From Paraflavitalea soli (GTDB lineage: Bacteria > Bacteroidota > Bacteroidia > Chitinophagales > Chitinophagaceae), in contig NZ_CP032157.1 in assembly GCF_003555545.1 (NCBI RefSeq), positions 62,001-126,000 on the forward strand: DNA of 64,000 bases, given 5' to 3'. A program made the translations under genes and the position numbers. Shown one piece after another: positions 1 through 64,000 of the stretch. A model generated the notes under the pieces. That model was not told the DNA's origin and searched no databases. It saw nothing but the letters and a program-made list of their open reading frames with translations. Within the stretch, counting starts at the first letter, position 1, and the number at the start of each line of letters is the position of its first letter.

Positions 1-731
1 GGATCTGTCTGGAATTGCACCATGAACTTAAACTGTGCTTCACCCATATTCAGCCGGGCCTGCAGATCGGCTTCCAGGTAATCTTTATTATTTTGTCCGG
101 GAGGAGCGCCAAAGGGCGGGCCAATGGGTTCCAGTTTATACTTTACGTTTTTATCGCCAAAAGAGTAGGGCAGGCCGCTCCAATAAGGGGTGGTCAAACA
201 ACTGGGCACCACTTTTTCCATCTCTTTCAATATCTCAGCTGTACGGGGATGCTCGGCCAGGTATTTACCATAATCGTGTAATACTGCCCCTGCATAGGTA
301 AACTCGCACATGTCCATCGCCGTATCTACAAAAAAGATGTCCATGTTTTGCAGCAGGAAATCGGCCGTGGTGGCATCTTCATCACCGGGCAGTAATTTCT
401 TGCCGGCTACGTCGAATAATTTAATACCCACACCCACCGTCGTTTTCAGGTCGGGTGCACCGGGCACGGTATCGCTCGAAAAACGAATCCAGGCATCATA
501 ACGTTCCTTGGCAAAAATGCCTACGCGGTATTCCTGTGGCAGGCCGGGCGTTACAATAAAATCGGCTTTGGCTACACCATGCAGTTTCAGGAATACCGCC
601 CGTCGTACCGGGCACTGACCGGCATTGATGCGCGTGCCCATTGTCATGTCGATAAACATTTGCTTGAGCGCCAGGGCGGGATCGGCACCACAATTGGGAC
701 CTGAAGATGTTGCTTTTTGTTGAACCTTCAT
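1..731 (-). CDS. Catalase-family protein, N-terminal part (runs off left edge)
   Basis: The reading frame starts at 731 on the minus strand and is still open at the window edge, so only about 243 N-terminal residues are seen. The stretch RRAVFLKLHGVAKADF followed by WIRFSSD and GVGIKLFDV resembles the start of the catalase fold (R-x-x-H-x-x-G around the distal heme histidine, then the V-R-F-S strand and a V-G-x-x-x-K-x strand). There is no signal peptide, so a cytoplasmic location is likely. The family includes true catalases and short catalase-related heme proteins that act as peroxidases or in fatty-acid peroxide metabolism. The proximal heme tyrosine would lie outside the window, so activity cannot be judged. 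The fold family is fairly clear; the exact enzyme is not. The gene is divergent from the kinase at 1021 across a 289-bp spacer in which I see no strong motif. Confidence 0.7.
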   Translation of the reverse strand, partial: MKVQQKATSSGPNCGADPALALKQMFIDMTMGTRINAGQCPVRRAVFLKLHGVAKADFIVTPGLPQEYRVGIFAKERYDAWIRFSSDTVPGAPDLKTTVGVGIKLFDVAGKKLLPGDEDATTADFLLQNMDIFFVDTAMDMCEFTYAGAVLHDYGKYLAEHPRTAEILKEMEKVVPSCLTTPYWSGLPYSFGDKNVKYKLEPIGPPFGAPPGQNNKDYLEADLQARLNMGEAQFKFMVQFQTD

Positions 732-1020
732 AAGTGATGGATTTTGGTTAACAGTATTATAGCATACTAAATGTACGGGAAGGGCGGGGCGAAAAAACCG
801 TGTTTACACCTGATCGGGTAAGAAAAACTACGGTATTTTCCGGTGACGGTTATCCGTTAGGGTAATAAACTACCGGAACCCGTCCGGCACGCCAGGTAAT
901 TGATCCCCCTGCCATTAATTTGATCCCAGGTTTTCTTCTCCATCCCATTTTTAGGTAGTTTCATCACATTTGCCCGCGCCTCTTTTGTTTAAGGGCTAAT
1001 CTTGTTGAAAATTATCACGC

Positions 1021-2631
1021 ATGGCATTGCAGACTAAGGATTTATCTACCGATACAATAGTTACACCAGGGAAGTTGTGGTGGAGAAGGCATGAGCTGAT
1101 ATTCGTTACCCTCTTTGCGCTCATTCGCATGGCGCGGGACCTGTGGGATAGGTTTACCCTCACCGATCTGGAAATAGAACCAACCTATAAGATACCTTAT
1201 CACCAGCATGGCCAGGCTTTTAACTATAATACCAATGTGTTGTTCCCGCAGTTGAATACCGTCCTGGTATTGTACCTGGTATATCTCGGCGTCAATAAGG
1301 TCATCATTCCTATATTTAAAAAACTATCCTGGCAGGCTGCTACCAGTAAGATATTGCTGAGGCTGGTATTGGCGGCTTTCCTTTATTTGTTGTTGAGTTG
1401 GTTCCTGGCCCTGGGTTTTAACTCTGCTACTTATTATGCGCATCCCTGGTATTTTAACTATGGCGGATTTCAGTTATTGTCCTTACTGGGCTATAATGAT
1501 CATCCGCAGCAAAGTTTGTTTACGGGGTTCGACAGGGCGCTGTCACTGGTAGGTGTGGTCATGCTGCTGGGTTGCATACGGGAGGTGATCATTCGTTTTG
1601 TAGAGAAGCAGGATAAGAACCGTGCCTTCCGGATATTGGTGTTCAACCAGTTTACTTTGGCAGCACTGGTATATTGGACGGCTGTGGCTATTATACTGCT
1701 CTTCAATATTTTTTCAGGCGCTGGTTTCCGGATCATTTGTATGGGTTTTATTCCGGCTACCTTCCTGGTATTTATGGTCAATACGTATTGGTTGTTCCCA
1801 CAAAAGGAAGGAGGTCCTGTATTCAGTTTCAGGTCACTCATTCAGCTGCTGGTATCTTCTTTGCTCTGCACCTTCCCTTTTTTCACCTTTGATGGTTTGG
1901 ATATGCCAGCCAGACTGTTCATTTTTTGTATGATCTGCTGGGGCATGCAATTGCTGATCACCACACCGGTTTCCTGGCTCATCTACCAACAAAGAAAAGA
2001 CAGGATATTGCAATTGAGAGGGGCAGAAGAAGCGCTGGTAAAATCACGGGCCGATCTGCAATTTCTCCGTTCGCAGATCAACCCCCATTTTTTATTCAAT
2101 GCCCTTAATACTTTATACGGTACGGCCCTGCGGGAAAAAGCGCCAGATTCGGCAGCAGGCATACAAATGCTGGGGGATATGATGCGTTTTATGCTGCATG
2201 AGAACCACCAGGACCTGATACCTATGAGTAAGGAAGTGGAATACCTGCAAAACTATATCGCTCTGCAAAAGCTTCGTACCCCTGCTTCTCCAGATATGGT
2301 CATTGAAGATCATATTGATGAACAAGGTTGTAACCACCCCATCGCACCTATGATCCTGATCCCTTTCGTGGAAAATGCTTTTAAGCATGGTGTGAGCCTC
2401 CGGGAAAAGTCGTGGATCAGCATCATACTCAGCTGTAATGAAAAAGGGATCCGATTTGAAGTGCGTAACAGTATACATCCTCCCGCGCCTAATGATCCCG
2501 AAACAGAGCATTCCGGCATAGGGCTTACCAATGTACTGGAAAGACTTACCTTGCTCTATCCCGGTAAACATGCGATAGATATTAAAACCAATGAGCAGGA
2601 ATACATTGTTCGGTTATCCCTGCAACCCTGA
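1021..2631 (+). CDS. LytS-type sensor histidine kinase
   Basis: This 536-residue protein has a large N-terminal membrane region (several hydrophobic segments between about residues 25 and 320), a short linker, then a His_kinase-type phosphoacceptor domain with INPHFLFNALNTLYG (His356 is the likely phosphorylation site). The ATPase domain follows, with the N box around ENAFKHG and a G box GIGLTNVLERL near the C-terminus. This is the LytS/YehU architecture common in Bacteroidota, where the kinase pairs with a LytTR response regulator. The partner is two genes downstream at 4017. The stop is 18 bp before the serine hydrolase gene, which points to one operon. The ligand is unknown; no periplasmic domain is recognisable, so the signal may be sensed in the membrane. 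The start was chosen because the first methionine precedes the first membrane segment with a normal cytosolic lead. Confidence 0.9.
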   Translation: MALQTKDLSTDTIVTPGKLWWRRHELIFVTLFALIRMARDLWDRFTLTDLEIEPTYKIPYHQHGQAFNYNTNVLFPQLNTVLVLYLVYLGVNKVIIPIFKKLSWQAATSKILLRLVLAAFLYLLLSWFLALGFNSATYYAHPWYFNYGGFQLLSLLGYNDHPQQSLFTGFDRALSLVGVVMLLGCIREVIIRFVEKQDKNRAFRILVFNQFTLAALVYWTAVAIILLFNIFSGAGFRIICMGFIPATFLVFMVNTYWLFPQKEGGPVFSFRSLIQLLVSSLLCTFPFFTFDGLDMPARLFIFCMICWGMQLLITTPVSWLIYQQRKDRILQLRGAEEALVKSRADLQFLRSQINPHFLFNALNTLYGTALREKAPDSAAGIQMLGDMMRFMLHENHQDLIPMSKEVEYLQNYIALQKLRTPASPDMVIEDHIDEQGCNHPIAPMILIPFVENAFKHGVSLREKSWISIILSCNEKGIRFEVRNSIHPPAPNDPETEHSGIGLTNVLERLTLLYPGKHAIDIKTNEQEYIVRLSLQP

Positions 2632-2649
2632 TCATTTAAAAAAAACAAT

Positions 2650-4002
2650 ATGAAGAAACTATTTGCCATGATATGGGCCATTGGGTTTGCCCAATATGCC
2701 TGTACACAAAACAGCACTGCACAAAAATTAGACGAACTGATGCAAGCTTATACCAATCAGGGTAAATTCAGCGGGTCGGTATTGGTAGCCCGGCATGGAC
2801 AGGTATTACTCGACAAAGGTTATGGCTACAGCAACTATCAGGAGCAGCGTCCCAATGACCCCCACACCGTTTTTCAGATTGCTTCCGTTACCAAGCAGTT
2901 TACTTCCACGCTGGTGCTGAAGTTAGTAGAATTTAAAAAGCTGGCCCTGACAGATAAACTCAGTAAGTTTTACCCGGGCTATCCGCATGGTGATAGCATT
3001 ACCATTGAGCATTTATTGACCCATACCTCCGGCATTTACGATTATACCCGCAATGGGGAGCTCATGCACCTGCAAACCGTCCGGCCGGTAGGTAAGGAGG
3101 AAATGATGGGGTACTTTAGGAACCAGCCTCTTGATTTTGCACCCGGCACCAATTGGAGCTATAGCAATGCAGGCTACTTTTTGCTGGGCTGTATTATTGA
3201 ACAGGTAACCGGCCAGCCTTATGAAAAAGCAATACGCCAATATATTTTTGATCCGCTGAAGATGCAGCACAGCGGTTTTGATTTTATACACCTCAGCAGC
3301 ATGGATAAGGCAGTGGGGTATAAAATAGATTCAACCGGAAATCGATCCACCCCCGCGCCTGTTGTAGATTCCACTGTACCCTTCTCCGCAGGGGCTGTTT
3401 ATTCCACCGTGGAGGACCTGTACAAGTGGCATCAGGGTTTACAACAGTATAGGATCATAGGAAAAGACCTGATGCAAAAGGCTTATACACCGTTTAAAAA
3501 TAATTACGGCTATGGATGGATCATCGATTCTTTGTATGGTAAGCGGATGGTATCGCACAGCGGTGGTATCTTTGGTTTCAGGAGCGATCTGGCCCGGGTG
3601 CCGGAAGATGATGTATGTGTTATTTTACTAAGTAATACGGAGATACCGGGCATGGGCAATATTACCCGGCGGGTGCTGGCGGCGCTGTATGGTAAACCGT
3701 ATGCCATTCCGGTGCAGCTAAAGGCCGTGGCGATAAGGGAAGAAGTGCTGAAAAGATACACCGGCACCTATAAGATCGAGGCCAATGGGGTGCTGGTAGA
3801 TGTGGTGCTCGAAAGCGGGCGGTTGATGGCCCGGCCACACAATGGTCCGCCTTCCGAACTACTGGCTTTGGATGATTCGCATTTCTTTCTTAGCAATGAA
3901 CATGAGTTTAAGATATATTTTGAGATGGATGAAAAAGGGCAGGTATTGCGGATGATGATCAATCCAAACGGAGACCCCAGGCCTGCCAACAAAATTAAAT
4001 AA
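2650..4002 (+). CDS. Serine hydrolase, class C beta-lactamase / DD-peptidase fold
   Basis: The 450-residue protein begins with a hydrophobic signal sequence and is probably exported to the periplasm. It shows the three active-site elements of the penicillin-recognising fold: S-V-T-K at residues 79-82 (nucleophile Ser79, Lys82), Y-S-N at 171-173 and H-S-G-G starting at 303. The spacing fits the beta-lactamase family (class C beta-lactamases, DD-carboxypeptidases, esterases) called Beta-lactamase PF00144. The last 80 residues look like the small C-terminal beta domain often attached in this family. It lies between a LytS kinase gene and its LytTR regulator with gaps of 18 and 14 bp, so it is co-transcribed with a signalling pair. 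A role in cell-wall peptide trimming or in processing the sensed ligand is an inference; a resistance role is not indicated. Confidence 0.88.
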   Translation: MKKLFAMIWAIGFAQYACTQNSTAQKLDELMQAYTNQGKFSGSVLVARHGQVLLDKGYGYSNYQEQRPNDPHTVFQIASVTKQFTSTLVLKLVEFKKLALTDKLSKFYPGYPHGDSITIEHLLTHTSGIYDYTRNGELMHLQTVRPVGKEEMMGYFRNQPLDFAPGTNWSYSNAGYFLLGCIIEQVTGQPYEKAIRQYIFDPLKMQHSGFDFIHLSSMDKAVGYKIDSTGNRSTPAPVVDSTVPFSAGAVYSTVEDLYKWHQGLQQYRIIGKDLMQKAYTPFKNNYGYGWIIDSLYGKRMVSHSGGIFGFRSDLARVPEDDVCVILLSNTEIPGMGNITRRVLAALYGKPYAIPVQLKAVAIREEVLKRYTGTYKIEANGVLVDVVLESGRLMARPHNGPPSELLALDDSHFFLSNEHEFKIYFEMDEKGQVLRMMINPNGDPRPANKIK

Positions 4003-4016
4003 CTACCAGCGCGCCT

Positions 4017-4727
4017 ATGCTAAAAGCGATCGTAATAGATGATGAACCCATTGCCGTGGAAGTGGTGAAGAACCTGGCGGAGAAGATACATTTCATTGAC
4101 CTGGTGCAGGGGTTTACCAATGCTTTTGAGGCCATGGCTTATTTGCGTAAAGAGAAAGTAGACCTGCTGTTCCTGGATATTAAAATGCCCGATATCTCCG
4201 GCATTGATTTCCTGCAGGCCCTTGCCGATCCACCCATGGTGATCTTTACCACTGCTTATAGTGAACATGCCGTGCAGAGCTTTGAGCTCGATGCCATTGA
4301 TTACCTGCTGAAACCTTTTTCACAGGCCCGTTTCCTGAAAGCTTGTAATAAGGCCAGTCAACAATGGGAATTGAGGCGAAACAAAGGACAGGTGGCCCCT
4401 GCTTCAACAGCTGTGTTTATCAAGAGCGGCTACGAACAGATACGGGTGGAACTGGATGATATTCTGTACGTGGAAAGCAGCGGCAACTATATGCAGTTTG
4501 TATTGCCGCAGCAAAAAATACTGTCCCGCCTTACCATGGCCGAAGCAGAGATCTTATTGCCGTCGGCAGATTTTATTCGTATTCACCGATCCTACATAGT
4601 GGGCCGTAAGCACGTTACCAAAACGGATAAAAATAACATCTGGATACAACAAACCAGTTTGCCGGTAGGCCCGGCCTATGCGGGTGAGGTGGAAAGGCTG
4701 GTAAAGAAAAGTATGAAAGGAGATTGA
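4017..4727 (+). CDS. LytTR-family response regulator
   Basis: The 236-residue protein has an N-terminal receiver domain (residues about 3-120) with acidic residues in IDDE near the start, the phosphoacceptor Asp54 in LFLDIKMPD, a threonine in VIFTTAYSEH and the conserved lysine in YLLKPF. A LytTR DNA-binding domain follows (about 135-232), recognisable by VELDDILYVESSGNY and IRIHRSYIV. LytTR regulators bind short direct repeats upstream of target promoters. It is the third gene of the kinase-hydrolase-regulator operon and is the likely phosphorylation target of the kinase at 1021. No typical intrinsic terminator was found right after the stop; a weak ATGCTG/CAGCAT pairing at 4729-4762 lacks a T run. 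Confidence 0.92.
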   Translation: MLKAIVIDDEPIAVEVVKNLAEKIHFIDLVQGFTNAFEAMAYLRKEKVDLLFLDIKMPDISGIDFLQALADPPMVIFTTAYSEHAVQSFELDAIDYLLKPFSQARFLKACNKASQQWELRRNKGQVAPASTAVFIKSGYEQIRVELDDILYVESSGNYMQFVLPQQKILSRLTMAEAEILLPSADFIRIHRSYIVGRKHVTKTDKNNIWIQQTSLPVGPAYAGEVERLVKKSMKGD

Positions 4728-5030
4728 AATGCTGGCGTTACCGCCGCATCCTCGGTCAGCATCATTGGAAAAGTAATTACAAGATATAGTCTTGGTAATA
4801 CTCAGATACGAACAAAACCCGGCTAAGGTCACTTTCTTGTGTGCCCCTGCTCACCTGTAGCTTGTTCGTTATTAAAACTCATTACACCCTCAACAAGCCC
4901 ACTTCTTAAATCTTGTACACAAGTGTTGTCGTCAAGAAAGCTGCCCGCCATTCATCTCTAATGGCCTTCTGAGTGAAGGCTGCTCAAAAACCTGCGCTGA
5001 TAGCTTGCCGGTGGCGGCATCCTAAAATAA

Positions 5031-5184
5031 CTATACATGGCATATAGCCCACACATTGTCTACACATTGTCTGCACATTGTCTACACATAGCCTAAATAG
5101 GGTCTAAAGCGCTGTATAATAGTAGTTTAGGCCTTGTTTAGGCAATGTGTAATCAGTATCCGGGCCTTGTTCAGGCAATCCAGC
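5031..5184. repeat. Degenerate 11-bp tandem array, about 14 units
   Basis: Cutting the sequence every 11 bases from 5031 gives related units. The clearest are ACATTGTCTAC (5053), ACATTGTCTGC (5064), ACATTGTCTAC (5075) and ACATAGCCTAA (5086). Later come GGCCTTGTTTA (5130), GGCAATGTGTA (5141), and then GGCCTTGTTCA (5163) and GGCAATCCAGC (5174), which repeat that pair 33 bases on. The period is kept with no visible insertion or deletion for about 154 bp although unit sequence drifts. The period is close to one DNA helical turn and is not a multiple of three, so the array is unlikely to be coding. Confidence 0.7.
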
Positions 5185-5382
5185 TCCCACTCGGCTGCCA
5201 CCAGAACTTGTTGAACATCGTATCTCTCAAAAAATAATCAAATAATCCATCATCTTGCCCGGATATGCCATTTGCCGGAGCCAGCCGTCCTTATATTTTT
5301 AGGAGATCAATTAAAGCATTTCCCTATCTCCTGGCACCTGCCGGAACAGTAAGCGTTTCATATAGCAAAAAGCAAGCAAGTT

Positions 5383-5416
5383 GGGGTAACGGTTCTCCGT
5401 TGGCCCCGTTTTTTTT
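5383..5416 (+). terminator. Intrinsic terminator in the leader of the GH106 gene
   Basis: GGGGTAACGG at 5383-5392 pairs with the mirror segment ending in CCCC at 5407 around a four-base loop TTCT, leaving one G bulge, and is followed by G and eight T residues (5409-5416). This is a textbook plus-strand terminator. The nearest upstream plus-strand gene ends more than 650 bp earlier and the next gene begins 49 bp later. It may end a small RNA, end a long 3' tail of the LytTR operon, or act as an attenuator for the GH106 gene. Confidence 0.7.
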
Positions 5417-5464
5417 AGGTGAAATCGTCAGTTACCATAACTTCACACGTGATAAGGCTTTCAT

Positions 5465-8400
5465 ATGATGCACAAGAGTTCAATTTTGGTTGCGGGCCTG
5501 GTGTCCTTAGTCCTTGGCGGTTCGTGGTTTCAGCATAGTAGCACAGCTGCCAACCCCATTTATCCCAAGCCCGGTACTGCCGGGCCATTGGTTAACCATT
5601 TACAGGAAAATCTTCCCAATTCCACTACTTCACCGCTGCCGGCTGATACCATTGGCAGGCTTACAGATGACTTTTTTCAACAGCTTCCGGCCAGCGCCCG
5701 GCCCTGGGTATTATGGTATTGGATGCAGGCCGGTGTTTCCAAAGCAGGCATCACCGCCGATCTGGAAGCCATGCACGAAGCAGGCATCGGGGGCGCTCAT
5801 TTGGTGTGCATAAAGGACACTACTTCACCGCCGCTCTTTAACCCACCCATACGGCAGCTTACACCCGAATGGTGGGGCATGGTGCGCTTTGCCCTGGAAG
5901 AGGCCAAAAGGCTGAACCTGAAAATGGCCATCCACGTGGGCGATGGCTATGCCCTGGCAGGCGGTCCCTGGATTACCCCGGAACTGTCGATGCAAAAATT
6001 GGTATGGAGCAAAGAGTACGTCAAAGGAGGAGCGGAGCTGAGTCTTTCCCTGCCCCAGCCGGAAACCAATGAAGATTATTATAAAGATATAGCCATACTG
6101 GCCTACCCGGCCAATAGCACCCAGGCTTTCAGCGATACGGTATTCATACCCAAAGTAAGTACCAGCATGCCCGGCGCTAAAGCACAGTTCCTCGCCTTCG
6201 ACAATGGCGGCAAGGATAGTTTTAAAAGCGATTCGGTGTGCTGGATCCAATACAAATACCCACAGCCCTTTACCTGCCGTTCCATCACCATCCACTCCGG
6301 TGGCAACAATTACCAGGCCCACCGCCTGCTGGTGCAGGTGAGCAATGACGGGTATGAATTTACCACCGTTACCCGGCTGGAGCCACCCCGCCATGGCTGG
6401 CAGGATACGGATGAAGATGTAACGCATGCCATACCAGCCACAACGGCCAGCTATTTTCGCTTTGTGTATGACAAGGTTGGATCGGAGCCGGGCGCAGAAG
6501 ACCTGGATGCTGCAAAATGGAAACCCTCTTTGAAACTGGCCGGCATCTACCTGTCCGACGAACCGGTTTTGAACCAATACGAAGGCAAGAATGGATCGAT
6601 ATGGCGCGTGAGCAAAAAGACTACCGTGCAACAGGCGCCCGATTCGGTATGTGTGCCCCTGCTGTCCATTGTGAATCTCACGGGTAAAATGGATGACTCA
6701 GGTAAACTATCCTGGCAGGCGCCTGCGGGCAACTGGGTGATCGTGCGGATAGGACATACTTCTACCGGTCATACCAATGCGACCGGTGGCGGGGGCAAAG
6801 GACTGGAGTGTGATAAATTCAACCCGGCAGCCATACAATTGCAATTTGATAAATGGTTTGGCGAAACGGTGAAAGTGGCCGGACCTGAACTGGCGAAGGA
6901 AGTGATCAAATTATTCTATATCGACAGCTGGGAGTGCGGCAGTCAGAATTGGAGCCCCGTATTCCCTGCAGAGTTTAAAAAACGCCGGGGATATGATCTG
7001 CAGCCTTACCTGCTGGCAATGACCGGTACGCCCGTAGAAAGTGCGGCTGTGTCGGAAGGTTTCCTGTATGATGTGCGGCAAACCATTGCGGCCCTGGTAG
7101 CTGATAATTTTTATGGCACCCTGGCCAAACTGGCACATGAGCAGGGAACACAATTCACAGCAGAAAGTGTAGCGCCCACCATGCTGAGTGATGGCATGCT
7201 GCATTACCGTTATGTAGATATACCCATGGGCGAGTTTTGGCTCAATAGTCCCACGCATGATAAACCCAATGATATGCTGGATGCCATTTCGGCCGGGCAT
7301 ATCTATGGCAAACGGATTATACAGGCAGAGAGTTTTACTACCCTGCGCATGAACTGGGACGAACATCCCGGTATGTTGAAAGCACTGGGCGACCGTAATT
7401 TTTCCCTCGGGGTCAACAGGCTGGTATTGCATGTATTCACCCACAATCCCTGGATAGACCGCAAGCCGGGCATGACACTCGATGGAGTAGGAGGCTATTT
7501 CCAGCGTGACCAGACCTGGTGGAAACCAGGCAAAGCCTGGATGGAATATTTACAGAGAAGCCAGGCAATGTTGCAATTGGGGCAGCCCGTAGCCGATGTG
7601 GCCATATTTACCGGAGAAGAATTGCCCCGCCGGGCGGTATTGCCCGAGCGGCTGGTGACTACCTTGCCAGGTATCATGGGCCAGGAAAGAGTGGCCAGTG
7701 AAACCAGGCGGATGGTCAATGCAGGCATACCCCTTCGTCAGCGGCCTGCGGGAGTAACTCATTCGGCCAATATGGCCGACCCGGAAGAATGGATCGATCC
7801 CCTGTGGGGCTATGCCTATGATGCCATCAATCCCGATGCCTTATTACGATTGGCCACTGTAAAGAATAAACGTATTGTATTGCCGGGTGGCGCCAGTTAT
7901 GGCGTGCTGGTATTGCCGGCAGCCAATACCTTGAACCCTGATCCGCATTACATGAGTGCGGCCGTAGAACAAAAGATTGCCCAACTGGTAAAAGACGGCG
8001 CTACGGTAGTGATGTCAGAAGCGCCAACACAATCGCCTTCCCTGCAGGATATGTTGGAAAAGAAAGTGCTGCGCGGTATACCTGGTGCCAATGGTAAGAA
8101 AGCTGGTGGTGTAAAAGGTAAGCTGCTTACAGGCGCTTATACGGCGGAGTCGTTTGCCGGTATTGGCATCGAAAGAGATGTAACTGTAACGGAGAAGGAT
8201 GGTAAGCGGGCGCCCGGCGTGGCATGGGCGCACCGGAAAGGAAAAGACTTTGATATTTACTTTATCTCTAACCAGCTGGATAGTGGCAGGCTGCTCAATG
8301 TATCGGTAAGGCTTACAGGTAAAGAACCGGAGATATGGGATGCCGTATCCGGCGGTAAGCGCACCAAAGTAGAATGGGAGCGCAGCGGGGGGCGTACCAT

Positions 8401-8968
8401 TGTGCCCATGTACCTGTATAAAAACGAATCCCTCTTCCTGGTATTCAGGCGAAGGGTAGAAAATACCTTCCTTAGAAAAGGGCAACCTTATCAAAAGGAT
8501 ACACTACAGGGAGATTGGCTGGTGCAGTTCGATGATAAAATGGGTGGACCTGTACGGCCGGTTGTATTTCATGAACTGACAAGCTGGACAGAGCAGGCAG
8601 ATACAACCCTGCATCATTATTCCGGTACAGCCGTTTATGCAAAACGGTTTGACTGGCCCGATGCGATAGATGGTAAGCCTGTATGGTTGCTGATGGATAG
8701 CATCAGCAACCTGGCTCGTGTAATAGTGAACGGGATCGATTGTGGTACGGCATGGACCCCGCCTTACCGGATCAATATTGCCAAAGGATTGAAACGCGGG
8801 ATCAATGAGTTGGAAATTGAAGTAACGAATACCTGGGCCAACCGCCTGATCGGCGATGAGCGGTTGCCGGCAGAAAAACGTATTACCTGGACAACGGCAC
8901 CTTTCCGTTTGCAAGGGAAACCATTGTTGCCGGCAGGGTTGATGGGACAGGTAATATTAATGAGATAA
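5465..8968 (+). CDS. GH106-like alpha-L-rhamnosidase, secreted
   Basis: The 1,167-residue protein starts with a signal peptide (hydrophobic segment about residues 7-25). Near residues 78-112 it has RPWVLWYWMQAGVSK followed by ITADLEAMHEAGIGGAHL, the typical opening of the GH106 catalytic barrel in Bacteroidota, where arginine and tryptophan lead into a helix with D-L-E-x-M-x-x-A-G-I-G. The centre is long and fits the multi-domain GH106 architecture, and the last 130 residues form a galactose-binding-like jelly roll (GTAVYAKRF and INELEIEVTNTWANRLIGDE). GH106 enzymes remove terminal L-rhamnose from pectic and other plant glycans. No SusCD pair adjoins it, so it may serve as a lone enzyme. Two adjacent methionines open the frame; the first is used. 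I did not assign catalytic residues. Confidence 0.82.
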   Translation: MMHKSSILVAGLVSLVLGGSWFQHSSTAANPIYPKPGTAGPLVNHLQENLPNSTTSPLPADTIGRLTDDFFQQLPASARPWVLWYWMQAGVSKAGITADLEAMHEAGIGGAHLVCIKDTTSPPLFNPPIRQLTPEWWGMVRFALEEAKRLNLKMAIHVGDGYALAGGPWITPELSMQKLVWSKEYVKGGAELSLSLPQPETNEDYYKDIAILAYPANSTQAFSDTVFIPKVSTSMPGAKAQFLAFDNGGKDSFKSDSVCWIQYKYPQPFTCRSITIHSGGNNYQAHRLLVQVSNDGYEFTTVTRLEPPRHGWQDTDEDVTHAIPATTASYFRFVYDKVGSEPGAEDLDAAKWKPSLKLAGIYLSDEPVLNQYEGKNGSIWRVSKKTTVQQAPDSVCVPLLSIVNLTGKMDDSGKLSWQAPAGNWVIVRIGHTSTGHTNATGGGGKGLECDKFNPAAIQLQFDKWFGETVKVAGPELAKEVIKLFYIDSWECGSQNWSPVFPAEFKKRRGYDLQPYLLAMTGTPVESAAVSEGFLYDVRQTIAALVADNFYGTLAKLAHEQGTQFTAESVAPTMLSDGMLHYRYVDIPMGEFWLNSPTHDKPNDMLDAISAGHIYGKRIIQAESFTTLRMNWDEHPGMLKALGDRNFSLGVNRLVLHVFTHNPWIDRKPGMTLDGVGGYFQRDQTWWKPGKAWMEYLQRSQAMLQLGQPVADVAIFTGEELPRRAVLPERLVTTLPGIMGQERVASETRRMVNAGIPLRQRPAGVTHSANMADPEEWIDPLWGYAYDAINPDALLRLATVKNKRIVLPGGASYGVLVLPAANTLNPDPHYMSAAVEQKIAQLVKDGATVVMSEAPTQSPSLQDMLEKKVLRGIPGANGKKAGGVKGKLLTGAYTAESFAGIGIERDVTVTEKDGKRAPGVAWAHRKGKDFDIYFISNQLDSGRLLNVSVRLTGKEPEIWDAVSGGKRTKVEWERSGGRTIVPMYLYKNESLFLVFRRRVENTFLRKGQPYQKDTLQGDWLVQFDDKMGGPVRPVVFHELTSWTEQADTTLHHYSGTAVYAKRFDWPDAIDGKPVWLLMDSISNLARVIVNGIDCGTAWTPPYRINIAKGLKRGINELEIEVTNTWANRLIGDERLPAEKRITWTTAPFRLQGKPLLPAGLMGQVILMR

Positions 8969-9035
8969 TTTGATAAAGGGGCAGACCTTTACCCTCATTG
9001 GTCAATGCCAGTACAGCAACCAGCCGGACGGCGCC

Positions 9036-9057
9036 TGCCGCTATTAGTTGAGCGGCA
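9036..9057. terminator. Hairpin between convergent GH106 and SDR genes
   Basis: TGCCGCT (9036-9042) and AGCGGCA (9051-9057) form a perfect 7-bp stem with an eight-base loop. It lies between the stops of the convergent genes ending at 8968 and 9081. No good T run follows on either strand, so the terminator call is tentative. Confidence 0.35.
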
Positions 9058-9080
9058 TCAAATAAAGTAAATAACGGTGG

Positions 9081-9821
9081 TTATACATTATAACCTCCAT
9101 CCATGGTGATGGCAGTACCGGTCATGAAGGCACTTTCCTCACTGGCGAGGTAAGCAACCAGACCGGCGATCTGTGCGGGCGTGCCATACTGTGGAATGAT
9201 CATGCGGCTGCGGGCTGCGGCGGCATGGGCTGAAGTAGCCGGGTTCATGTCAGTGTCGATCGGGCCGGGTTGTACCAGGTTGACCGTAATTCCTTTCGGG
9301 CCCAGATCACGCGCCATACCTTTATTGAGGCCAATGAGGGCCGATTTGCTCATGGCATACAAGGCGCCATGAGAGTCTGTTACGCGGTCGGCCATATTGC
9401 TGCCAATGGTGATGATGCGGCTGCCCGCTTGCATATGCCGGGCAGCTGCCTGTGAAGCCTGGAATACGGCACGTACATTCACATTCATGGTATCATCATA
9501 ATCCTGCAGGCTGTATCCTTCGATGGTATTCGCCACATACAAACCGGCATTGTTGACCAGTATGTCGATACGGCCGAAGGTTTTAACAGTTTCTTCTACT
9601 GCCCGGGGAAGTGCTTCGGGTGCGTGATTGTCGGCCTGTATGGCCAGGGCCTTGCCACCGGCTGCTTCAATGGCTGCTACAATTCCTGCCGCTGCAGTGG
9701 CCGATTGCGCATACGTAAATGCTACAGCGGCTCCTTCCGCTGCCAAACGTTTAACAATACCTGCTCCAATGCCCCGGCTGCCGCCGGTTACGAATGCCAC
9801 TTTGTTTTCAAGACGTTTCAT
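9081..9821 (-). CDS. SDR-family oxidoreductase
   Basis: The frame is open upstream to 10067, but the family start MKRLENKVAFVTGG fits the methionine at 9821, giving 246 residues, the usual length of classical short-chain dehydrogenases. The nucleotide-binding motif TGGSRGIG is at residues 12-19, NNAG at 90-93, the catalytic serine at about 141 and the Y-x-x-x-K pair at Tyr156/Lys160 in LYAMSKSAL. The C-terminus ends in MTGTAITMDGGYNV, typical of 3-oxoacyl-ACP-reductase-like members. It probably reduces or oxidises a small carbonyl or alcohol with NAD(P)H in the cytoplasm; the substrate is unknown. It is divergent from an HxlR regulator with a 91-bp spacer that holds a paired AGTACT site, so control by that regulator is plausible. 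Confidence 0.92.
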   Translation of the reverse strand: MKRLENKVAFVTGGSRGIGAGIVKRLAAEGAAVAFTYAQSATAAAGIVAAIEAAGGKALAIQADNHAPEALPRAVEETVKTFGRIDILVNNAGLYVANTIEGYSLQDYDDTMNVNVRAVFQASQAAARHMQAGSRIITIGSNMADRVTDSHGALYAMSKSALIGLNKGMARDLGPKGITVNLVQPGPIDTDMNPATSAHAAAARSRMIIPQYGTPAQIAGLVAYLASEESAFMTGTAITMDGGYNV

Positions 9822-9872
9822 ATGCTGTGTATTTATTGTTTGCAAAGCTAATTGAGTAGTCGTAGATTTGCC

Positions 9873-9897
9873 AGTACTGATAAAATTGTTAAGTACT
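9873..9897. promoter_or_regulatory. Candidate HxlR operator (paired AGTACT)
   Basis: The palindromic hexamer AGTACT occurs at 9873-9878 and again at 9892-9897, 19 bp apart, in the spacer between the divergent SDR and HxlR genes. HxlR/YodB-type regulators are known to bind dyads with GTAC-like half-sites close to their own promoters. The site would allow control of both genes. Confidence 0.4.
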
Positions 9898-9912
9898 AAC
9901 AAAAAAGTAAGT

Positions 9913-10290
9913 ATGAGAAAGATTAATTCAACCAATACGCGGAATAAAGTGACCCTTGATGCCCATTGTGGCATGGCCCATACGCTTTCCCTGATCGGTG
10001 GCCGCTGGAAGCCCAGCATCATGTGCAGGCTGCTGGAAGGCAGGATGCGGTATAACGAATTGCGCAAAGGGCTGACGGGTGTATCGGAAAGGATGCTGGT
10101 ATTACAGTTGCGTGAGTTGGAGCGTGATGGCCTGGTGAAGCGTATTGTTTATGCAGAAGTGCCACCCAGGGTGGAATATGAATTGACTGCCGATGGGCGT
10201 TCGATGCAGGAACTACTGAAAAGCTTGTCCGATTGGGGTATTGCCCGCCTGAAAAAGAAGATGAAAGAAGAGCACCTGAAAGCTGTATAA
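9913..10290 (+). CDS. HxlR-family winged-helix transcriptional regulator
   Basis: The 125-residue protein has the HxlR signature: a cysteine in LDAHCGMAHTLSLIGGRWKP, then the winged helix with MRYNELRKGLTGVSERML, LRELERDGLVKRIVY and the wing VEYELTADGRSM. HxlR proteins are dimeric regulators, often sensing aldehydes, quinones or oxidants through the N-terminal cysteine, and frequently control a divergent reductase gene as seen here. An upstream methionine at 9868 is in frame, but that start would overlap the candidate operator, and 9913 gives the normal family length. A small membrane protein gene follows 34 bp downstream. Confidence 0.9.
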   Translation: MRKINSTNTRNKVTLDAHCGMAHTLSLIGGRWKPSIMCRLLEGRMRYNELRKGLTGVSERMLVLQLRELERDGLVKRIVYAEVPPRVEYELTADGRSMQELLKSLSDWGIARLKKKMKEEHLKAV

Positions 10291-10324
10291 AGCTATTTTT
10301 GTGTACTACTTATTGTAAAAACTA

Positions 10325-10588
10325 ATGATGCTGATAATTGAGATCCTTGGCTGGACAGGCTCTTTGCTGGTATTGGTAGCCTATGCTATGAATATGAATA
10401 AAAAACTACCGGCCGATTCCCTGACTTACTACCTGCTGAATATAGCGGGAAGCGCTTTCCTGATCATCAATACTGCCTTTCACCATGCCTATCCCTCCAT
10501 GGCAGTGAATATTATATGGGTCTTTATTCCGGTGGTGACCATCATCCGGCACAAAGCAGCCCGTAAAAAAGAGGAAGAGATAGCTTAA
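10325..10588 (+). CDS. Small membrane protein, CBU_0592-like
   Basis: The 87-residue protein has three predicted membrane segments (about residues 4-22, 35-53 and 57-74) and a charged basic tail (RHKAARKKEEE). The opening IIEILGWTGSLLVLVAYAMN followed by a segment ending LLNIAGSAFLIINT resembles the small membrane family called CBU_0592-like, whose function is unknown. It follows the HxlR gene by 34 bp and may be co-transcribed with it. It is convergent with the serine hydrolase at 10643. Confidence 0.7.
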   Translation: MMLIIEILGWTGSLLVLVAYAMNMNKKLPADSLTYYLLNIAGSAFLIINTAFHHAYPSMAVNIIWVFIPVVTIIRHKAARKKEEEIA

Positions 10589-10642
10589 AGTTAATGGGTG
10601 TTCCTTTCTGTACGAAAAACTGCATTGCATGGGCACCCGCAG

Positions 10643-11545
10643 TTACTGCTTAGGCTGCACCATATACTGATAGATCATCTCCGATACCCGGGCCATGGAG
10701 GCCACCGCAGCCTTTTCGTCTTTGATCCCTTTAGATAGTAATACCAGCACATACTTCCTGCCATCGGGCAGGAATACAATACCGGAATCATGCTGCACAC
10801 CGGTGATATTGCCGGTTTTGTGGGCTACCTTAATATCTTTGGGTAGTTTGGCCGGGATGATCTCGTTGAAATGCTGGTCCAGGAGGATGTTGATCATAGC
10901 CTGCGAGGCGGCGGAGTCCACGGTTTCGCCGGCAGCCATTTTCTGGAAAATGACCATCAGATCGTAGGCGGTAGTGGTATTGTTGAGTCCCTGCTGGTAG
11001 GCCTTACTGTCTTCTACCCCCCGCAACACCTGTATATCTTTCGCGCCCAGGTCGCGCATGGTCTGCGTTACCTTTTTAGCGTCTGCCTTTTCTATCACAA
11101 TATTGGTGGCCAGGTTGCTGCTCATGATGATCATATCGTATACCAGGTCGTACAAGGTCCTCTTGGTACCAATGAGGGTATAGAGCTTCTTTTCGCTGTC
11201 ATCCTCCGGGTTGAGGCTATAGGTGCTGCTGTCTACAATGCTATGGAATTCATTTTTGACCAGCACAGAATCTGTAAGGGACAGGGTGCCGGCTGCCGCC
11301 TGTTTGTATACTTCTATGAGTACAGGTGTTTTCATGGTGCTGGCGGCATGGAAGCTGCTGTCGGCATTGATCAGCAGGGTGGTGCAGGTGGCCGGGTCGC
11401 TGAAAGCGACGGCAAACTGACCTTCATTTTTGGCCAGTTCGGTGGTGATGGCCTGTTTCAATTGATCGGGTGTCATAGCTGATTGGCAGGAGGTGAGGAT
11501 ACAGGGGATCAGGAAAAATGATATGGGGGATAAAATTTTACGCAT
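10643..11545 (-). CDS. Class A beta-lactamase-like serine hydrolase, lipoprotein
   Basis: The 300-residue protein has a lipoprotein signal with lipobox LTSC (Cys20), so it is probably anchored in a membrane facing the periplasm. Active-site elements are S-T-M-K at residues 69-72, S-S-N at 142-144 (in place of the usual SDN) and K-T-G at 243-245. In class A beta-lactamases the omega loop carries the deacylating Glu166 in an E-x-x-L-N motif about ten residues before the T-T-T-P turn; here LNN runs straight into TTT (187-192), so the loop is shortened and the nearest glutamate is Glu178 in RGVED. This favours the Beta-lactamase2 serine hydrolase group over a true penicillinase. The gene is divergent from the NUDIX regulator across 113 bp. 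Confidence 0.85.
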   Translation of the reverse strand: MRKILSPISFFLIPCILTSCQSAMTPDQLKQAITTELAKNEGQFAVAFSDPATCTTLLINADSSFHAASTMKTPVLIEVYKQAAAGTLSLTDSVLVKNEFHSIVDSSTYSLNPEDDSEKKLYTLIGTKRTLYDLVYDMIIMSSNLATNIVIEKADAKKVTQTMRDLGAKDIQVLRGVEDSKAYQQGLNNTTTAYDLMVIFQKMAAGETVDSAASQAMINILLDQHFNEIIPAKLPKDIKVAHKTGNITGVQHDSGIVFLPDGRKYVLVLLSKGIKDEKAAVASMARVSEMIYQYMVQPKQ

Positions 11546-11617
11546 ACGATTGAGGTTAGAACACTAAACTAAAATTAGCGGAAATTGAGCAAGGATGGTA
11601 TATAAAAAGTTCATCAT

Positions 11618-11654
11618 AGTCTAATGTTTATTATTTTTATCCATATTTTAGACT
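11618..11654. promoter_or_regulatory. Candidate operator of the NUDIX regulator
   Basis: AGTCTAA (11618-11624) and TTAGACT (11648-11654) form a perfect 7-bp inverted repeat around a 23-base A/T-rich spacer that ends four bases before the NUDIX start codon. NrtR/AraR-type regulators commonly bind dyads overlapping their own promoters. I found no second copy upstream of susC or araB by eye. Confidence 0.35.
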
Positions 11655-11658
11655 TCAC

Positions 11659-12363
11659 ATGAAACGTTATTCCCAACAAACCCGATTGCTTGTAGCTGTA
11701 GATTGTATCATATTTGGCTTCGACGGACAAGAGTTGAAACTGTTACTCATACAGCGTGGCTTTGAACCGGAAAGGGGCAAATGGAGCCTTATGGGAGGCT
11801 TTGTAAAACCCACGGAAAGCTTTGAAGGGGCCGCTGCCCGGGTGTTGAAAGAGCTAACGGGCCTGAGCGGTGTATACATGGAACAATTACACGCTTTCGG
11901 AGATCCCAACCGCGATCCGGCAGAGCGTACTGCCTCTATCACTTATTTCAGCCTGATCGATATACGGAAGTACCAGCAACAGATCAATGATGATTTCCAT
12001 GCTGAGTGGTTTCCCATCCGTAAACACCCCCGTTTGATCTTTGACCACGAGGAAATGATCGATATGGCCAAAGACCGGCTGCAGTACAAAGCGGCCCTGC
12101 ATCCTATTCTTTTTGAACTGCTGCCCGACAAGTTTACACTCCCCCAGCTGCAAACCTTGTATGAGGGTATTTATGATGCGGAGATCGACAAACGCAATTT
12201 CAGCCGCAAGGTATTGTCTACCGGTTTGCTGGTAAAGCAAAAGGAGAAAGAAAAGGAGAGTTCAAAACGCGGTGCCTTCTATTATAAACTGGATAAACGT
12301 AAATACAATTCCAAATTCCATAATTTCCTGAACATCATCCCCAATGCGCATAATCTGATCTAG
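11659..12363 (+). CDS. NUDIX-domain transcriptional regulator, NrtR/AraR-like
   Basis: The 234-residue protein joins a NUDIX domain (about 1-140) to a C-terminal winged-helix region (about 150-234; TLPQLQTLYEGIYD and RNFSRKVLSTGLLV), which is the NrtR layout. In the NUDIX box, Gly47 and Glu53 are kept, but the metal-binding core reads R61-V-L-K-E-L-T-G-L69, so two of the three glutamates of the R-E-U-x-E-E-x-G-U signature are Val62 and Leu66. Hydrolase activity is therefore unlikely, as in the regulators of this family. In Bacteroides, a protein of this type (AraR) controls L-arabinose use; the large arabinan/arabinose locus begins about 4 kb away, so AraR is a reasonable guess. NAD or other sugar control remain alternatives. 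An inverted repeat sits right before the start. Confidence 0.82.
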   Translation: MKRYSQQTRLLVAVDCIIFGFDGQELKLLLIQRGFEPERGKWSLMGGFVKPTESFEGAAARVLKELTGLSGVYMEQLHAFGDPNRDPAERTASITYFSLIDIRKYQQQINDDFHAEWFPIRKHPRLIFDHEEMIDMAKDRLQYKAALHPILFELLPDKFTLPQLQTLYEGIYDAEIDKRNFSRKVLSTGLLVKQKEKEKESSKRGAFYYKLDKRKYNSKFHNFLNIIPNAHNLI

Positions 12364-12398
12364 GGGCAGGGGAATAGGGGGTAAGGCAAAACCATTCA

Positions 12399-13571
12399 AT
12401 GGAAAAGTTCAATTTACTCAGTATACTCAGCCTTATCGTAGTTTTTATTTCTATCCTCTTTTCCGTGTTCTTATGTACGGTTAAAACAAAGAATAAGCTG
12501 GCCAATATCCTGCTGGGTCTATTCATCTTATTCAATGCAATCGATATCAGTGCCTGGTTTCTTGACCAGTACATGTTGAGCCATCTGAACCTGCTATTGT
12601 TTAAATCCCGGCTCTCCTGGCTCATCAATCCTCTCTTTTATTTGTATGCCCTGGCGCTTTGCTATTCTAATTTCAGGTTGCGGCCGGTGCACCTGCTGCA
12701 TGCTATCCCACTGGTAGTAGCCAACCTGGTATTGATTCCCCGGTTTTATATATTGGACGAAGCGGCCAAGATCCGGTTCCTGGAAACTTATCGGGAAAGC
12801 CCTGATTATATAGTCGGTAATATACTGGGGCACCTGCAGTTTGTTTTTTACATCGTGGGCATCTACCGGGTGCTGGGCAAATACAAAAGGATCTTCCTGG
12901 AAAACTATGCCGATGCCGGGTCGATCACCTACCGGTGGCTTTTCCAGCTGGTAACGATTGTTACGGTGGTGCATTCGATTGTATGGCTGAAGGACCTGGT
13001 GGGCTATACGGGGAATTCCGGTTTCTTTGCCAATGCACAGCTGATCGTGGGCCTGAATGCCACCCTGTTATTGTGTTGGTTTGTGTTGAAAGCATTGTAT
13101 AATCCCACGTTGTTCAGGACGGTCGACCCGGGTATTCAGCCCGTAGAGAAAATGATATTGTCCACGCCGGTAAGTCAGGGCCCGGTTACCACGAATACAG
13201 TTGACCAGCCGGCCATGGAAACACCGGTCAACCAGGAAATGGAACAAAAAGTGGGAGCCTTGAAAAATTTCATGGACCAACAGGAACCCTTTTTAGAGCC
13301 CTCCCTTACGGTGCATGCACTGGCTGCACAGATGAAAATACCGGCCAGGGACCTCTCGATCCTCATCAATCACCACCTTGGGCAGCACTTCTTCGACTTC
13401 ATCAATGAATACCGCATCCGCAAAGCCATGAGCATCCTGAAGGACCCTGCCAGGCAGGGCCTGAATATCCAGGAGGTCTTTTATGAGGTTGGATTCAACT
13501 CAAAATCTTCCTTCAATACCGCTTTTAAGAAGGTGAGTGGTATGACGCCTACGCAGTACAAAAACAGCTAA
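12399..13571 (+). CDS. Membrane-bound AraC-family transcriptional regulator
   Basis: The 390-residue protein has about seven to eight N-terminal membrane segments (residues about 7-235), a linker rich in Pro, Thr and Gln (about 245-285), and a C-terminal AraC helix-turn-helix pair (about 300-390; FINEYRIRKAMSIL and EVFYEVGFNSKSSFNTAFKK, ending GMTPTQYKN). This one-component membrane regulator type is common in Bacteroidota. It starts 35 bp after the NUDIX gene and is followed by a strong intrinsic terminator at 13613-13652. A TonB-dependent receptor follows after that terminator and may be its target. The signal is unknown. Confidence 0.9.
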   Translation: MEKFNLLSILSLIVVFISILFSVFLCTVKTKNKLANILLGLFILFNAIDISAWFLDQYMLSHLNLLLFKSRLSWLINPLFYLYALALCYSNFRLRPVHLLHAIPLVVANLVLIPRFYILDEAAKIRFLETYRESPDYIVGNILGHLQFVFYIVGIYRVLGKYKRIFLENYADAGSITYRWLFQLVTIVTVVHSIVWLKDLVGYTGNSGFFANAQLIVGLNATLLLCWFVLKALYNPTLFRTVDPGIQPVEKMILSTPVSQGPVTTNTVDQPAMETPVNQEMEQKVGALKNFMDQQEPFLEPSLTVHALAAQMKIPARDLSILINHHLGQHFFDFINEYRIRKAMSILKDPARQGLNIQEVFYEVGFNSKSSFNTAFKKVSGMTPTQYKNS

Positions 13572-13612
13572 TTACGAGATAGTTAGGAAAAAGTCCTACT
13601 TCCCGCAAGAAG

Positions 13613-13652
13613 GTCGAACCGATTTGTGGAGCAGCAAATGGTTCGACTTTTT
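13613..13652 (+). terminator. Intrinsic terminator after the AraC gene
   Basis: GTCGAACC (13613-13620) and ATTTG (13622-13626) pair with CAAAT (13635-13639) and GGTTCGAC (13640-13647), giving a 13-bp stem with one bulged G, an eight-base loop and five T residues (13648-13652). It ends the NUDIX-AraC transcript and shows that a start at 13626 for the next gene would fall inside the hairpin. Confidence 0.85.
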
Positions 13653-13721
13653 ATGGTCGGACCATTCCCGCCGCCACTTTCGCCAGGTTTGTGTCAAATT
13701 AATTACATCGTGAAAAAAGGA

Positions 13722-16121
13722 ATGAACACAAACGGCAGCAGCACGCTAATAATGACCCTGATCTTGTTATGCCTGATGCCTGCCCTGGCAACTGCCCAGG
13801 TAAGATTGAGTGGAAAAGTGCAAAAGAAGGAAGAGGCGCTGGCCTGGGCCAATGTGATGCTGGCTACCCCCCAGGGGCAGCTGGTAACAGGCGCGGTAAC
13901 CAAAGCGGATGGCAGTTTTGAACTAAATGCCGGCAAAGGGCAGTATAGGCTCACCATTAGTTTCCTGGGTTATGCCAACTGGCAAAAGGAGATCTACCTG
14001 GAACAGGATACAGCGATAGGTGTTGTGAGCCTCCGGCCAACCCCGGAAGCGCTGACGGCGGTGACGGTGGTGAGCCCAAAGAAGCTGATCGAATACAGGC
14101 CCGACCGGCTGGTATTGAATGTAGAGAACAGTGTGGTGGCCACCGGCGGCAATGCGATCCAGGCCATCAGTGCCGCACCGGGCATTGTGGTGCAGCAAAA
14201 CGCCATCAGTATGCTGGGTAAGGGCGCTGCCCGGGTGATGGTGGATGGGCGTATAGTGGAATTAGCAGGGGAAGATCTGGTACGTTTCCTGGAATCCATT
14301 CCGGCCGGCGATATTCAGCGCATTGAAGTGATGGCCAATCCCCCGGCCCAATATGAAGCGGGCGGCGATGGCGGGTTGATCAATATCGTACTGAAAAAAG
14401 GATTGAACAATGCCTGGAAAAACGCTACCACGCTGGCTTATGATCAAAACAGCTATGCCGGCTGGTCATTGAGTAACACTTTTTTGTACAATAAAAACAA
14501 ATGGAGGGTTTCCCTGAGCGGCAGCGGCAAGCTGGGAGATCGTAAAGTGATGCAGGGGTTGACTACCTCGTATGCTTCAGGCCCCTGGTTGCTCGATTAC
14601 ACGGGCAGGCAAAAAGAAAACAACCTGTCGGGCCGTATGACGCTGGATTATGAGCTTACCCGCCATACCAGCATCGGGGTGCACTACCTGGTCAATACGA
14701 CCGATCCCGACAGCAGGGACCGGGTGCGCAACCAGGTCTTTAATACGAATGGCGGCCTTGATTCCTTCCTGCTCAATACGGGATACAGGAACGTGCATAC
14801 GGGAAGCCAAACCTTCAATGGCCACCTGGTATCCAAACTGGATTCGGCTGGCCGGAAGCTGTCTGTGGATGTTGATTATTTCAGGTACAATAGTTTGCTG
14901 GATAACAATTTTGCGGCGGCCACCTTTACGCCTAACGGGCAGTTCCTGCGCACAGACCAGTCGGCCAGGAATGTATCGAATCAGCATATTGACAATGGCA
15001 GCGTGCGGGTGGATATGGAACATCCGTTGCCATTTATGGTCCTTGGCTATGGGGCCAAATGGAGCACCACCCGGAGTGAAGGGGATATCCGGTATTTTAA
15101 CACGATTACCGGAACACCCGTGCTGGACCCCAAACGCTCTGATGAATTTGTATACCGGGAAAATAACCAGGCTATCTATGTGAACGGATCAAAAGCGATC
15201 AATAAAAAGTGGACGCTGCAGGCCGGGCTTCGCCTGGAGAATACGCAAACTACGGGGCGTTCAAAGACGTTGGAGCAAACCACCCGGAACAATTACCTGA
15301 AGCTATTCCCGACGGTCTATGTGGGCTATGAACCTGGCAATGACCATAGCTTTGTGTTGAACTATGGCAGAAGGATCAACAGGCCTGGGTTTACGCTGTT
15401 AAATCCATTCCGGTCTTATATCAACAGTACCAGTTATTCGGAAGGGAACCCTTTTTTACAACCTGCTTTTAGTGATAATTTCGAGCTTACGCATGTATAC
15501 AAGGGGGCATTAAGAACGAACCTGTTTTTTAATATCACTACAGGTGGTTTTGGACCGGTATTCACTTCCAATCCGCAAACGAATACGCTGGTGATATCAC
15601 GTCAGAACTATTTTAAGGAATACTATTATGGGATTGGGGAAAGTTACTCTATGAGCATTACCCCCTGGTGGCAAAGTCAAAGCACGGTGTACCTGTTAGG
15701 GTCAAAGAACAGGTTTGCGGATCAAATCAATGCAATACCCCTCAGTGGCCTGCAACTATACCTTTCTACCAATAATACGATCTCTTTCAGCAGCGCTACC
15801 AAATTTCAGGTAGACTATATGTACAGTTCTCCTGTTAAAAGGGGACTTTATTCAGTGGGCTATATGTCGGGATTGAACATCGGGTTGAAACAAAACCTGC
15901 TGGGCAACAAATTGACGGCCTCCTTGCTGGTGAATGATGTATTCAATACAGCCTGGCTGAAAGATTATACTTCTACGGTGAATGGTATTAAGCAGGTGTA
16001 TAAAGAAAACAATAGCAGTCGGTTTTTCAGGCTGTCGCTGGTATACCAGTTTGGCAACAATAAGATCAATGTGAAGCAACGGAATTTTGGCAATGAGGAG
16101 GATAGGAAAAGGGCGAATTAG
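13722..16121 (+). CDS. TonB-dependent outer membrane receptor (OMP_b-brl type)
   Basis: From the methionine at 13722 the protein has 799 residues. It has a signal peptide (LIMTLILLCLMPALATA), a carboxypeptidase regulatory-like beta domain (VRLSGKVQKKEEALAWANV to LGYANWQKE, about residues 28-110), a TonB plug (ISAAPGIVVQQ, AARVMVDGRIVEL, IQRIEVMANPPAQYEA, ending GLINIVLKK) and a C-terminal beta-barrel ending in RLSLVYQFG. This is the Bacteroidota type with an outer-membrane beta-barrel domain, distinct from SusC, and no SusD partner is nearby. The frame is open to 13626, but that region is a terminator hairpin; a GTG at 13710 giving a lysine-rich lead is an alternative start. Neighbouring regulators suggest control by the membrane AraC protein. 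The substrate is unknown. Confidence 0.88.
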   Translation: MNTNGSSTLIMTLILLCLMPALATAQVRLSGKVQKKEEALAWANVMLATPQGQLVTGAVTKADGSFELNAGKGQYRLTISFLGYANWQKEIYLEQDTAIGVVSLRPTPEALTAVTVVSPKKLIEYRPDRLVLNVENSVVATGGNAIQAISAAPGIVVQQNAISMLGKGAARVMVDGRIVELAGEDLVRFLESIPAGDIQRIEVMANPPAQYEAGGDGGLINIVLKKGLNNAWKNATTLAYDQNSYAGWSLSNTFLYNKNKWRVSLSGSGKLGDRKVMQGLTTSYASGPWLLDYTGRQKENNLSGRMTLDYELTRHTSIGVHYLVNTTDPDSRDRVRNQVFNTNGGLDSFLLNTGYRNVHTGSQTFNGHLVSKLDSAGRKLSVDVDYFRYNSLLDNNFAAATFTPNGQFLRTDQSARNVSNQHIDNGSVRVDMEHPLPFMVLGYGAKWSTTRSEGDIRYFNTITGTPVLDPKRSDEFVYRENNQAIYVNGSKAINKKWTLQAGLRLENTQTTGRSKTLEQTTRNNYLKLFPTVYVGYEPGNDHSFVLNYGRRINRPGFTLLNPFRSYINSTSYSEGNPFLQPAFSDNFELTHVYKGALRTNLFFNITTGGFGPVFTSNPQTNTLVISRQNYFKEYYYGIGESYSMSITPWWQSQSTVYLLGSKNRFADQINAIPLSGLQLYLSTNNTISFSSATKFQVDYMYSSPVKRGLYSVGYMSGLNIGLKQNLLGNKLTASLLVNDVFNTAWLKDYTSTVNGIKQVYKENNSSRFFRLSLVYQFGNNKINVKQRNFGNEEDRKRAN

Positions 16122-16160
16122 GCAACGAGGCAACCAAGCACAGAAGCAACGAGGGAAGGC
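16121..16160. repeat. Period-8 array, five units
   Basis: GGCAACGA (16121), GGCAACCA (16129), AGCACAGA (16137), AGCAACGA (16145) and GGGAAGGC (16153) run in register right after the TonB receptor stop. The first 16 bases are identical to those of the array at 35527. A TTCGACAAGCTC word of the dispersed repeat seen at 21377 and 22349 follows directly at about 16161. Confidence 0.65.
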
Positions 16161-16184
16161 TTCGACAAGCTCAGCCCGACAGGC

Positions 16185-16604
16185 CTACCTGATCCGGGTC
16201 CATATTTCGGTTCGGCCAAAGAGACTGATGCCAACGTATCCCCTGATCTTTAAGGTGTTTTTATCTGTTAATGTCATGGTGCAGCTGTAGGTCTTGCCGC
16301 TTTTGGGATCGTAGATGGTGCCCTTTTCCCATTCACCTTCCCCGTCAAATTTGAAATTTTTGAGCAGTTGGAGACCTATCAGGGAGTCTTTTCTCTTTTG
16401 AGGATCGGGATTGTGCACATCGAAGTGTTCCTTGCTGCTGCCACTTTTGATCTTGCCATAGTATTTGTCATTGACCTTGTAGATGGAGATCTGGCCTGTT
16501 TTGTCGCTGGTAAGCCAGGTGCCTGTAACGTCATCTGCCTGGTAAGTTTGCGCCTGTGTGCCCAGGGATGCGCACAACAGCCACAACAACATTAGTTTCT
16601 TCAT
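16185..16604 (-). CDS. DUF2147 domain protein, exported
   Basis: The 139-residue protein has a clear signal peptide (MKKLMLLWLLCASLGTQA) and the DUF2147 pattern: GTWLTSDKTGQISIYK at the mature N-terminus, YYGKI, a central D-x-H-N-P-D-P region, G-x-x-x-L-K-N-F, then YDPKSGKTYSCTM and LKIRGYVGISLFGRTEIWTR at the end. It is probably a small periplasmic or surface beta-barrel protein. No function is established for the family. It is the last gene in the minus-strand run after the GH43 gene (117 bp away) and is convergent with the TonB receptor. Confidence 0.88.
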   Translation of the reverse strand: MKKLMLLWLLCASLGTQAQTYQADDVTGTWLTSDKTGQISIYKVNDKYYGKIKSGSSKEHFDVHNPDPQKRKDSLIGLQLLKNFKFDGEGEWEKGTIYDPKSGKTYSCTMTLTDKNTLKIRGYVGISLFGRTEIWTRIR

Positions 16605-16721
16605 AATAATGATTTGATGTCAGAACTTGATGCTATCACTCATGTGTGTTGTTGAGTCAGGGCGTAGGCATAGCAAGGTAACAAAAAAAGCCAGCATAGC
16701 GTATGAAGTAGTAAGTGAGGT

Positions 16722-17696
16722 TTAGCGTACTACCTCCGGCCAGCCGGTAGTCCAGTCGAGCTTTTCCATGCGCAGTTTGGAGCGGCCGCGGTCTTTGGCA
16801 TCATAACCATGAAATACCAGGTAATCGATACCGTCGAAGGTGCATACGGCATTGTGGCCTACACCATGCCAGTCCTTATCACCTTGCAACAGGATGGTGC
16901 CACCGTTTTTTACCAGGGGGATGCCTGCTTTGTCGAGGTAGGGACCGGTTAGCTTTTCTGCCCGGCCTGTGATCATTTTATAGGTACTTTGCTCGCCTTT
17001 GCAGCAATAATCAATAGAGGCAAACAGATAATAGTAATTGCCTCTCTTTACGATGAACGGCGCTTCAATAGCGCCATCGCCGGCGGAGGAATCGGGCATG
17101 TAATAATTGTTCTTGCGGCTGGCAATGGTATGCCATTGTTGCGGCGTATCAATAGCTGTGAGGGATTGGTTGAGCTTTACCAGTTTGAGCCCATTCCAAA
17201 AGGAACCAAATGCCAGCCAGGGCTGGTCCTGCTCATCCCATATCACATTGGGGTCAATGGCATTCCACATATCCCTGCCCGGTATGGACTCAATGATCTT
17301 GCCATGGTCGGTCCAATGGAAAGCCGGATCGGCCGGGTGCAGGGTGGGAGTGGTAGCCATGCCAATGCAGGAAGTGTTTTTGCCAAAAGCCGATACGGAA
17401 TAGAACAGGTAGTACAAACCGTTGTGGTAGGAGATATCCGGCGCCCAAATATGGTTTTTGAAACCCGGCACGGCCTTTACGCCCCAGGGCAGGGTATCAA
17501 AGACCTGTTTCTCCCGCTGCCAACTCTTCATGTCCTTCGACGACCATACACTGATGCCACGGCCTGTACAGAACAGGTAATAGACGCTATCCTGCTTGAT
17601 CATTACGGGGTCATGGACGGAGATATTGGTTTGGGTGAGACCATCATTGAAGGTTCCCAGCAATAAACAAAGGAATATAGTAAGCAAACGCATCAT
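16722..17696 (-). CDS. GH43 arabinan endo-1,5-alpha-L-arabinosidase
   Basis: The 324-residue secreted enzyme (signal peptide about residues 1-22) has the three GH43 acidic residues: Asp29 in SVHDPVM (general base), Asp148 in AIDPN (pKa modulator) and Glu211 in GAIEAPF (general acid). IWAPDISYHNGLYYLFYS and the length match endo-arabinanases of five-bladed propeller type that cut the alpha-1,5 backbone of pectic arabinan. It lies downstream of the two GH51 genes on the same strand, but a strong terminator at 17722-17771 separates them, so it may have its own promoter or a lower level from read-through. It completes backbone cutting for the arabinan locus. Confidence 0.9.
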   Translation of the reverse strand: MMRLLTIFLCLLLGTFNDGLTQTNISVHDPVMIKQDSVYYLFCTGRGISVWSSKDMKSWQREKQVFDTLPWGVKAVPGFKNHIWAPDISYHNGLYYLFYSVSAFGKNTSCIGMATTPTLHPADPAFHWTDHGKIIESIPGRDMWNAIDPNVIWDEQDQPWLAFGSFWNGLKLVKLNQSLTAIDTPQQWHTIASRKNNYYMPDSSAGDGAIEAPFIVKRGNYYYLFASIDYCCKGEQSTYKMITGRAEKLTGPYLDKAGIPLVKNGGTILLQGDKDWHGVGHNAVCTFDGIDYLVFHGYDAKDRGRSKLRMEKLDWTTGWPEVVR

Positions 17697-17721
17697 TCAC
17701 TTTTTGTGTTACTCACACTGA

Positions 17722-17771
17722 CAAAAGAGGTGACACCTTTCGTCCGCATCGCAAGGGAAAGGTGTCATCTC
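17722..17771 (-). terminator. Intrinsic terminator after the GH51 gene
   Basis: On the minus strand, GAGATGACACCTTTC (17771-17757) pairs with GAAAGGTGTCACCTC (17741-17727), a 15-bp stem with one G-T pair, followed by TTTT. It lies between the GH51 stop at 17802 and the GH43 start at 17696. Confidence 0.8.
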
Positions 17772-17801
17772 TCTCTCAACTTAGGTGTCACGTCTCTACA
17801 C

Positions 17802-19766
17802 TCATAATATCTTCACCCGGATCACCTGGAAGGAATAAGGCGCCAGTGTTACGGGCAGTTTCTTTCCTTTGAAGGGGAGGGTAGTTGGTTGCGGGCTGAT
17901 ACCTGTTGGTTGGGCAAAGGAATTGGCCTGTTGCAGGTCCTCATTTTTCAATACTTCCACGTTGGCGGTGGTGGCCAGCTTCTTCACGCCTTCAATGTTT
18001 ACTTCGCTGCTTTGTGGTGTGGCCCCGGTGTTCACGATCTTAACGATCACTTCTTTGGCAACACTGTCAATACAGGCATTGGCATAAAGACCATTTTGCC
18101 CGCCAGCGATTTCATTGTTGAGGGTCATGTTGACTACATGGGTGCCTTTATTAACAGAGAACAGCTTTTGTACATAGTAGTTGGGAGTGCCATAAGACTG
18201 CAGGTTGTTGAACCAGATGAGGTCGGGCGTCCATTGCCATCCTTCTGCATGGGCAAAGAGGGGGGCATAGGAAGCCATGTGCACTACATCGGCATTGCGC
18301 TCGAGACCGGTCATGAAAGCGGCTTCGGACAAAGCACATTGCCAGTTATTGCTGTTGTCGGCAGAGGCGACGGCCTTGCTTTGGGCGGCATATTCTCCGG
18401 CAAATATTTTAGGACCCTTGCGGTCATAATTATCATAACGGCGGGCATTCTTCAGGAACCAGTCCGGCGCGCGGTAATAATGTTCATCCAGTATATCGGC
18501 CTTCAATCCACGCAGGGTGGGATCGAGGTAATCAAACAAAGGACCATCAGGATTGGGACCTACGCTGCTCACCAGTTGTACAGCAGGATATTTTTCCTTG
18601 ATGGCTTTGGCAAAGAGCTTGTACCGCTCAATATATTGTTCGCCCCATTGCTCGTTGCCCACGCCCAGCAGTTTCAGGTTGAAAGGTGCAGGGTGTCCCA
18701 TTTGTGCGCGCACTTTACCCCATTTGGTATCGGTACCACCATTGGCAAACTCGATCAGGTCAAGGGCATCCTGGATATAAGGGTCCAGGTCTTCTGTGGG
18801 CACTACTTCGGCTGTATTGAACTGGCAGGCCATACCACAGTTAAGAATGGGCAGGGGCTCGGCGCCAATATCATCGGCCAGGAGGAAGTATTCATAGAAG
18901 CCAAGACCAAACGACTGGTAATAATCGGGGGTGAGCTTGTGCCGGAATTCTGTATTCCAGCGGTTGATGATCACTTCACGCTCATCCACCGCCCCAATGG
19001 TCTTCTTCCATTGGTAGCGGTTTTCCAATTCACGTCCCTCTACTATACAACCCCCGGGAAAGCGCAGGAAGCCCGGCTTCATATCGGCCAGCAGTTGAAC
19101 GAGGTCGGCACGCAGGCCACCGGGGCGGTTCTTCCAGGTGTTTTTGGGAAACAGGGAGATCATATCGGCATCTACAACACCGGTGCCATCGAACCAGATA
19201 TTGAGTTTGGCTTTGGGATCGGTGGTGGTGGCGGTGAGTGATGCGGTGTATTTCTTCCATTCATTACCGGCAAGATTGATACTTGTTTCGGCGATCTTTT
19301 GGTTGTTGGCACTGACCAATTCAATACGGAGTTTGGTTCTGCCTTCGGTTGCCCGTGCCAGCAGGGAGAGATCGTACTGCTGATTGGCGGTAATGCCCAT
19401 GCCGCGGAATCCTTCGTTGGTAATGCCATATCCGCTGGCAGAACGTACGGTGAAGCGGGCATAGCGGGGATTGGTTGATTGCTCACCCCGGTTGATGATA
19501 AGTACGGCGCCCTGGGCATTGTTGAGCTTTTGTTCTTTCCAGCCCATGAGGGGCGTGGCAAATTCAAAAGACCGGTTCTTCACCAGCTCGGCATAGATGC
19601 CGCCGTCGGCGCCAAAGTTGATGTCTTCGAAGAAGATACCCCACATCGTCTTCTGTACAGGTGCTTTTACCTGGTTGGCCTTGACCGTGAAAACCTGGGT
19701 GGTTTGAGCAGTGAGTTGACAGGCTATCAAAGAGACGCCTGCTGCCAGTATGGCTAATCGTTTCAT
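17802..19766 (-). CDS. GH51 alpha-L-arabinofuranosidase with N-terminal carbohydrate-binding-like domain
   Basis: The frame is open to 19805, but MKRLAILAAGVSLIACQLTAQ at 19766 is a good signal peptide; this gives 654 residues. A jelly-roll segment resembling a CBM4/9-type module (about residues 60-195, ending around NIWFDGTGVVDADMISLFP) is embedded before the GH51 barrel (GFLRFPGGCIVEG). The acid/base is Glu372 in GVGNEQWGEQ and the nucleophile Glu458 in FAGEYAAQ, the usual GH51 pair on strands 4 and 7. GH51 enzymes release terminal arabinofuranose from arabinan or arabinoxylan. The start is eight bases after the stop of the upstream GH51 gene, so the two are co-transcribed and possibly translationally coupled. 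Confidence 0.92.
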   Translation of the reverse strand: MKRLAILAAGVSLIACQLTAQTTQVFTVKANQVKAPVQKTMWGIFFEDINFGADGGIYAELVKNRSFEFATPLMGWKEQKLNNAQGAVLIINRGEQSTNPRYARFTVRSASGYGITNEGFRGMGITANQQYDLSLLARATEGRTKLRIELVSANNQKIAETSINLAGNEWKKYTASLTATTTDPKAKLNIWFDGTGVVDADMISLFPKNTWKNRPGGLRADLVQLLADMKPGFLRFPGGCIVEGRELENRYQWKKTIGAVDEREVIINRWNTEFRHKLTPDYYQSFGLGFYEYFLLADDIGAEPLPILNCGMACQFNTAEVVPTEDLDPYIQDALDLIEFANGGTDTKWGKVRAQMGHPAPFNLKLLGVGNEQWGEQYIERYKLFAKAIKEKYPAVQLVSSVGPNPDGPLFDYLDPTLRGLKADILDEHYYRAPDWFLKNARRYDNYDRKGPKIFAGEYAAQSKAVASADNSNNWQCALSEAAFMTGLERNADVVHMASYAPLFAHAEGWQWTPDLIWFNNLQSYGTPNYYVQKLFSVNKGTHVVNMTLNNEIAGGQNGLYANACIDSVAKEVIVKIVNTGATPQSSEVNIEGVKKLATTANVEVLKNEDLQQANSFAQPTGISPQPTTLPFKGKKLPVTLAPYSFQVIRVKIL

Positions 19767-19774
19767 TGACTTTA

Positions 19775-21307
19775 TTATTTTAATTCCAGCACTACTACTG
19801 AGCAAGCCGGCAGTTTTACAGTAAGGGTCGTTCCTTTTAATACAGCGCCATTGAAGGTAGCTGGTTTTACTTTATCGGGGTTTTCAAAAGTATTGTGGTC
19901 TTCTATTTTTCCGGAAGCCAGTATCCTGCCGGTAACGGCGGCATATTTTCCTCCCTTGAGGTTGAGGGTAATGTCCTGTCCGTTCTTAGCATCGATATTG
20001 ACGAGAGAGATATGGGTTACACCCAAAGAGTCCCTGGAAGCGGAGCAGGATACTGCCGGCAACTTTTTATTACCCAGTGTATAGTCTTTCGTTTTGATGG
20101 TAATGGGCAGCAGTTTGGCATCCTGGTGCACATTGTACATTTCCATCACATGGTAGGTAGGGGTGAGGATCATTTTTTCCTCATTGGTCAGTAATACGGC
20201 CTGGAGCACATTGATGGTCTGTGCCAGGTTGGCCATCCGTACGCGGTCGCTGTGGTTGTGGAAGATGTTGAGGGTTACACCGGCAATCATGGCATCGCGC
20301 ATGGTATTTTGCTGGTAGAGGAAACCGGGATTGGAGCCTGGTTCTACATCATACCAACCACCCCATTCATCCACTACCAGCGCTATGCGCTTACGTGGAT
20401 CGTACTTATCCATGATGGCGGAGTGCTTGATGATCAGTGAATCCATGAACAGTGCGCGCTGCATGGTAGTAAAGTACTGGTCTTCACTAAAAGTGGTGGA
20501 AGGTCCTTTACGATTCCAGTCGATCACGGAATAGTGGTGGAGGGCAAGACCGCTCACCATATTGCCGGGAATATTTTTCATGAGGACTTCGGTCCAGTTA
20601 TAATCTGAAGAATTGGCGCCGGAAGCAATGCGGAAAATATTGCCTTCTGACCAGCCGGTCATGAAGGTGGAATATTTACGATAGATGTCGGCATAATAAT
20701 CCGGGCGCATATTGCCACCGCAGCCCCAGGCTTCATTGCCTACGCCCCAGTATTTCACATTCCAGGGTTTGTCGCGGCCATTTTGTTTGCGCAGGTTGGA
20801 CATCGGGCTTTCGCCGGCAAAGTTCACATACTGCACCCAATCGGATAGTTCCTGTACGGTACCACTGCCCACATTGCCGGCCAGGTAGGGTTCTGTACCA
20901 ATGAGCTCGCACATGTTGAGGAAATCATGTGTGCCGAAGCTATTGTTTTCTGTAACGCCTCCCCACCAGGTATTGACCATGGAAGGGCGCTTGTCTTTGG
21001 GGCCGATACCATCTTTCCAATGGTAAGTGTCGGCAAAGCAGCCACCGGGCCAGCGCAGGTTGGCGATCTTTAATTTCTTTAAGGCAGCGACCACATCATT
21101 GCGCACGCCTGCTGTGTTGGGTATCTTACTGTTTTCGCCCACATAAAAACCGCCGTACACACAACGGCCCAGGTGTTCTGCAAAGTGGCCGTAGATCTGT
21201 TTGCTGATGATCTGTTTGGCATCGTCGGCATTGACGGTGATCTCATTTTGTCCGAAGGTGGCAAGGCAACCGGACAGCGCCAATGGAAGGAAAAGCAATT
21301 GTTTCAT
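19775..21307 (-). CDS. GH51 alpha-L-arabinofuranosidase
   Basis: From the methionine at 21307 (MKQLLFLPLALSGCLATFG is a signal peptide) the protein has 510 residues, the standard single-domain GH51 length. ISKQIYGHFAEHLGRCVYGG and LRWPGGCFADTYHWKDGIG are typical of the family; the acid/base is Glu192 in VGNEAWG and the nucleophile Glu314 in VVDEWGGW. The shorter form probably prefers arabino-oligosaccharides, while the longer GH51 next to it may act on polymer (inference from domain content). The two genes form a tight pair with an eight-base gap. Confidence 0.94.
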   Translation of the reverse strand: MKQLLFLPLALSGCLATFGQNEITVNADDAKQIISKQIYGHFAEHLGRCVYGGFYVGENSKIPNTAGVRNDVVAALKKLKIANLRWPGGCFADTYHWKDGIGPKDKRPSMVNTWWGGVTENNSFGTHDFLNMCELIGTEPYLAGNVGSGTVQELSDWVQYVNFAGESPMSNLRKQNGRDKPWNVKYWGVGNEAWGCGGNMRPDYYADIYRKYSTFMTGWSEGNIFRIASGANSSDYNWTEVLMKNIPGNMVSGLALHHYSVIDWNRKGPSTTFSEDQYFTTMQRALFMDSLIIKHSAIMDKYDPRKRIALVVDEWGGWYDVEPGSNPGFLYQQNTMRDAMIAGVTLNIFHNHSDRVRMANLAQTINVLQAVLLTNEEKMILTPTYHVMEMYNVHQDAKLLPITIKTKDYTLGNKKLPAVSCSASRDSLGVTHISLVNIDAKNGQDITLNLKGGKYAAVTGRILASGKIEDHNTFENPDKVKPATFNGAVLKGTTLTVKLPACSVVVLELK

Positions 21308-21376
21308 AATTCTATATTTGGTTTGATGCATTTTAACTTATATGGCTTCGACAACCCTTCGACAAGCTCCTTTAGA

Positions 21377-21422
21377 TCAGGGTGAGCCGCCCTTAGAGGG
21401 CGACCCACCCTTCGACAAGCTC
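21377..21422. repeat. 46-bp dispersed repeat, copy 1
   Basis: The segment from TCAGGGTGAGC to TTCGACAAGCTC is 46 bp and contains the short palindrome CGCCCT-TAG-AGGGCG. It matches 22349-22394 at all but two positions, in the same orientation. Further TTCGACAAGCTC words flank it (21358, 22403 as a variant, and 16161). Confidence 0.75.
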
Positions 21423-21486
21423 AGGGTGACTCTGCTCAGTCTGACATTCTTTTTATTAAGTGTAAAAGGTACGGTTATTCAAATAT

Positions 21487-21518
21487 AATAAGCCTGCGGT
21501 AGAAACAGCAGGCTTATT
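21487..21518 (-). terminator. Hairpin after the DUF3823 gene
   Basis: AATAAGCCTGC (21487-21497) and GCAGGCTTATT (21508-21518) form a perfect 11-bp stem with a ten-base loop, 40 bp past the DUF3823 stop on the minus strand. The following bases are A/T-rich but hold no clean T run, so it could be a terminator, an RNA-stabilising 3' end, or both. It would split susC-susD-DUF3823 from the GH51 genes. Confidence 0.55.
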
Positions 21519-21557
21519 AGTAATAAACAAAACAACTGCTTACGATTGTTGGTTTTT

Positions 21558-22313
21558 CTACTGGAATTTAAGATCGATTTTTTGCACGGATGAATAGATA
21601 CTTTCCCCTACGCCATTGGTTTTAACCCCAATACGCAGATAGCTGTATTGTTTTTGCAGCAATTCTGCGAGTTTTTTCCGGATCAGGTCCTGGCTGGCGG
21701 CCGGATAGCGGGCCGGATTGACGGAAATGGTAATGCTGGCAGGTGTACCAGGCGCAGCGCTTCCATTGCGGGAGACGACACAATTGATGATGTCCACAAA
21801 CTGGGTCGATCCTACACTGATGGAAGCCGATTCTACTGTCCGGCCCGCCACTACCTGGGTAGCTGTAAAAGTGCCGGTAATGGTTGTATCGGTCTTATTG
21901 AAAGTAAAGGAAGGCGTGTTGACGGTGAAGTAAGGCACCACGGGCACATCAATGCTCATGGAACCACGCACCTGTATATCAATAGAGTCGGTATTGTTCT
22001 GCCAGGGGGCGCCACCGAGGCGTACCAACTTGTAATCTCCATCAAACAAGGATGCGGAGAAAGTCCCATCCTGGTTGATGTATACAGGTATTTTGGTAAA
22101 TAACTGGTAGCCGCGTTGCCAGAGTTCCAACTGTACGCCGCCGGTAGTAGAGCCGCCGGTATTGTTGACTGCGGGTGTACGTACACCTATTGGTTGTCCC
22201 TGGTATACTACCCTGCCGGTAAGGGTAGAGCCGGGAGGATCGTAATTGTCCTTGGTGCAGCTGGCCAGCAGCAGGAGGGCCAGTGATAGAGAAAGGAAGA
22301 TATTTAGTTTCAT
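21558..22313 (-). CDS. DUF3823 surface lipoprotein of the SusCD operon
   Basis: The 251-residue protein has a lipoprotein signal (LALLLLASC, Cys19). It shows the DUF3823 layout: an N-terminal carboxypeptidase-regulatory-like beta sandwich (GSTLTGRVVYQGQPIGVR, then GVQLELWQRGY and QDGTFSASLFDGDYKLV) and a second beta domain (about residues 130-250). DUF3823 proteins accompany SusC/SusD pairs and are thought to be surface glycan-binding proteins, comparable to SusE/SusF in position. The gene lies 124 bp after susD in transcription order, with a 46-bp dispersed repeat on each side. Confidence 0.85.
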   Translation of the reverse strand: MKLNIFLSLSLALLLLASCTKDNYDPPGSTLTGRVVYQGQPIGVRTPAVNNTGGSTTGGVQLELWQRGYQLFTKIPVYINQDGTFSASLFDGDYKLVRLGGAPWQNNTDSIDIQVRGSMSIDVPVVPYFTVNTPSFTFNKTDTTITGTFTATQVVAGRTVESASISVGSTQFVDIINCVVSRNGSAAPGTPASITISVNPARYPAASQDLIRKKLAELLQKQYSYLRIGVKTNGVGESIYSSVQKIDLKFQ

Positions 22314-22348
22314 AACCTTGGTATTATTAGTGAATCAAATTCTTTGGG

Positions 22349-22394
22349 TCAGGGTGAGCCGCCCTTGAAGGGCGACCCACCCTTCGACAAGCTC
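22349..22394. repeat. 46-bp dispersed repeat, copy 2
   Basis: This segment matches the repeat at 21377-21422 in the same orientation with two substitutions in the palindrome loop region (CGCCCT-TGA-AGGGCG). It lies between the DUF3823 and susD genes. Recombination between the copies would delete the DUF3823 gene. Confidence 0.75.
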
Positions 22395-22437
22395 CTTTAG
22401 ACACCTTCGGCTGCCCTTCGGCAAGCTCAGGGTGACA

Positions 22438-24336
22438 TTAGTGGAATGGGTTTCTTACAATTTTCGGGTTGTTGTTGATGATGCCCTGGTCGATAGCCGA
22501 ATAATAATTGCCCAGCTGGAAAAAACGCGGCGCCCTGAAACGGGGAGCGGTGAGTTTTACAAATACATACTTGCCATCGCGGGCAGCATCGCCGGGACGG
22601 ATGATACGATAAGGATACAGGGCATAGACGGTGGCATTGGGGTTATTGGGTTGGCCATTCCATACCTGGTCTGCTATGCGCCAGCGTTTGAGGTCCCATA
22701 CGCGGTGATCTTCGAAGGCCAGTTCAACCCGCCGTTCGTTCCTGATCCTGTCCATGGTGATGGTGGCGGAGGTTACGCTGTTGGGCGCAAAGCCGGCTCT
22801 TTCGCGCAGGGCGCTGATCCAGGTGGCGGCATCTACTTTCTGATCCAGTTCAAAAGCGGCTTCTGCTGCATTGAGGTATATTTCACCCAACCTGAACCAT
22901 ACCCACCAGGTATCACTAAGGATACCCCTCGTACTGGTACCTGCGCCGGCATCCACAAACTTGCGCAGATAAAAACCGCTGTTGGTTACTTCCTGTATAG
23001 ACCGGTGAGGACCTGAAGAGCCGGTCAGTAGTTTGCCATCCCCATCGGGAAAGGCGGGCGGTGAATAAGTGGCTCCCAACTGGCTGCCTTCAATAGTTTG
23101 ATAGGCCGTGCCATTCCATTTCATCACACCTGCCTGTATTTGTACAGACCGGCCTTTGAAGCTGGTGCCGGGAAGGATCACTGTACCGTAGAGCCGGGCG
23201 TCTTTGTTGGCGAAGATATCTTCGGGGCTATTGTAGTAAATAAAATCGCTGTTGTCGGGCAGGTTGGTCTTTAAAGCGCCGTTGCTGCCGTCGAGGTATT
23301 CATAGGACTCCACCAGGTTGAGGGAAGGGGTAATGCAGGAAGAAGAAAGATTGTCTTCCCGGATGCCCAGGGGGATATTGTCGTAAGAAAAGGCATGTCT
23401 TTTATTTTTGGCGGACAGGAAATCCCTTACAAAGATGGCTTCCTTATTGCTGCTTTTCCGTACCACGGCTTCATAGAAATTCTCGCCCAGGTTGGCCGGG
23501 TTGCCCTTGTACAAGGCAAAGGCGCCACTGGTAATGATCTCTTTGGAAGCTTCCAGGGATTTGGTATAATACTCGGTGGCTTTGGAGGCGGGAATGCCTA
23601 CTTCCCCGCCAGGCAAACTAATGGGAGAAGCCATGAGGTTGTTGTATTTGGCGATGGAAGCGGCATACAGCAGGGCCCTGCTTTTCAGCGCCAGGGCGGT
23701 GAATTTATTGGCTCGGCTGTTGCTGGGTGTACCCTTGTCGTCCACATTCTTCAGGTCTTCGCGGATGGCATCCATCTCACTGCTGATGAAATCATAGATG
23801 TCGCTTTCTTTTACCCGCGGTTGTTGCAGGGAAGAAGGATCACCGCTGAAGTCATAGATCAACTGTTTGGTCACCAGAGGCACACCGCCCATTCTTTTAA
23901 CGAGCTCAAAATATACATAGGCACGGATGAAGCGCAGCTCGCCGGAGAATTGTTTTTTCTGCACATCGGTCAGCTTCACGCTGTATTTTTCGATGCTCTC
24001 CAGGGCCAGGTTGATATCGCGGATAAGTGTATAATCCCAGTAGGCCCAGCGGGAGTAAGCATAAGAGATGATATTGTTGCGGCCATCTTCCCCGGTATAG
24101 CCACTCCACATGGCGTCGTCATAATCGGCCATATTGCGCCAGTTGCCGTCCACGCCCATATCGGTAGGAAGGCGGTCGTAATAGTTGGCCAGCAACCCCA
24201 GTATCTGTTTGGGATCATTCCATACCTGGTCTTCCAGGATGATGGTTTGCGGGGTTCTTTCCAGCCAGTTCTTTTTACAACCTGCTATTGTGGTGAGCAG
24301 GCAGCCGGCGATCAGGAACTTATATAGTGTTTTCAT
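22438..24336 (-). CDS. SusD/RagB-family glycan-binding lipoprotein
   Basis: MKTLYKFLIAGCLLTTIAGC at 24336 gives a lipoprotein signal with Cys20 and a 632-residue product; an upstream in-frame methionine at 24369 would overlap the end of susC. The protein shows SusD features: an N-terminal W-L-E-R-x-P region, the tetratricopeptide-like helices (LRFIRAYVYFELVKRMGGVP), and the C-terminal block RNERRVELAFEDHRVWDLKRW. SusD proteins sit on the cell surface as the lid of the SusC channel and bind oligosaccharides. The gene follows susC with seven intervening bases. Neighbouring enzymes suggest arabino-oligosaccharides as ligand. Confidence 0.95.
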   Translation of the reverse strand: MKTLYKFLIAGCLLTTIAGCKKNWLERTPQTIILEDQVWNDPKQILGLLANYYDRLPTDMGVDGNWRNMADYDDAMWSGYTGEDGRNNIISYAYSRWAYWDYTLIRDINLALESIEKYSVKLTDVQKKQFSGELRFIRAYVYFELVKRMGGVPLVTKQLIYDFSGDPSSLQQPRVKESDIYDFISSEMDAIREDLKNVDDKGTPSNSRANKFTALALKSRALLYAASIAKYNNLMASPISLPGGEVGIPASKATEYYTKSLEASKEIITSGAFALYKGNPANLGENFYEAVVRKSSNKEAIFVRDFLSAKNKRHAFSYDNIPLGIREDNLSSSCITPSLNLVESYEYLDGSNGALKTNLPDNSDFIYYNSPEDIFANKDARLYGTVILPGTSFKGRSVQIQAGVMKWNGTAYQTIEGSQLGATYSPPAFPDGDGKLLTGSSGPHRSIQEVTNSGFYLRKFVDAGAGTSTRGILSDTWWVWFRLGEIYLNAAEAAFELDQKVDAATWISALRERAGFAPNSVTSATITMDRIRNERRVELAFEDHRVWDLKRWRIADQVWNGQPNNPNATVYALYPYRIIRPGDAARDGKYVFVKLTAPRFRAPRFFQLGNYYSAIDQGIINNNPKIVRNPFH

Positions 24337-24343
24337 GATTGTA

Positions 24344-27300
24344 TTAATTAAATGATACATTAAAACCAAAATTCACCAGTTTCTGCTGCGGATAGACGAG
24401 GCCATTGGTGGAACTGATCTCGGGATCAATTTCAAATTCCTTCACATTGTCGAAGGAGAAGAGATTGGTGCCATTGACATACACACGCAGGTTGGAAACA
24501 CCGAACCGTTTGGTGAGTTTGGGTGAAAATGTATAGGCCAGTTCCATGTTCTTGAGTCGTATATAACGCACATTGGTAACCCAGAAATCATTTCTGCGCT
24601 GGAAGTTTACGTGTCCGTAGTCCTTGCGGAGGGCAGGGTAGGTGCCGCCTTCCCACTTGCTGTAAGGATCATAAGGATCTACACGGTGCCAGCGGTCGGT
24701 AAGCATATAGGCCGGTGAATTACCATTATTCTGAAAAGGGTTCCGGAGCTCCCAGTCCCTGAAATAACTCTGGAGTGTAGAACCTGCAAAATCAACAGCC
24801 AGGCTAAAGCCCTTCCACGCCACTCTTCCATTGATGCCAAAGCTGAGGTAGGGTTGCTGTCCTTCTGCATAACCGATGGGTCTTTCGTCCATGGCATTGA
24901 TGATGCCATCGCCATTCACATCCTTGAACTTAAAATCTCCGGGCAGCTGAGAGCGGTTGCCCTGGCCATCATTGTTGATGGTGTAGTTGTCGATCTCTTC
25001 CTGACTTTCAAAGCGGCCTTCTACCTGGTAGCCCCAGTTGATATTGCCCCAGCGGTTCTCAAACGAGTTGCGGTATTCATTCCAGGAGTTGCCAAAGCGG
25101 GGTTTGTAGAAATTGAGGTCCTTGCGGCGTGCCAGTGTGCCGTTCACACCCAGTGACCAGTCGATCAGGTTGCCCTTGCTGTTGTAGACCAGCATACCTT
25201 CCATGCCGAGGTTGGCTTCGGAGGTAAGGTTCTCATTGGGGAGGGAGTAACCTACTTCATTAGGCAGCAATACATCGTAGCGGCCGGCAGGTAATCCGGT
25301 ACGCTTGCGCCGGAATACGTCGAACGCCCCGGTGAGCTGGTTGTCGAAGAGAATGAAGTTGATACCGATATTGGTGGTCTGGTTGTTGACCCAGGAAAGG
25401 TTGGTAATGGGTAATCCCCGGGGGCGCAGACCGATCACATAAGTGCCATCGAGTACGGCGCTGCCCTGTGAGAAGTTGTATCCACCCAGGTAACCAAAGG
25501 CACTGATGCCTACTTCGCTACCTGTTTCTCCATAGGAGGCTCTTATCTTCAGTTCATTCAGGAAGGGTAGTTTGTCTTTGAGGAAGGCTTCTTCCGACAG
25601 GCGCCAGCCTATGGAGAAACCGGGAAACAGTCCCCAGCGTTTGTCTTTGGCATAGAGATAAGAACCTTCATAACGCAGGAAGGCATCCATCAGGTATTTC
25701 TGCTGGTAGTTGTAACTCACCCTGCCGGTGTAACCTGCCCTTGCTTCGGTGCTCCATTCATCACCCAGGTAATCCTGGTTGGCAAAGAACATGATGGGGA
25801 TGTAATTATTGGGTGGGATGGAGTGGATGGCGAGGTAGGAGTTTTCCATATCCGACCTTTCATAGGCAGCCGTGGCGGTAAAATTATGATCGCCCAGCTG
25901 TTTGGCATAGTTCAGTTGGAATTGTCCGAACCTTGACCAGATATTACGTTTGTGCCTTTCCCGCCAGGGATTTTGGTTGCCCGTCATCAATTTGTATTCA
26001 TCGGTGGCGGGTAGATAGGTATAGGCATCATAGGTAAATTCAAATCCGTCGAAGTCCTCATTGGTGTATCCGTAAGAGAACAACATTTTGGCGGTGAGGC
26101 CGAATTTGAAATCATACTGGGCGGACAGGTTTACATCCATGGAGCGGAATACTTCATCGATATAACCTGTTACATTGTCCTTGTAGGTAGCGGGGTTTAC
26201 GTTCACGCTATGCCCCTGGTTAATGTAGTTGGGATTGTCGTTGGCATAGGGCGGTTCAATGGGCCACATGCTGGATATACTGAGCAGGGGGTTGAAATAA
26301 TCATCCAGGCCCGGTACGCCCACATTGTGGCGCGATTCGATACGGCCGCGTATCTGGGTGCCTACCTGTAGTCCTTTGGCGATACTGGCATTGAGGTTGG
26401 CCTGCATGTTGGTGCGCTTGAAATTGAAATCACGGATGAGGGCGTCCTGGCTAAGGTGGCCCATCGAGAAATAGTAGTTGGATTTGGCCGAGCCTCCGGA
26501 AGCGCTGGCATTGAGGTAATACTGTGGTACGTTGGGGCGTGTTACGATATCGAAGTAGTCATAACTTTTGTATCCCTTTTCGGTGCCGGCTTCCCATTTG
26601 CCCAACTCCTGCGGGGAGTAGAGGCCGGTTGGATTGCCATAGGCATTTTGTTCGGCTTCCAGCAATCCGCGCACGTATTGGCCTGCATTGCCCGGTTGGG
26701 GAAAGCGGGTAAAGTTCTGCAACCCATAATAGCCGCTGATATTGATGCTGGTGCTTTCATTTTTCTTGCCTTTCTTGGTTGTTACGAGTACAACGCCATT
26801 GGCAGCGCGTAAACCATAAATAGCTGCAGCGCCATCTTTCAGGATGGAGATGCTTTCGATATCTTCCATACCGATCTGGTTGAAGATATTGGTGCCGGAT
26901 ACGCCGGTATTGTAGCCAAAAGCGGAGGTGCCATCATTGGTGCTATAGGGTACACCGTCGATGACGTACAAGGGATTGCCGAGGTTCCTGATCTGGATAT
27001 TAGTACCGTTGCCGGGCCTGGCATCGGTAGCGCGGAACGTGATACCCGGCACTTTGCCTACCAGGGCAGCAGTGGCTGCTACGGCGGGTGTGCGCATGAT
27101 GTCGGCTGATTTGATCTCACTAACGGCACCGGTGAGTATTCTTTTTTGCTGGGTACCATAGCCGATCACCACTACATCTTCCAGCGAGCTGGCGCTTTCT
27201 GCCAGCAGGATGCGGATCGCTTGTCCGGCGATGATGGTATATTCCTGGGACTTGAAACCCACATTGGATACTTCCAGCACATCACCCGGGGCGGCCTCAA

Positions 27301-27511
27301 TGGTAAAGGTTCCATCCTGACCGGAGGTGGTGCTGATCTTTTTTCCTTTTACACTGATAGTTGCCGAGGCGATGGGATTACCGTTTTTGTCGACGATGGC
27401 GCCTTTTACAGGGTCCCGGGCAAAGGCCGGAGAAAAAGCGAATAACAGGCAGGTGATCAGGATAGAGACAAGGCTGCCTCTTCCCCGCAATCGTAAGGGA
27501 ATAACTCTCAT
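24344..27511 (-). CDS. SusC/RagA-family TonB-linked outer membrane transporter
   Basis: The 1,055-residue protein has a signal peptide (about residues 10-32), a carboxypeptidase-regulatory-like domain (VKGAIVDKNGNPIASATISV to SNVGFKSQEY), the SusC hallmark VVVIGYGTQQKR, a plug (PLYVIDGVPYSTND, IESISILKDGAAAIYGLRAANGV split by the usual turn) and a 22-strand barrel ending in KLVNFGFNVSFN. It imports oligosaccharides with TonB energy in complex with the SusD protein encoded next. It is divergent from araB across 715 bp that hold a strong inverted repeat. No fused hybrid two-component regulator or sigma/anti-sigma pair adjoins it. Confidence 0.96.
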   Translation of the reverse strand: MRVIPLRLRGRGSLVSILITCLLFAFSPAFARDPVKGAIVDKNGNPIASATISVKGKKISTTSGQDGTFTIEAAPGDVLEVSNVGFKSQEYTIIAGQAIRILLAESASSLEDVVVIGYGTQQKRILTGAVSEIKSADIMRTPAVAATAALVGKVPGITFRATDARPGNGTNIQIRNLGNPLYVIDGVPYSTNDGTSAFGYNTGVSGTNIFNQIGMEDIESISILKDGAAAIYGLRAANGVVLVTTKKGKKNESTSINISGYYGLQNFTRFPQPGNAGQYVRGLLEAEQNAYGNPTGLYSPQELGKWEAGTEKGYKSYDYFDIVTRPNVPQYYLNASASGGSAKSNYYFSMGHLSQDALIRDFNFKRTNMQANLNASIAKGLQVGTQIRGRIESRHNVGVPGLDDYFNPLLSISSMWPIEPPYANDNPNYINQGHSVNVNPATYKDNVTGYIDEVFRSMDVNLSAQYDFKFGLTAKMLFSYGYTNEDFDGFEFTYDAYTYLPATDEYKLMTGNQNPWRERHKRNIWSRFGQFQLNYAKQLGDHNFTATAAYERSDMENSYLAIHSIPPNNYIPIMFFANQDYLGDEWSTEARAGYTGRVSYNYQQKYLMDAFLRYEGSYLYAKDKRWGLFPGFSIGWRLSEEAFLKDKLPFLNELKIRASYGETGSEVGISAFGYLGGYNFSQGSAVLDGTYVIGLRPRGLPITNLSWVNNQTTNIGINFILFDNQLTGAFDVFRRKRTGLPAGRYDVLLPNEVGYSLPNENLTSEANLGMEGMLVYNSKGNLIDWSLGVNGTLARRKDLNFYKPRFGNSWNEYRNSFENRWGNINWGYQVEGRFESQEEIDNYTINNDGQGNRSQLPGDFKFKDVNGDGIINAMDERPIGYAEGQQPYLSFGINGRVAWKGFSLAVDFAGSTLQSYFRDWELRNPFQNNGNSPAYMLTDRWHRVDPYDPYSKWEGGTYPALRKDYGHVNFQRRNDFWVTNVRYIRLKNMELAYTFSPKLTKRFGVSNLRVYVNGTNLFSFDNVKEFEIDPEISSTNGLVYPQQKLVNFGFNVSFN

Positions 27512-27580
27512 AAAGCAATGGTTTTTTTATTTGCAAGAATTGTTAGCCATTCTGCTGTGTTTACTGCAAAGCATTCCCTT

Positions 27581-27619
27581 GCCTGTGCGCTAACAGGTTG
27601 TACCTGTTGGTGCACAGGC
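27581..27619. promoter_or_regulatory. Strong inverted repeat upstream of susC
   Basis: GCCTGTGCGCTAACAGG (27581-27597) and CCTGTTGGTGCACAGGC (27603-27619) are complementary at 15 of 17 positions around the loop TTGTA. The words CCTGT and ACAGG alternate at 27582, 27593, 27603 and 27614 with 10-11 bp steps, and again at 27632 and 27646. The set is flanked by AAAGCATT (27568) and two AATGCTTT words (27658, 27677). There is no T run, so it is more likely an operator or a structured leader than a terminator. Confidence 0.6.
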
Positions 27620-28154
27620 GTATGGCATCCACCTGTACCATGATGACAGGCAGGCTGAATGCTTTACGCTACACGTAATGCTTTGGTGTTAGTAAAAAGT
27701 TCCACGGGGCCCAGGGATTAGGGGGGTATGCGCATGGGGGTGACCATCAGGCATACCTGGTTCAGCTTAGTAATTGTAGAATGGCGAAAGCCAGTAATTT
27801 GTCAGTAACAACCAGTTGAGAATTGCTGAAATGAAGGAGCCAGCCGTAACGGGAGATGGAGGAGATGCAGTCCAGGCATATCGATCTGCCAGTTTAATAG
27901 CTTGGTTCGTTTCATATAGCAAGTGATGCAAGTCAGGGCAAATTAAAATAATTATTTCAATAACTGTCATAATTACATTTAATTATTTTCTGGTCGGTGT
28001 TTGAGGTATGGGGCGTGGCGGCCAGGGGGAAAGGAGGGTGGTGGACAACTGGTTACTATCTGTATAAGGTAAATCATATTTTGAACTTTATTAATTGGTT
28101 TAGTTTGGTAGTTTTGTGACCCGCCGGTTTCCGGGGGAAAGTCTGTGCCCCTGG

Positions 28155-28186
28155 TTTGGTAGTCTCAATTTTTGTTAATTCTTTTG
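28155..28186 (+). promoter_or_regulatory. Candidate araB promoter
   Basis: TTTG at 28155-28158 and TTCTTTTG at 28179-28186 are spaced by 20 bases and resemble the Bacteroidota promoter consensus (TTTG at -33 and TAnnTTTG at -7) with one mismatch. A perfect TAGTTTTG lies further upstream at 28109-28116 but with a longer gap to a TTTG. Both are weak evidence alone. Confidence 0.3.
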
Positions 28187-28226
28187 TACCTAAATCTATA
28201 AGTGTTACCTTGACACGAATTGCCAA

Positions 28227-29897
28227 ATGAAGAACGAACAATATGTTATAGGAGTGGATTACGGAACAGATTCCGTACGTTCCATCATCGTCGATGCTGC
28301 TACTGGTAAAGAGGTTGCTGCGGCTGTATTTTCCTATCCCCGCTGGAAGGATGGACTGTATTGCAATGCCCCGGCGAACCAGTTTCGCCAACACCCGAAG
28401 GATTATGTAGAGGGGCTGGAGCAAAGCATTAAAGACTGTTTGCGCCAGGCAGGGCCGGCGGTAGCCGCCCAGGTAAAGGCGATCTCGATCGATACAACGG
28501 GTTCTACGCCTGTGGCGGTCGATGAAACGGGCACGCCGCTGGCGTTGTTGCCGGGTTTTGAGCAAAATCCCAATGCGATGTTCGTATTGTGGAAAGACCA
28601 TACCTCGGTAAAGGAAGCGGCGGAGATCAATGCCCATGCAGAGCGTTTTGACGTCAACTATCTTCAATATGTGGGCGGTATCTATTCTTCCGAATGGTTC
28701 TGGGCCAAATTACTGCATGTGCTGCGGGCTGATGAGCAGGTGCGCAAAGCCTGTTATTCCTGGGTAGAACATTGTGACTGGATCCCTTTCCTGCTCACGG
28801 GGGGGCAGCGGGCGCAGGATATCCGGCGGGGGGTGTGCTCGGCAGGGCATAAATCCCTGTGGGCTGCTGAGTTTGGCGGATTGCCTCCCGATGAGTTCTT
28901 TACTTCTCTCGATCCCCTGCTAAAAGGTTTTACTACACGTCTTTTTAAGGATACTTATACCGCCGATAAAGCGGCCGGCAAGCTTACCACTGCCTGGGCG
29001 GAACGCCTGGGGCTCTCTACTGATGTTATCATCGGTGTAGGTGCTTTTGATGCCCATATGGGGGCTGTAGGCGGTCAGATCGAACCTTACCATTTAAGTA
29101 AGGTAATGGGTACTTCCACCTGCGATATGCTGGTGGCGCCCAAAGGGGATATGGAAGGTAAACTGGTAAAAGGCATTTGCGGGCAGGTAGACGGATCGGT
29201 GATACCGGGTATGATCGGGCTGGAAGCTGGTCAGAGCGCCTTTGGTGATGCCTATGCCTGGTTCAGGAATGTACTGGCCTGGCCTGTACAACAACTGCTG
29301 TCTGAATCAACGATTATAGATAAAGGAACGGCTGCAAAGCTGGCAGAGGAAACGTTGGCGAAGATCATTCCTGCGCTCAGTCAGCAGGCGGCACAGTTGT
29401 CTTTTGACGAGCACAGTGAGCTGGCGGTAGACTGGTTCAACGGCCGCCGTACACCGGATGCCAACCAGGTATTGAAAGGAGTGATCAGCAATCTTGGTCT
29501 GGGCAGCGATGCGCCCCGTATCTTCAGGGCGGTGGTAGAAGCTACCTGCTTTGGTGCCAAAAGCATTGTTGATCGTTTCAACAATGAAGGAGTGCCTGTG
29601 AAAGGATTGATCGGGCTGGGTGGTGTAGCGCGGAAATCACCTTTCATCATGCAAATGATGGCAGATGTAATGAATATGCCTATCCGCATTCACCGTTCTG
29701 AACAAACCTGCGCAGCGGGCGCAGCCATGTTTGCGGCCACGGCAGCCGGTATTTATCCAAAAGTGGAAGAGGCCATGGCAGCGATGGGGCAGGGATTTGA
29801 CGTGGAGTATTATCCCGATCAGCAAAAGACAGGACTGTATGCCAGAAGGTACCAGCAATACCATGGGTTGGGTAATTTTATAGAGGATCATTCTTAG
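28227..29897 (+). CDS. araB: Ribulokinase
   Basis: The 556-residue FGGY-family kinase has the N-terminal phosphate-binding segment IGVDYGTDSVRS, the substrate region (ISIDTTGSTPVAVDETG, then NPNAMFVLWKDHTS), WVEHCDWIPFLLTG, and the C-terminal ATP-binding stretch (LIGLGGVARKSPFIMQMMADV, then EQTCAAGAAMFAA). Length and motifs match AraB, which phosphorylates L-ribulose to L-ribulose-5-phosphate in the cytoplasm. It heads the araB-araD-araA-symporter run and is divergent from susC. Confidence 0.96.
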   Translation: MKNEQYVIGVDYGTDSVRSIIVDAATGKEVAAAVFSYPRWKDGLYCNAPANQFRQHPKDYVEGLEQSIKDCLRQAGPAVAAQVKAISIDTTGSTPVAVDETGTPLALLPGFEQNPNAMFVLWKDHTSVKEAAEINAHAERFDVNYLQYVGGIYSSEWFWAKLLHVLRADEQVRKACYSWVEHCDWIPFLLTGGQRAQDIRRGVCSAGHKSLWAAEFGGLPPDEFFTSLDPLLKGFTTRLFKDTYTADKAAGKLTTAWAERLGLSTDVIIGVGAFDAHMGAVGGQIEPYHLSKVMGTSTCDMLVAPKGDMEGKLVKGICGQVDGSVIPGMIGLEAGQSAFGDAYAWFRNVLAWPVQQLLSESTIIDKGTAAKLAEETLAKIIPALSQQAAQLSFDEHSELAVDWFNGRRTPDANQVLKGVISNLGLGSDAPRIFRAVVEATCFGAKSIVDRFNNEGVPVKGLIGLGGVARKSPFIMQMMADVMNMPIRIHRSEQTCAAGAAMFAATAAGIYPKVEEAMAAMGQGFDVEYYPDQQKTGLYARRYQQYHGLGNFIEDHS

Positions 29898-29903
29898 AAT
29901 ACA

Positions 29904-29938
29904 AGCTGCGAGCGGTGAGCTACGAGCTGCGAGCGGAA
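29904..29938. repeat. Period-7 array, five units
   Basis: AGCTGCG, AGCGGTG, AGCTACG, AGCTGCG and AGCGGAA follow each other without gaps right after the araB stop. The same words occur at 45959-45986 after an AraC gene. Confidence 0.7.
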
Positions 29939-29993
29939 AATGCAAGCAGCGGAGGTGAACTGGTACGGATACTGACTGTTAAATTCGAAATTA

Positions 29994-30692
29994 ATGAGTG
30001 CACACAAATATATTCGTGAGGAAGCGTATGAGGCCAATATGCAGCTTCCGGCCCTGGGCCTGGTATTATTCACTTTTGGCAATGTAAGTGCAGTAGACCG
30101 CAAAGCCGGTGTATTTGCCATTAAGCCCAGTGGAGTACCTTATAAAGATCTGTCACCAGACAATATGGTGATCGTTGACTTTGATGCCAAAACGGTGGAA
30201 GGAACGATGCGTCCCTCTTCTGATACTAAAACCCATGCTGTGCTCTACAAGCATTGGGATAAGATCGGCGGCATTGTGCATACGCATTCCACCTATGCCA
30301 CTGCCTGGGCCCAGTCGCAGCGTGATATTCCCATCTTCGGCACTACCCATGCAGACCATAATACAGTAGATATTCCCTGCGCTCCTCCGATGGATGATGC
30401 GATGATAAAGGGAGATTATGAACATGAAACGGGTTTCCAGATCATCAATTGCCTGCAGTCGAAAGGGCTGAGCTATGAGGAGCTGGAAATGGTGCTGGTA
30501 GGCAACCATGCGCCTTTTACCTGGGGTAAAACGGCTGCCAAAGCGGTCTACAACAGTGCAGTACTGGAAAATATTGCGCAGATGGCTTTGCTTACTGAGC
30601 AGATCAATGCGCAGGCGCCGCGGTTGAAGGATGCCTTGATCAAAAAGCATTTTGAAAGAAAGCATGGGCCGGATTCGTATTATGGGCAGTAG
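29994..30692 (+). CDS. araD: L-ribulose-5-phosphate 4-epimerase
   Basis: The 232-residue class II aldolase-fold protein has GLVLFTFGNVSAVDR, KPSGVPY, the zinc ligands His96 and His98 in VHTHSTYATAWAQ, the conserved TTHADHN block and a later histidine in GNHAPFTWG. Length and motifs match AraD, which turns L-ribulose-5-phosphate into D-xylulose-5-phosphate for the pentose phosphate pathway. It follows araB by 96 bp and precedes araA. Confidence 0.96.
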   Translation: MSAHKYIREEAYEANMQLPALGLVLFTFGNVSAVDRKAGVFAIKPSGVPYKDLSPDNMVIVDFDAKTVEGTMRPSSDTKTHAVLYKHWDKIGGIVHTHSTYATAWAQSQRDIPIFGTTHADHNTVDIPCAPPMDDAMIKGDYEHETGFQIINCLQSKGLSYEELEMVLVGNHAPFTWGKTAAKAVYNSAVLENIAQMALLTEQINAQAPRLKDALIKKHFERKHGPDSYYGQ

Positions 30693-30696
30693 GGAC

Positions 30697-30724
30697 GGCA
30701 GTCGGCAATCGGCAGTCGGCAATG
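30697..30724. repeat. Period-7 array, four units
   Basis: GGCAGTC, GGCAATC, GGCAGTC and GGCAATG run in register a few bases after the araD stop. The array is followed by a separate 29-bp repeat. Confidence 0.7.
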
Positions 30725-30780
30725 CGCCCCGCGAAGCGGGACAAGTTTTGCTTCGATAGCGGATCTCTCACTACGCTGCG

Positions 30781-30884
30781 CTTCGTTCGAGATGACAAGG
30801 AGGGTGGAGCTTCGTTTGAGATGACAAGGAAGGGGGCGCTTCGTTCAAAATGACAAGGAAGGGAGAGCCGAAATGACAAGAAAG
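30781..30884. repeat. 29-bp tandem repeat, three and a half units
   Basis: Units starting CTTCGTT at 30781, 30810 and 30839 each contain a G/A-rich word around ATGACAAGGA and end in a G-rich tail; a partial unit (AAATGACAAGAAAG) follows to 30884. The array fills most of the spacer before araA. Words like these (cttcgttcgagatgacaag) are dispersed in many Bacteroidota genomes. Confidence 0.7.
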
Positions 30885-30914
30885 TATATTCTTACAATCA
30901 GTAAAAAACGATAG

Positions 30915-32405
30915 ATGATCAATTTAAAGACTTTGGAAGTTTGGTTTGTAACCGGTAGCCAGCATTTGTACGGACCTGAGACCTTGAAACAAGTGGCCGA
31001 AAATGCACAAACTATTGCGAAAGCCCTGGATGCTTCTGCTAAAATACCTGTCACTGTTATTTGGAAGGACACTGTTAAATCGCCGGAAGAAATTTATAAG
31101 ATCTGCCAGGAAGCCAATACAACTCCAAACTGTATCGGTATCATTGCCTGGATGCATACCTTTTCACCCGCCAAGATGTGGATCGGCGGTCTGAAGATAC
31201 TCAACAAGCCTTTATTGCATTTACATACACAGTTCAACCGCGATATTCCCTGGGGAGAGATCGACATGGACTTCATGAACCTCAACCAGAGTGCGCACGG
31301 CGACCGCGAGTTTGGTTTCATCATGACGCGTATGCGCCTCAACCGCAAAGTGGTGGTAGGTCATTGGCAGGATGAAGAAGTATTGGAGCGTATCAATGTA
31401 TGGACAAGGGTAGCTGCCGGCTGGCACGACTGGCAGGGCGCGCGCTTTGTACGTTTTGGTGATAATATGCGCTATGTAGCGGTTACGGACGGCGACAAAG
31501 TGGAAGCTGAAATGAAATTCGGTTTTTCCGTTAACACGCATGGCATTGGCGACCTGGTGAAAGTGATCAATGAGATCGGTGATGGCGCCGTAGACAAACT
31601 GGTGCAGGAATACAATGACCGTTATAAAGTAGCAGATGTACTGAAGAAAGGCGGCAGCAGTTACAACTCCATCCGCGATGCTGCGAGGATTGAACTGGGC
31701 CTGCGCAGCTTCCTGGAGCAAGGTAACTTCAAGGGATTCTCCGATACGTTTGAAGACCTGCATGGCATGGTACAATTGCCGGGTATTGCCGCGCAGCGCC
31801 TGATGGGCAGCGGTTATGGATTTGCCGGTGAGGGTGATTGGAAAACTGCAGCGCTTGTACGGGCCATGAAAGTGATGGGGCAGGGGCTGCCGGGTGGCAA
31901 CTCCTTCATGGAAGATTATACGTATCACTTCAATCCCTCCAATCCGCAGGTACTGGGCGCGCATATGCTGGAGATCTGTGAATCGATTGCTGAAGGGAAG
32001 CCAAGCTGTGAGATACACCCGCTGGGTATTGGCGGCAAAGCCGATCCTGTGCGCCTTGTATTCAACAGTGCACCGGGTAAAGCGCTGAATGCTTCGCTGA
32101 TAGACATGGGCAATCGGTTCAGGATGCTGGTGAATGAAGTGGAAGCGGTGAAGCCGGAGCATGACCTGCCCAAACTGCCTGTAGCAAGGGTATTGTGGAA
32201 GCCATTACCGGATATGAAAACAGCTTGCGCAGCCTGGATACTGGCCGGTGGTGCACACCATACGGGCTATAGCCAGAACCTGACGGCCGAATACCTACAG
32301 GACTTTGCAGAGATTGCCGGGATAGAGTTTGTATTGATCGGTAAGGATACCAACCTGTACCAACTCAAGAATGAACTGCGCTGGAATGAAGTGTATTATA
32401 GGTAA
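30915..32405 (+). CDS. araA: L-arabinose isomerase
   Basis: The 496-residue protein has the AraA N-terminus [37 protein letters not shown], the [13 protein letters not shown] block and C-terminal [14 protein letters not shown]. It converts L-arabinose to L-ribulose in the cytoplasm using a divalent metal. It is the third gene of the araBDA group. Length is standard. A hairpin terminator at 32548-32580 follows. Confidence 0.97.
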
Positions 32406-32411
32406 GAGGAG

Positions 32412-32439
32412 AGAATACAGAATACAGAATACAGAATCC
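32412..32439. repeat. Period-7 array, four units
   Basis: AGAATAC occurs three times in tandem (32412, 32419, 32426), followed by AGAATCC (32433). It starts seven bases after the araA stop. Confidence 0.75.
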
Positions 32440-32547
32440 GGCGACACGCGTTTGTCCTGGGTGTTAAAACAGGAGACCGTAGTTAAAAAGGATCAGTGGA
32501 CAAATGAATTGTTATAAGTACACATTATAATACATATCGATAAGATG

Positions 32548-32580
32548 AAGGCACCTTGCTTTGGGCAGGTGCTTTCATTT
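32548..32580 (+). terminator. Intrinsic terminator after araA
   Basis: AAGGCACCT (32548-32556) pairs with AGGTGCTTT (32567-32575) with one G-T pair, followed by CATTTT. It ends the araBDA transcript about 145 bp after the araA stop, so the symporter may have its own promoter. Confidence 0.7.
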
Positions 32581-32836
32581 TGGGCCCGATGCCAGATAAA
32601 CGGGAGGGAAAGTAGCTGGAAAGGGAATAAAAAATTGAGAGCATTGGTACAAGGATTGACGAATTCAGTACGGTTATTATTAAAATAATCACTATTTTTC
32701 ACGTTTGAAAAGTGCTTTAGCATATGAAAATAAATGCCGTCAGTATTGGTCATGCTAACAGTCGTTATTCTCAGCAGCCGTATAAGCCTTTCACCCTTAT
32801 TAATAACTTCTTTTCTAATCAACTTCAAAACGGTTA

Positions 32837-34570
32837 TTGCTTATGAATAACAGCCTCGTGTCTTACGATTACCTGATCATCGTACTTTACTTTGTCCTGG
32901 TGGGCTCTTATGGCTACTGGATCTATCGCCGGAAGAAGAAGGCTTCGATGGATACGAAGGATTTCTTTCTGGCGGAAGGCTCGCTGACCTGGTGGGCTAT
33001 TGGCGCCTCCCTGATCGCTTCCAATATATCTGCCGAGCAGTTTATCGGGATGAGTGGTGAGGGATTTTTTGTGGGCACTGCTGTAGCTGCTTATGAGTGG
33101 ATCGCTGCGCTGGCGCTGATCATCATTGCCATCTGGTTTATTCCTATCTATCTTAAGAATAAGATATATACGATGCCGCAATTCCTCAAGACACGGTACA
33201 ATGAGACGGTGGCGTTGATCATGGCGGTATTCTGGTTGTTTCTCTACATATTCGTAAACCTCACTTCTATCTTATACCTGGGTGCTGTGGCCATTAAAGG
33301 ATTGCTGGGCGGCAATGAGAATATGCTGCACATCATCATGCTGGCACTGGCGGCCTGCGCCCTCATCATTACGCTGGGTGGCATGAAGGTAATTGGTTAT
33401 ACCGACGTAATCCAGGTAGCGGTGTTGATCGTCGGCGGTCTGGCTACTACTTACCTTGCCTTGACGATCGTAGCGGAGAAGCTCGGTGTGGGTCAGGGTG
33501 CGCTTGCCGGTTTCAATGCCTTGCTGCATGATTCACCGGAACACTTTAAAATGATATTGGATAAGCCGGAATCGACGGTGGGGGTGATCGATACGCCCAA
33601 CAACCTGCAGATACAGAAGTATGTGGTATTGCCCGGTATTGCCATGTATTTTGCGGGTCAGTGGATCGTGAACCTCAACTACTGGGGTTGTAACCAATAC
33701 ATCACACAGCGCGCGCTGGGTGCTGACCTGCAGACTGCCCGTACGGGTATCCTGTTTGCCGGTTTCCTGAAGCTGATGATGCCTATCATTGTAATGTTGC
33801 CCGGTATCGCTGCCTGGGTATTGTACAAGAATGGTCACCTGCCGCAATTAGGAAGCAAAGACGGCGCTTATTCTGCCATCCTGGGATTCCTGCCCAACGG
33901 ATTGAAAGGCTTGTCTATTGCCGCTCTTACGGCTGCTATTGTGGCCTCGCTGGCTGGTAAGCTCAACAGTATCTCTACGATCTACACGCTGGATATCCAT
34001 AAAAAATACGTGAACAAAGATGTAGATGAGAAGAAAATGGTGTGGATCGGCCGGCTGACAGTAGTGGCTGCCATCATCGTGTCGCTCATCTTTACCTGGG
34101 ATGATCTGTTGGGTATTGGCGGCGAAGGCGGCTTTACCTTTATCCAGAAATATACCGGCTTCATTAGCCCCGGTGTATTTGCGATGTTCATATTGGGTAT
34201 GTTCTGGAAACGTACTACGGGCACAGCTGCCCTGGTAGGTGTGATCCTTGGTTTTGCTCTCGCTATCTTCTTCAACAACTACGCGGTCGGTATTTTCGGC
34301 AAGGAAACGCTGATGTATACAGCCTATACCTATCAGAAGATGGAAGGCGGCGTGCTGAAGACGATCACAGAGATCCCCTTCCTGATCAATATGGGCTGGT
34401 CATTTGTAATTACCGTGGCTACCATGGTGGCAATCAGCCTTGGTGGTCCGAAGGTAAATCCCAAAGCTTTTGAGATCGACAGTTCTATGTTCAAGGTGAA
34501 GCCAGCTACCATAGTGATGATCGTGATCACGCTGATGATACTGGCTGCCCTGTACATCAAGTTCTGGTAA
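32837..34570 (+). CDS. Sodium:sugar symporter (SSS/SLC5 family)
   Basis: The 577-residue protein has about 14 membrane segments and the SSS family pattern: an N-terminal segment with FLAEGSLTWWAIGASLIASNISAEQF split by the first unwound helix, GMSGEGFFVGTAVAAYEW, TMPQFLKTRYN, ITLGGMKVIGYTDVIQ, WGCNQYITQRALGA and AALTAAIVASLAGKLNSISTIYTLDI. These match SGLT-type bacterial sugar transporters of the inner membrane. Its position after araBDA makes L-arabinose the likely substrate (inference). It is followed by a strong terminator at 34601. Confidence 0.92.
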   Translation: MLMNNSLVSYDYLIIVLYFVLVGSYGYWIYRRKKKASMDTKDFFLAEGSLTWWAIGASLIASNISAEQFIGMSGEGFFVGTAVAAYEWIAALALIIIAIWFIPIYLKNKIYTMPQFLKTRYNETVALIMAVFWLFLYIFVNLTSILYLGAVAIKGLLGGNENMLHIIMLALAACALIITLGGMKVIGYTDVIQVAVLIVGGLATTYLALTIVAEKLGVGQGALAGFNALLHDSPEHFKMILDKPESTVGVIDTPNNLQIQKYVVLPGIAMYFAGQWIVNLNYWGCNQYITQRALGADLQTARTGILFAGFLKLMMPIIVMLPGIAAWVLYKNGHLPQLGSKDGAYSAILGFLPNGLKGLSIAALTAAIVASLAGKLNSISTIYTLDIHKKYVNKDVDEKKMVWIGRLTVVAAIIVSLIFTWDDLLGIGGEGGFTFIQKYTGFISPGVFAMFILGMFWKRTTGTAALVGVILGFALAIFFNNYAVGIFGKETLMYTAYTYQKMEGGVLKTITEIPFLINMGWSFVITVATMVAISLGGPKVNPKAFEIDSSMFKVKPATIVMIVITLMILAALYIKFW

Positions 34571-34600
34571 ACTGTATTTAACTATAGCTCTTTTGAATAG

Positions 34601-34634
34601 CAGCAGGCTGAGAAGCCTGCTGTTGTTATTTTGT
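34601..34634 (+). terminator. Intrinsic terminator after the symporter gene
   Basis: CAGCAGGCT (34601-34609) and AGCCTGCTG (34614-34622) form a 9-bp stem with a GAGA loop, followed by TTGTTATTTTG. It closes the arabinose-use region. Confidence 0.8.
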
Positions 34635-34691
34635 CTGAACCGGGATCTGTTGGATGTTTGGGGTTGGTGGATAGAAGGGTTGCGGGAGGCC

Positions 34692-34825
34692 GGACACGGC
34701 GGATACACGGCCCTACAACGGCCTATATATGAAGGACATACGGAGGTATATCGCTATAAGGTCGCTATAACGTCGCTGAAAGGTCGCTGTAGTGTCGTTG
34801 AAAGGTTGCTAAGAGGTTGTAGTAG
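34692..34825. repeat. Degenerate 11-bp tandem array, about 12 units
   Basis: In register, a CG or TG dinucleotide recurs exactly every 11 bases at 34697, 34708, 34719, 34730, 34741, 34752, 34763, 34774, 34785, 34796, 34807 and 34818. The clearest units are GGTCGCTATAA (34760), CGTCGCTGAAA (34771), GGTCGCTGTAG (34782), TGTCGTTGAAA (34793) and GGTTGCTAAGA (34804). The array lies between the convergent symporter and HAD genes, past the symporter terminator. Its unit sequence differs from the array at 5031, but the period and length are the same. Confidence 0.75.
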
Positions 34826-34843
34826 AATGACTTGTGAGGAGCC

Positions 34844-35503
34844 TTAAACGCGCTCGGTAAGCAAGGCTTTATGCAACCAGGGTGCAGTATAGTCCTCTAT
34901 GAAACCGGTTATATTGGTGTAGGCAGCAAATTCTTCTTCCATGTGCATACTGGTAATGACCACGGCCTGCATACCGGCATTTTGAGCGGCTTCCACACCT
35001 TTGGGGGCATCTTCAAAGACCACACAATCTTCCGGCGCTACGCCCAATTCAGCCGCGCATTTGAGATAGGTCTCGGGGTCAGGCTTGCTTTTTACTACGT
35101 TATCAGCACTTACAATACTACTAAAATAATGCCGTATGTGCAGTCCATCGAGCACAAAGTCGATGTTAAAAGTGATGGCTGCAGAGCCGATGGCCAGTTT
35201 GATGTGCTGGTGGTATGCCTGTTCCAGGAATTGATCCAGGCCTTTGATGAGCCTGAGGTTGGGTCTGAACTCCCGCTGGTATTGTTCTTCTTTGGCATAA
35301 CCCATGCTGTCTTTCTCGCTTTCGGAAAAACGACCGGGGAAAATGCGTTCCAGCAATTCATTATTCTTGCCATAACATTCTTCTTTGGTGCGTTCCAGGG
35401 AAATATCGGCGCCCAGGTTGGTGAGGATGGTGTGCCAGGCTTTGATGTGATAACCCATATCGTCGATCATCGTTCCATTCAGGTCGAATAAGAATGCTTT
35501 CAT
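34844..35503 (-). CDS. HAD-superfamily phosphatase, beta-phosphoglucomutase-like
   Basis: The frame is open to 35563, but MKAFLFDLNGTMIDDMG at 35503 is the normal family start and gives 219 residues. It has HAD motif I (D-L-N-G-T, with asparagine between the aspartates' usual D-x-D-G-T pattern), a helical cap, motif III lysine in VVKSKPDPETYL and motif IV around VVFEDAPKGVEAAQNAGM. The motif I second aspartate is replaced by asparagine in DLNGT, which is seen in phosphoglucomutase-like members. It is a cytoplasmic sugar-phosphate phosphatase or mutase; the substrate is unknown. Confidence 0.88.
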   Translation of the reverse strand: MKAFLFDLNGTMIDDMGYHIKAWHTILTNLGADISLERTKEECYGKNNELLERIFPGRFSESEKDSMGYAKEEQYQREFRPNLRLIKGLDQFLEQAYHQHIKLAIGSAAITFNIDFVLDGLHIRHYFSSIVSADNVVKSKPDPETYLKCAAELGVAPEDCVVFEDAPKGVEAAQNAGMQAVVITSMHMEEEFAAYTNITGFIEDYTAPWLHKALLTERV

Positions 35504-35526
35504 AGGGGGCAAAGATAGGGAATACA

Positions 35527-35576
35527 GGCAACGAGGCAACCAGGCATCAAGGCAAGGAGGCAATGAGACATCGAGG
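35527..35576. repeat. Period-8 array, six units
   Basis: GGCAACGA (35527), GGCAACCA (35535), GGCATCAA (35543), GGCAAGGA (35551), GGCAATGA (35559) and GACATCGA (35567) run in register between the HAD and acyltransferase genes. The first 16 bases are identical to the array at 16121. Confidence 0.75.
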
Positions 35577-35578
35577 GG

Positions 35579-36757
35579 TTAGATGTATTTCCGGGTGGTA
35601 TTAATTTTTCTCAACAGGGATGTGGTGAGCCAGCTTAAAGCAAGCGCGATTATAAACGTGATGCTGAATTTTATCACTGCATGCAATGGTAATGGCAACA
35701 GCAGGTACTGACACCATACCACAAAGATGTAATGCACCAGGTAAATGCCATAGGCATTGGCGGTGAGGGATTGCATGGCTGGTTTGGGTGAAAGAATGCC
35801 CGCTTTAAACATGGAGAGGAAGGCCAGGCAACTGGCCGTACAGGAGGCAGTATACATAGCGAAATACAATAACCAGGCCGGCGGTTCTGCCAGGTGCTTT
35901 GATTGAACCAGGCTGGTGAGTGTATCAGGAACAATGGTGAGTAATACATACATCACCACACATAGAACGGTCCATACGGGCCACTTTAGTTTCAGCACTG
36001 ATGTGTCGGCAAAGAGGCCTTTTCCCAGGTCGATGCTGCCTGCCACGGCTCCCAATATAAAATACCCAAAATAGAGTACTACGCGGCTCAGCTGGAAGTC
36101 GAAGGGATAAAAGCCTGTCCAGGTGCCGGACCCTACTGCCATAGCCAGGGGCACATACAACAGGAAGGTGGCGAGGAAGAAGAATAGGAAGAGCCCGCCG
36201 GGTTTGTTTTGCAGTCCCGATAGCCAGGCGCCTGCTTTGGTGAGCAGTCCACCCACCAGTGGATACAGCAAAGCGAGTAGCAGGTTGAAAGCAAACAATA
36301 CCCAGATGAACCAGGGTGGCCCTACGGGCCATTGCTCGATGGTGAAGAAATCAATAATATAAGCTTTGATATGGTGCTGGTGATGGGCCAGGTAATAAGC
36401 AGGGTAGTAGGCTATCAACATCAATAGGGATACGGCCGCTACAAAAGGAATGAAGAGGCGGTAAAACCTATCGCGCAGGAAAGCTGCTACTCCTTTCTTA
36501 CGCAGGGCAGGCAGCGCAAAAATGCCGCTGATGAAAAACATCAGTGACATGAAGAATACATCATTGAAGTTCTCAAAGATGTCCATACCGATCCACCGGT
36601 GGGTGTCCACTACCGGGTGGGTGGACAGAATATACGCTTCGGGATGAAAGGCGGCGAAAGTGGTATAGGCCAGGGAGGCATGATGGGCTACCACCAGTAC
36701 GGTGAGCGCAGATCGCAGGTAGTCAAGCCATAAGATGCGATTGGGTGTAGCCCCCAT
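35579..36757 (-). CDS. Acyltransferase family 3 membrane protein
   Basis: The 392-residue protein has about ten membrane segments and starts with RILWLDYLRSALTVLVVAHHASLAY, the acyltransferase-3 opening with the R/D-x-x-R-x-x-x-x-x-x-V-V-x-x-H pattern. FFMSLMFFISGIFALPALRKKG and RFYRLFIPF are also typical. Family members move acyl groups (acetyl, succinyl) onto glycans at the inner membrane, similar to OpgC. The acceptor is unknown. It is divergent from the GH39 gene across 177 bp. Confidence 0.88.
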   Translation of the reverse strand: MGATPNRILWLDYLRSALTVLVVAHHASLAYTTFAAFHPEAYILSTHPVVDTHRWIGMDIFENFNDVFFMSLMFFISGIFALPALRKKGVAAFLRDRFYRLFIPFVAAVSLLMLIAYYPAYYLAHHQHHIKAYIIDFFTIEQWPVGPPWFIWVLFAFNLLLALLYPLVGGLLTKAGAWLSGLQNKPGGLFLFFFLATFLLYVPLAMAVGSGTWTGFYPFDFQLSRVVLYFGYFILGAVAGSIDLGKGLFADTSVLKLKWPVWTVLCVVMYVLLTIVPDTLTSLVQSKHLAEPPAWLLYFAMYTASCTASCLAFLSMFKAGILSPKPAMQSLTANAYGIYLVHYIFVVWCQYLLLPLPLHAVIKFSITFIIALALSWLTTSLLRKINTTRKYI

Positions 36758-36934
36758 GAGGTTAGTTTACACTGAAACGGATGGATACAGGAAAAGGTTA
36801 CAGTTTGCAGGAAATAATCTTTTTCATTGGATGATGAAGTTCGCTGCTTAATTGTTAATTTGACACTTGAATAGAAAGGCTATCGCCATTAGTTAATAAA
36901 GCCATCCAACGTCACCAATTGATCCTAACGAGTT

Positions 36935-38620
36935 ATGAAACATCTTGCCATAGCAGCTTCCTGCCTCGCAGTTTTATTTGCAACTCCCTCGTCTGCACAA
37001 AATGACCCGGTGGTAATACGGGCCGATCTGACCAAAACTACCGGTGATATGAAGCCGGTATGGGCCTGGTTTGGGTACGATGAGCCCAACTATACTTACA
37101 TGAAGGATGGAAAGAAATTGTTGTCGGAGTTGGCTGCCTTGAGCCCGGTACCGGTGTATGTGCGGGCACACAACCTGCTCACCACGGGTGATGGAACAGC
37201 GGCCTTAAAATGGGGCTCTACCAACGCCTATACGGAAGATGCACAGGGCAACCCGGTATACAACTGGCGTATTACAGACAGTATTTTTGATACGTATGTG
37301 CAGCGGGGCATGAAGCCGCTGGCGCAATTTGGTTTTATGCCCGAGGCATTGTCATCCAAACCGCAGCCTTATCGCCATTATTGGAAGCCCGGAAATCCTT
37401 ACAATGAAATATATACGGGCTGGGCTTATCCTCCGAATGATTATAAAAAATGGGGCGCGCTGGTATACGAATGGGTAAAGCATTGTGTGGCGCGCTATGG
37501 AAAGAAAGAGGTGGAAAGCTGGTATTGGGAATTGTGGAATGAGCCCAATATCAGTTACTGGAAAGGTACGGTGCAGGAGTTTTGCAAATTGTATGATTAC
37601 ACGGCGGATGCGGTGAAGCGTGCATTGCCAACCGCCCGGCTCGGCGGACCGGATGCCACAGGCCCTTCCTGGGATGTAGCAGCCAAATTTCTCAAGACCT
37701 TTATTCAACATTGTACCAGCGATACGAATTATGTAACGGGCAAGATCGGTACGCCGCTTGACTTTATTGCTTTTCATGCCAAGGGCGCACCCAGGGTAGT
37801 GGATGGCCATGTGCGAATGGGCATAAGCAATCAACTGCGCGATATATCGGATGGGTTTAAGCTGGTAGCTTCTATCGCTGCTGTGAAGAACCTGCCGATC
37901 GTGATCGGTGAGTCGGACCCCGAAGGATGTGCTGCCTGTGGTATGGCTACCAACCCGGAGAATGCCTATCGCAATGGTACGATGTATTCTTCCTATACAG
38001 CGGCTTCTTTTGCCCGCAAGTATTTACTGGCTGATCATTTTGGCGTTAATTTCCTGGGAGCGGTATCCTGGTCTTTTGAATTTGAGAACCAGCCCTGGTT
38101 TTATGGGTTCCGCGACCTGGCCACCAATGGGGTTGATAAGCCCGTGCTGAATGTATTTCGCATGTTTGGTATGATGAAGGGAAAGCGGGTAGCGGTAACG
38201 GGCAACCGGATGATGCCTTTGATGAGCATCCGTGATTCGGGGGTACGAAAACCGGCCACGGATATTGGCGGGTTGGCGGCCAGTAATAAAAAGAGCGCTA
38301 CGATGATGGTGTGGAATTACCACGATGACGACCTGGCAGGCCAACCTGAACAGGTGCAGGTGGTAATGGAAGGGGTGTCCGCAAAAAAAGTAACTGTTAC
38401 GCAGTATGTAGTAGATAAGCACCACAGTAACTCGTATGAGGTGTGGAAGCAAATGGGATCACCTCAGCAGCCGACACCTGAACAGATCGCTCAGCTGGAA
38501 AAAGCCGGGCAGCTTGAACAGGCCAGTGTAGAACGGAATGTGGTGGTGCAGGATGGGAAGCTGACTGTTCCGATCACGATTGAAAGACAAGGGGTGGTGT
38601 TGTTGAAAGTAGAATGGTAA
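36935..38620 (+). CDS. GH39-family glycoside hydrolase (beta-xylosidase-like)
   Basis: The 561-residue secreted protein has a signal peptide (MKHLAIAASCLAVLFATPSSA) and a TIM barrel with the clan GH-A acid/base Glu203 in ELWNEPNISYW and the nucleophile Glu326 in VIGESDPEG. GYDEPNYTYM and the following VYVRAHNLLTTGDG match GH39. Known GH39 activities include beta-xylosidase, alpha-L-iduronidase and, in newer groups, alpha-L-arabinofuranosidase-type or beta-glycosidase activities. The position near the arabinan locus suggests plant cell-wall side chains. The C-terminal 170 residues form a beta sandwich typical of the family. Confidence 0.85.
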   Translation: MKHLAIAASCLAVLFATPSSAQNDPVVIRADLTKTTGDMKPVWAWFGYDEPNYTYMKDGKKLLSELAALSPVPVYVRAHNLLTTGDGTAALKWGSTNAYTEDAQGNPVYNWRITDSIFDTYVQRGMKPLAQFGFMPEALSSKPQPYRHYWKPGNPYNEIYTGWAYPPNDYKKWGALVYEWVKHCVARYGKKEVESWYWELWNEPNISYWKGTVQEFCKLYDYTADAVKRALPTARLGGPDATGPSWDVAAKFLKTFIQHCTSDTNYVTGKIGTPLDFIAFHAKGAPRVVDGHVRMGISNQLRDISDGFKLVASIAAVKNLPIVIGESDPEGCAACGMATNPENAYRNGTMYSSYTAASFARKYLLADHFGVNFLGAVSWSFEFENQPWFYGFRDLATNGVDKPVLNVFRMFGMMKGKRVAVTGNRMMPLMSIRDSGVRKPATDIGGLAASNKKSATMMVWNYHDDDLAGQPEQVQVVMEGVSAKKVTVTQYVVDKHHSNSYEVWKQMGSPQQPTPEQIAQLEKAGQLEQASVERNVVVQDGKLTVPITIERQGVVLLKVEW

Positions 38621-38786
38621 AGTGTTTCGTGTTTTGAGTTCCGGGTGTCGGGTTGCTACCGCGGTTAGGGTTGCTGTCTGGCATTGTGCATACTTGATAT
38701 TTTTGCATTTTTTTCTAAGCAAAGATGATATTAATTGCGTTGCTGCACCTAAAGAACCCGTAACGCTACACCCGAAACCCGTAACA
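38621..38786. repeat. Spacer element copy 1 (about 165 bp)
   Basis: It starts right after the GH39 stop and fills the convergent spacer. Arm A (CGGGTTGCTACCGCG) is at 38649-38663 and arm B (CTAAAGAACCCG) at 38749-38760, giving a 112-bp core. Both outer flanks are made of G/T-rich or C/A-rich heptads (for example GTTCCGG, GTGTCGG on the left and ACACCCG, AAACCCG on the right), so the ends are inverted relative to each other. Confidence 0.7.
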
Positions 38787-38789
38787 GTA

Positions 38790-40304
38790 TTATTCTCCCA
38801 GCCAGGAACTTACGATCTTCTTCTGTAACGATGTAGGGTTGGGGAGGCGTGTTATTTTATAAGTTGATGTGTCCATGCTCAATCCGGCATAGCCAAGGTA
38901 TTTGGTATAATCCAGCTCTTTGGTCGTATAGACATAATCAAACAACTCCGTCAATGGATCACCGGCGATTTTAGTGATCACCTGGCGCAATTCCTCTTCT
39001 GTAAATCCTCTTTGCTTCTTTTGGTAGTATTCCTTGTACAGGGTGCGCATCACATCATCCAGTGACTTTTTATTGTTTGTCTTTTGCCGGATGGTGAAGT
39101 CAAACAACATGCCCACCACCGGGCCTTTGTCATAGTAGGAAATGGTCTTGTTCTCTTTGTCATCCTTGCGGCCAAAAGGCCCGTCGGACCAGGTCTCATA
39201 ACTGGCCTGCTGCAGGGATTGATAACGTTTGCCGATCCCTTTCTCAAAGGCCTTGATATTGCCGGTGAAAGCATTGAGCAGGTCCTCTTCCGTACTGAGA
39301 CCGGCGCGTTTAACGATGAGGTACTCATAATAAACGGAAAGTCCTTCTGATACCCACAATTGGTTGGTACGGCTGCCATTGTCATAATCGAAAGGTCCTA
39401 ACTCGATAGGGCGGATACGCTTTACATTGTAATGATGGAAATATTCATGGGCCAGGAAGTTGAGGGCCCTGATGCGGGAGGCAGTATCATTCTGCGACTC
39501 ACCGCTGAAGGAGATCGCGGTAGAGTTCAGTTGCTCAATGCCACCCATGCCCCTGGGGCTGATAGACAGGAATGTATAATGCTTGTAAGGAATATCACCT
39601 ATGAGATCAGTGGCGGTGGTGATAATCTTTTTGAGGTCATTCATGAATGCCTGCCTGTCAAAATCACCCAGCTCATACCCGATGAATCTGTGAGAGATGC
39701 CCCGCACGGTAAAAGCCGGCAGCTCTTCGAGGTTGCCGATCAAAAAAGGACTATCGTACAGCACATCAAAATTGGACGCGGTATACGTGAATGATCTACC
39801 TGGTACTGAATCAAGCCCGGTAGCTACATTGTTCCAACCGGTATAGGGTTTGATCTGCACGGTTGCCGGGAGGTTGATCCTGCCCGCAGGGTGTATAAAT
39901 ACACCTGCCGGCCTGATGAAGGCGCGCTCTTCATCTATATAGGGAGTACCCACAAATAAGCGGACGGTCTTTACATCATAACTGATGGTGAAGGCTGCCT
40001 GCTTCTGATGGGATATATGCCAGGTATTGCCCGCGCTCATATGCCAGGGGATGGTATCGCCGGCGGCATTCTTTACGGTGAAATGCTCTACGTTCTTAGC
40101 ATAGTCCATGCGCTGGTAATAGCCGGGTGTCCATACGGGCATTTTGAAATCTGTTGCCGTATCTTTTATGGCGGAACAGCGCAGCTCCACATGAAAATAA
40201 TGATTGGCGGGCTGCTCCATAGAAACCGTGAAGTGGAGCTGTTGGGCTGTAGCTATTAAGTTGATTAGGCATATGCTAAGCGTGAGGGTTATTCTCCTGG
40301 TCAT
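38790..40304 (-). CDS. M61-family metallopeptidase, exported
   Basis: The 504-residue protein has a signal peptide (about residues 1-20) and an M61 glycyl-aminopeptidase-type layout: an N-terminal beta domain (FKMPVWTPGYYQRMDYAKNV) and a thermolysin-like catalytic domain with the zinc motif HEYFHHYN (His about residue 286) followed by the third-ligand region WVSEGLSVYYEYL. M61 enzymes are usually about 600 residues with a C-terminal PDZ domain; here the protein ends soon after the catalytic helices and no PDZ domain is seen. The gene is bounded by element copies on both sides and belongs to a minus-strand group of three peptidase-type genes. Confidence 0.88.
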   Translation of the reverse strand: MTRRITLTLSICLINLIATAQQLHFTVSMEQPANHYFHVELRCSAIKDTATDFKMPVWTPGYYQRMDYAKNVEHFTVKNAAGDTIPWHMSAGNTWHISHQKQAAFTISYDVKTVRLFVGTPYIDEERAFIRPAGVFIHPAGRINLPATVQIKPYTGWNNVATGLDSVPGRSFTYTASNFDVLYDSPFLIGNLEELPAFTVRGISHRFIGYELGDFDRQAFMNDLKKIITTATDLIGDIPYKHYTFLSISPRGMGGIEQLNSTAISFSGESQNDTASRIRALNFLAHEYFHHYNVKRIRPIELGPFDYDNGSRTNQLWVSEGLSVYYEYLIVKRAGLSTEEDLLNAFTGNIKAFEKGIGKRYQSLQQASYETWSDGPFGRKDDKENKTISYYDKGPVVGMLFDFTIRQKTNNKKSLDDVMRTLYKEYYQKKQRGFTEEELRQVITKIAGDPLTELFDYVYTTKELDYTKYLGYAGLSMDTSTYKITRLPNPTSLQKKIVSSWLGE

Positions 40305-40475
40305 AAGTGTTTCGTGTTTTGAGTGTCGGGTTTCGGGTCTTTAGCTGCAACAATGTAATTAATTATTGTCTTTGCTGAGTGCAACGGTCTAAAAGGACCG
40401 GGTTGCCACCATTCAAAGCTGTATGCTCAAAACGCGGTAGCAACCCGAAATGCTACACCCGAAATCCGGAACTGT
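40305..40475. repeat. Spacer element copy 2 (about 170 bp, inverted)
   Basis: It fills the entire spacer between the S9 stop and the M61 start codon. Arm B is inverted at 40334-40344 (CGGGTCTTTAG) and arm A inverted at 40433-40447 (CGCGGTAGCAACCCG), core 114 bp. The word AGCAAAGA lies 35 bp inside arm B here (inverted, 40369) and in copy 1 (38718), and TTAATT lies at the matching place. Heptads flank both ends. Confidence 0.7.
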
Positions 40476-40477
40476 AG

Positions 40478-42763
40478 TTACTTTATTTCGCCGGCATTCC
40501 TGTCGGGCGGATCAACACCCAGCAATTGTTGTACAAAGAAATCTCTTTTCTTCTTACGGCCATAAGGACCACCATCGCTATGACCCATGCCTGGCACGGT
40601 AAGCAGATCAAACATTTTATTGGATTTGATCAGTGCATCGGCCAGGCGGTAAGTAGATTCAGGTGGTACATTGGTATCGGCTTCACCTACGATGAGCAAC
40701 AGCTTTCCTTGTAGCTTGCTTGCATTGGTAATATTGGATTGCTCTTCGTAATGCTTGCCAATGGGATAACCCATCCATTGTTCGTTCCACCATTGCTTGT
40801 CTACGCGGTTGTCATGACAACCGCAGGCAGATACTGCCGCTTTATAAAACTCGGGGTGAAACAACAGCGCCCCGGTAGAATTTTGCCCGCCGGCAGAAGT
40901 GCCATATACGCCTACCCGTGTAGTATCTACATAGGGATATTTTTCGGCCAGGGCTTTGATCCATAAAATGCGATCAGGCAGGCCTGCATCAGCGAGGTTT
41001 TGCCAGCACACATCATGGAAGGCCTTGGAGCGGTTGGCCGTGCCCATACCATCACACTGGATGACAATGAAGCCCAGCTCGGCCATGCTCTGCATTTCAC
41101 CATGTGTCATAAAGTTTTTGGGTACAAAGGCATCCTGTGGACCGGCATAGATATTTTCAATGACAGGGTATCGCTTGTTGGGATCAAAATGGCGGGGTCT
41201 GCATACTACTCCCCAGATATCTGTTTTGCCATCCCTGGCTTTGGCGACAAATACTTCGGGAAGCCGTACACCCAGGGCCAGGTAAGCAGAAATATCTGCT
41301 TTCTCCAGTTCCATCACGGGTTTATTATCGGCTGCACGCACCAGGGAAGTTATGGGCGCTATATCAGGCGCCGAATAAGTATCGGTGAAATACTTTCTGT
41401 CGGGCGAAAAATTGACGGTATGGTTACCGGCAGCGGGGGTAAGGGATACCAGTTTTTTACCATCAAAGCCAATGCGGTAGAAATGTATATTGTAGGGATC
41501 TTCACCTGCCTGCATACCGCTGGCGCGGAACCAGATCTCCTTTTTCTTTTCATCCACACTGTCAATCTCCCGTACTACCCAATTGCCGGCGGTGATCGCA
41601 TTTTTGACAACACCTTTCCCGGCATCTACCAGGTACAGGTGGCGCCATCCGTCTTTTTCAGAGCTCCAGATAATTTCATCGGTTTCTGGCAGGTAATGCG
41701 TAAATATGCGTTGTTCATAGATGAAGGTGCTGGTTTGCTCATCCACAATATTGCGCGTATTGCCGGTTTCGCTGTCTACTTCAATGATACGGAAACGCTG
41801 ATGACCACGGTCTGCCTTTTCATAGGTGAAGAAGCGGCTGTCTTTTTTCCAGCGTATATAGGGTGAGCCCAGGAAATCATATTTCTCGGTATTGATCTTA
41901 ACCGCTTTTTGGGCTGCGATGTTGAACGTATACATTTCATAGCTGGTAAATTCATCCCCGGGCTGTGCATAGCGTTGTGAGCGCAGCTGACCACGCATGG
42001 TATTGGGCTGTGAGGTGAGGATATAATACACCTCTTTCTGCTCACGGGGATCGATCTTATACCCAATGGCATATTTGCTATCGGGGCTCCACACCAGCTG
42101 GCCATAGGGCTTTTCTTTGGTGCCATCGGTTGTAAACCGGATGGCATCCTGACTGGCAGCAGGTCTTATATAAACGTTATTGTCCCTGATGAATGATACC
42201 CATTGTTTGTCGGGCGAGAGGCTGTCCCTTCTGCCATCACGGTCCCAGCGTGGGCGTCTGCGGGGGTTGGGCATATTGGCTGCCAGCGTATCGGGAGCTG
42301 CTGTACTGGTACAGGTTTGTTTGAGTACATCATATTGCCACCACTTGTCCTGGTGCCGGAAGGTGATCTGTTTGGCCTTGTTGTCAAATACCAGGGCATT
42401 AATGCCCAGCCTTTTGGCGGTGACGGCTTTGCCGGAGGCCTGGCCCAGGGCCGCAGCGAGCTGAGCGTGGTCGAAGGCTGGTGCTTTTTTGCCGGCTACC
42501 GCATCTACATAAATATATTCTGTAGTGCTGTCCTTAAGGTTGTTGCGGTACCAGAAGCCTTTGTTATCGGCCTGCCAGTTGGCTTGTACAGTTGTTTTAA
42601 AAACTGAATTGCGGGCCAGGCTGTCCAGTTCAGCTGCCTCACGGTAGCGCTGCATGATCTCCTCATGGCCGGGCCTGTAATCGGAAGGCTTGTTGGGTTG
42701 AGCATTGGTCAACAAGGCGCCTAACAGGCACGATGAGACAATCAATGATTTGTAATATGTCAT
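40478..42763 (-). CDS. S9-family prolyl oligopeptidase (dipeptidyl peptidase IV type)
   Basis: The 761-residue protein has a signal peptide, an N-terminal beta-propeller (about residues 60-500, with DKQWVSFIRDNNVYIRP and repeated W-S-P-D-type turns) and a C-terminal alpha/beta hydrolase domain. The nucleophile is about Ser622 in GVYGTSAGGQ; the aspartate is in LIVGEADTNVPPES and the histidine in VPGMGHSDGG. DPP IV-type enzymes of Bacteroidota cut dipeptides from peptides in the periplasm. The gene sits between two spacer-element copies. Confidence 0.9.
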   Translation of the reverse strand: MTYYKSLIVSSCLLGALLTNAQPNKPSDYRPGHEEIMQRYREAAELDSLARNSVFKTTVQANWQADNKGFWYRNNLKDSTTEYIYVDAVAGKKAPAFDHAQLAAALGQASGKAVTAKRLGINALVFDNKAKQITFRHQDKWWQYDVLKQTCTSTAAPDTLAANMPNPRRRPRWDRDGRRDSLSPDKQWVSFIRDNNVYIRPAASQDAIRFTTDGTKEKPYGQLVWSPDSKYAIGYKIDPREQKEVYYILTSQPNTMRGQLRSQRYAQPGDEFTSYEMYTFNIAAQKAVKINTEKYDFLGSPYIRWKKDSRFFTYEKADRGHQRFRIIEVDSETGNTRNIVDEQTSTFIYEQRIFTHYLPETDEIIWSSEKDGWRHLYLVDAGKGVVKNAITAGNWVVREIDSVDEKKKEIWFRASGMQAGEDPYNIHFYRIGFDGKKLVSLTPAAGNHTVNFSPDRKYFTDTYSAPDIAPITSLVRAADNKPVMELEKADISAYLALGVRLPEVFVAKARDGKTDIWGVVCRPRHFDPNKRYPVIENIYAGPQDAFVPKNFMTHGEMQSMAELGFIVIQCDGMGTANRSKAFHDVCWQNLADAGLPDRILWIKALAEKYPYVDTTRVGVYGTSAGGQNSTGALLFHPEFYKAAVSACGCHDNRVDKQWWNEQWMGYPIGKHYEEQSNITNASKLQGKLLLIVGEADTNVPPESTYRLADALIKSNKMFDLLTVPGMGHSDGGPYGRKKKRDFFVQQLLGVDPPDRNAGEIK

Positions 42764-42783
42764 TGTTAAAATATTTGGTCGGG

Positions 42784-42951
42784 TAATGTTCCGGGTTCCG
42801 GGTTTGGAGTTTCGGGTTGCTGCCGCGATCTGAGTTTACGGCATTGTTTTGGCGAGCTTGGTTCACAAAACCGCCGCAAGGCAGCAATACTAATCGTTCA
42901 TTTATGCCGCTACACCTAAAGAACCCGAAACTCTACACTCCAAACACGAAA
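42784..42951. repeat. Spacer element copy 3 (about 165 bp)
   Basis: It fills the spacer between the DUF885 stop and the S9 start. Arm A (CGGGTTGCTGCCGCG) is at 42813-42827 and arm B (CTAAAGAACCCG) at 42916-42927, core 115 bp, in the same orientation as copy 1. The left flank reads as heptads GTTCCGG, GTTCCGG, GTTTGGA, GTTTCGG. The central part has diverged from the other copies. Confidence 0.7.
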
Positions 42952-42952
42952 T

Positions 42953-44680
42953 TTATTTGGTATAAAAACGCCAGTTGGTTTTAAAGTCTTTGGAGAGTGA
43001 TTGATTGGTGAGAATGGCGCGCACCATTTCTACCGGCATGGCATTTTCCTGCAATACGGCATCGTGGTATTGTTTGTAGGTCATCTTACCTCCATCTACC
43101 AATTCCTTTTTCATGGCATAGAACTGTAATCCGCCGATCATATAGGCCAGTTGGTACAATGGACCATAGCCACCGGTAAAGGAGCGGCGTACTTCTCCTT
43201 CAGCATTGGCGCGTTCATGTCCTACACGGTCTACCAGGAAGTCAATACATTGCTGCGGTGTCCATTTGCCCAGGTGGTAATTCAGCGAGAAGATGATGCG
43301 GGCGCAGCGGTGCATGCGCCAGAACAACATACCAATACGGTCTTCAGGAGATTGGGGGAATTTGAGGTCCCACAAGATCATCTCCCAGTACAATGCCCAG
43401 CCTTCTGTCCAGAAGGGCGTATTGAAATTGCGATATGCTTTGTAGCGGTTATTCATAAAACCCTGCAGGTGATGGCCGGCGATCAACTCATGGTGTACCG
43501 TAGCGCGGGAGAAATGCGGGTTGTTGCCCCGCATGCTCATCAGTTTGTCTTCTTCTGCCATGGTATTGGTAGGGTAGGAGATAATGAGCATTTCTCCGCC
43601 GAGGAAGAATGGGCTAACCAGCTGCCGTTGGGGACTCATCATACTCATGCGCCAGGTCTCTTCTGCTATTGGCGGGATGGTGACCAGTTTATTCTTTTTC
43701 AGGAAGTCGATGGACTCATTGTAGAGTTTCATGATGGCTTCCGGTTGTTTGCCGGGTGGAACATAAGAATTCTTTACTTTCTCGATGGCTTTTTTCCAAT
43801 CATCGCCAAAGCCCATATCGCGGGAGGCTTTCAGCATTTCTGCATCGCACCAGGCAAATTCTTTATTGGCGATGTCTACCAGTTCTTCCGGTGTGTAAGG
43901 GATCATTTCAGCCTGCAGCTGGCGCACCAGTTCTTTCTGCCCAATGGGATAACCCACAATGCCACTGCCATCATCTTTACCGCCGGGGGCTGACTTTTCT
44001 TTTTGCTGCCATGTTTTGGCATAATCACCCAATGCTGTTTCGAGGCGCTTCAGGGGCTCTGGTATCCACCAGGTATAAGCCGGATCATAACCGGTATAAA
44101 AATCATTCACACTTTTAACAGCAGCTTGTAATCCCCGGATAATAAAGCCAGCCCGGCGGCTGAGGTTGATCTCCATGGCGGACTCTTTATCCAGTTTTTT
44201 AGCGGTACTGTTGATCTCAATGGCGAGGGCGTTCATAGTAGCTGCCAGCTTTTGGGCATCCTGTTGGGTGCCGCGGCGACGGATCCTTTCTATTTCATAT
44301 ATCTTTTCGGCAAAGGTGAACCACGGGCTAAGCTGGCTAAATTCCTGTTCTTCTTCCTGCAGCAGGCGCAGTTGCTCGTCCATATTCCTTTTAAACAACA
44401 GGTAATCAACTTTAGCCCCGGTAGAGAGGGATTCGAATTTCAGTTGCTGCAGCTGTTTTAAATAGTCCGTTTGCAATTGTTGTAAGCGTTGGCGACGGTC
44501 GGGAGAGCTTTCCACAGCATAAAAGCGGCTAAGGCTTCCGCGGTCAGCATCATATTGTACCATAATGTTGTTGACCTCACTGTTTTGCTGATACAGGGAC
44601 GTTGTTTGCGACCAACCTGGCAGTACAGCGATCGCCATACAAAGGAGGAAAATAAGTTTTAACCGGAGGGCTTGGCTCAT
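42953..44680 (-). CDS. DUF885-family protein, probable metallopeptidase
   Basis: The 575-residue protein has a signal peptide (about residues 8-24) and is mostly helical. The block HHELIAGHHLQGFMNNRY near residue 395 is the DUF885 signature, an H-E-x-x-x-G-H variant of the zinc-peptidase helix, with FWTEGWALYWEMI about 25 residues on supplying a further glutamate. DUF885 proteins are related to carboxypeptidase-like M32/M3 folds and are generally thought to be peptidases. It is the first gene of the minus-strand group of three peptidase-type genes, suggesting periplasmic peptide breakdown. Confidence 0.85.
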   Translation of the reverse strand: MSQALRLKLIFLLCMAIAVLPGWSQTTSLYQQNSEVNNIMVQYDADRGSLSRFYAVESSPDRRQRLQQLQTDYLKQLQQLKFESLSTGAKVDYLLFKRNMDEQLRLLQEEEQEFSQLSPWFTFAEKIYEIERIRRRGTQQDAQKLAATMNALAIEINSTAKKLDKESAMEINLSRRAGFIIRGLQAAVKSVNDFYTGYDPAYTWWIPEPLKRLETALGDYAKTWQQKEKSAPGGKDDGSGIVGYPIGQKELVRQLQAEMIPYTPEELVDIANKEFAWCDAEMLKASRDMGFGDDWKKAIEKVKNSYVPPGKQPEAIMKLYNESIDFLKKNKLVTIPPIAEETWRMSMMSPQRQLVSPFFLGGEMLIISYPTNTMAEEDKLMSMRGNNPHFSRATVHHELIAGHHLQGFMNNRYKAYRNFNTPFWTEGWALYWEMILWDLKFPQSPEDRIGMLFWRMHRCARIIFSLNYHLGKWTPQQCIDFLVDRVGHERANAEGEVRRSFTGGYGPLYQLAYMIGGLQFYAMKKELVDGGKMTYKQYHDAVLQENAMPVEMVRAILTNQSLSKDFKTNWRFYTK

Positions 44681-45075
44681 AGCAGGTGATGTATTGTTTT
44701 AGTTGATGAGTGAACGAAGGTTGTTTTTGACCAGACGAAAGTTCAGCAAAATATTGATTCATCCCTTACCTTTTATAAAAGTGTTAAGATTCGCTAAGGA
44801 TCAGGCAGGATTTGTTGTGAGTGGATACAGGTTGGCACAGGCTGCAATGAGGGATGGAATCGTAGCAGGAAAAACAGGGTTGAATAAAAATTAACCTGCC
44901 GCTGATTTGATCAGTAGCTGTTTTGCCGGCAACGGTAAATCCATTGGATCAATGATTTATGCCTATGCAGCGTTGGGACTGCATTAATTGTCACCTACAC
45001 GTTTTTAATAACTTCTTTACCGATATTAACCTGTCGTGTTTTGTTTTCAAAAAAAGGTGGTAATATTGGTTAAGT
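44681..45075. other. Divergent spacer between DUF885 and AraC genes
   Basis: These 395 bp hold no recognisable gene; a 63-codon frame at 44703-44894 has no support. Small dyads such as CTGATTTGATCAG (about 44900) are visible but no clear promoter. Control sites for the AraC regulator are expected here. Confidence 0.4.
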
Positions 45076-45954
45076 ATGAAAGTTGTACAGTTTACGATAC
45101 CTGTTGCTACAGAGTATTCTATTATCGTGCAGGAAGACGTGTTGCCCTACTTTTACAACCATCTTCACCGCCATAATGAGATACAGATCACCTGGGTTAT
45201 TAAAGGTGAAGGAACGTTAATTGCGGGAAATTCCATGCAGCGTTTTAAGCCGGGCGATATTTATATTCTTGGCGCCAATCAGCCCCATTTATTCAAGAGT
45301 GATGACGCTTATTTCGAGAAGCGCAGTAAAAAGGAGATACATGCGCTGACGATGTTTGTAGATCCCGGTGGACTGTTCAGTCATATTCTTCATTTGCCCG
45401 AAATGAAAAGCGTGAAGAAGTTCCTGGAAGCTACTGCGGCGGGGATGCAGATCCCCCAGGCTTACAAAACCCAGGTAATGGACAAAATGCTGCAGGTAAA
45501 AGAAGCACGCAATGGTTCCAGGCTGGCTACTTTCATCCAACTGCTGCAATTAATGACCACGATCAAAAAATACAAAACACTGGCCAATGCCGGTACGGAG
45601 TATTCGATCAGCGAATCGGAAGGCCTGCGTATGAACGATGTGTATCAATATACCATCGCTCACTATACAGAGAATATCAGTCTGCACCAGATTGCCTCTG
45701 TTGCACACCTTACCCCACAGGCTTTCTGCCGGTATTTTAAAAAGCATACCCGGAAAACTTATATCACTTTCCTCAACGAGGTGCGGGTCAATGAGGCCTG
45801 TAAGAAGATCGTGGCCCAGGATTTCGATAGTATTGCCACGGTTGCCTATCAAACCGGCTTTACCAATGCAGTGACCTTCAACCGGGTATTCAAGAAGATC
45901 ACCGGCCAGCCTCCCAAGAAGTTCCTGAACGAATATTTGCACAAGATCGATTAA
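45076..45954 (+). CDS. AraC-family regulator with cupin sensor domain
   Basis: The 292-residue protein has an N-terminal cupin-like domain (about residues 20-110; FYNHLHRHNEIQITWVIKGEG and FKPGDIYILGANQPHLF) and a C-terminal pair of helix-turn-helix motifs (about 190-290; ISLHQIASVAHLTPQAFCRYFKK and IATVAYQTGFTNAVTFNRVFKK). Such regulators sense small molecules and activate nearby genes. It is divergent from the peptidase group, which is a possible target set. It lacks membrane segments. Confidence 0.92.
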   Translation: MKVVQFTIPVATEYSIIVQEDVLPYFYNHLHRHNEIQITWVIKGEGTLIAGNSMQRFKPGDIYILGANQPHLFKSDDAYFEKRSKKEIHALTMFVDPGGLFSHILHLPEMKSVKKFLEATAAGMQIPQAYKTQVMDKMLQVKEARNGSRLATFIQLLQLMTTIKKYKTLANAGTEYSISESEGLRMNDVYQYTIAHYTENISLHQIASVAHLTPQAFCRYFKKHTRKTYITFLNEVRVNEACKKIVAQDFDSIATVAYQTGFTNAVTFNRVFKKITGQPPKKFLNEYLHKID

Positions 45955-46364
45955 GAAAAGCTGTGAGCTACGAGCTGCGAGCGAAAGACAATTACACGGT
46001 ATTTCCGGTCAATCACTCAATAAACCCTGCCATTTGCGCAAAGTGTGGTCTTAATCGCACTGGCAGGTATAATTTTATCGCGGCTACCAGGAAAAGCCGG
46101 ATGAAGCAAACATGCACAAGCTGGACAGGCAGCTTACGGGATGCCTGTCGCAGCTTTGCCACATAATTGGAACCAGGCGTATACCAAAAGGGTTGCTGTA
46201 TATTCGGTAACCCTTATTCTTTTCTTACAGGTTTCCACTTAGACGTTAATAATTTACGTATTTTCGACACTGGTAAGACGGGCTCTGTTGAGATACAGGA
46301 ATGAGTGCGCTCTCCAGGCAACTTATTGTAAATTAATTAACCGCTTACTTTCAGGATCCCCGCC
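45955..46364. other. Spacer between AraC and sensor kinase genes
   Basis: It starts with a period-7 array (45959-45986). CCTGCC (46026) and GGCAGG (46062) form a weak long-loop hairpin followed by TATAATTTT, a possible terminator. A 67-codon frame at 45963-46166 begins inside the array and is rejected. No gene was found. Confidence 0.45.
45959..45986. repeat. Period-7 array, four units
   Basis: AGCTGTG, AGCTACG, AGCTGCG and AGCGAAA follow the AraC stop. They share words with the array at 29904 after araB, 16 kb away. Confidence 0.7.
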
Positions 46365-49300
46365 ATGAAAGACTTATCCTTATTGATTTGTGCCCTATTG
46401 GCATCAGCCAGCCTGTTTGCCATAGACTCCCTCCAGTATACGCGGCGTCATTATACGGACGAAGATGGTTTACCGCAGAACAGCGTCAAATTTATTGCAC
46501 CGGATAAAAATGGCTTTGTATGGCTGGCCACAGAGAATGGACTGGTACGTTTTGACGGCCAGCACTTCAGGACCTTTAACAAGGACAATATTCCCCTTTC
46601 TTCCAGTCGTATTTACACCATGATGCCAGGTACAGGCACAGATAACCTGTATGCTTTTACAGAAGTAAGGCAGGTCATTCAGGTTCACCATGGCGAAGCC
46701 AGACTGGATAATAATTATATCCGGCAGGCAGTATGGATCAATATTCCGGGTAATAGTGGGCACAATTCTATTTTCCCTGCCCTGGGTTTGCCGAATCTTT
46801 ACAGGAATGCTGTTTCATTTGAAAACTATGCCATACCAGTCAATAACCGTGATTTTTTCATGGTTACGAAGAGCGGGGTGTCATTTTATAGAAATAAAAA
46901 GCGCTTGTTTCAAACAGGTTTCCGGCATACGGATTTCTGGCGTTTTTTCAATATAGGCAATCTGTTGTATTATGTAGATGACCGGGAAGTCTATAGCATT
47001 GCGGAAGATAGTGTTGTTAAAAAAGGAAGATTGCAGGGAGATATATTATTGAACCCCGCTTATCATAAAAGCGGAAGAAAGCTACAATTGTATTGGAACC
47101 TTACTGCAAAGAATGTATTTATTTACCTTGATCGGTCACTATACCTTGTAAAGAGATCGGCTGCCGGTGAATTGCATACCCAATTACTGCTTACTGGTTT
47201 TGACCTGACGGTCAACAATATCGTGTCGGCCTGGTATGATGACCGGTACAGGCGGATCTTCCTGGGTAGCCTTACGCGGGGCTTGTTTGTATTTACCCGG
47301 AAGGAATTCAGGGTTTTAACAGCAGGACGTTCCGGGTCTGATGAAGTGTTTTATGCACAGACGGGGTTGGACAGTGGCCGGGTGCTTACGCCAGCGGGAG
47401 AAGTGCTGGGTTTATCAACGCCGGCGGGAATATTACCGGCTATGCGCCAACTGGATATCAATGACCGGTACAGTATGCTTACAGATGACAAGGGGTATAT
47501 ATGGGTTAAGCACCTGAATAATCTGTATAAGCTTGCTAAAGGTGGACAACGTTTACTGGATAGCTGGAAGTTTACGCCGCATATCACCCAACTGTACGAA
47601 GACAGGAATGGAAGGTTATGGATTGGCACCAGGGCAGGTTTATATGAGATGGACCTGCGCATCAATAACGCTTCGCCTGAATTTTTCACCAAGCGTCTAC
47701 CGGACATTTCCTACCTGGAGCAGGAAACAGCGGATATGCTTTGGGTGGGCACCGACAAAGGGCTCTTTAAACTCACCGTTTCCAGTCATCAGATAGAAAT
47801 GATAGAAGGCCTGGAAGATAAACATATCCGCAGTCTTTATATTCCTACGCCCAATGAAGTGTGGATCACTACTACAGAAGATGGCTTCTTTCTTTACCGG
47901 AATGGCCGCCTGACCAAATTCCCGATAGATCCGGGTCGTTACCTGTGTGCTTCCCATTGTTTTATGGAAGACGGTAATGGCTATTGCTGGATCACTACCA
48001 ATAAGGGACTGTTTCGGGTGGCCAAAAAGGACCTGCTTGATTACACAGATAAAAAAATAACTGATATCTATTATCATTATTACGATAAATATGCAGGTTT
48101 TAATACCAACGAGTTTAATGGTGGATGCCAGCCTTGTGGCATAAAGCTGCCCGATGGACATTTGTCATTTCCCTCGATGAACGGACTGGTAATGATCAAT
48201 ACCAGGGGAGAAAGCATGGAATTACCGGATAAAGACATTTTTATTAACAGGATAGAGGTGGATGGAAAGCAGCTGGATACCCGGGATACACTTGTTTTTA
48301 AGAGGGACTTTGACCTGGTTAAGTTATATGTATCCACTCCTTACTTTGGCAATCCATATAATCTTCGCCTGGAATTTGCCCTGGACCGTCATTCGGAGAA
48401 AACAGTATGGAATAAAATTGGCAGCGATGGCAGTATTTCACTGGCTTCACTGCCGTCGGGAACGTATCAATTGCAGATCCGTAAATTGAATGGCTTTGGA
48501 ATGAATAATTACCGCTATAAGAATGTGGTGCTGGTTATTCCCCTGGCTTATTATGAGAACTGGTGGTTCAAGGTTTGTATGGTGGTATTGGGAGGACTTT
48601 GTATATGGGGCTACACGCGTTTTCGCCTGCAATATATAAAGCATAAGAACAAAATGCTGGAAGCCCGTATTGATGAGCGCACGACTGTCCTGCAGGTTAC
48701 ATTGAGTGAGTTACAGGCATCCGAAGAGATCCTTCGCAAACAGACGCATCTGCAAGAGCGGCTTATTACGGCTATTACACATGATATCAAGAGTCCTTTG
48801 CGATACATGATGCTGGCGGCTAAACGTCTTACGAATAAAACCTTTGCCAGGGAAGACCCTGATGAAGCACATAAAAACGCGGAAATATTATATGAAGCGG
48901 GGTACAGGATGTATCACCTTACGGATAACCTGCTGCAATATATTAAGCTATCGTCCCAGGATAAGCAGGTGGTAATAGAAGAAGTAGACCTGACAGCGGT
49001 CATACGGGAGAAGGTAGAAACTTTCCGGGACATTGCTGCGGCGCAGCAAACGGTTGTTCTCAATGAAGTTCCAGCCGGTACAAAAGTGCAAAGTAATTTT
49101 CACCTGTTGGGTGTCATTATTCACAACCTGCTTGATAATGCCGTGAAAGTGACGTTTGAGGGACAGATTAAAATATATACGGTTCCCGGCGATACACTTC
49201 GTATTGTAATAGAAGATACTGGCATAGGGATGCGTCAGGAGATGGTGGATTGGTGTAATGCAGCGCTGGCAGAGAAAGATCAACACCTTCCTACACCCGG

Positions 49301-49424
49301 TCATTCCGGATTTGGATTGATCATTATTAAAGAGTTGCTGGTATTGGTGAATGGGCAGTTAATAGTAAGCAGCAGCCACGAAAGCGGAACCAAAGTAATG
49401 CTGCTCTTTCCGGCTACGGCCTGA
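46365..49424 (+). CDS. Two-component sensor kinase with periplasmic propeller and Y_Y_Y domain
   Basis: The 1,019-residue protein has a signal peptide, a large periplasmic region with propeller repeats (DKNGFVWLATENGLVRFDG, DDKGYIWVKHLNNLYKL, DRNGRLWIGTRAGLYEMD, DMLWVGTDKGLFKL, DGNGYCWITTNKGLFRV), a Y_Y_Y domain (about 650-745) and one membrane segment (about 750-770). A coiled linker follows, then a HisKA domain with HDIKSPLRYM (His about 806) and an ATPase domain with NLLDNAVKV, EDTGIGM and GHSGFGLIIIKEL. This matches the front half of the hybrid regulators that sense glycans in Bacteroidota, but the protein ends after the ATPase domain, with no receiver and no AraC domain. Its stop lies three bases from the stop of the convergent CLC gene. 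Confidence 0.9.
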   Translation: MKDLSLLICALLASASLFAIDSLQYTRRHYTDEDGLPQNSVKFIAPDKNGFVWLATENGLVRFDGQHFRTFNKDNIPLSSSRIYTMMPGTGTDNLYAFTEVRQVIQVHHGEARLDNNYIRQAVWINIPGNSGHNSIFPALGLPNLYRNAVSFENYAIPVNNRDFFMVTKSGVSFYRNKKRLFQTGFRHTDFWRFFNIGNLLYYVDDREVYSIAEDSVVKKGRLQGDILLNPAYHKSGRKLQLYWNLTAKNVFIYLDRSLYLVKRSAAGELHTQLLLTGFDLTVNNIVSAWYDDRYRRIFLGSLTRGLFVFTRKEFRVLTAGRSGSDEVFYAQTGLDSGRVLTPAGEVLGLSTPAGILPAMRQLDINDRYSMLTDDKGYIWVKHLNNLYKLAKGGQRLLDSWKFTPHITQLYEDRNGRLWIGTRAGLYEMDLRINNASPEFFTKRLPDISYLEQETADMLWVGTDKGLFKLTVSSHQIEMIEGLEDKHIRSLYIPTPNEVWITTTEDGFFLYRNGRLTKFPIDPGRYLCASHCFMEDGNGYCWITTNKGLFRVAKKDLLDYTDKKITDIYYHYYDKYAGFNTNEFNGGCQPCGIKLPDGHLSFPSMNGLVMINTRGESMELPDKDIFINRIEVDGKQLDTRDTLVFKRDFDLVKLYVSTPYFGNPYNLRLEFALDRHSEKTVWNKIGSDGSISLASLPSGTYQLQIRKLNGFGMNNYRYKNVVLVIPLAYYENWWFKVCMVVLGGLCIWGYTRFRLQYIKHKNKMLEARIDERTTVLQVTLSELQASEEILRKQTHLQERLITAITHDIKSPLRYMMLAAKRLTNKTFAREDPDEAHKNAEILYEAGYRMYHLTDNLLQYIKLSSQDKQVVIEEVDLTAVIREKVETFRDIAAAQQTVVLNEVPAGTKVQSNFHLLGVIIHNLLDNAVKVTFEGQIKIYTVPGDTLRIVIEDTGIGMRQEMVDWCNAALAEKDQHLPTPGHSGFGLIIIKELLVLVNGQLIVSSSHESGTKVMLLFPATA

Positions 49425-49427
49425 CAG

Positions 49428-50735
49428 CTAATAGCTTTCAGGATCTATTCTTTCTCCCGGTTTTGATATGGCTATGCGTTGGGAAGGGTAGATGCCGGAA
49501 TGCCCGCTAAAATAGTAAGCGGTAAAACAGGCAATGGCATAATATAATACGTAATCTGTTCCAAACAATTCCACCCCCATCAGGGTACAGGCCAGGGGAG
49601 TATTGGTAGCAGCGGCAAACACGGCGATAAAGCCGAGGCCGGCCAGGAGGTCAACAGGTGCACCGGTCATAACTGCCAGCGTATTGCCCAGCGTTGCGCC
49701 AATGAAGAACAGCGGCGTAACTTCTCCGCCCTTAAAACCGGTACCTACGGTAATAGCGGTAAATAATAATTTCCATAACCAACTCCAGGAACTTACACCC
49801 GCTGGCTGAAAGGCGGTGGTAATGGAGGCCCCGCCGGGATGGCTGGGTAGTACGCCCAATCCAAGATAGTCACGGGTGTTCAATAATAGCGTCAGTATAA
49901 TAATGAGGCAGCCGCCTATGACGGGGAGCAGCCATTTGTTCTTTGTGATATACCGGTTACCCTGCTCTTTAATATAATGAGATAAACGGGCAAACAAGTG
50001 GCCTGAAAGACCAAAGGCGATACCTGCCAGGATTATTTTGGCGAGTAGCAGGAAATCCACCTGCAGCAGGGTAAATGGATTTGGACCTGTAACAAATGTA
50101 TTAATATGATAGTGTGTATGCTTAATGCCCCAGGCGCTACAGAAAATATCGGCAAATACAGCCGCCATGAGGCAGGGGATAAGGGCATTGTATTGGATCC
50201 GGCCGATGGCCAACACTTCCAAAGCGAATATGGCTCCCGTAAGCGGTGTACCAAAGACAGCGCCAAAACCGGCTGCAATGCCTGCCATTAAAATGATACG
50301 GGTGTCCTCTTTGGATAGTCTGAACCACTTGCCCAACAGGCTGGCCATACTGCCGCCCATCTGAACGGCTGTGCCCTCACGACCTGCTGAACCGCCAAAA
50401 GTATGGGTAATAAGGGTTGTTATCATGACGAGTGGGGTCATCCTGGCCGGTACGCCACCGCCGGGTTCATGGATCTCGTCCATGATGAGGTTATTGCCGG
50501 CTTCTGCATTTTTGCCCCATAGCTGGTATAAAAAATGGATAATAATACCTGCCAGGGGAAGCAGGTATAACAGCCATTGATGATGCCATTGCAGTGCAGT
50601 AGCCAGATCCAGCAGCCATAGGAACAATGCCACCAGCGACCCCACTACTGCAGCAACCGGGATGGTAAGTATTGTCCATTTAAGCAGATGGCGGAAAATA
50701 AAGAGTTGCTCAAAAGAAGGGGCTTTTTTTTTCAT
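49428..50735 (-). CDS. CLC-family transporter, probable fluoride/proton antiporter type
   Basis: The 435-residue membrane protein has the CLC core without CBS domains. The gating glutamate is Glu120 in [16 protein letters not shown]. Three marks fit the CLC-F branch as I recall it: the first anion loop reads [12 protein letters not shown] instead of GSGIP, the second reads GREGT instead of GREGP, and the third reads GGEVTP where chloride CLCs have GxFxP. In that branch a methionine replaces the chloride-binding serine, and Met85 here could be it. CLC-F proteins export fluoride in exchange for protons. Chloride transport remains possible. It follows the response regulator by 18 bp on the same strand, so the two are one operon. 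I saw no fluoride riboswitch upstream. Confidence 0.82.
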
Positions 50736-50753
50736 TGCTTACAAAACCGGCAA

Positions 50754-51416
50754 TCATTCATGGCTGGTGACAGAAGGGTCGTACAGTCTTACTTTTTCCA
50801 CCAGGTCCACTACGTTGCTCACGTTAAGTTTCTCAAATATGCGACTTTTATAGGTACTTACGGTAGATATTTGTAAGCCAAGTGTTGCTCCAATCTCTGC
50901 TACAGCAGCCCCCATAACGAGTTGCTGCATAATCTCCATTTCCCGGTTGGAAAGCGTCGCAAGGGGATTATGGGAAATTACTTTTTTATGGGACATGTTA
51001 TTGAGCAGATGCTGTCTAACGGAATGACTTATATACTTATCGTTGTTTTGCAGGGTTTGTATGGCCATTCTTAATTCTGCTTCAGATGCTTGTTTTACTA
51101 CGTATCCGTCGGCGCCTGCCTGCAAATAGCGAAGGGCGTATACCTGTTCATCATAGCCGGAGAAGATCAGTATTTTAACATGTGGTTGCCGCAGCTTGAT
51201 CACATCGATCATCTGGAGATTGTTACCACCCGGAATGTTGATGTCCAATACCATCAGGTCAAATCTGTTGGTGTCCAGTAATTTGAGCGCCTGGTGAAAA
51301 TTATTGGCTTCCCGGATAGTGCCGGTGGGTAGTAAATCCTTTATTACAAAAGATGTTCCATAGCGTACAATAGCGTGGTCGTCAGCTATCAGCACATGAT
51401 AGTTTTGATCTTTCAT
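50754..51416 (-). CDS. NarL/FixJ-type response regulator with LuxR domain
   Basis: The 220-residue protein has a receiver domain (about 5-125) with Asp12/Asp13 in LIADDH, phosphoacceptor Asp58 in LMVLDIN, a serine in ILIFSGYDEQ and the conserved lysine in GYVVKQAS. A LuxR-type helix-turn-helix follows (about 150-212; LSNREMEIMQQL, VAEIGATLGLQISTVSTYKS). It probably activates or represses transcription when phosphorylated; the kinase at 46365 is the nearest candidate partner. It is co-transcribed with the CLC gene. A TACTACA/TGTAGTA inverted repeat lies about 90-115 bp upstream of its start. Confidence 0.93.
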   Translation of the reverse strand: MKDQNYHVLIADDHAIVRYGTSFVIKDLLPTGTIREANNFHQALKLLDTNRFDLMVLDINIPGGNNLQMIDVIKLRQPHVKILIFSGYDEQVYALRYLQAGADGYVVKQASEAELRMAIQTLQNNDKYISHSVRQHLLNNMSHKKVISHNPLATLSNREMEIMQQLVMGAAVAEIGATLGLQISTVSTYKSRIFEKLNVSNVVDLVEKVRLYDPSVTSHE

Positions 51417-51980
51417 TCTGAGTATCAGATTAGTGGTTGGAGTATGAAGCCTTATTAGAACCGGCTGTAATATACGATTTCTTCTATATGTGCGTCGAAC
51501 TTATACTACATACTTTTAGAAATTGTAGTACATAAAATGTGCAATGGGTGGGATAGATTTGTTTCAGCTGAAAAAATAATTACACCAATGTCTTATTGTA
51601 CGCCCGCAGATCCTATGCAAAACCATGTTAACTATATGCCAGGTTATATGTATCGGTTGCATATACCCTGGCATTTTTTTAATGCCCTGGCGACCTTGAT
51701 AAAAATTCTACCCAACCTGTACAAACCTGTAATCTTCAAAATATTGTGCAAGTGTTCTCCGGTCATGGCACAGGCGGGTATATCATTCAAAGACGCAGAA
51801 TGTATGCCCGTGGGTTTCCTGTAGCTAAATTCTTTCCTAATGCCCCGCCTTTCCAGGTGGGGCAGTGGAAAGATCACCAGATTTCCTTCTTTAAATAGTT
51901 GTTGGGGAACAGCCCAAAATCGGATATGGCCTTTGCCAGCCCGTTCCCTATGTGCTATTCATTAACCAAACATATGCAAG
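51417..51980. other. Divergent spacer between response regulator and ompA-like genes
   Basis: These 564 bp hold the inverted repeat at 51504-51530 and A/T-rich sequence. Overlapping frames at 51537-51824 (plus) and 51644-51877 (minus) have no recognisable product and are not accepted. Confidence 0.45.
51504..51530. promoter_or_regulatory. TACTACA/TGTAGTA inverted repeat
   Basis: TACTACA (51504-51510) and TGTAGTA (51524-51530) are perfect inverted arms separated by 13 bp. The same heptamer occurs as a direct pair at 53441 and 53463 upstream of the giant gene. A binding site for the adjacent LuxR-type regulator is possible. Confidence 0.4.
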
Positions 51981-53315
51981 ATGATTAAAAAATTACTCCT
52001 TCTCATGGTAATGGCCGCTTTGTATAGCGGTAGTACTACAGCCCAGGGCTTTCTGTCAAAAAAGAAAGGAAGCCTGATCGGCTTCAGTGCCAATTTTACT
52101 GATTTTAAAACGCCCAATGAAATTAAAGCCAGCTCATTGAAGGATGCCCTGAAAAAAGGCGACTGGCACAAATTTTCAGAAATGGGTATCGGTATCTCCC
52201 TGATGTACTGGCAGGGATTGAGCAAGCGGCTCGATCTTTCTGTACGATACAATGGTGTCTTTACAGAATACTCCCGCAGTAGTTATGAGAATACCTATTC
52301 TAATGAGTTTGAGGCTGCCCTCCATGCCCGTGCATTAACAGACGATCATACACTGAATCCCTTTCTTACTGCCGGGATCGGAGTGGGCTCGTATGGGAAG
52401 ACCTGGGCGCCTTATGCTCCTTTGGGACTGGGCCTGCAGGTGAACCTGCAAAGCGTCACCTATCTTTTTTTGCAGGTCCATTACCGGGTATCGCTGGATA
52501 AATCCGGACTGGACGACAACCTATTCTATTCCTTTGGTATTACAGAAAGCATAGCTTCACCCAAAACGCAGCCTGCGCCTGTTGTAGTGCCGTTTCCGGT
52601 AGTAGAGCGTAAGGACAGGGATGAAGATGGCGTGGTGGACAGCGCAGATGCCTGCCCTGATGTGAAAGGGCTGGCCGGTTTGAATGGATGTCCCGACGGG
52701 GATGGTGATGGCATCGCTGATAAAGATGATAAATGCCCGGATATAAAGGGCATCGCCAGATATAGTGGTTGTCCTATCCCTGATACAGACGGGGATGGTG
52801 TAAATGATGAACTGGACAAATGTCCATCCGTTGCCGGCGTGGCGCGCTATAATGGCTGCCCGGTACCTGATACGGATAAAGATGGTGTTAATGATGAGGA
52901 AGATAAATGTCCTGCGCTGCCCGGTGTAAGGGAAAACCAGGGATGTCCGGTAGTGAAGGAAGAGATTGTGAAAAAAGTGAATGTAGCTGCCGGCAATATC
53001 TTCTTCGTAAGCGGAAGCACCAAACTGCTGGCTAAATCGTACAAGTCATTAAATGATGTGGCTGCGGTACTTCTGCAGGATGCAGGCCTGAAGCTGGATA
53101 TAGAAGGCCATACAGACAATACGGGATCTGATAAGGTAAACCAGCCGCTCAGTGAAAAGAGGGCCCGTGCGGTATTGGATTATCTAAAAAGCAAGGGCGT
53201 TGATGAAAGCCGGATACACGCTGCCGGATATGGATCCTCACAACCTGTTGCAGACAATAAAACAGTGAAGGGAAGAACGCTGAACAGAAGGGTGGAGTTG
53301 AAATTGAAATATTAA
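51981..53315 (+). CDS. OmpA-family outer membrane protein with thrombospondin type 3 repeats
   Basis: The 444-residue protein has a signal peptide (MIKKLLLLMVMAALYSGSTTA), an N-terminal beta-barrel-like region (about 25-195), four calcium-binding thrombospondin type 3 repeats (about 210-325, with D-x-D-x-D-G-V-x-D patterns such as DRDEDGVVDSADACPD and DTDGDGVNDELDKCP), and a C-terminal OmpA peptidoglycan-binding domain (about 335-444; IEGHTDNTGSDKVNQPLSEKRA). It probably links the outer membrane to the cell wall. It is followed by heptad repeats and then the giant surface-protein gene. Confidence 0.93.
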   Translation: MIKKLLLLMVMAALYSGSTTAQGFLSKKKGSLIGFSANFTDFKTPNEIKASSLKDALKKGDWHKFSEMGIGISLMYWQGLSKRLDLSVRYNGVFTEYSRSSYENTYSNEFEAALHARALTDDHTLNPFLTAGIGVGSYGKTWAPYAPLGLGLQVNLQSVTYLFLQVHYRVSLDKSGLDDNLFYSFGITESIASPKTQPAPVVVPFPVVERKDRDEDGVVDSADACPDVKGLAGLNGCPDGDGDGIADKDDKCPDIKGIARYSGCPIPDTDGDGVNDELDKCPSVAGVARYNGCPVPDTDKDGVNDEEDKCPALPGVRENQGCPVVKEEIVKKVNVAAGNIFFVSGSTKLLAKSYKSLNDVAAVLLQDAGLKLDIEGHTDNTGSDKVNQPLSEKRARAVLDYLKSKGVDESRIHAAGYGSSQPVADNKTVKGRTLNRRVELKLKY

Positions 53316-53347
53316 GAAATTAGGATAGCGGACATCAGTTTGCAGGA

Positions 53348-53410
53348 CGGAACAGAAGGCCGGAAGGAGGAATGTAAATTTCGACTTCCGACTTCTGCTT
53401 TCTGTGTGCT
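53348..53410. repeat. Period-7 array with inverted halves, nine units
   Basis: In register the units are CGGAACA, GAAGGCC, GGAAGGA, GGAATGT, AAATTTC, GACTTCC, GACTTCT, GCTTTCT and GTGTGCT. The first half is rich in GGAAG and the second in CTTCC, so the array can fold on itself. It lies 30 bp after the OmpA stop and could serve as its transcript end. Confidence 0.7.
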
Positions 53411-53433
53411 TCCCCCGGAAATAGCCTTTTGTA

Positions 53434-53469
53434 GAAGTTTTACTACAGCAATATTGAAGTTGTACTACA
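53434..53469. promoter_or_regulatory. Direct repeat GAAGTTnTACTACA
   Basis: GAAGTTTTACTACA (53434-53447) and GAAGTTGTACTACA (53456-53469) are 22 bp apart, two helical turns. Both end in the TACTACA heptamer of the repeat at 51504. The site lies about 230 bp upstream of the giant gene. Confidence 0.4.
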
Positions 53470-53583
53470 TCCTGGTAAATACGCAAATGATACATTTGAT
53501 ACTGATGAAATCGGCTCATGTATATTTTCATACTATCTAATTACTTACAGTAGTAAACACTAATCACCCCCTGGTTTAGGCAG

Positions 53584-53611
53584 ATGCAGGTTCTTTCGGA
53601 GGATCCTGCAT
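53584..53611 (+). other. Hairpin in the leader of the giant gene
   Basis: ATGCAGG (53584-53590) and CCTGCAT (53605-53611) form a perfect 7-bp stem with a 14-base loop, about 90 bp before the start codon. There is no T run. The rest of the 53316-53698 spacer holds the heptad array, the TACTACA pair and no gene. Confidence 0.4.
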
Positions 53612-53698
53612 GCTGGTAGCTGCAACAACGAATTATTGATAGCCTTTTTGTCTTGGACAAAGAGCCATGAAAATATTTTCCTTTACAATACCACTGTT

Positions 53699-56600
53699 AT
53701 GAGAAAAAAGAATCCAACGTTCCCTGTAAAAGCTATGCGTCATCCTGTGAGGTTCCTGCTGCCTTTAATAGTGGGATTGTTGATGAGCATGGGCGTTGTG
53801 GCTGCTACTTTTCCTGTTACGAATACCAATGATGCCGGTCCCGGCTCTTTGCGGCAGGCTATCCTGGATGTGAATGCAGCGGGGGCAGGGCCGCATAATA
53901 TTGTATTTAATGTGTATGGGCAGGTCACTATCCTTTCTTCGCTGCCCGCGATCACCAAAGCAGGTGTGACCATTGATGGACAGAATAAGATCACCATCAA
54001 TTCAAACGGGACCGACCAGATCATCAATCCCTTTGATATCCGGGCAAACAATATTACTGTTCGCAACTTTACGCTGACGAATAACGGCGATATCAATGTG
54101 ATTGTCCGGGCCAATACGACCGGTGTAGTGGTGGAAGGGATCTCCTCCAGCAGTACTACCGGTAATCTCCTGAATACGCTGGTCTATGTGGATGGGGCAT
54201 CTACCAATCTTACTCTTCGCAATTTACGGTCCACCGATCTGCAAGGCTGTGGCGGGACTTATTATGGCAGGGGAATCTTATTTATCGGGGGCATGCAAAC
54301 CAACCTGGTAATAGACAGCATAAACCTGAATACGCAAGGGAATACGAGAGGCTGCGAGGGTATCTCGTTCCGTGATGCGGCCATTAACGGACTAACCCTT
54401 ACCAATACCAATATCAGTGGTTTTCAGAATGGGATTATACTGGATAATACCGGTGGTCCGGTGGAGACCGCTAATAATATCTTATTACGCAATGTTACCC
54501 TCGATTCTTTGACCACGGGGGTGTCGCTCGGGTTTTACTCAGATTTTGTAAATACCAATATCCAGATCAAAAATACCGTCATTGACCTGAATACGATCGG
54601 CGCTGATGATGATGGCGATTATCCCATCCGCTTCGACAATACCACCAATGGCGTTACGATCGATACGGTACGCCTTAATGAAAGCGATATTTATTTTATA
54701 TGGTTTAATGGGGCAGCCAGCAATATCTCCATTAACCATGCGGTGATGGAGAATACCATACCCGGCCTGTATGGTGGCTCCCAGTTTATTCGTTTTGAAA
54801 GCACGGCTGGCAATGTCAATATCAGGAATACGATACTGAACGGAGATAAGCCCGGCAATGCAGATGATGCAGACTATGGGTTATTCTTTATTGGCAATAC
54901 AACAGATATTACGCTCGACAGCCTTACCATTAATGAATTTGATATAGATGGTATATATGTTGCAGGGGCCAATACCAATTTCCAGCTCACCAATTCAACC
55001 TTTACCAATAATTTCGATGGGATCGAATTCTACAATAATGTAGCCCGCAGCAATGTAGATATTGTAAGTTCTACTTTCAAAGGAATGGCTGGCGGGCGTA
55101 GTGGTATTGTGGCCAATGTGGCCAATGCTGTGTCGGACATTGATCTTACTGGTGATACGGTTTACAATAGCGTCAACCATGGTATATGGCTGTATGGCGG
55201 GTCGGCAGTTACCGACGTGGGCATTACCGGTTGCGTTGTGCATGATAACGGTGGTGCAGGTATTTATATAGATCAGCCCGATAAAGTATTGATCTCACAA
55301 AATTCGGTCTATAATAATACCGGGGCAGGGATTGACCTGTTCAATGCAGGCAATTGTGGGTATGAAGGAGCCAATCGACCGGTGCTCGTTTCCTCCACAG
55401 CGCTGGGGGCAGGCCAATACCAGTTGGTGATCAGCCTGCCGGCTATTGTGCCGGCTGGTTATACCGTGGATATTTATGCCAATGATCCCGCCACTTCAGC
55501 TACCAGTGGTCAGTATTTCGTGACCAGCTTAACAGGACTGAACAGCGGTAACAATACGCGGACGGTTACTTATAATACCGGTCCCGGCGCTACCGGGGCC
55601 GGTTTCTGGACAGCTACCTTACGTATTCCCGCCAATAATTGCGGCACTTCGGAATTTAGTGATAAACTGTACATCAGTACACAGGGACCCGGTAATGTAG
55701 ATGCCAATGTGAAGCTTTGGCTGCGGGCAGATGCCGGGCTTACCAATAATACCACCGCGCCTGCTACCGAAGGACAGGTGGTGAACCGATGGACCAACTT
55801 CAGTCAGGGTGGCGCTCCTGATGGTGGGACCTCGACCGGTACCGTTACCTATAAAAAAGCAGGGATCAACTTCAATCCGGCGGGTTATTTTTCCGGTGCG
55901 GCGATGCAGGCTGCCGGTAATGGCGCCACCTGGTTGAACAGTCCGAATGTTACCTCCTTTGCCGTATTCAATAAATATACGACTGCTGCAGACGGCAGCC
56001 GGGTGTACGTAGTATATGATAATGCCTCCGGTGGTTACGATTACAATACCAATGGAGAATCGATCATCTTTGGCAGGAATGGCGCCAATATCCAAACCCA
56101 CCGCAACGGATGGGAAAACCCGGTTGTACCCGGCGCGCTCGGAAGATCCGGTCTCTTTACATCGCTTACCAATGCGAGCGCCCATGCTATGTATTATAAT
56201 GGGGCCAGCCTCGGCACAGCAGCTTATAATAAGGGCAGTTTCAATGCGGAGCAGTGGTTCGTGGGCGGTGGTTATAATGCCGGCTGGTGTTGTACTACCA
56301 CAGCCGATATAGCGGAAGTGGTTACTTTCGACCGCGAACTGACCGTGGCAGAAATCGACCGGGTACATGCTTACCTCGCTATTAAATACGGCATTAGCCT
56401 GCCCGGTAATTATATAGCTTCCGATGGAACTACGATCCACTGGAATGCTGCTGCCAATGCCGGCTACCTGAAACATATTACAGGTATCGGTCGTGATGAC
56501 AGTACCTTCCTGTACCAGAAACAATCGCTGAGTGCCGATACGGGTATGGTTACCCTGGCGTTGGGCAGCACCATCGCCGAAGACAATGCTTCCAATGCAG

Positions 56601-59600
56601 CTACCATTGGTACCAATAGATCCTTCCTGGTATTTGGTGACAATGGCGCTGCAGCTACCTATACCACGGCAGTGACCGCTGCGTTTGCGAACCAGCGTAC
56701 GGCAAGGGTATGGAAAGTACAGAAGACCAATTGGACTGATCAGAATATCACTATAAAAGTAAATGGGGCAGGGGCCAGCAATTACCTGCTCATCAGTACC
56801 GATCCTTCCTTTGCCACCATCAGCCAGGAACTGGTGTTGAGTGGTACCGGTACGATTACCATTAACTCATCGTTGCTGGCCAATGGTGTCTATTTCTCTA
56901 TCGGCGCCAGCATCAAAGGCCCTGGCAATGTAACGGCCGGTGTTGCTTTGTGGCTGCGTGCCGATGACGGCAGTTCCACCGGCGCACAGTGGGGCGATTT
57001 CAGCGGCAGGGGCAACGGCGCGGCACAGAACGAAACGGCACGGCAGGCAACTGTATTACCGGTGGGCCTGAACTTCAACCCGATGCTGAAATTCGACGGC
57101 ATCAATGATTACCTGACTGCGCCCAGTTTGTTTACATCAACGGGCACCAATAATATACAGGTATACGCCATCGCTGCAACCGATAATATTCAGAACCAGG
57201 ACCTGTTTGCAGAGCTGGTTTCCAACGGCCAGCATGTTCATGCCCATGTACCCTGGAGTGATGGTCAAGTCTATTGGGATGCTCCTTATGGCTACCGCGC
57301 GCAGGGGGCCTGGGGCGGCACTGTAGGTGCTCCTTATCTCTGGAGTTTCCTGCGTTCCCCATCAACCATGAGTGTCAACAGGAACAGGATCGTGGTAGGT
57401 ACCTATACAGCAGCCATGAACAATATTCCTGGATCGAATAATCCTTTCTATGTGGGTGGCATTACGCCTACAACGCAGGCTTTCAACGGTAAAATTGCCG
57501 AGCTGATCGTATACAACAATTCAGCAGCTACATCCGCTACACAACGCCAGCAGATAGAATCCTACCTGGCCCTAAAATATGGCCTCACCATCCCGGCCGA
57601 TTACCTGGCCAGTGACGGTACTACCAAATACTGGGATGCGACTGCCAATGCGGCTTATTCCAAACATATTACGGGTATTGGCCGGGATAGCCTGTCTGCC
57701 TTATTACAAAAACAATCGATCAGTGCCGATACGGGTTATATTACCATGGCATTGGGCAGCGCCATTGTTGCCAGCAATGCAGCGAATGCCGGCAGTATTT
57801 CAAATGACAGGTCCTTCTTTGTAACAGGTGATAATGGTGCGGCAAAAACGTATGCTGTAACTGTAACGGGCCTTGCCGGTGTAAATGTAGCGCTGGCCCG
57901 TACCTGGAAAGTGCAGAAAACGAACTGGACCGATCAATCCATAACTATAAGTACAGATACCGGACTGGCAGCGCCCCAGTTTATCATCATCAGTACCGAT
58001 GCAACATTTGGTGCAGGGGACCTCGTATTGCCGCTCACCAATCGCAGTATCACCTTAAATACTGGTCAGCTTCCCAATGGCGCTTACTTTACTTTTGCCA
58101 ACGGGTTAAAAGCGCCCGGAAATGTCACTGCCGGTATTGCTGCCTGGTGGAGGGCTGATTTTGATGCTGCGGCTGCCCGGTGGAGCGATTACAGCGGCAA
58201 TGGTAAAACACTTACACAACTTAATGTGGCCCAGCAACCAGAACTGCTGCCGGTTAACATCAACTATCAACCCGCTTTAAAATTCGGGACGGTAGACGTT
58301 ATGAGTACTGCCTCGTTGTTTGGCACTGCTTCTATCGATAATATTGCGGTATTTGCCGTAACTGCTGCCGATGGAGCAGGCTCCCAGGGCACAGGTAGTG
58401 GCCTGTTTGCTGAATATGTAAGCAATGGCGAACGTGTTGCTGCCTGGGCACCGTATGGTAATGGCCATGTTTACTTTTATCCGCCTTTAAATTGGGCCGT
58501 AAATACCACCGCACTCCCCACACCGCCGGTTGCCTATGCCAACCCACGGTACAACTTATTTGGTTTCACCAAAAACCCTTCACAGCTCAATATCTATTTG
58601 AACAATACCAATGTGGGTACTACCAATGGTACATTCACCGGCATTACTGGTACTAACCAGGGTTTCTCTTTGGGCGTGTTCCATTTTGCTGATTACTTCA
58701 ATGGCCGCATTGCAGAATTTGTAGTGTACAATAACTCTGCTGCCATGACAGCTGCCGATCGCCTGAAAATACAATCTTACCTCGCATTGAAATATGGTAT
58801 CACCATGAGCCCGGCGGCACCAGTAAATTACCTGGCCAGCGACGGTACTACCAATATGTGGACGGCTGCTGACAACACGGGTTATGGAAAACGCATTACC
58901 GGTATCGGCCGAGACGATTCCAGCACTTTGTATCAAAAACAATCCGTGAGTATGGATACAGGTGTTGTGGCCATTGCAGTAGGTAGCACTGTGGCTGTTT
59001 CCAATGCAGCCAACACCGGTACCATCAATACGAATAAATCCTTCCTCGTGTTTAGCGATAACGGTGCGTCTACCAGGTACGAAACATCGGTGAATGGTCT
59101 CACTGGGGTGAACAATCGCATGACACGCATCTTTAAAGTGGACAAGACCAACTGGGCGGATCAGAATATCACTTTAAAAGTGTATGGCGGTAATGCACAA
59201 ACCTACTTACTGGTAAGTGCTGATGCCAGCTTTGGTGCAGGGGATGCTGCCTATGTGATGAATGCAGAAGGTGCTGTTACACTCAATACCAGTAACCTGC
59301 CTGATGGCGTTTACTTCACCTTTGCGACAGATATTAAAGGCCCCAATGGGGTGAATAAAGGCATTAACTTCTGGCTGCGTGCGGATGATGGCAATACCAG
59401 CGGGGCGGCCTGGAAGGATTATGCGGGTTATGGCCATCAGGCTTTGCAGGCAGTGGTGGCAGGTCAGCCTGTTACTGATGCAAAGGCCATCAACTTCAAC
59501 TATGGTCTGAAGTTCGATGGTACCGATGATTTCCTTGACATCAATACTACCAGGTTACATCCTGATAGCTCCACTATTTTTGTGGCGGCCAGTGGATTGA

Positions 59601-62600
59601 GCTTTGCAGGGATCAGAGACTTGGTGAGCAGTGGCGCGGTAGCCGCAGCCAATGGTGCTGAGTTCAGGGTGTCACCTGCAGGCAACCTGGCATTCCTGGA
59701 AGCTGACGGCTCATCGATCTCATCTGTTGCCGGATTGAGCACCTATCTCACCAGCAGGCCCTATATTTTTAGCGGTACGCAATCGAACCTTGCCAACGGC
59801 GCCAAATTGTACCAGAATTTCAAGTTCGATAACCAGGCTACGGTGTCTTTAAGTCCCGCTACGGCTAACTTTGTTTCGATAGGATCAAGGATCAATGCAG
59901 GCAGGGGTCTCTACTGGTGGGGGAATATCAGTGAAGTGATCGTTTACAACCGTGTGCTCACCGATGCTGAGCGCCAATCGGTAGATTCTTACCTCGGTCT
60001 GAAATACGGTATTACGCTGAATAATGGAGCTACTAATTATCTTGCTTCAAACAATACGGTTTACTGGACAGCTGATGCTACGTATAAGAGCCGCATTACG
60101 GGTATTGGCCGTGATGACAGCACTACGCTCAATACCAAACAATCCCTCAGTGCGGATACTGGTTTTGTAACCCTGGCATTGGGTACCGGTGTGCCACTGA
60201 CCAATGAGACCAACAGCAATACCATCACCAATAATAAATCTTTCCTGGTCTTTGGCGATAATGGACTGTCGGCCGCGAACTTTACAGTAACTGTTGCGGG
60301 CAGTGCCCACAATGTAACACGCCGTATGGCCCGAGTATGGAAAGTGCAGAAAACAAACTGGGTGGATCAAACCATTACGTTCAATATAAAACCCATCGGC
60401 ATCGATAATTACCTGCTCATCAGCAGTGATCCTACCTTTGCCACATTCAGTCAGGAAATACCTGTTGGTGCTGATGGCACGATCTCGTTCTCTTCGGCCT
60501 TGTTTACCGGCACGGATATTTATTATACGTTCGGTGGCCCGCTCAAGTCTCCGGGTGGTGTGCCTGGTCATGCTATGTGGGTACGGGCAGATATTGGTAC
60601 GTCGTCGACTGTGAACAATACAGCGATCAATGAATGGAATGACCTGAGCGCATTTGCCAATAATGTTAAGCAGACCACAGCAGCTAATCAACCCACCTTC
60701 CTGAATAATACTACCAATAATATCAACTTTAATCCGGTAGTCCGTTTCAATGGCTCTACCACCGGCATGTTGGCTGCCTCCATCCTGAAAACGGGAACCT
60801 ATAATGGCGCTGCTACCTTTGTGGTGAACAGTCAGGCCACAGCCCTCAACGCGCTGGTGTGGACAGAAAATGTCGGTACCGGCACGCAATTTTCCCTGCA
60901 TGCCACCTGGAGTGATAATGTTGTATACTGGGACCCACCTTATATTTCCAACCGATTGACCTACAATGCAGGCGATGTCAATAATCAATCCATTCTCTGG
61001 ACGGCCACCAGCGATATTTCCCTGGCTGCCAACCGTCAGTCCATTTTCAAAAATGGCTTGAATGTGAGCAATGGTAATAATAATACCCTGTATACCGGCA
61101 ACAACAGCGCATTCCAGCTTGGCTGGAATGCTGGCGCCTATAATTATAATGGCCGGATAGCGGAGGTTATTATTTATACCAATGCGCTGACGCCTGTTCA
61201 ACAACAACAGGTAAATACTTATATGGCATTGAAATACGGCATTACGTTGAACAATGGCAATACCAGTTACCTGGCCACCAACGGCACAACGACTGTATGG
61301 AATGCTGCTGCCAATGCAGGGTATAAAAAGAATATTGCCGGTATTGGCCGTGACGATGAAGAAGCGCTGCAGCAGAAACAAAGCCGCAGTATCAATACGG
61401 GCTTACAGGTGACTATTGGCCTGGGCAGCATTGATTCTACCAATACAGCCAATCCCAATAATTTCACGGCTGACAGGAGTTATCTCATATGGGGTGATGA
61501 CAGTGCGGCTGTTACTTTCCGCACCGCTACAGGATCTGCCAATGCCAATTATCGTATGGCCCGCATCTGGAAATTGCAGGAAACCGGTACGGTAGGTAAT
61601 GTACGGGTGGCCGTTCCTGCCAATGCATTGGCCAACCCAAATAAGTCGTACCTGGTTGTAAGCAATGATAATGTTTTTGATGCTACAGATGAATACATCC
61701 TGTTAACCCCACTGGTGATCAATGGCATTAATAGCCTGGGGGCAACGAAAGATTTCAATACCGGGCAGTACTTCACTTTTGCTACTGACCTGAAAGTGCC
61801 CGGTGGGGTGGCAGCGCCAGCCTTGTGGGTACGTGCTGACTTTGGTACTTCCTCTACCGTGGATGGAACAGCCATCAATGAGTGGGATGATTTTGGCGCG
61901 GATATTAACCATGCCACGCAACTCACGGCTGCCAGTCAGCCATTGTACCGGGATAATGGCACTAATAATATCAACTTCAATCCCATACTGTCATTCAATG
62001 GCACCAGCCAGCGTATGATCCTGGATGGCACCAGGCTGCCGGTAGGTACCAGTGCGAGAACAGTATTGGCCTTAACTGCCAACGCTACCCTCGCCAACCG
62101 TGATGTGATCAGTTGGGGCGACCCCGCAGCAACAGGTAATGGGACACGTTATGCCATGGAATTAGGTGGTGGCCAGCGTTCCCTGGAAATATCCAACAGC
62201 CGTTACGGCAATACCGGCGGCAATACCATCCTGCCGGGTATTACCAGCTTTACCAATGCTGCCGGTTCAACCAATGCTGCCAACCAGATCAGGGTAAATG
62301 GTACCGGTGTAACCAATAGTTTACTTACAGTAGGCAACCAGCCTATTAACACACTTTCACTGCCAGCCGCTTATCTGGGCGATAACGTATTAGGAGGCGG
62401 TGGCTGGTATTATAGTGGCCTGATGGGAGATGTGATCGTATACGACAAAGCTCTTACTGCAGTGGAGCATCAACAGGTAGAAACCTACCTGGGCATTAAA
62501 TATGGTATTACGCTTAATGCCGGAACAACCGACTATCTCGCTACGGATGGCACTACCAAAGTATGGGATGCCGCAGCCAATGCCACCTATAAGAACAATA

Positions 62601-64000
62601 TTGCCGGTATCGGCCGGGATGACCTGGAAGGGCTGCAACAAAAGCAGAGCCGCAGTATCAATACCGGTGTGCAACCGGCCATTGGCCTGGGTTCGCTCGA
62701 TTCGACCAACAGGGCTAATACAAATACATTTACTGTGGATAGAGCCTATCTCGTGTGGGGTGATGACAATGGTGCTACCACCTTTAAAACAGTCATGACT
62801 GGTAATGCCAATGTTAATTACCGCATGACCAGGTTATGGAGGGTGCAGGAAACCGGTACGGTGGGACAAGTAGAAGTAGCTTTCCCTTATGATGCCTTAC
62901 CCAACCCAAGACAGTCGTATCTGGTAGTGAGTGCAGATGCCACCATTGACAATGCCGATACCTACATTCCCTTGTATGATATCACCCTCAACGGTAAAAA
63001 GCACTGGGCTGCCAAGGTTGACCTGGCTACCGGTCAATACTTTACGGTGGCTGCCTTTATTAAATCGCCGGGTGGGGTAGGAGCTACTTCCCTGTGGGTG
63101 CGTGCTGACCGAGGGATACAGAATAATACAGACGGCACGCCTGTAGACGTATGGGTGGATTATGGTAACGAAGTAAACAATGCCCGCCAGGTCAGTGCTG
63201 CCATACAGCCTGTATACCAGAATAATGCTACCGACAATATCAATTATAACCCGGTAGTGAAGTTCAATGGTACCAGTCACGTGATGGACCTCGATATCAC
63301 CAAACTGCCCACTGGTCTTGCACCCAGAACATTGATTGGTGTCGGCAGCGTGAATAATATCACCACCAACCATTATATCATTGGTTATGGTGCCGTTGGT
63401 ATAAACCTGGGCAACGGTTTGCTGAGCCAGGCAAGCGGAGTAGCCAACTATATGGGCTATTCTAATGATGTTACCTCTGCTGCTGGTTTCTGGCAACTGA
63501 ATGTGCCGAATGAAATGTTTGGTACTTATGCTGGTAATAACGGGCAGGTGAACCTGTACAGCAAGATGGCTGCTGCCGCTACACCAATTACCAAGCCATG
63601 GAATACCGGCGCCACTGCCGCAAAACTTGGTAACGGTGCGTGGTCTACTGCAGAATACTGGAGCGGCCCCATCAGCGAAGTGATCGTCTTTGACCGTGTA
63701 TTGAGTAACACCGAGCGTCAGCGGGTAAGTACCTACCTGGCCATCAAGAACGGTTACACGATCGACCAGACAACAGCTAATAATAATTATCTCAACACCA
63801 ATAGCACAGTAATCTGGGATGCTACGGCGAATGCCGCATACAAGAATAATATTGCGGGCATTGGCCGTGATGATATAGAAGGACTGGATCAACGACAATC
63901 GAAGAGTATTAACAATGGCGCGATCCTGGCTATTGGATTAGGAACGATCGCAACAGACAACCTGGCGAATACCAACGCGTTTGGCAGTGATACTTCTTAC
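53699..64000 (+). CDS. Giant secreted repeat protein (beta-helix plus LamG-like repeats), runs off right edge
   Basis: From the methionine at 53699 the frame is open for 3,434 codons to the window end. A signal peptide (VRFLLPLIVGLLMSMGVVAA) leads into FPVTNTNDAGPGSLRQAI, the usual start of a parallel beta-helix adhesin domain, which continues with many short N/D-rich turns to about residue 560. A small beta domain follows (about 565-660). Then come seven repeats of 398-423 residues beginning at about residues 662, 1073, 1471, 1880, 2283, 2699 and 3122. Each starts P-G-x-V with W-x-R-A-D, has a concanavalin/LamG-like part and ends with YLALKYGI, a GIGRD motif and a WKVQ-T-N-W-type segment. 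That tail resembles a region I recall as DUF8202. It is probably a surface adhesin or matrix protein; a type IX secretion C-terminal signal would lie beyond the window. Confidence 0.88.
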   Translation, partial: MRKKNPTFPVKAMRHPVRFLLPLIVGLLMSMGVVAATFPVTNTNDAGPGSLRQAILDVNAAGAGPHNIVFNVYGQVTILSSLPAITKAGVTIDGQNKITINSNGTDQIINPFDIRANNITVRNFTLTNNGDINVIVRANTTGVVVEGISSSSTTGNLLNTLVYVDGASTNLTLRNLRSTDLQGCGGTYYGRGILFIGGMQTNLVIDSINLNTQGNTRGCEGISFRDAAINGLTLTNTNISGFQNGIILDNTGGPVETANNILLRNVTLDSLTTGVSLGFYSDFVNTNIQIKNTVIDLNTIGADDDGDYPIRFDNTTNGVTIDTVRLNESDIYFIWFNGAASNISINHAVMENTIPGLYGGSQFIRFESTAGNVNIRNTILNGDKPGNADDADYGLFFIGNTTDITLDSLTINEFDIDGIYVAGANTNFQLTNSTFTNNFDGIEFYNNVARSNVDIVSSTFKGMAGGRSGIVANVANAVSDIDLTGDTVYNSVNHGIWLYGGSAVTDVGITGCVVHDNGGAGIYIDQPDKVLISQNSVYNNTGAGIDLFNAGNCGYEGANRPVLVSSTALGAGQYQLVISLPAIVPAGYTVDIYANDPATSATSGQYFVTSLTGLNSGNNTRTVTYNTGPGATGAGFWTATLRIPANNCGTSEFSDKLYISTQGPGNVDANVKLWLRADAGLTNNTTAPATEGQVVNRWTNFSQGGAPDGGTSTGTVTYKKAGINFNPAGYFSGAAMQAAGNGATWLNSPNVTSFAVFNKYTTAADGSRVYVVYDNASGGYDYNTNGESIIFGRNGANIQTHRNGWENPVVPGALGRSGLFTSLTNASAHAMYYNGASLGTAAYNKGSFNAEQWFVGGGYNAGWCCTTTADIAEVVTFDRELTVAEIDRVHAYLAIKYGISLPGNYIASDGTTIHWNAAANAGYLKHITGIGRDDSTFLYQKQSLSADTGMVTLALGSTIAEDNASNAATIGTNRSFLVFGDNGAAATYTTAVTAAFANQRTARVWKVQKTNWTDQNITIKVNGAGASNYLLISTDPSFATISQELVLSGTGTITINSSLLANGVYFSIGASIKGPGNVTAGVALWLRADDGSSTGAQWGDFSGRGNGAAQNETARQATVLPVGLNFNPMLKFDGINDYLTAPSLFTSTGTNNIQVYAIAATDNIQNQDLFAELVSNGQHVHAHVPWSDGQVYWDAPYGYRAQGAWGGTVGAPYLWSFLRSPSTMSVNRNRIVVGTYTAAMNNIPGSNNPFYVGGITPTTQAFNGKIAELIVYNNSAATSATQRQQIESYLALKYGLTIPADYLASDGTTKYWDATANAAYSKHITGIGRDSLSALLQKQSISADTGYITMALGSAIVASNAANAGSISNDRSFFVTGDNGAAKTYAVTVTGLAGVNVALARTWKVQKTNWTDQSITISTDTGLAAPQFIIISTDATFGAGDLVLPLTNRSITLNTGQLPNGAYFTFANGLKAPGNVTAGIAAWWRADFDAAAARWSDYSGNGKTLTQLNVAQQPELLPVNINYQPALKFGTVDVMSTASLFGTASIDNIAVFAVTAADGAGSQGTGSGLFAEYVSNGERVAAWAPYGNGHVYFYPPLNWAVNTTALPTPPVAYANPRYNLFGFTKNPSQLNIYLNNTNVGTTNGTFTGITGTNQGFSLGVFHFADYFNGRIAEFVVYNNSAAMTAADRLKIQSYLALKYGITMSPAAPVNYLASDGTTNMWTAADNTGYGKRITGIGRDDSSTLYQKQSVSMDTGVVAIAVGSTVAVSNAANTGTINTNKSFLVFSDNGASTRYETSVNGLTGVNNRMTRIFKVDKTNWADQNITLKVYGGNAQTYLLVSADASFGAGDAAYVMNAEGAVTLNTSNLPDGVYFTFATDIKGPNGVNKGINFWLRADDGNTSGAAWKDYAGYGHQALQAVVAGQPVTDAKAINFNYGLKFDGTDDFLDINTTRLHPDSSTIFVAASGLSFAGIRDLVSSGAVAAANGAEFRVSPAGNLAFLEADGSSISSVAGLSTYLTSRPYIFSGTQSNLANGAKLYQNFKFDNQATVSLSPATANFVSIGSRINAGRGLYWWGNISEVIVYNRVLTDAERQSVDSYLGLKYGITLNNGATNYLASNNTVYWTADATYKSRITGIGRDDSTTLNTKQSLSADTGFVTLALGTGVPLTNETNSNTITNNKSFLVFGDNGLSAANFTVTVAGSAHNVTRRMARVWKVQKTNWVDQTITFNIKPIGIDNYLLISSDPTFATFSQEIPVGADGTISFSSALFTGTDIYYTFGGPLKSPGGVPGHAMWVRADIGTSSTVNNTAINEWNDLSAFANNVKQTTAANQPTFLNNTTNNINFNPVVRFNGSTTGMLAASILKTGTYNGAATFVVNSQATALNALVWTENVGTGTQFSLHATWSDNVVYWDPPYISNRLTYNAGDVNNQSILWTATSDISLAANRQSIFKNGLNVSNGNNNTLYTGNNSAFQLGWNAGAYNYNGRIAEVIIYTNALTPVQQQQVNTYMALKYGITLNNGNTSYLATNGTTTVWNAAANAGYKKNIAGIGRDDEEALQQKQSRSINTGLQVTIGLGSIDSTNTANPNNFTADRSYLIWGDDSAAVTFRTATGSANANYRMARIWKLQETGTVGNVRVAVPANALANPNKSYLVVSNDNVFDATDEYILLTPLVINGINSLGATKDFNTGQYFTFATDLKVPGGVAAPALWVRADFGTSSTVDGTAINEWDDFGADINHATQLTAASQPLYRDNGTNNINFNPILSFNGTSQRMILDGTRLPVGTSARTVLALTANATLANRDVISWGDPAATGNGTRYAMELGGGQRSLEISNSRYGNTGGNTILPGITSFTNAAGSTNAANQIRVNGTGVTNSLLTVGNQPINTLSLPAAYLGDNVLGGGGWYYSGLMGDVIVYDKALTAVEHQQVETYLGIKYGITLNAGTTDYLATDGTTKVWDAAANATYKNNIAGIGRDDLEGLQQKQSRSINTGVQPAIGLGSLDSTNRANTNTFTVDRAYLVWGDDNGATTFKTVMTGNANVNYRMTRLWRVQETGTVGQVEVAFPYDALPNPRQSYLVVSADATIDNADTYIPLYDITLNGKKHWAAKVDLATGQYFTVAAFIKSPGGVGATSLWVRADRGIQNNTDGTPVDVWVDYGNEVNNARQVSAAIQPVYQNNATDNINYNPVVKFNGTSHVMDLDITKLPTGLAPRTLIGVGSVNNITTNHYIIGYGAVGINLGNGLLSQASGVANYMGYSNDVTSAAGFWQLNVPNEMFGTYAGNNGQVNLYSKMAAAATPITKPWNTGATAAKLGNGAWSTAEYWSGPISEVIVFDRVLSNTERQRVSTYLAIKNGYTIDQTTANNNYLNTNSTVIWDATANAAYKNNIAGIGRDDIEGLDQRQSKSINNGAILAIGLGTIATDNLANTNAFGSDTSY
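55682..64000 (+). repeat. Seven long in-frame coding repeats of about 1.2 kb
   Basis: Repeat units begin at 55682, 56915, 58109, 59336, 60545, 61793 and 63062, with spacings of 1233, 1194, 1227, 1209, 1248 and 1269 bp, all multiples of three. The GIGRD codons recur near 56485, 57673, 58902, 60103, 61339, 62605 and 63857. Units 1-4 share KAPGNV/KGPGNV-type starts and units 5-7 share PGGV starts, which suggests two expansion phases. Unit 7 is cut by the window edge. Confidence 0.85.

Follow-up and report, generated by a model that had tools for sequence, protein, structure and literature searches.

A candidate dispersed hairpin element with facing four-heptad arms in Paraflavitalea soli

Three neighbouring intergenic gaps in the genome of Paraflavitalea soli hold copies of what we read, with a probability of about one half, as a dispersed non-coding hairpin element with facing arms of four heptads each, spread passively in trans and kept behind stop codons. 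At the level of sequence, the family is established by the four heptads in each arm, the conserved ends termed A and B, a predicted folding above that of shuffled sequences, adjacency to stop codons, and presence or absence at the same site among congeners. The window is the whole stretch of 64,000 nucleotides that was analysed, bases 62001-126000 of the single contig of 8.44 Mb that makes up this genome (G000); the congeners are referred to as G001-G004. An earlier note, made from the letters of the window alone, had described a spacer element of 165 bp. Beyond that description, the heptads proved to be the defining part, four to an arm, in an architecture common to other heptad sequences.

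Three copies and their neighbouring genes

Copy 1 spans positions 38624-38785 of the window, copy 2 spans 40309-40472 and copy 3 spans 42788-42952, with copy 2 inverted relative to the other two. The heptad scan resolved the left arm of copy 1 (38624..38651, forward strand) into GTTTCGT, GTTTTGA, GTTCCGG and GTGTCGG; it is followed by end A, GTTGCTACCGCG (38652..38663, forward). End B, CACCTAAAGAAC (38746..38757, forward), leads into the right arm (38758..38785, reverse), with the four inverted heptads GTTACGG, GTTTCGG, GTGTAGC and GTTACGG. The left arm of copy 2 is on the B side (40309..40336, forward; GTTTCGT, GTTTTGA, GTGTCGG, GTTTCGG), its ends and core are inverted (40337..40444, reverse), and its right arm is on the A side (40445..40472, reverse; GTTCCGG, ATTTCGG, GTGTAGC, ATTTCGG). 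Copy 3 has a left arm (42788..42815, forward; GTTCCGG, GTTCCGG, GTTTGGA, GTTTCGG), then end A, core and end B (42816..42924, forward), and a right arm (42925..42952, reverse; ATTTCGT, GTTTGGA, GTGTAGA, GTTTCGG). The outer ends had been described as heptads inverted between left and right, and they are indeed four phased heptads in each arm.

The genes around the copies, whose boundaries are ORF calls and not annotation, turn their stops to the elements at every copy. A GH39-like gene (36935..38620, forward) ends 3 bp upstream of copy 1, and a peptidase M61 gene (38790..40304, reverse) has its stop towards copy 1 and its start towards copy 2. A DPP IV / S9 peptidase gene (40478..42763, reverse) likewise has its stop towards copy 2 and its start towards copy 3, while the stop of a DUF885 gene (42953..44680, reverse) adjoins copy 3. 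Pairwise local alignments of the three copies scored 50, 40.5 and 56.5, whereas none of the 300 mononucleotide shuffles made for each pair exceeded 16.5; this upholds the proposal of the earlier note that the gaps contain one element, inverted in the middle. A search of Rfam with window positions 38000-43500 gave a sole match at E = 0.87, its 14.9 bits falling far short of the gathering score of 224.5, and thus no curated RNA family.

Architecture and variation

The element opens with four degenerate heptads in phase (GTTTNGN) and end A (GTTGCTRCCGCG), continues through a variable core to end B (CACCTAAAGAAC) and closes with four inverted heptads, so that the heptad arms form imperfect terminal inverted repeats. 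The core is poorly conserved, and the family is therefore set by its arms and ends. The 165-bp element of the first description is real in its copies and their places, but it is not a sequence family of that length. The loci that entered the pair lists and the counts of anatomy, placement, folding, pairing, duplication, cores and terminators were mostly chosen for having matches, and represent a non-random sample.

Exactly four heptads are present in 77 of the 92 typed arms, counted after poor outer heptads had been trimmed by a score rule. The loci fetched around matches contain 64 facing pairs. Both ends could be typed in 46 of them, as 22 AB, 20 BA, 2 AA and 2 BB. The two BB pairs were discarded as artefacts, one (L016) being a parsing error and the other (L164) joining arrays from different families; the AA pairs, L158 and L191, look real. 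Between the arrays lie 21-181 bp, mostly 40-130 (first list, 41 pairs). Within the heptad, positions 1, 2 and 6 are nearly fixed; variation falls on positions 5 and 7 and, by the per-rank counts, is greatest in heptads 2 and 3. Among the 40 G-type elements, GTTTCGG occupies the innermost place in 31 B arms and 18 A arms. An A-subtype carries A in place of G at heptad position 1 in both arms and at the junctions.

Folding and pairing of the arms

The copies fold in prediction, as the earlier note had suggested examining: the mean z is -3.5 against dinucleotide shuffles, and z lies below -2 in 36 of 44 complete elements. In the minimum-free-energy fold, only 21 of these 44 keep their inner heptads in register, taken as 5 or more of the 7 pairs. 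The matching of the arms was examined by comparing A arms with the B arms of other elements, in the 41 elements that remained of the 64 pairs after removal of 18 with untyped ends, 4 AA or BB pairs and 1 duplicate.

The middle heptads match at 8.83 of 14 positions within an element versus 9.27 of 14 between elements (P = 0.008, 41 elements), with the focus on the middle heptads picked after the data had been seen. Across all elements the deficit is carried by heptad 2 (P = 0.011) more than by heptad 3 (P = 0.12). The genomes G000 and G004, each taken alone, give P = 0.046 and P = 0.020. For the G-type subset, middle-heptad matching was lower than in any of 20,000 permutations. There, position 5 matches in 14.5% versus an expected 31.4% (P = 0.00015) and position 7 in 14.5% versus 26.6% (P = 0.008). 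Identical heptads at rank 2 or rank 3 were not encountered in any element, against expectations of 2.2 and 1.0 (P = 0.033). Swapping the two middle heptads only gave 384 versus 416 matches, with 25 elements lower and 7 higher; permutation of all four heptads within elements had no effect (P = 0.48). Position 1 matches above expectation over all elements (P = 0.00015) and not within the G-type, an excess due to the G/A subtype.

Arms that match throughout are ruled out, as the middle heptads avoid matches. Statistically, the data support arms that pair in register, with outer and innermost heptads that mostly match and with mismatches retained at positions 5 and 7 of heptads 2 and 3. They likewise support the resulting hairpin, an imperfect stem of about 31 bp with regularly spaced interruptions.

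Distribution of the family

Further copies, on which the element idea of the earlier note depended, are present: a search with copy 1 returned 51 matches in the 8.44 Mb of G000 at E <= 10, including those of the window itself, most of which span one end only. The end-A pattern gave 37 matches in G000 at up to 1 mismatch (7 for a reversed-pattern control), and the end-B pattern 17 at up to 2 mismatches (control 0). Heptads are missing beside several of the 37 end-A matches, for example at L045, L046 and L055-L058. Degenerate repeats of 11-12 nt, of GGTCTCGATAA and TCCTC types, were seen beside solo heptad ends at L021, L039 and L054.

Sequence models of both ends, trained on G000 copies only, were then applied to whole genomes. 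The end-A model at E <= 0.1, with 150 candidates scored per genome, matched 145 arms in G000, 94 in G002, 123 in G004 and 1 each in G001 and G003; these numbers are arms, not elements, because the model picks up B arms too. At least 49 of its G000 matches extend beyond position 33 into end A, among the matches listed, and matches of any kind, several of them weak, occur in 17 of 39 genomes. The end-B model at E <= 0.001 gave 61 matches in G000, 45 in G002 and 85 in G004, and none in G001, G003, G008, G010, G013 or G022. In two genomes of other families, G149 and G291, it gave 8 and 15, nearly all of which, among the matches listed, reach no further than position 32 and stay within the heptads. 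The family is present in two of the four congeners (G002, G004) and essentially absent from the other two (G001, G003).

Further away, a contig scan for the ends returned nine loci, of which six belong to Niastella sp. BIN41. Of the remaining three, L286 in Spirosoma lacks an array where it matches and is apparently a chance find. The other two, L287 (Saprospiraceae) and L289 (Bacteroidales), show heptads and then the end-A motif, both of which the scan pattern itself demanded. In the phylum sample, 11 of 296 genomes, G000 counted, have a match at E <= 1e-4; those outside G000 stop, among the matches listed, at model positions 27-35, and therefore demonstrate heptads and not end A. Titles and the openings of abstracts revealed no published description of this element family, with most of the subscription literature outside the scope of that search.

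Placement beside stop codons

Of 59 classed elements from three genomes, 56 occupy spacers, in line with the preference that the earlier note proposed to test: 36 are flanked by tandem genes, 11 by convergent and 9 by divergent ones, and the remaining 3 are located within an ORF call. Background gaps of 100-600 bp in a G000 sample (n = 125) comprise 82 tandem, 12 convergent and 31 divergent ones. Edges that face a stop are within 20 bp of it in 51 of 58 cases (median -1), and edges that face a start are within 20 bp of that codon in 14 of 54 (median 38), which bears out the abutment on gene ends. An attempt at replication-strand bias met a GC skew in the samples too irregular for placement of the origin.

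Such closeness to stop codons is the first argument for the main rival explanation, in which the hairpins are RNA structures under selection at the 3' ends of mRNAs, where they protect, process or terminate transcripts, and owe their place to selection, not to insertion. We regard it as unlikely, though a serious contender, and it may hold in addition to passive spread. Together with the strong predicted folding, it draws on the gap classes, since elements of the three genomes occupy convergent gaps in 11 of 56 cases versus 12 of 125 in the background, and divergent gaps in 9 of 56 versus 31 of 125. A terminator-like hairpin in G003 at the place equivalent to copy 1 and the persistence of some orthologous elements point the same way. 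The same 9 elements between divergent genes nevertheless speak against it, as does the stop being faced by either end (A in 32 cases, B in 21, untyped in 5) and the family being dispensed with by two congeners. The elements do not have the build of intrinsic terminators, a GC stem followed by a T-run: only 6 of the 58 cores contain such a hairpin, against a mean of 0.4 after shuffling, and heptad-free gaps of G000 are no poorer in it, with 37 of 184 tandem and 15 of 46 convergent ones.

Site history and mobility

The site of copy 2 is without an element in G001, G003 and G004, and that of copy 3 in all of G001-G004, so that the empty sites anticipated in the earlier note exist. At the site of copy 1, the hairpin of G003 just mentioned is found, and in G001 the neighbouring gene differs. 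In the G004 gap that matches copy 1 (L337), another repeat, CTTGGTTCGTGTCCC, occurs two times together with a short inverted partner. Elements outside the sites of the window are partly old, being kept at orthologous sites across about 80% identity: five orthologous-site groups, with flank identities of about 73-85%, show elements that are shared, reversed or missing. Because the comparison loci were chosen for holding elements, they do not yield a rate of sharing. Elements that persist at old sites can be explained as readily by maintained function as by old insertions. One orthologous site carries opposite A/B orders in G000 and G004; inversion of the core by recombination was considered and dropped, as independent insertion accounts equally well for this site.

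Bacterial MITEs are short, non-coding and intergenic, with inverted termini, and the G000 family resembles them in all of these respects. No target-site duplication was found in 45 elements, and the stretches that were read showed neither an autonomous copy nor a parent transposon with matching ends. Near-identical copies amount to a single pair, L154/L155, whose immediate flanks are nearly alike too. Of the four same-contig core pairs with the greatest similarity, three are at most 50 kb apart, and the overall test of neighbour similarity was not significant (P = 0.07 and 0.13); local spread of copies is suggestive, without significance, and was not adopted.

The palindromic REP/BIME elements moved by a Y1 (RAYT) transposase offer a further model. 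They are extragenic, often paired and present in many copies, as is the G000 family (PMC3733652; see also PMC2817692 and PMC6006769), and REP sequences, as far as the available text of PMC3733652 describes them, have no internal heptad periodicity. Y1 genes of this type are in all five same-genus genomes and were not found in G010 and G022, where 100-kb samples are free of heptads; one such gene in G002 is followed, some 130 bp on, by an end-A array (L205). Other Y1 loci in the genus have no GTTTCGG-type array nearby. The family-less G001 and G003 also have Y1 genes, and the 9 heptad runs in 134 kb of sequence flanking Y1 genes in mixed genomes correspond to about the rate of a heptad-bearing genome, with no clear excess. 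RAYT as the driver was rejected on these two grounds, and we consider this explanation very improbable. Of the mobile MITE- or REP-like element first proposed, the non-coding, dispersed, multi-copy character, the intergenic place and the absence from matching sites in relatives have stood; mobility after the manner of either class found no support.

Relation to other heptad repeats

A scan free of any consensus, based on 7-nt autocorrelation and detecting arrays from 28 bp (a lower size limit set by the method), showed that lag 7 stands far above lags 4-13, with 48 and 35 arrays per Mb in two 400-kb samples of G000, 70 in G008 and 180 in G013 (100 kb each). No lag-7 array was found in samples of G003 (200 kb) or of G010 and G022 (100 kb each), and the single one in 200 kb of G001 is a run of N; for the GTTTCGG family, absence was also assessed by the whole-genome models. 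When the threshold is relaxed, the rates become 95 (G000), 150 (G008) and 320 (G013) per Mb versus 0-15 in G001, G003, G010 and G022, and the runs are mostly outside ORFs (31 of 38, 10 of 15 and 29 of 32, respectively).

Further heptad families, often with inverted partners, are present in G000 and in two other genera. Without a consensus, inverted partners outnumber direct ones by 10 to 1 in G000, 1 to 0 in G008 and 8 to 0 in G013, where two of the eight pairs reuse an arm of another; a looser partner test gave 26 versus 5 of 80, 5 versus 0 of 15 and 20 versus 1 of 32. Besides GTTTCGG, the G000 heptads include AGCTCGN, AGAATAC, GCCGAYT and TTAGCTN, and G013 and G008 have different ones. Arrays of all families lie within 25 bp of a stop codon in 12 of 23, 18 of 36 and 13 of 31 cases in G000 and G013, against 8, 7 and 5 in one random placement each; those of G008 have no such tendency (6 of 12, versus 6 at random placement).

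The window holds further heptad arrays at 29904-29937, 30691-30729, 32398-32446 and 45959-45986, of AGCTNCG (twice, 93% alike over 28 nt), GCARTCG and AGAATAC types. Degenerate octad arrays of period 8, AGGCAACN and variants, in a heptad-like style, occur at 16112-16157 and 35518-35579. Coding-like repeats about 1.2 kb apart at 56362-63873 probably belong to a single large repetitive protein. In other Bacteroidota (L299 and L304 in G116, L293 and L303 in G144), perfect or near-perfect arrays of at least 10 heptads, GTTTAGG and GTTTCGG, were seen; the GTTTAGG arrays we take to be the plant-type telomere repeat in another reading frame.

Arrays of this kind can be read as products of slippage, with a polymerase prone to duplicate 7-nt units so that arrays arise anew in spacers. 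According to the accessible text, many bacterial genomes have heptads as their commonest long simple repeat, or have them in excess (PMC4679880, PMC4692102), and long near-perfect heptad arrays are found elsewhere in the phylum and once in G013 (L274). Slippage is nonetheless improbable as the source of the G000 family in view of the predominance of exactly four units, the inverted partners, the ends A and B conserved in many copies, and the near absence from two congeners. The TAACTGA repeats, mostly intergenic and near-invariant direct heptads, are like this family mostly intergenic; they differ in place, mostly just upstream of start codons, and are without paired arms, with one inverted case in the part of the source available (PMC4679880).

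The closest known system is the GGGAATC or GGGANTN heptad repeats of Xanthomonas, whose four units have been connected with G-quadruplexes (Rehm et al. 2015, PMC4692102). In the accessible portion of that paper, they share with the G000 family the preference for four units, the variable positions 5 and 7, and inverted pairs near stop codons. The G000 family differs in its other sequence, mostly unable to form a G-quadruplex, in its conserved ends A and B inside the arms, and in the several heptad families per genome. Arm matching, examined in the G000 family, supports retained mismatches there. The same unit number and a similar architecture would favour G-quadruplex arrays, as put forward for Xanthomonas and Nostoc. 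Four GGG tracts are found in only 3 of 100 arms, so this explanation cannot cover the family, and the AGCTCGN and AGAATAC families lack G-runs to make one; it is largely refuted here, and we give it scarcely any credence.

Implications

The dispersed hairpin element that we favour would spread as passive copies through an activity acting in trans. This activity may recognise the interrupted hairpin, in single-stranded DNA or as a cruciform, and not one sequence, which would explain several heptad sequences with one architecture in one genome. The elements would be retained mainly just behind stop codons, where they may do least harm, and some may replace a 3'-end hairpin or terminator which relatives have there. 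The sharp presence and absence between congeners makes a search for a responsible gene feasible.

The heptads of Xanthomonas, in fours and often in facing pairs, had posed a puzzle that was linked to G-quadruplexes in the available text of PMC4692102. In the present family, the same count, variable positions, pairing and location occur with sequences that mostly cannot form G-quadruplexes, and with several heptads per genome, which makes the architecture separable from the sequence. It is possible, if rather less than probable, that facing four-heptad arms are a sequence-independent bacterial architecture, maintained by a trans-acting system that reads a hairpin of about three turns with mismatches every seven bases. 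The repeats of P. soli and its congeners, of other Chitinophagaceae and of Xanthomonas and Nostoc would then be instances of it, and the four-unit rule of Xanthomonas would come from structure and not from G-quadruplexes.
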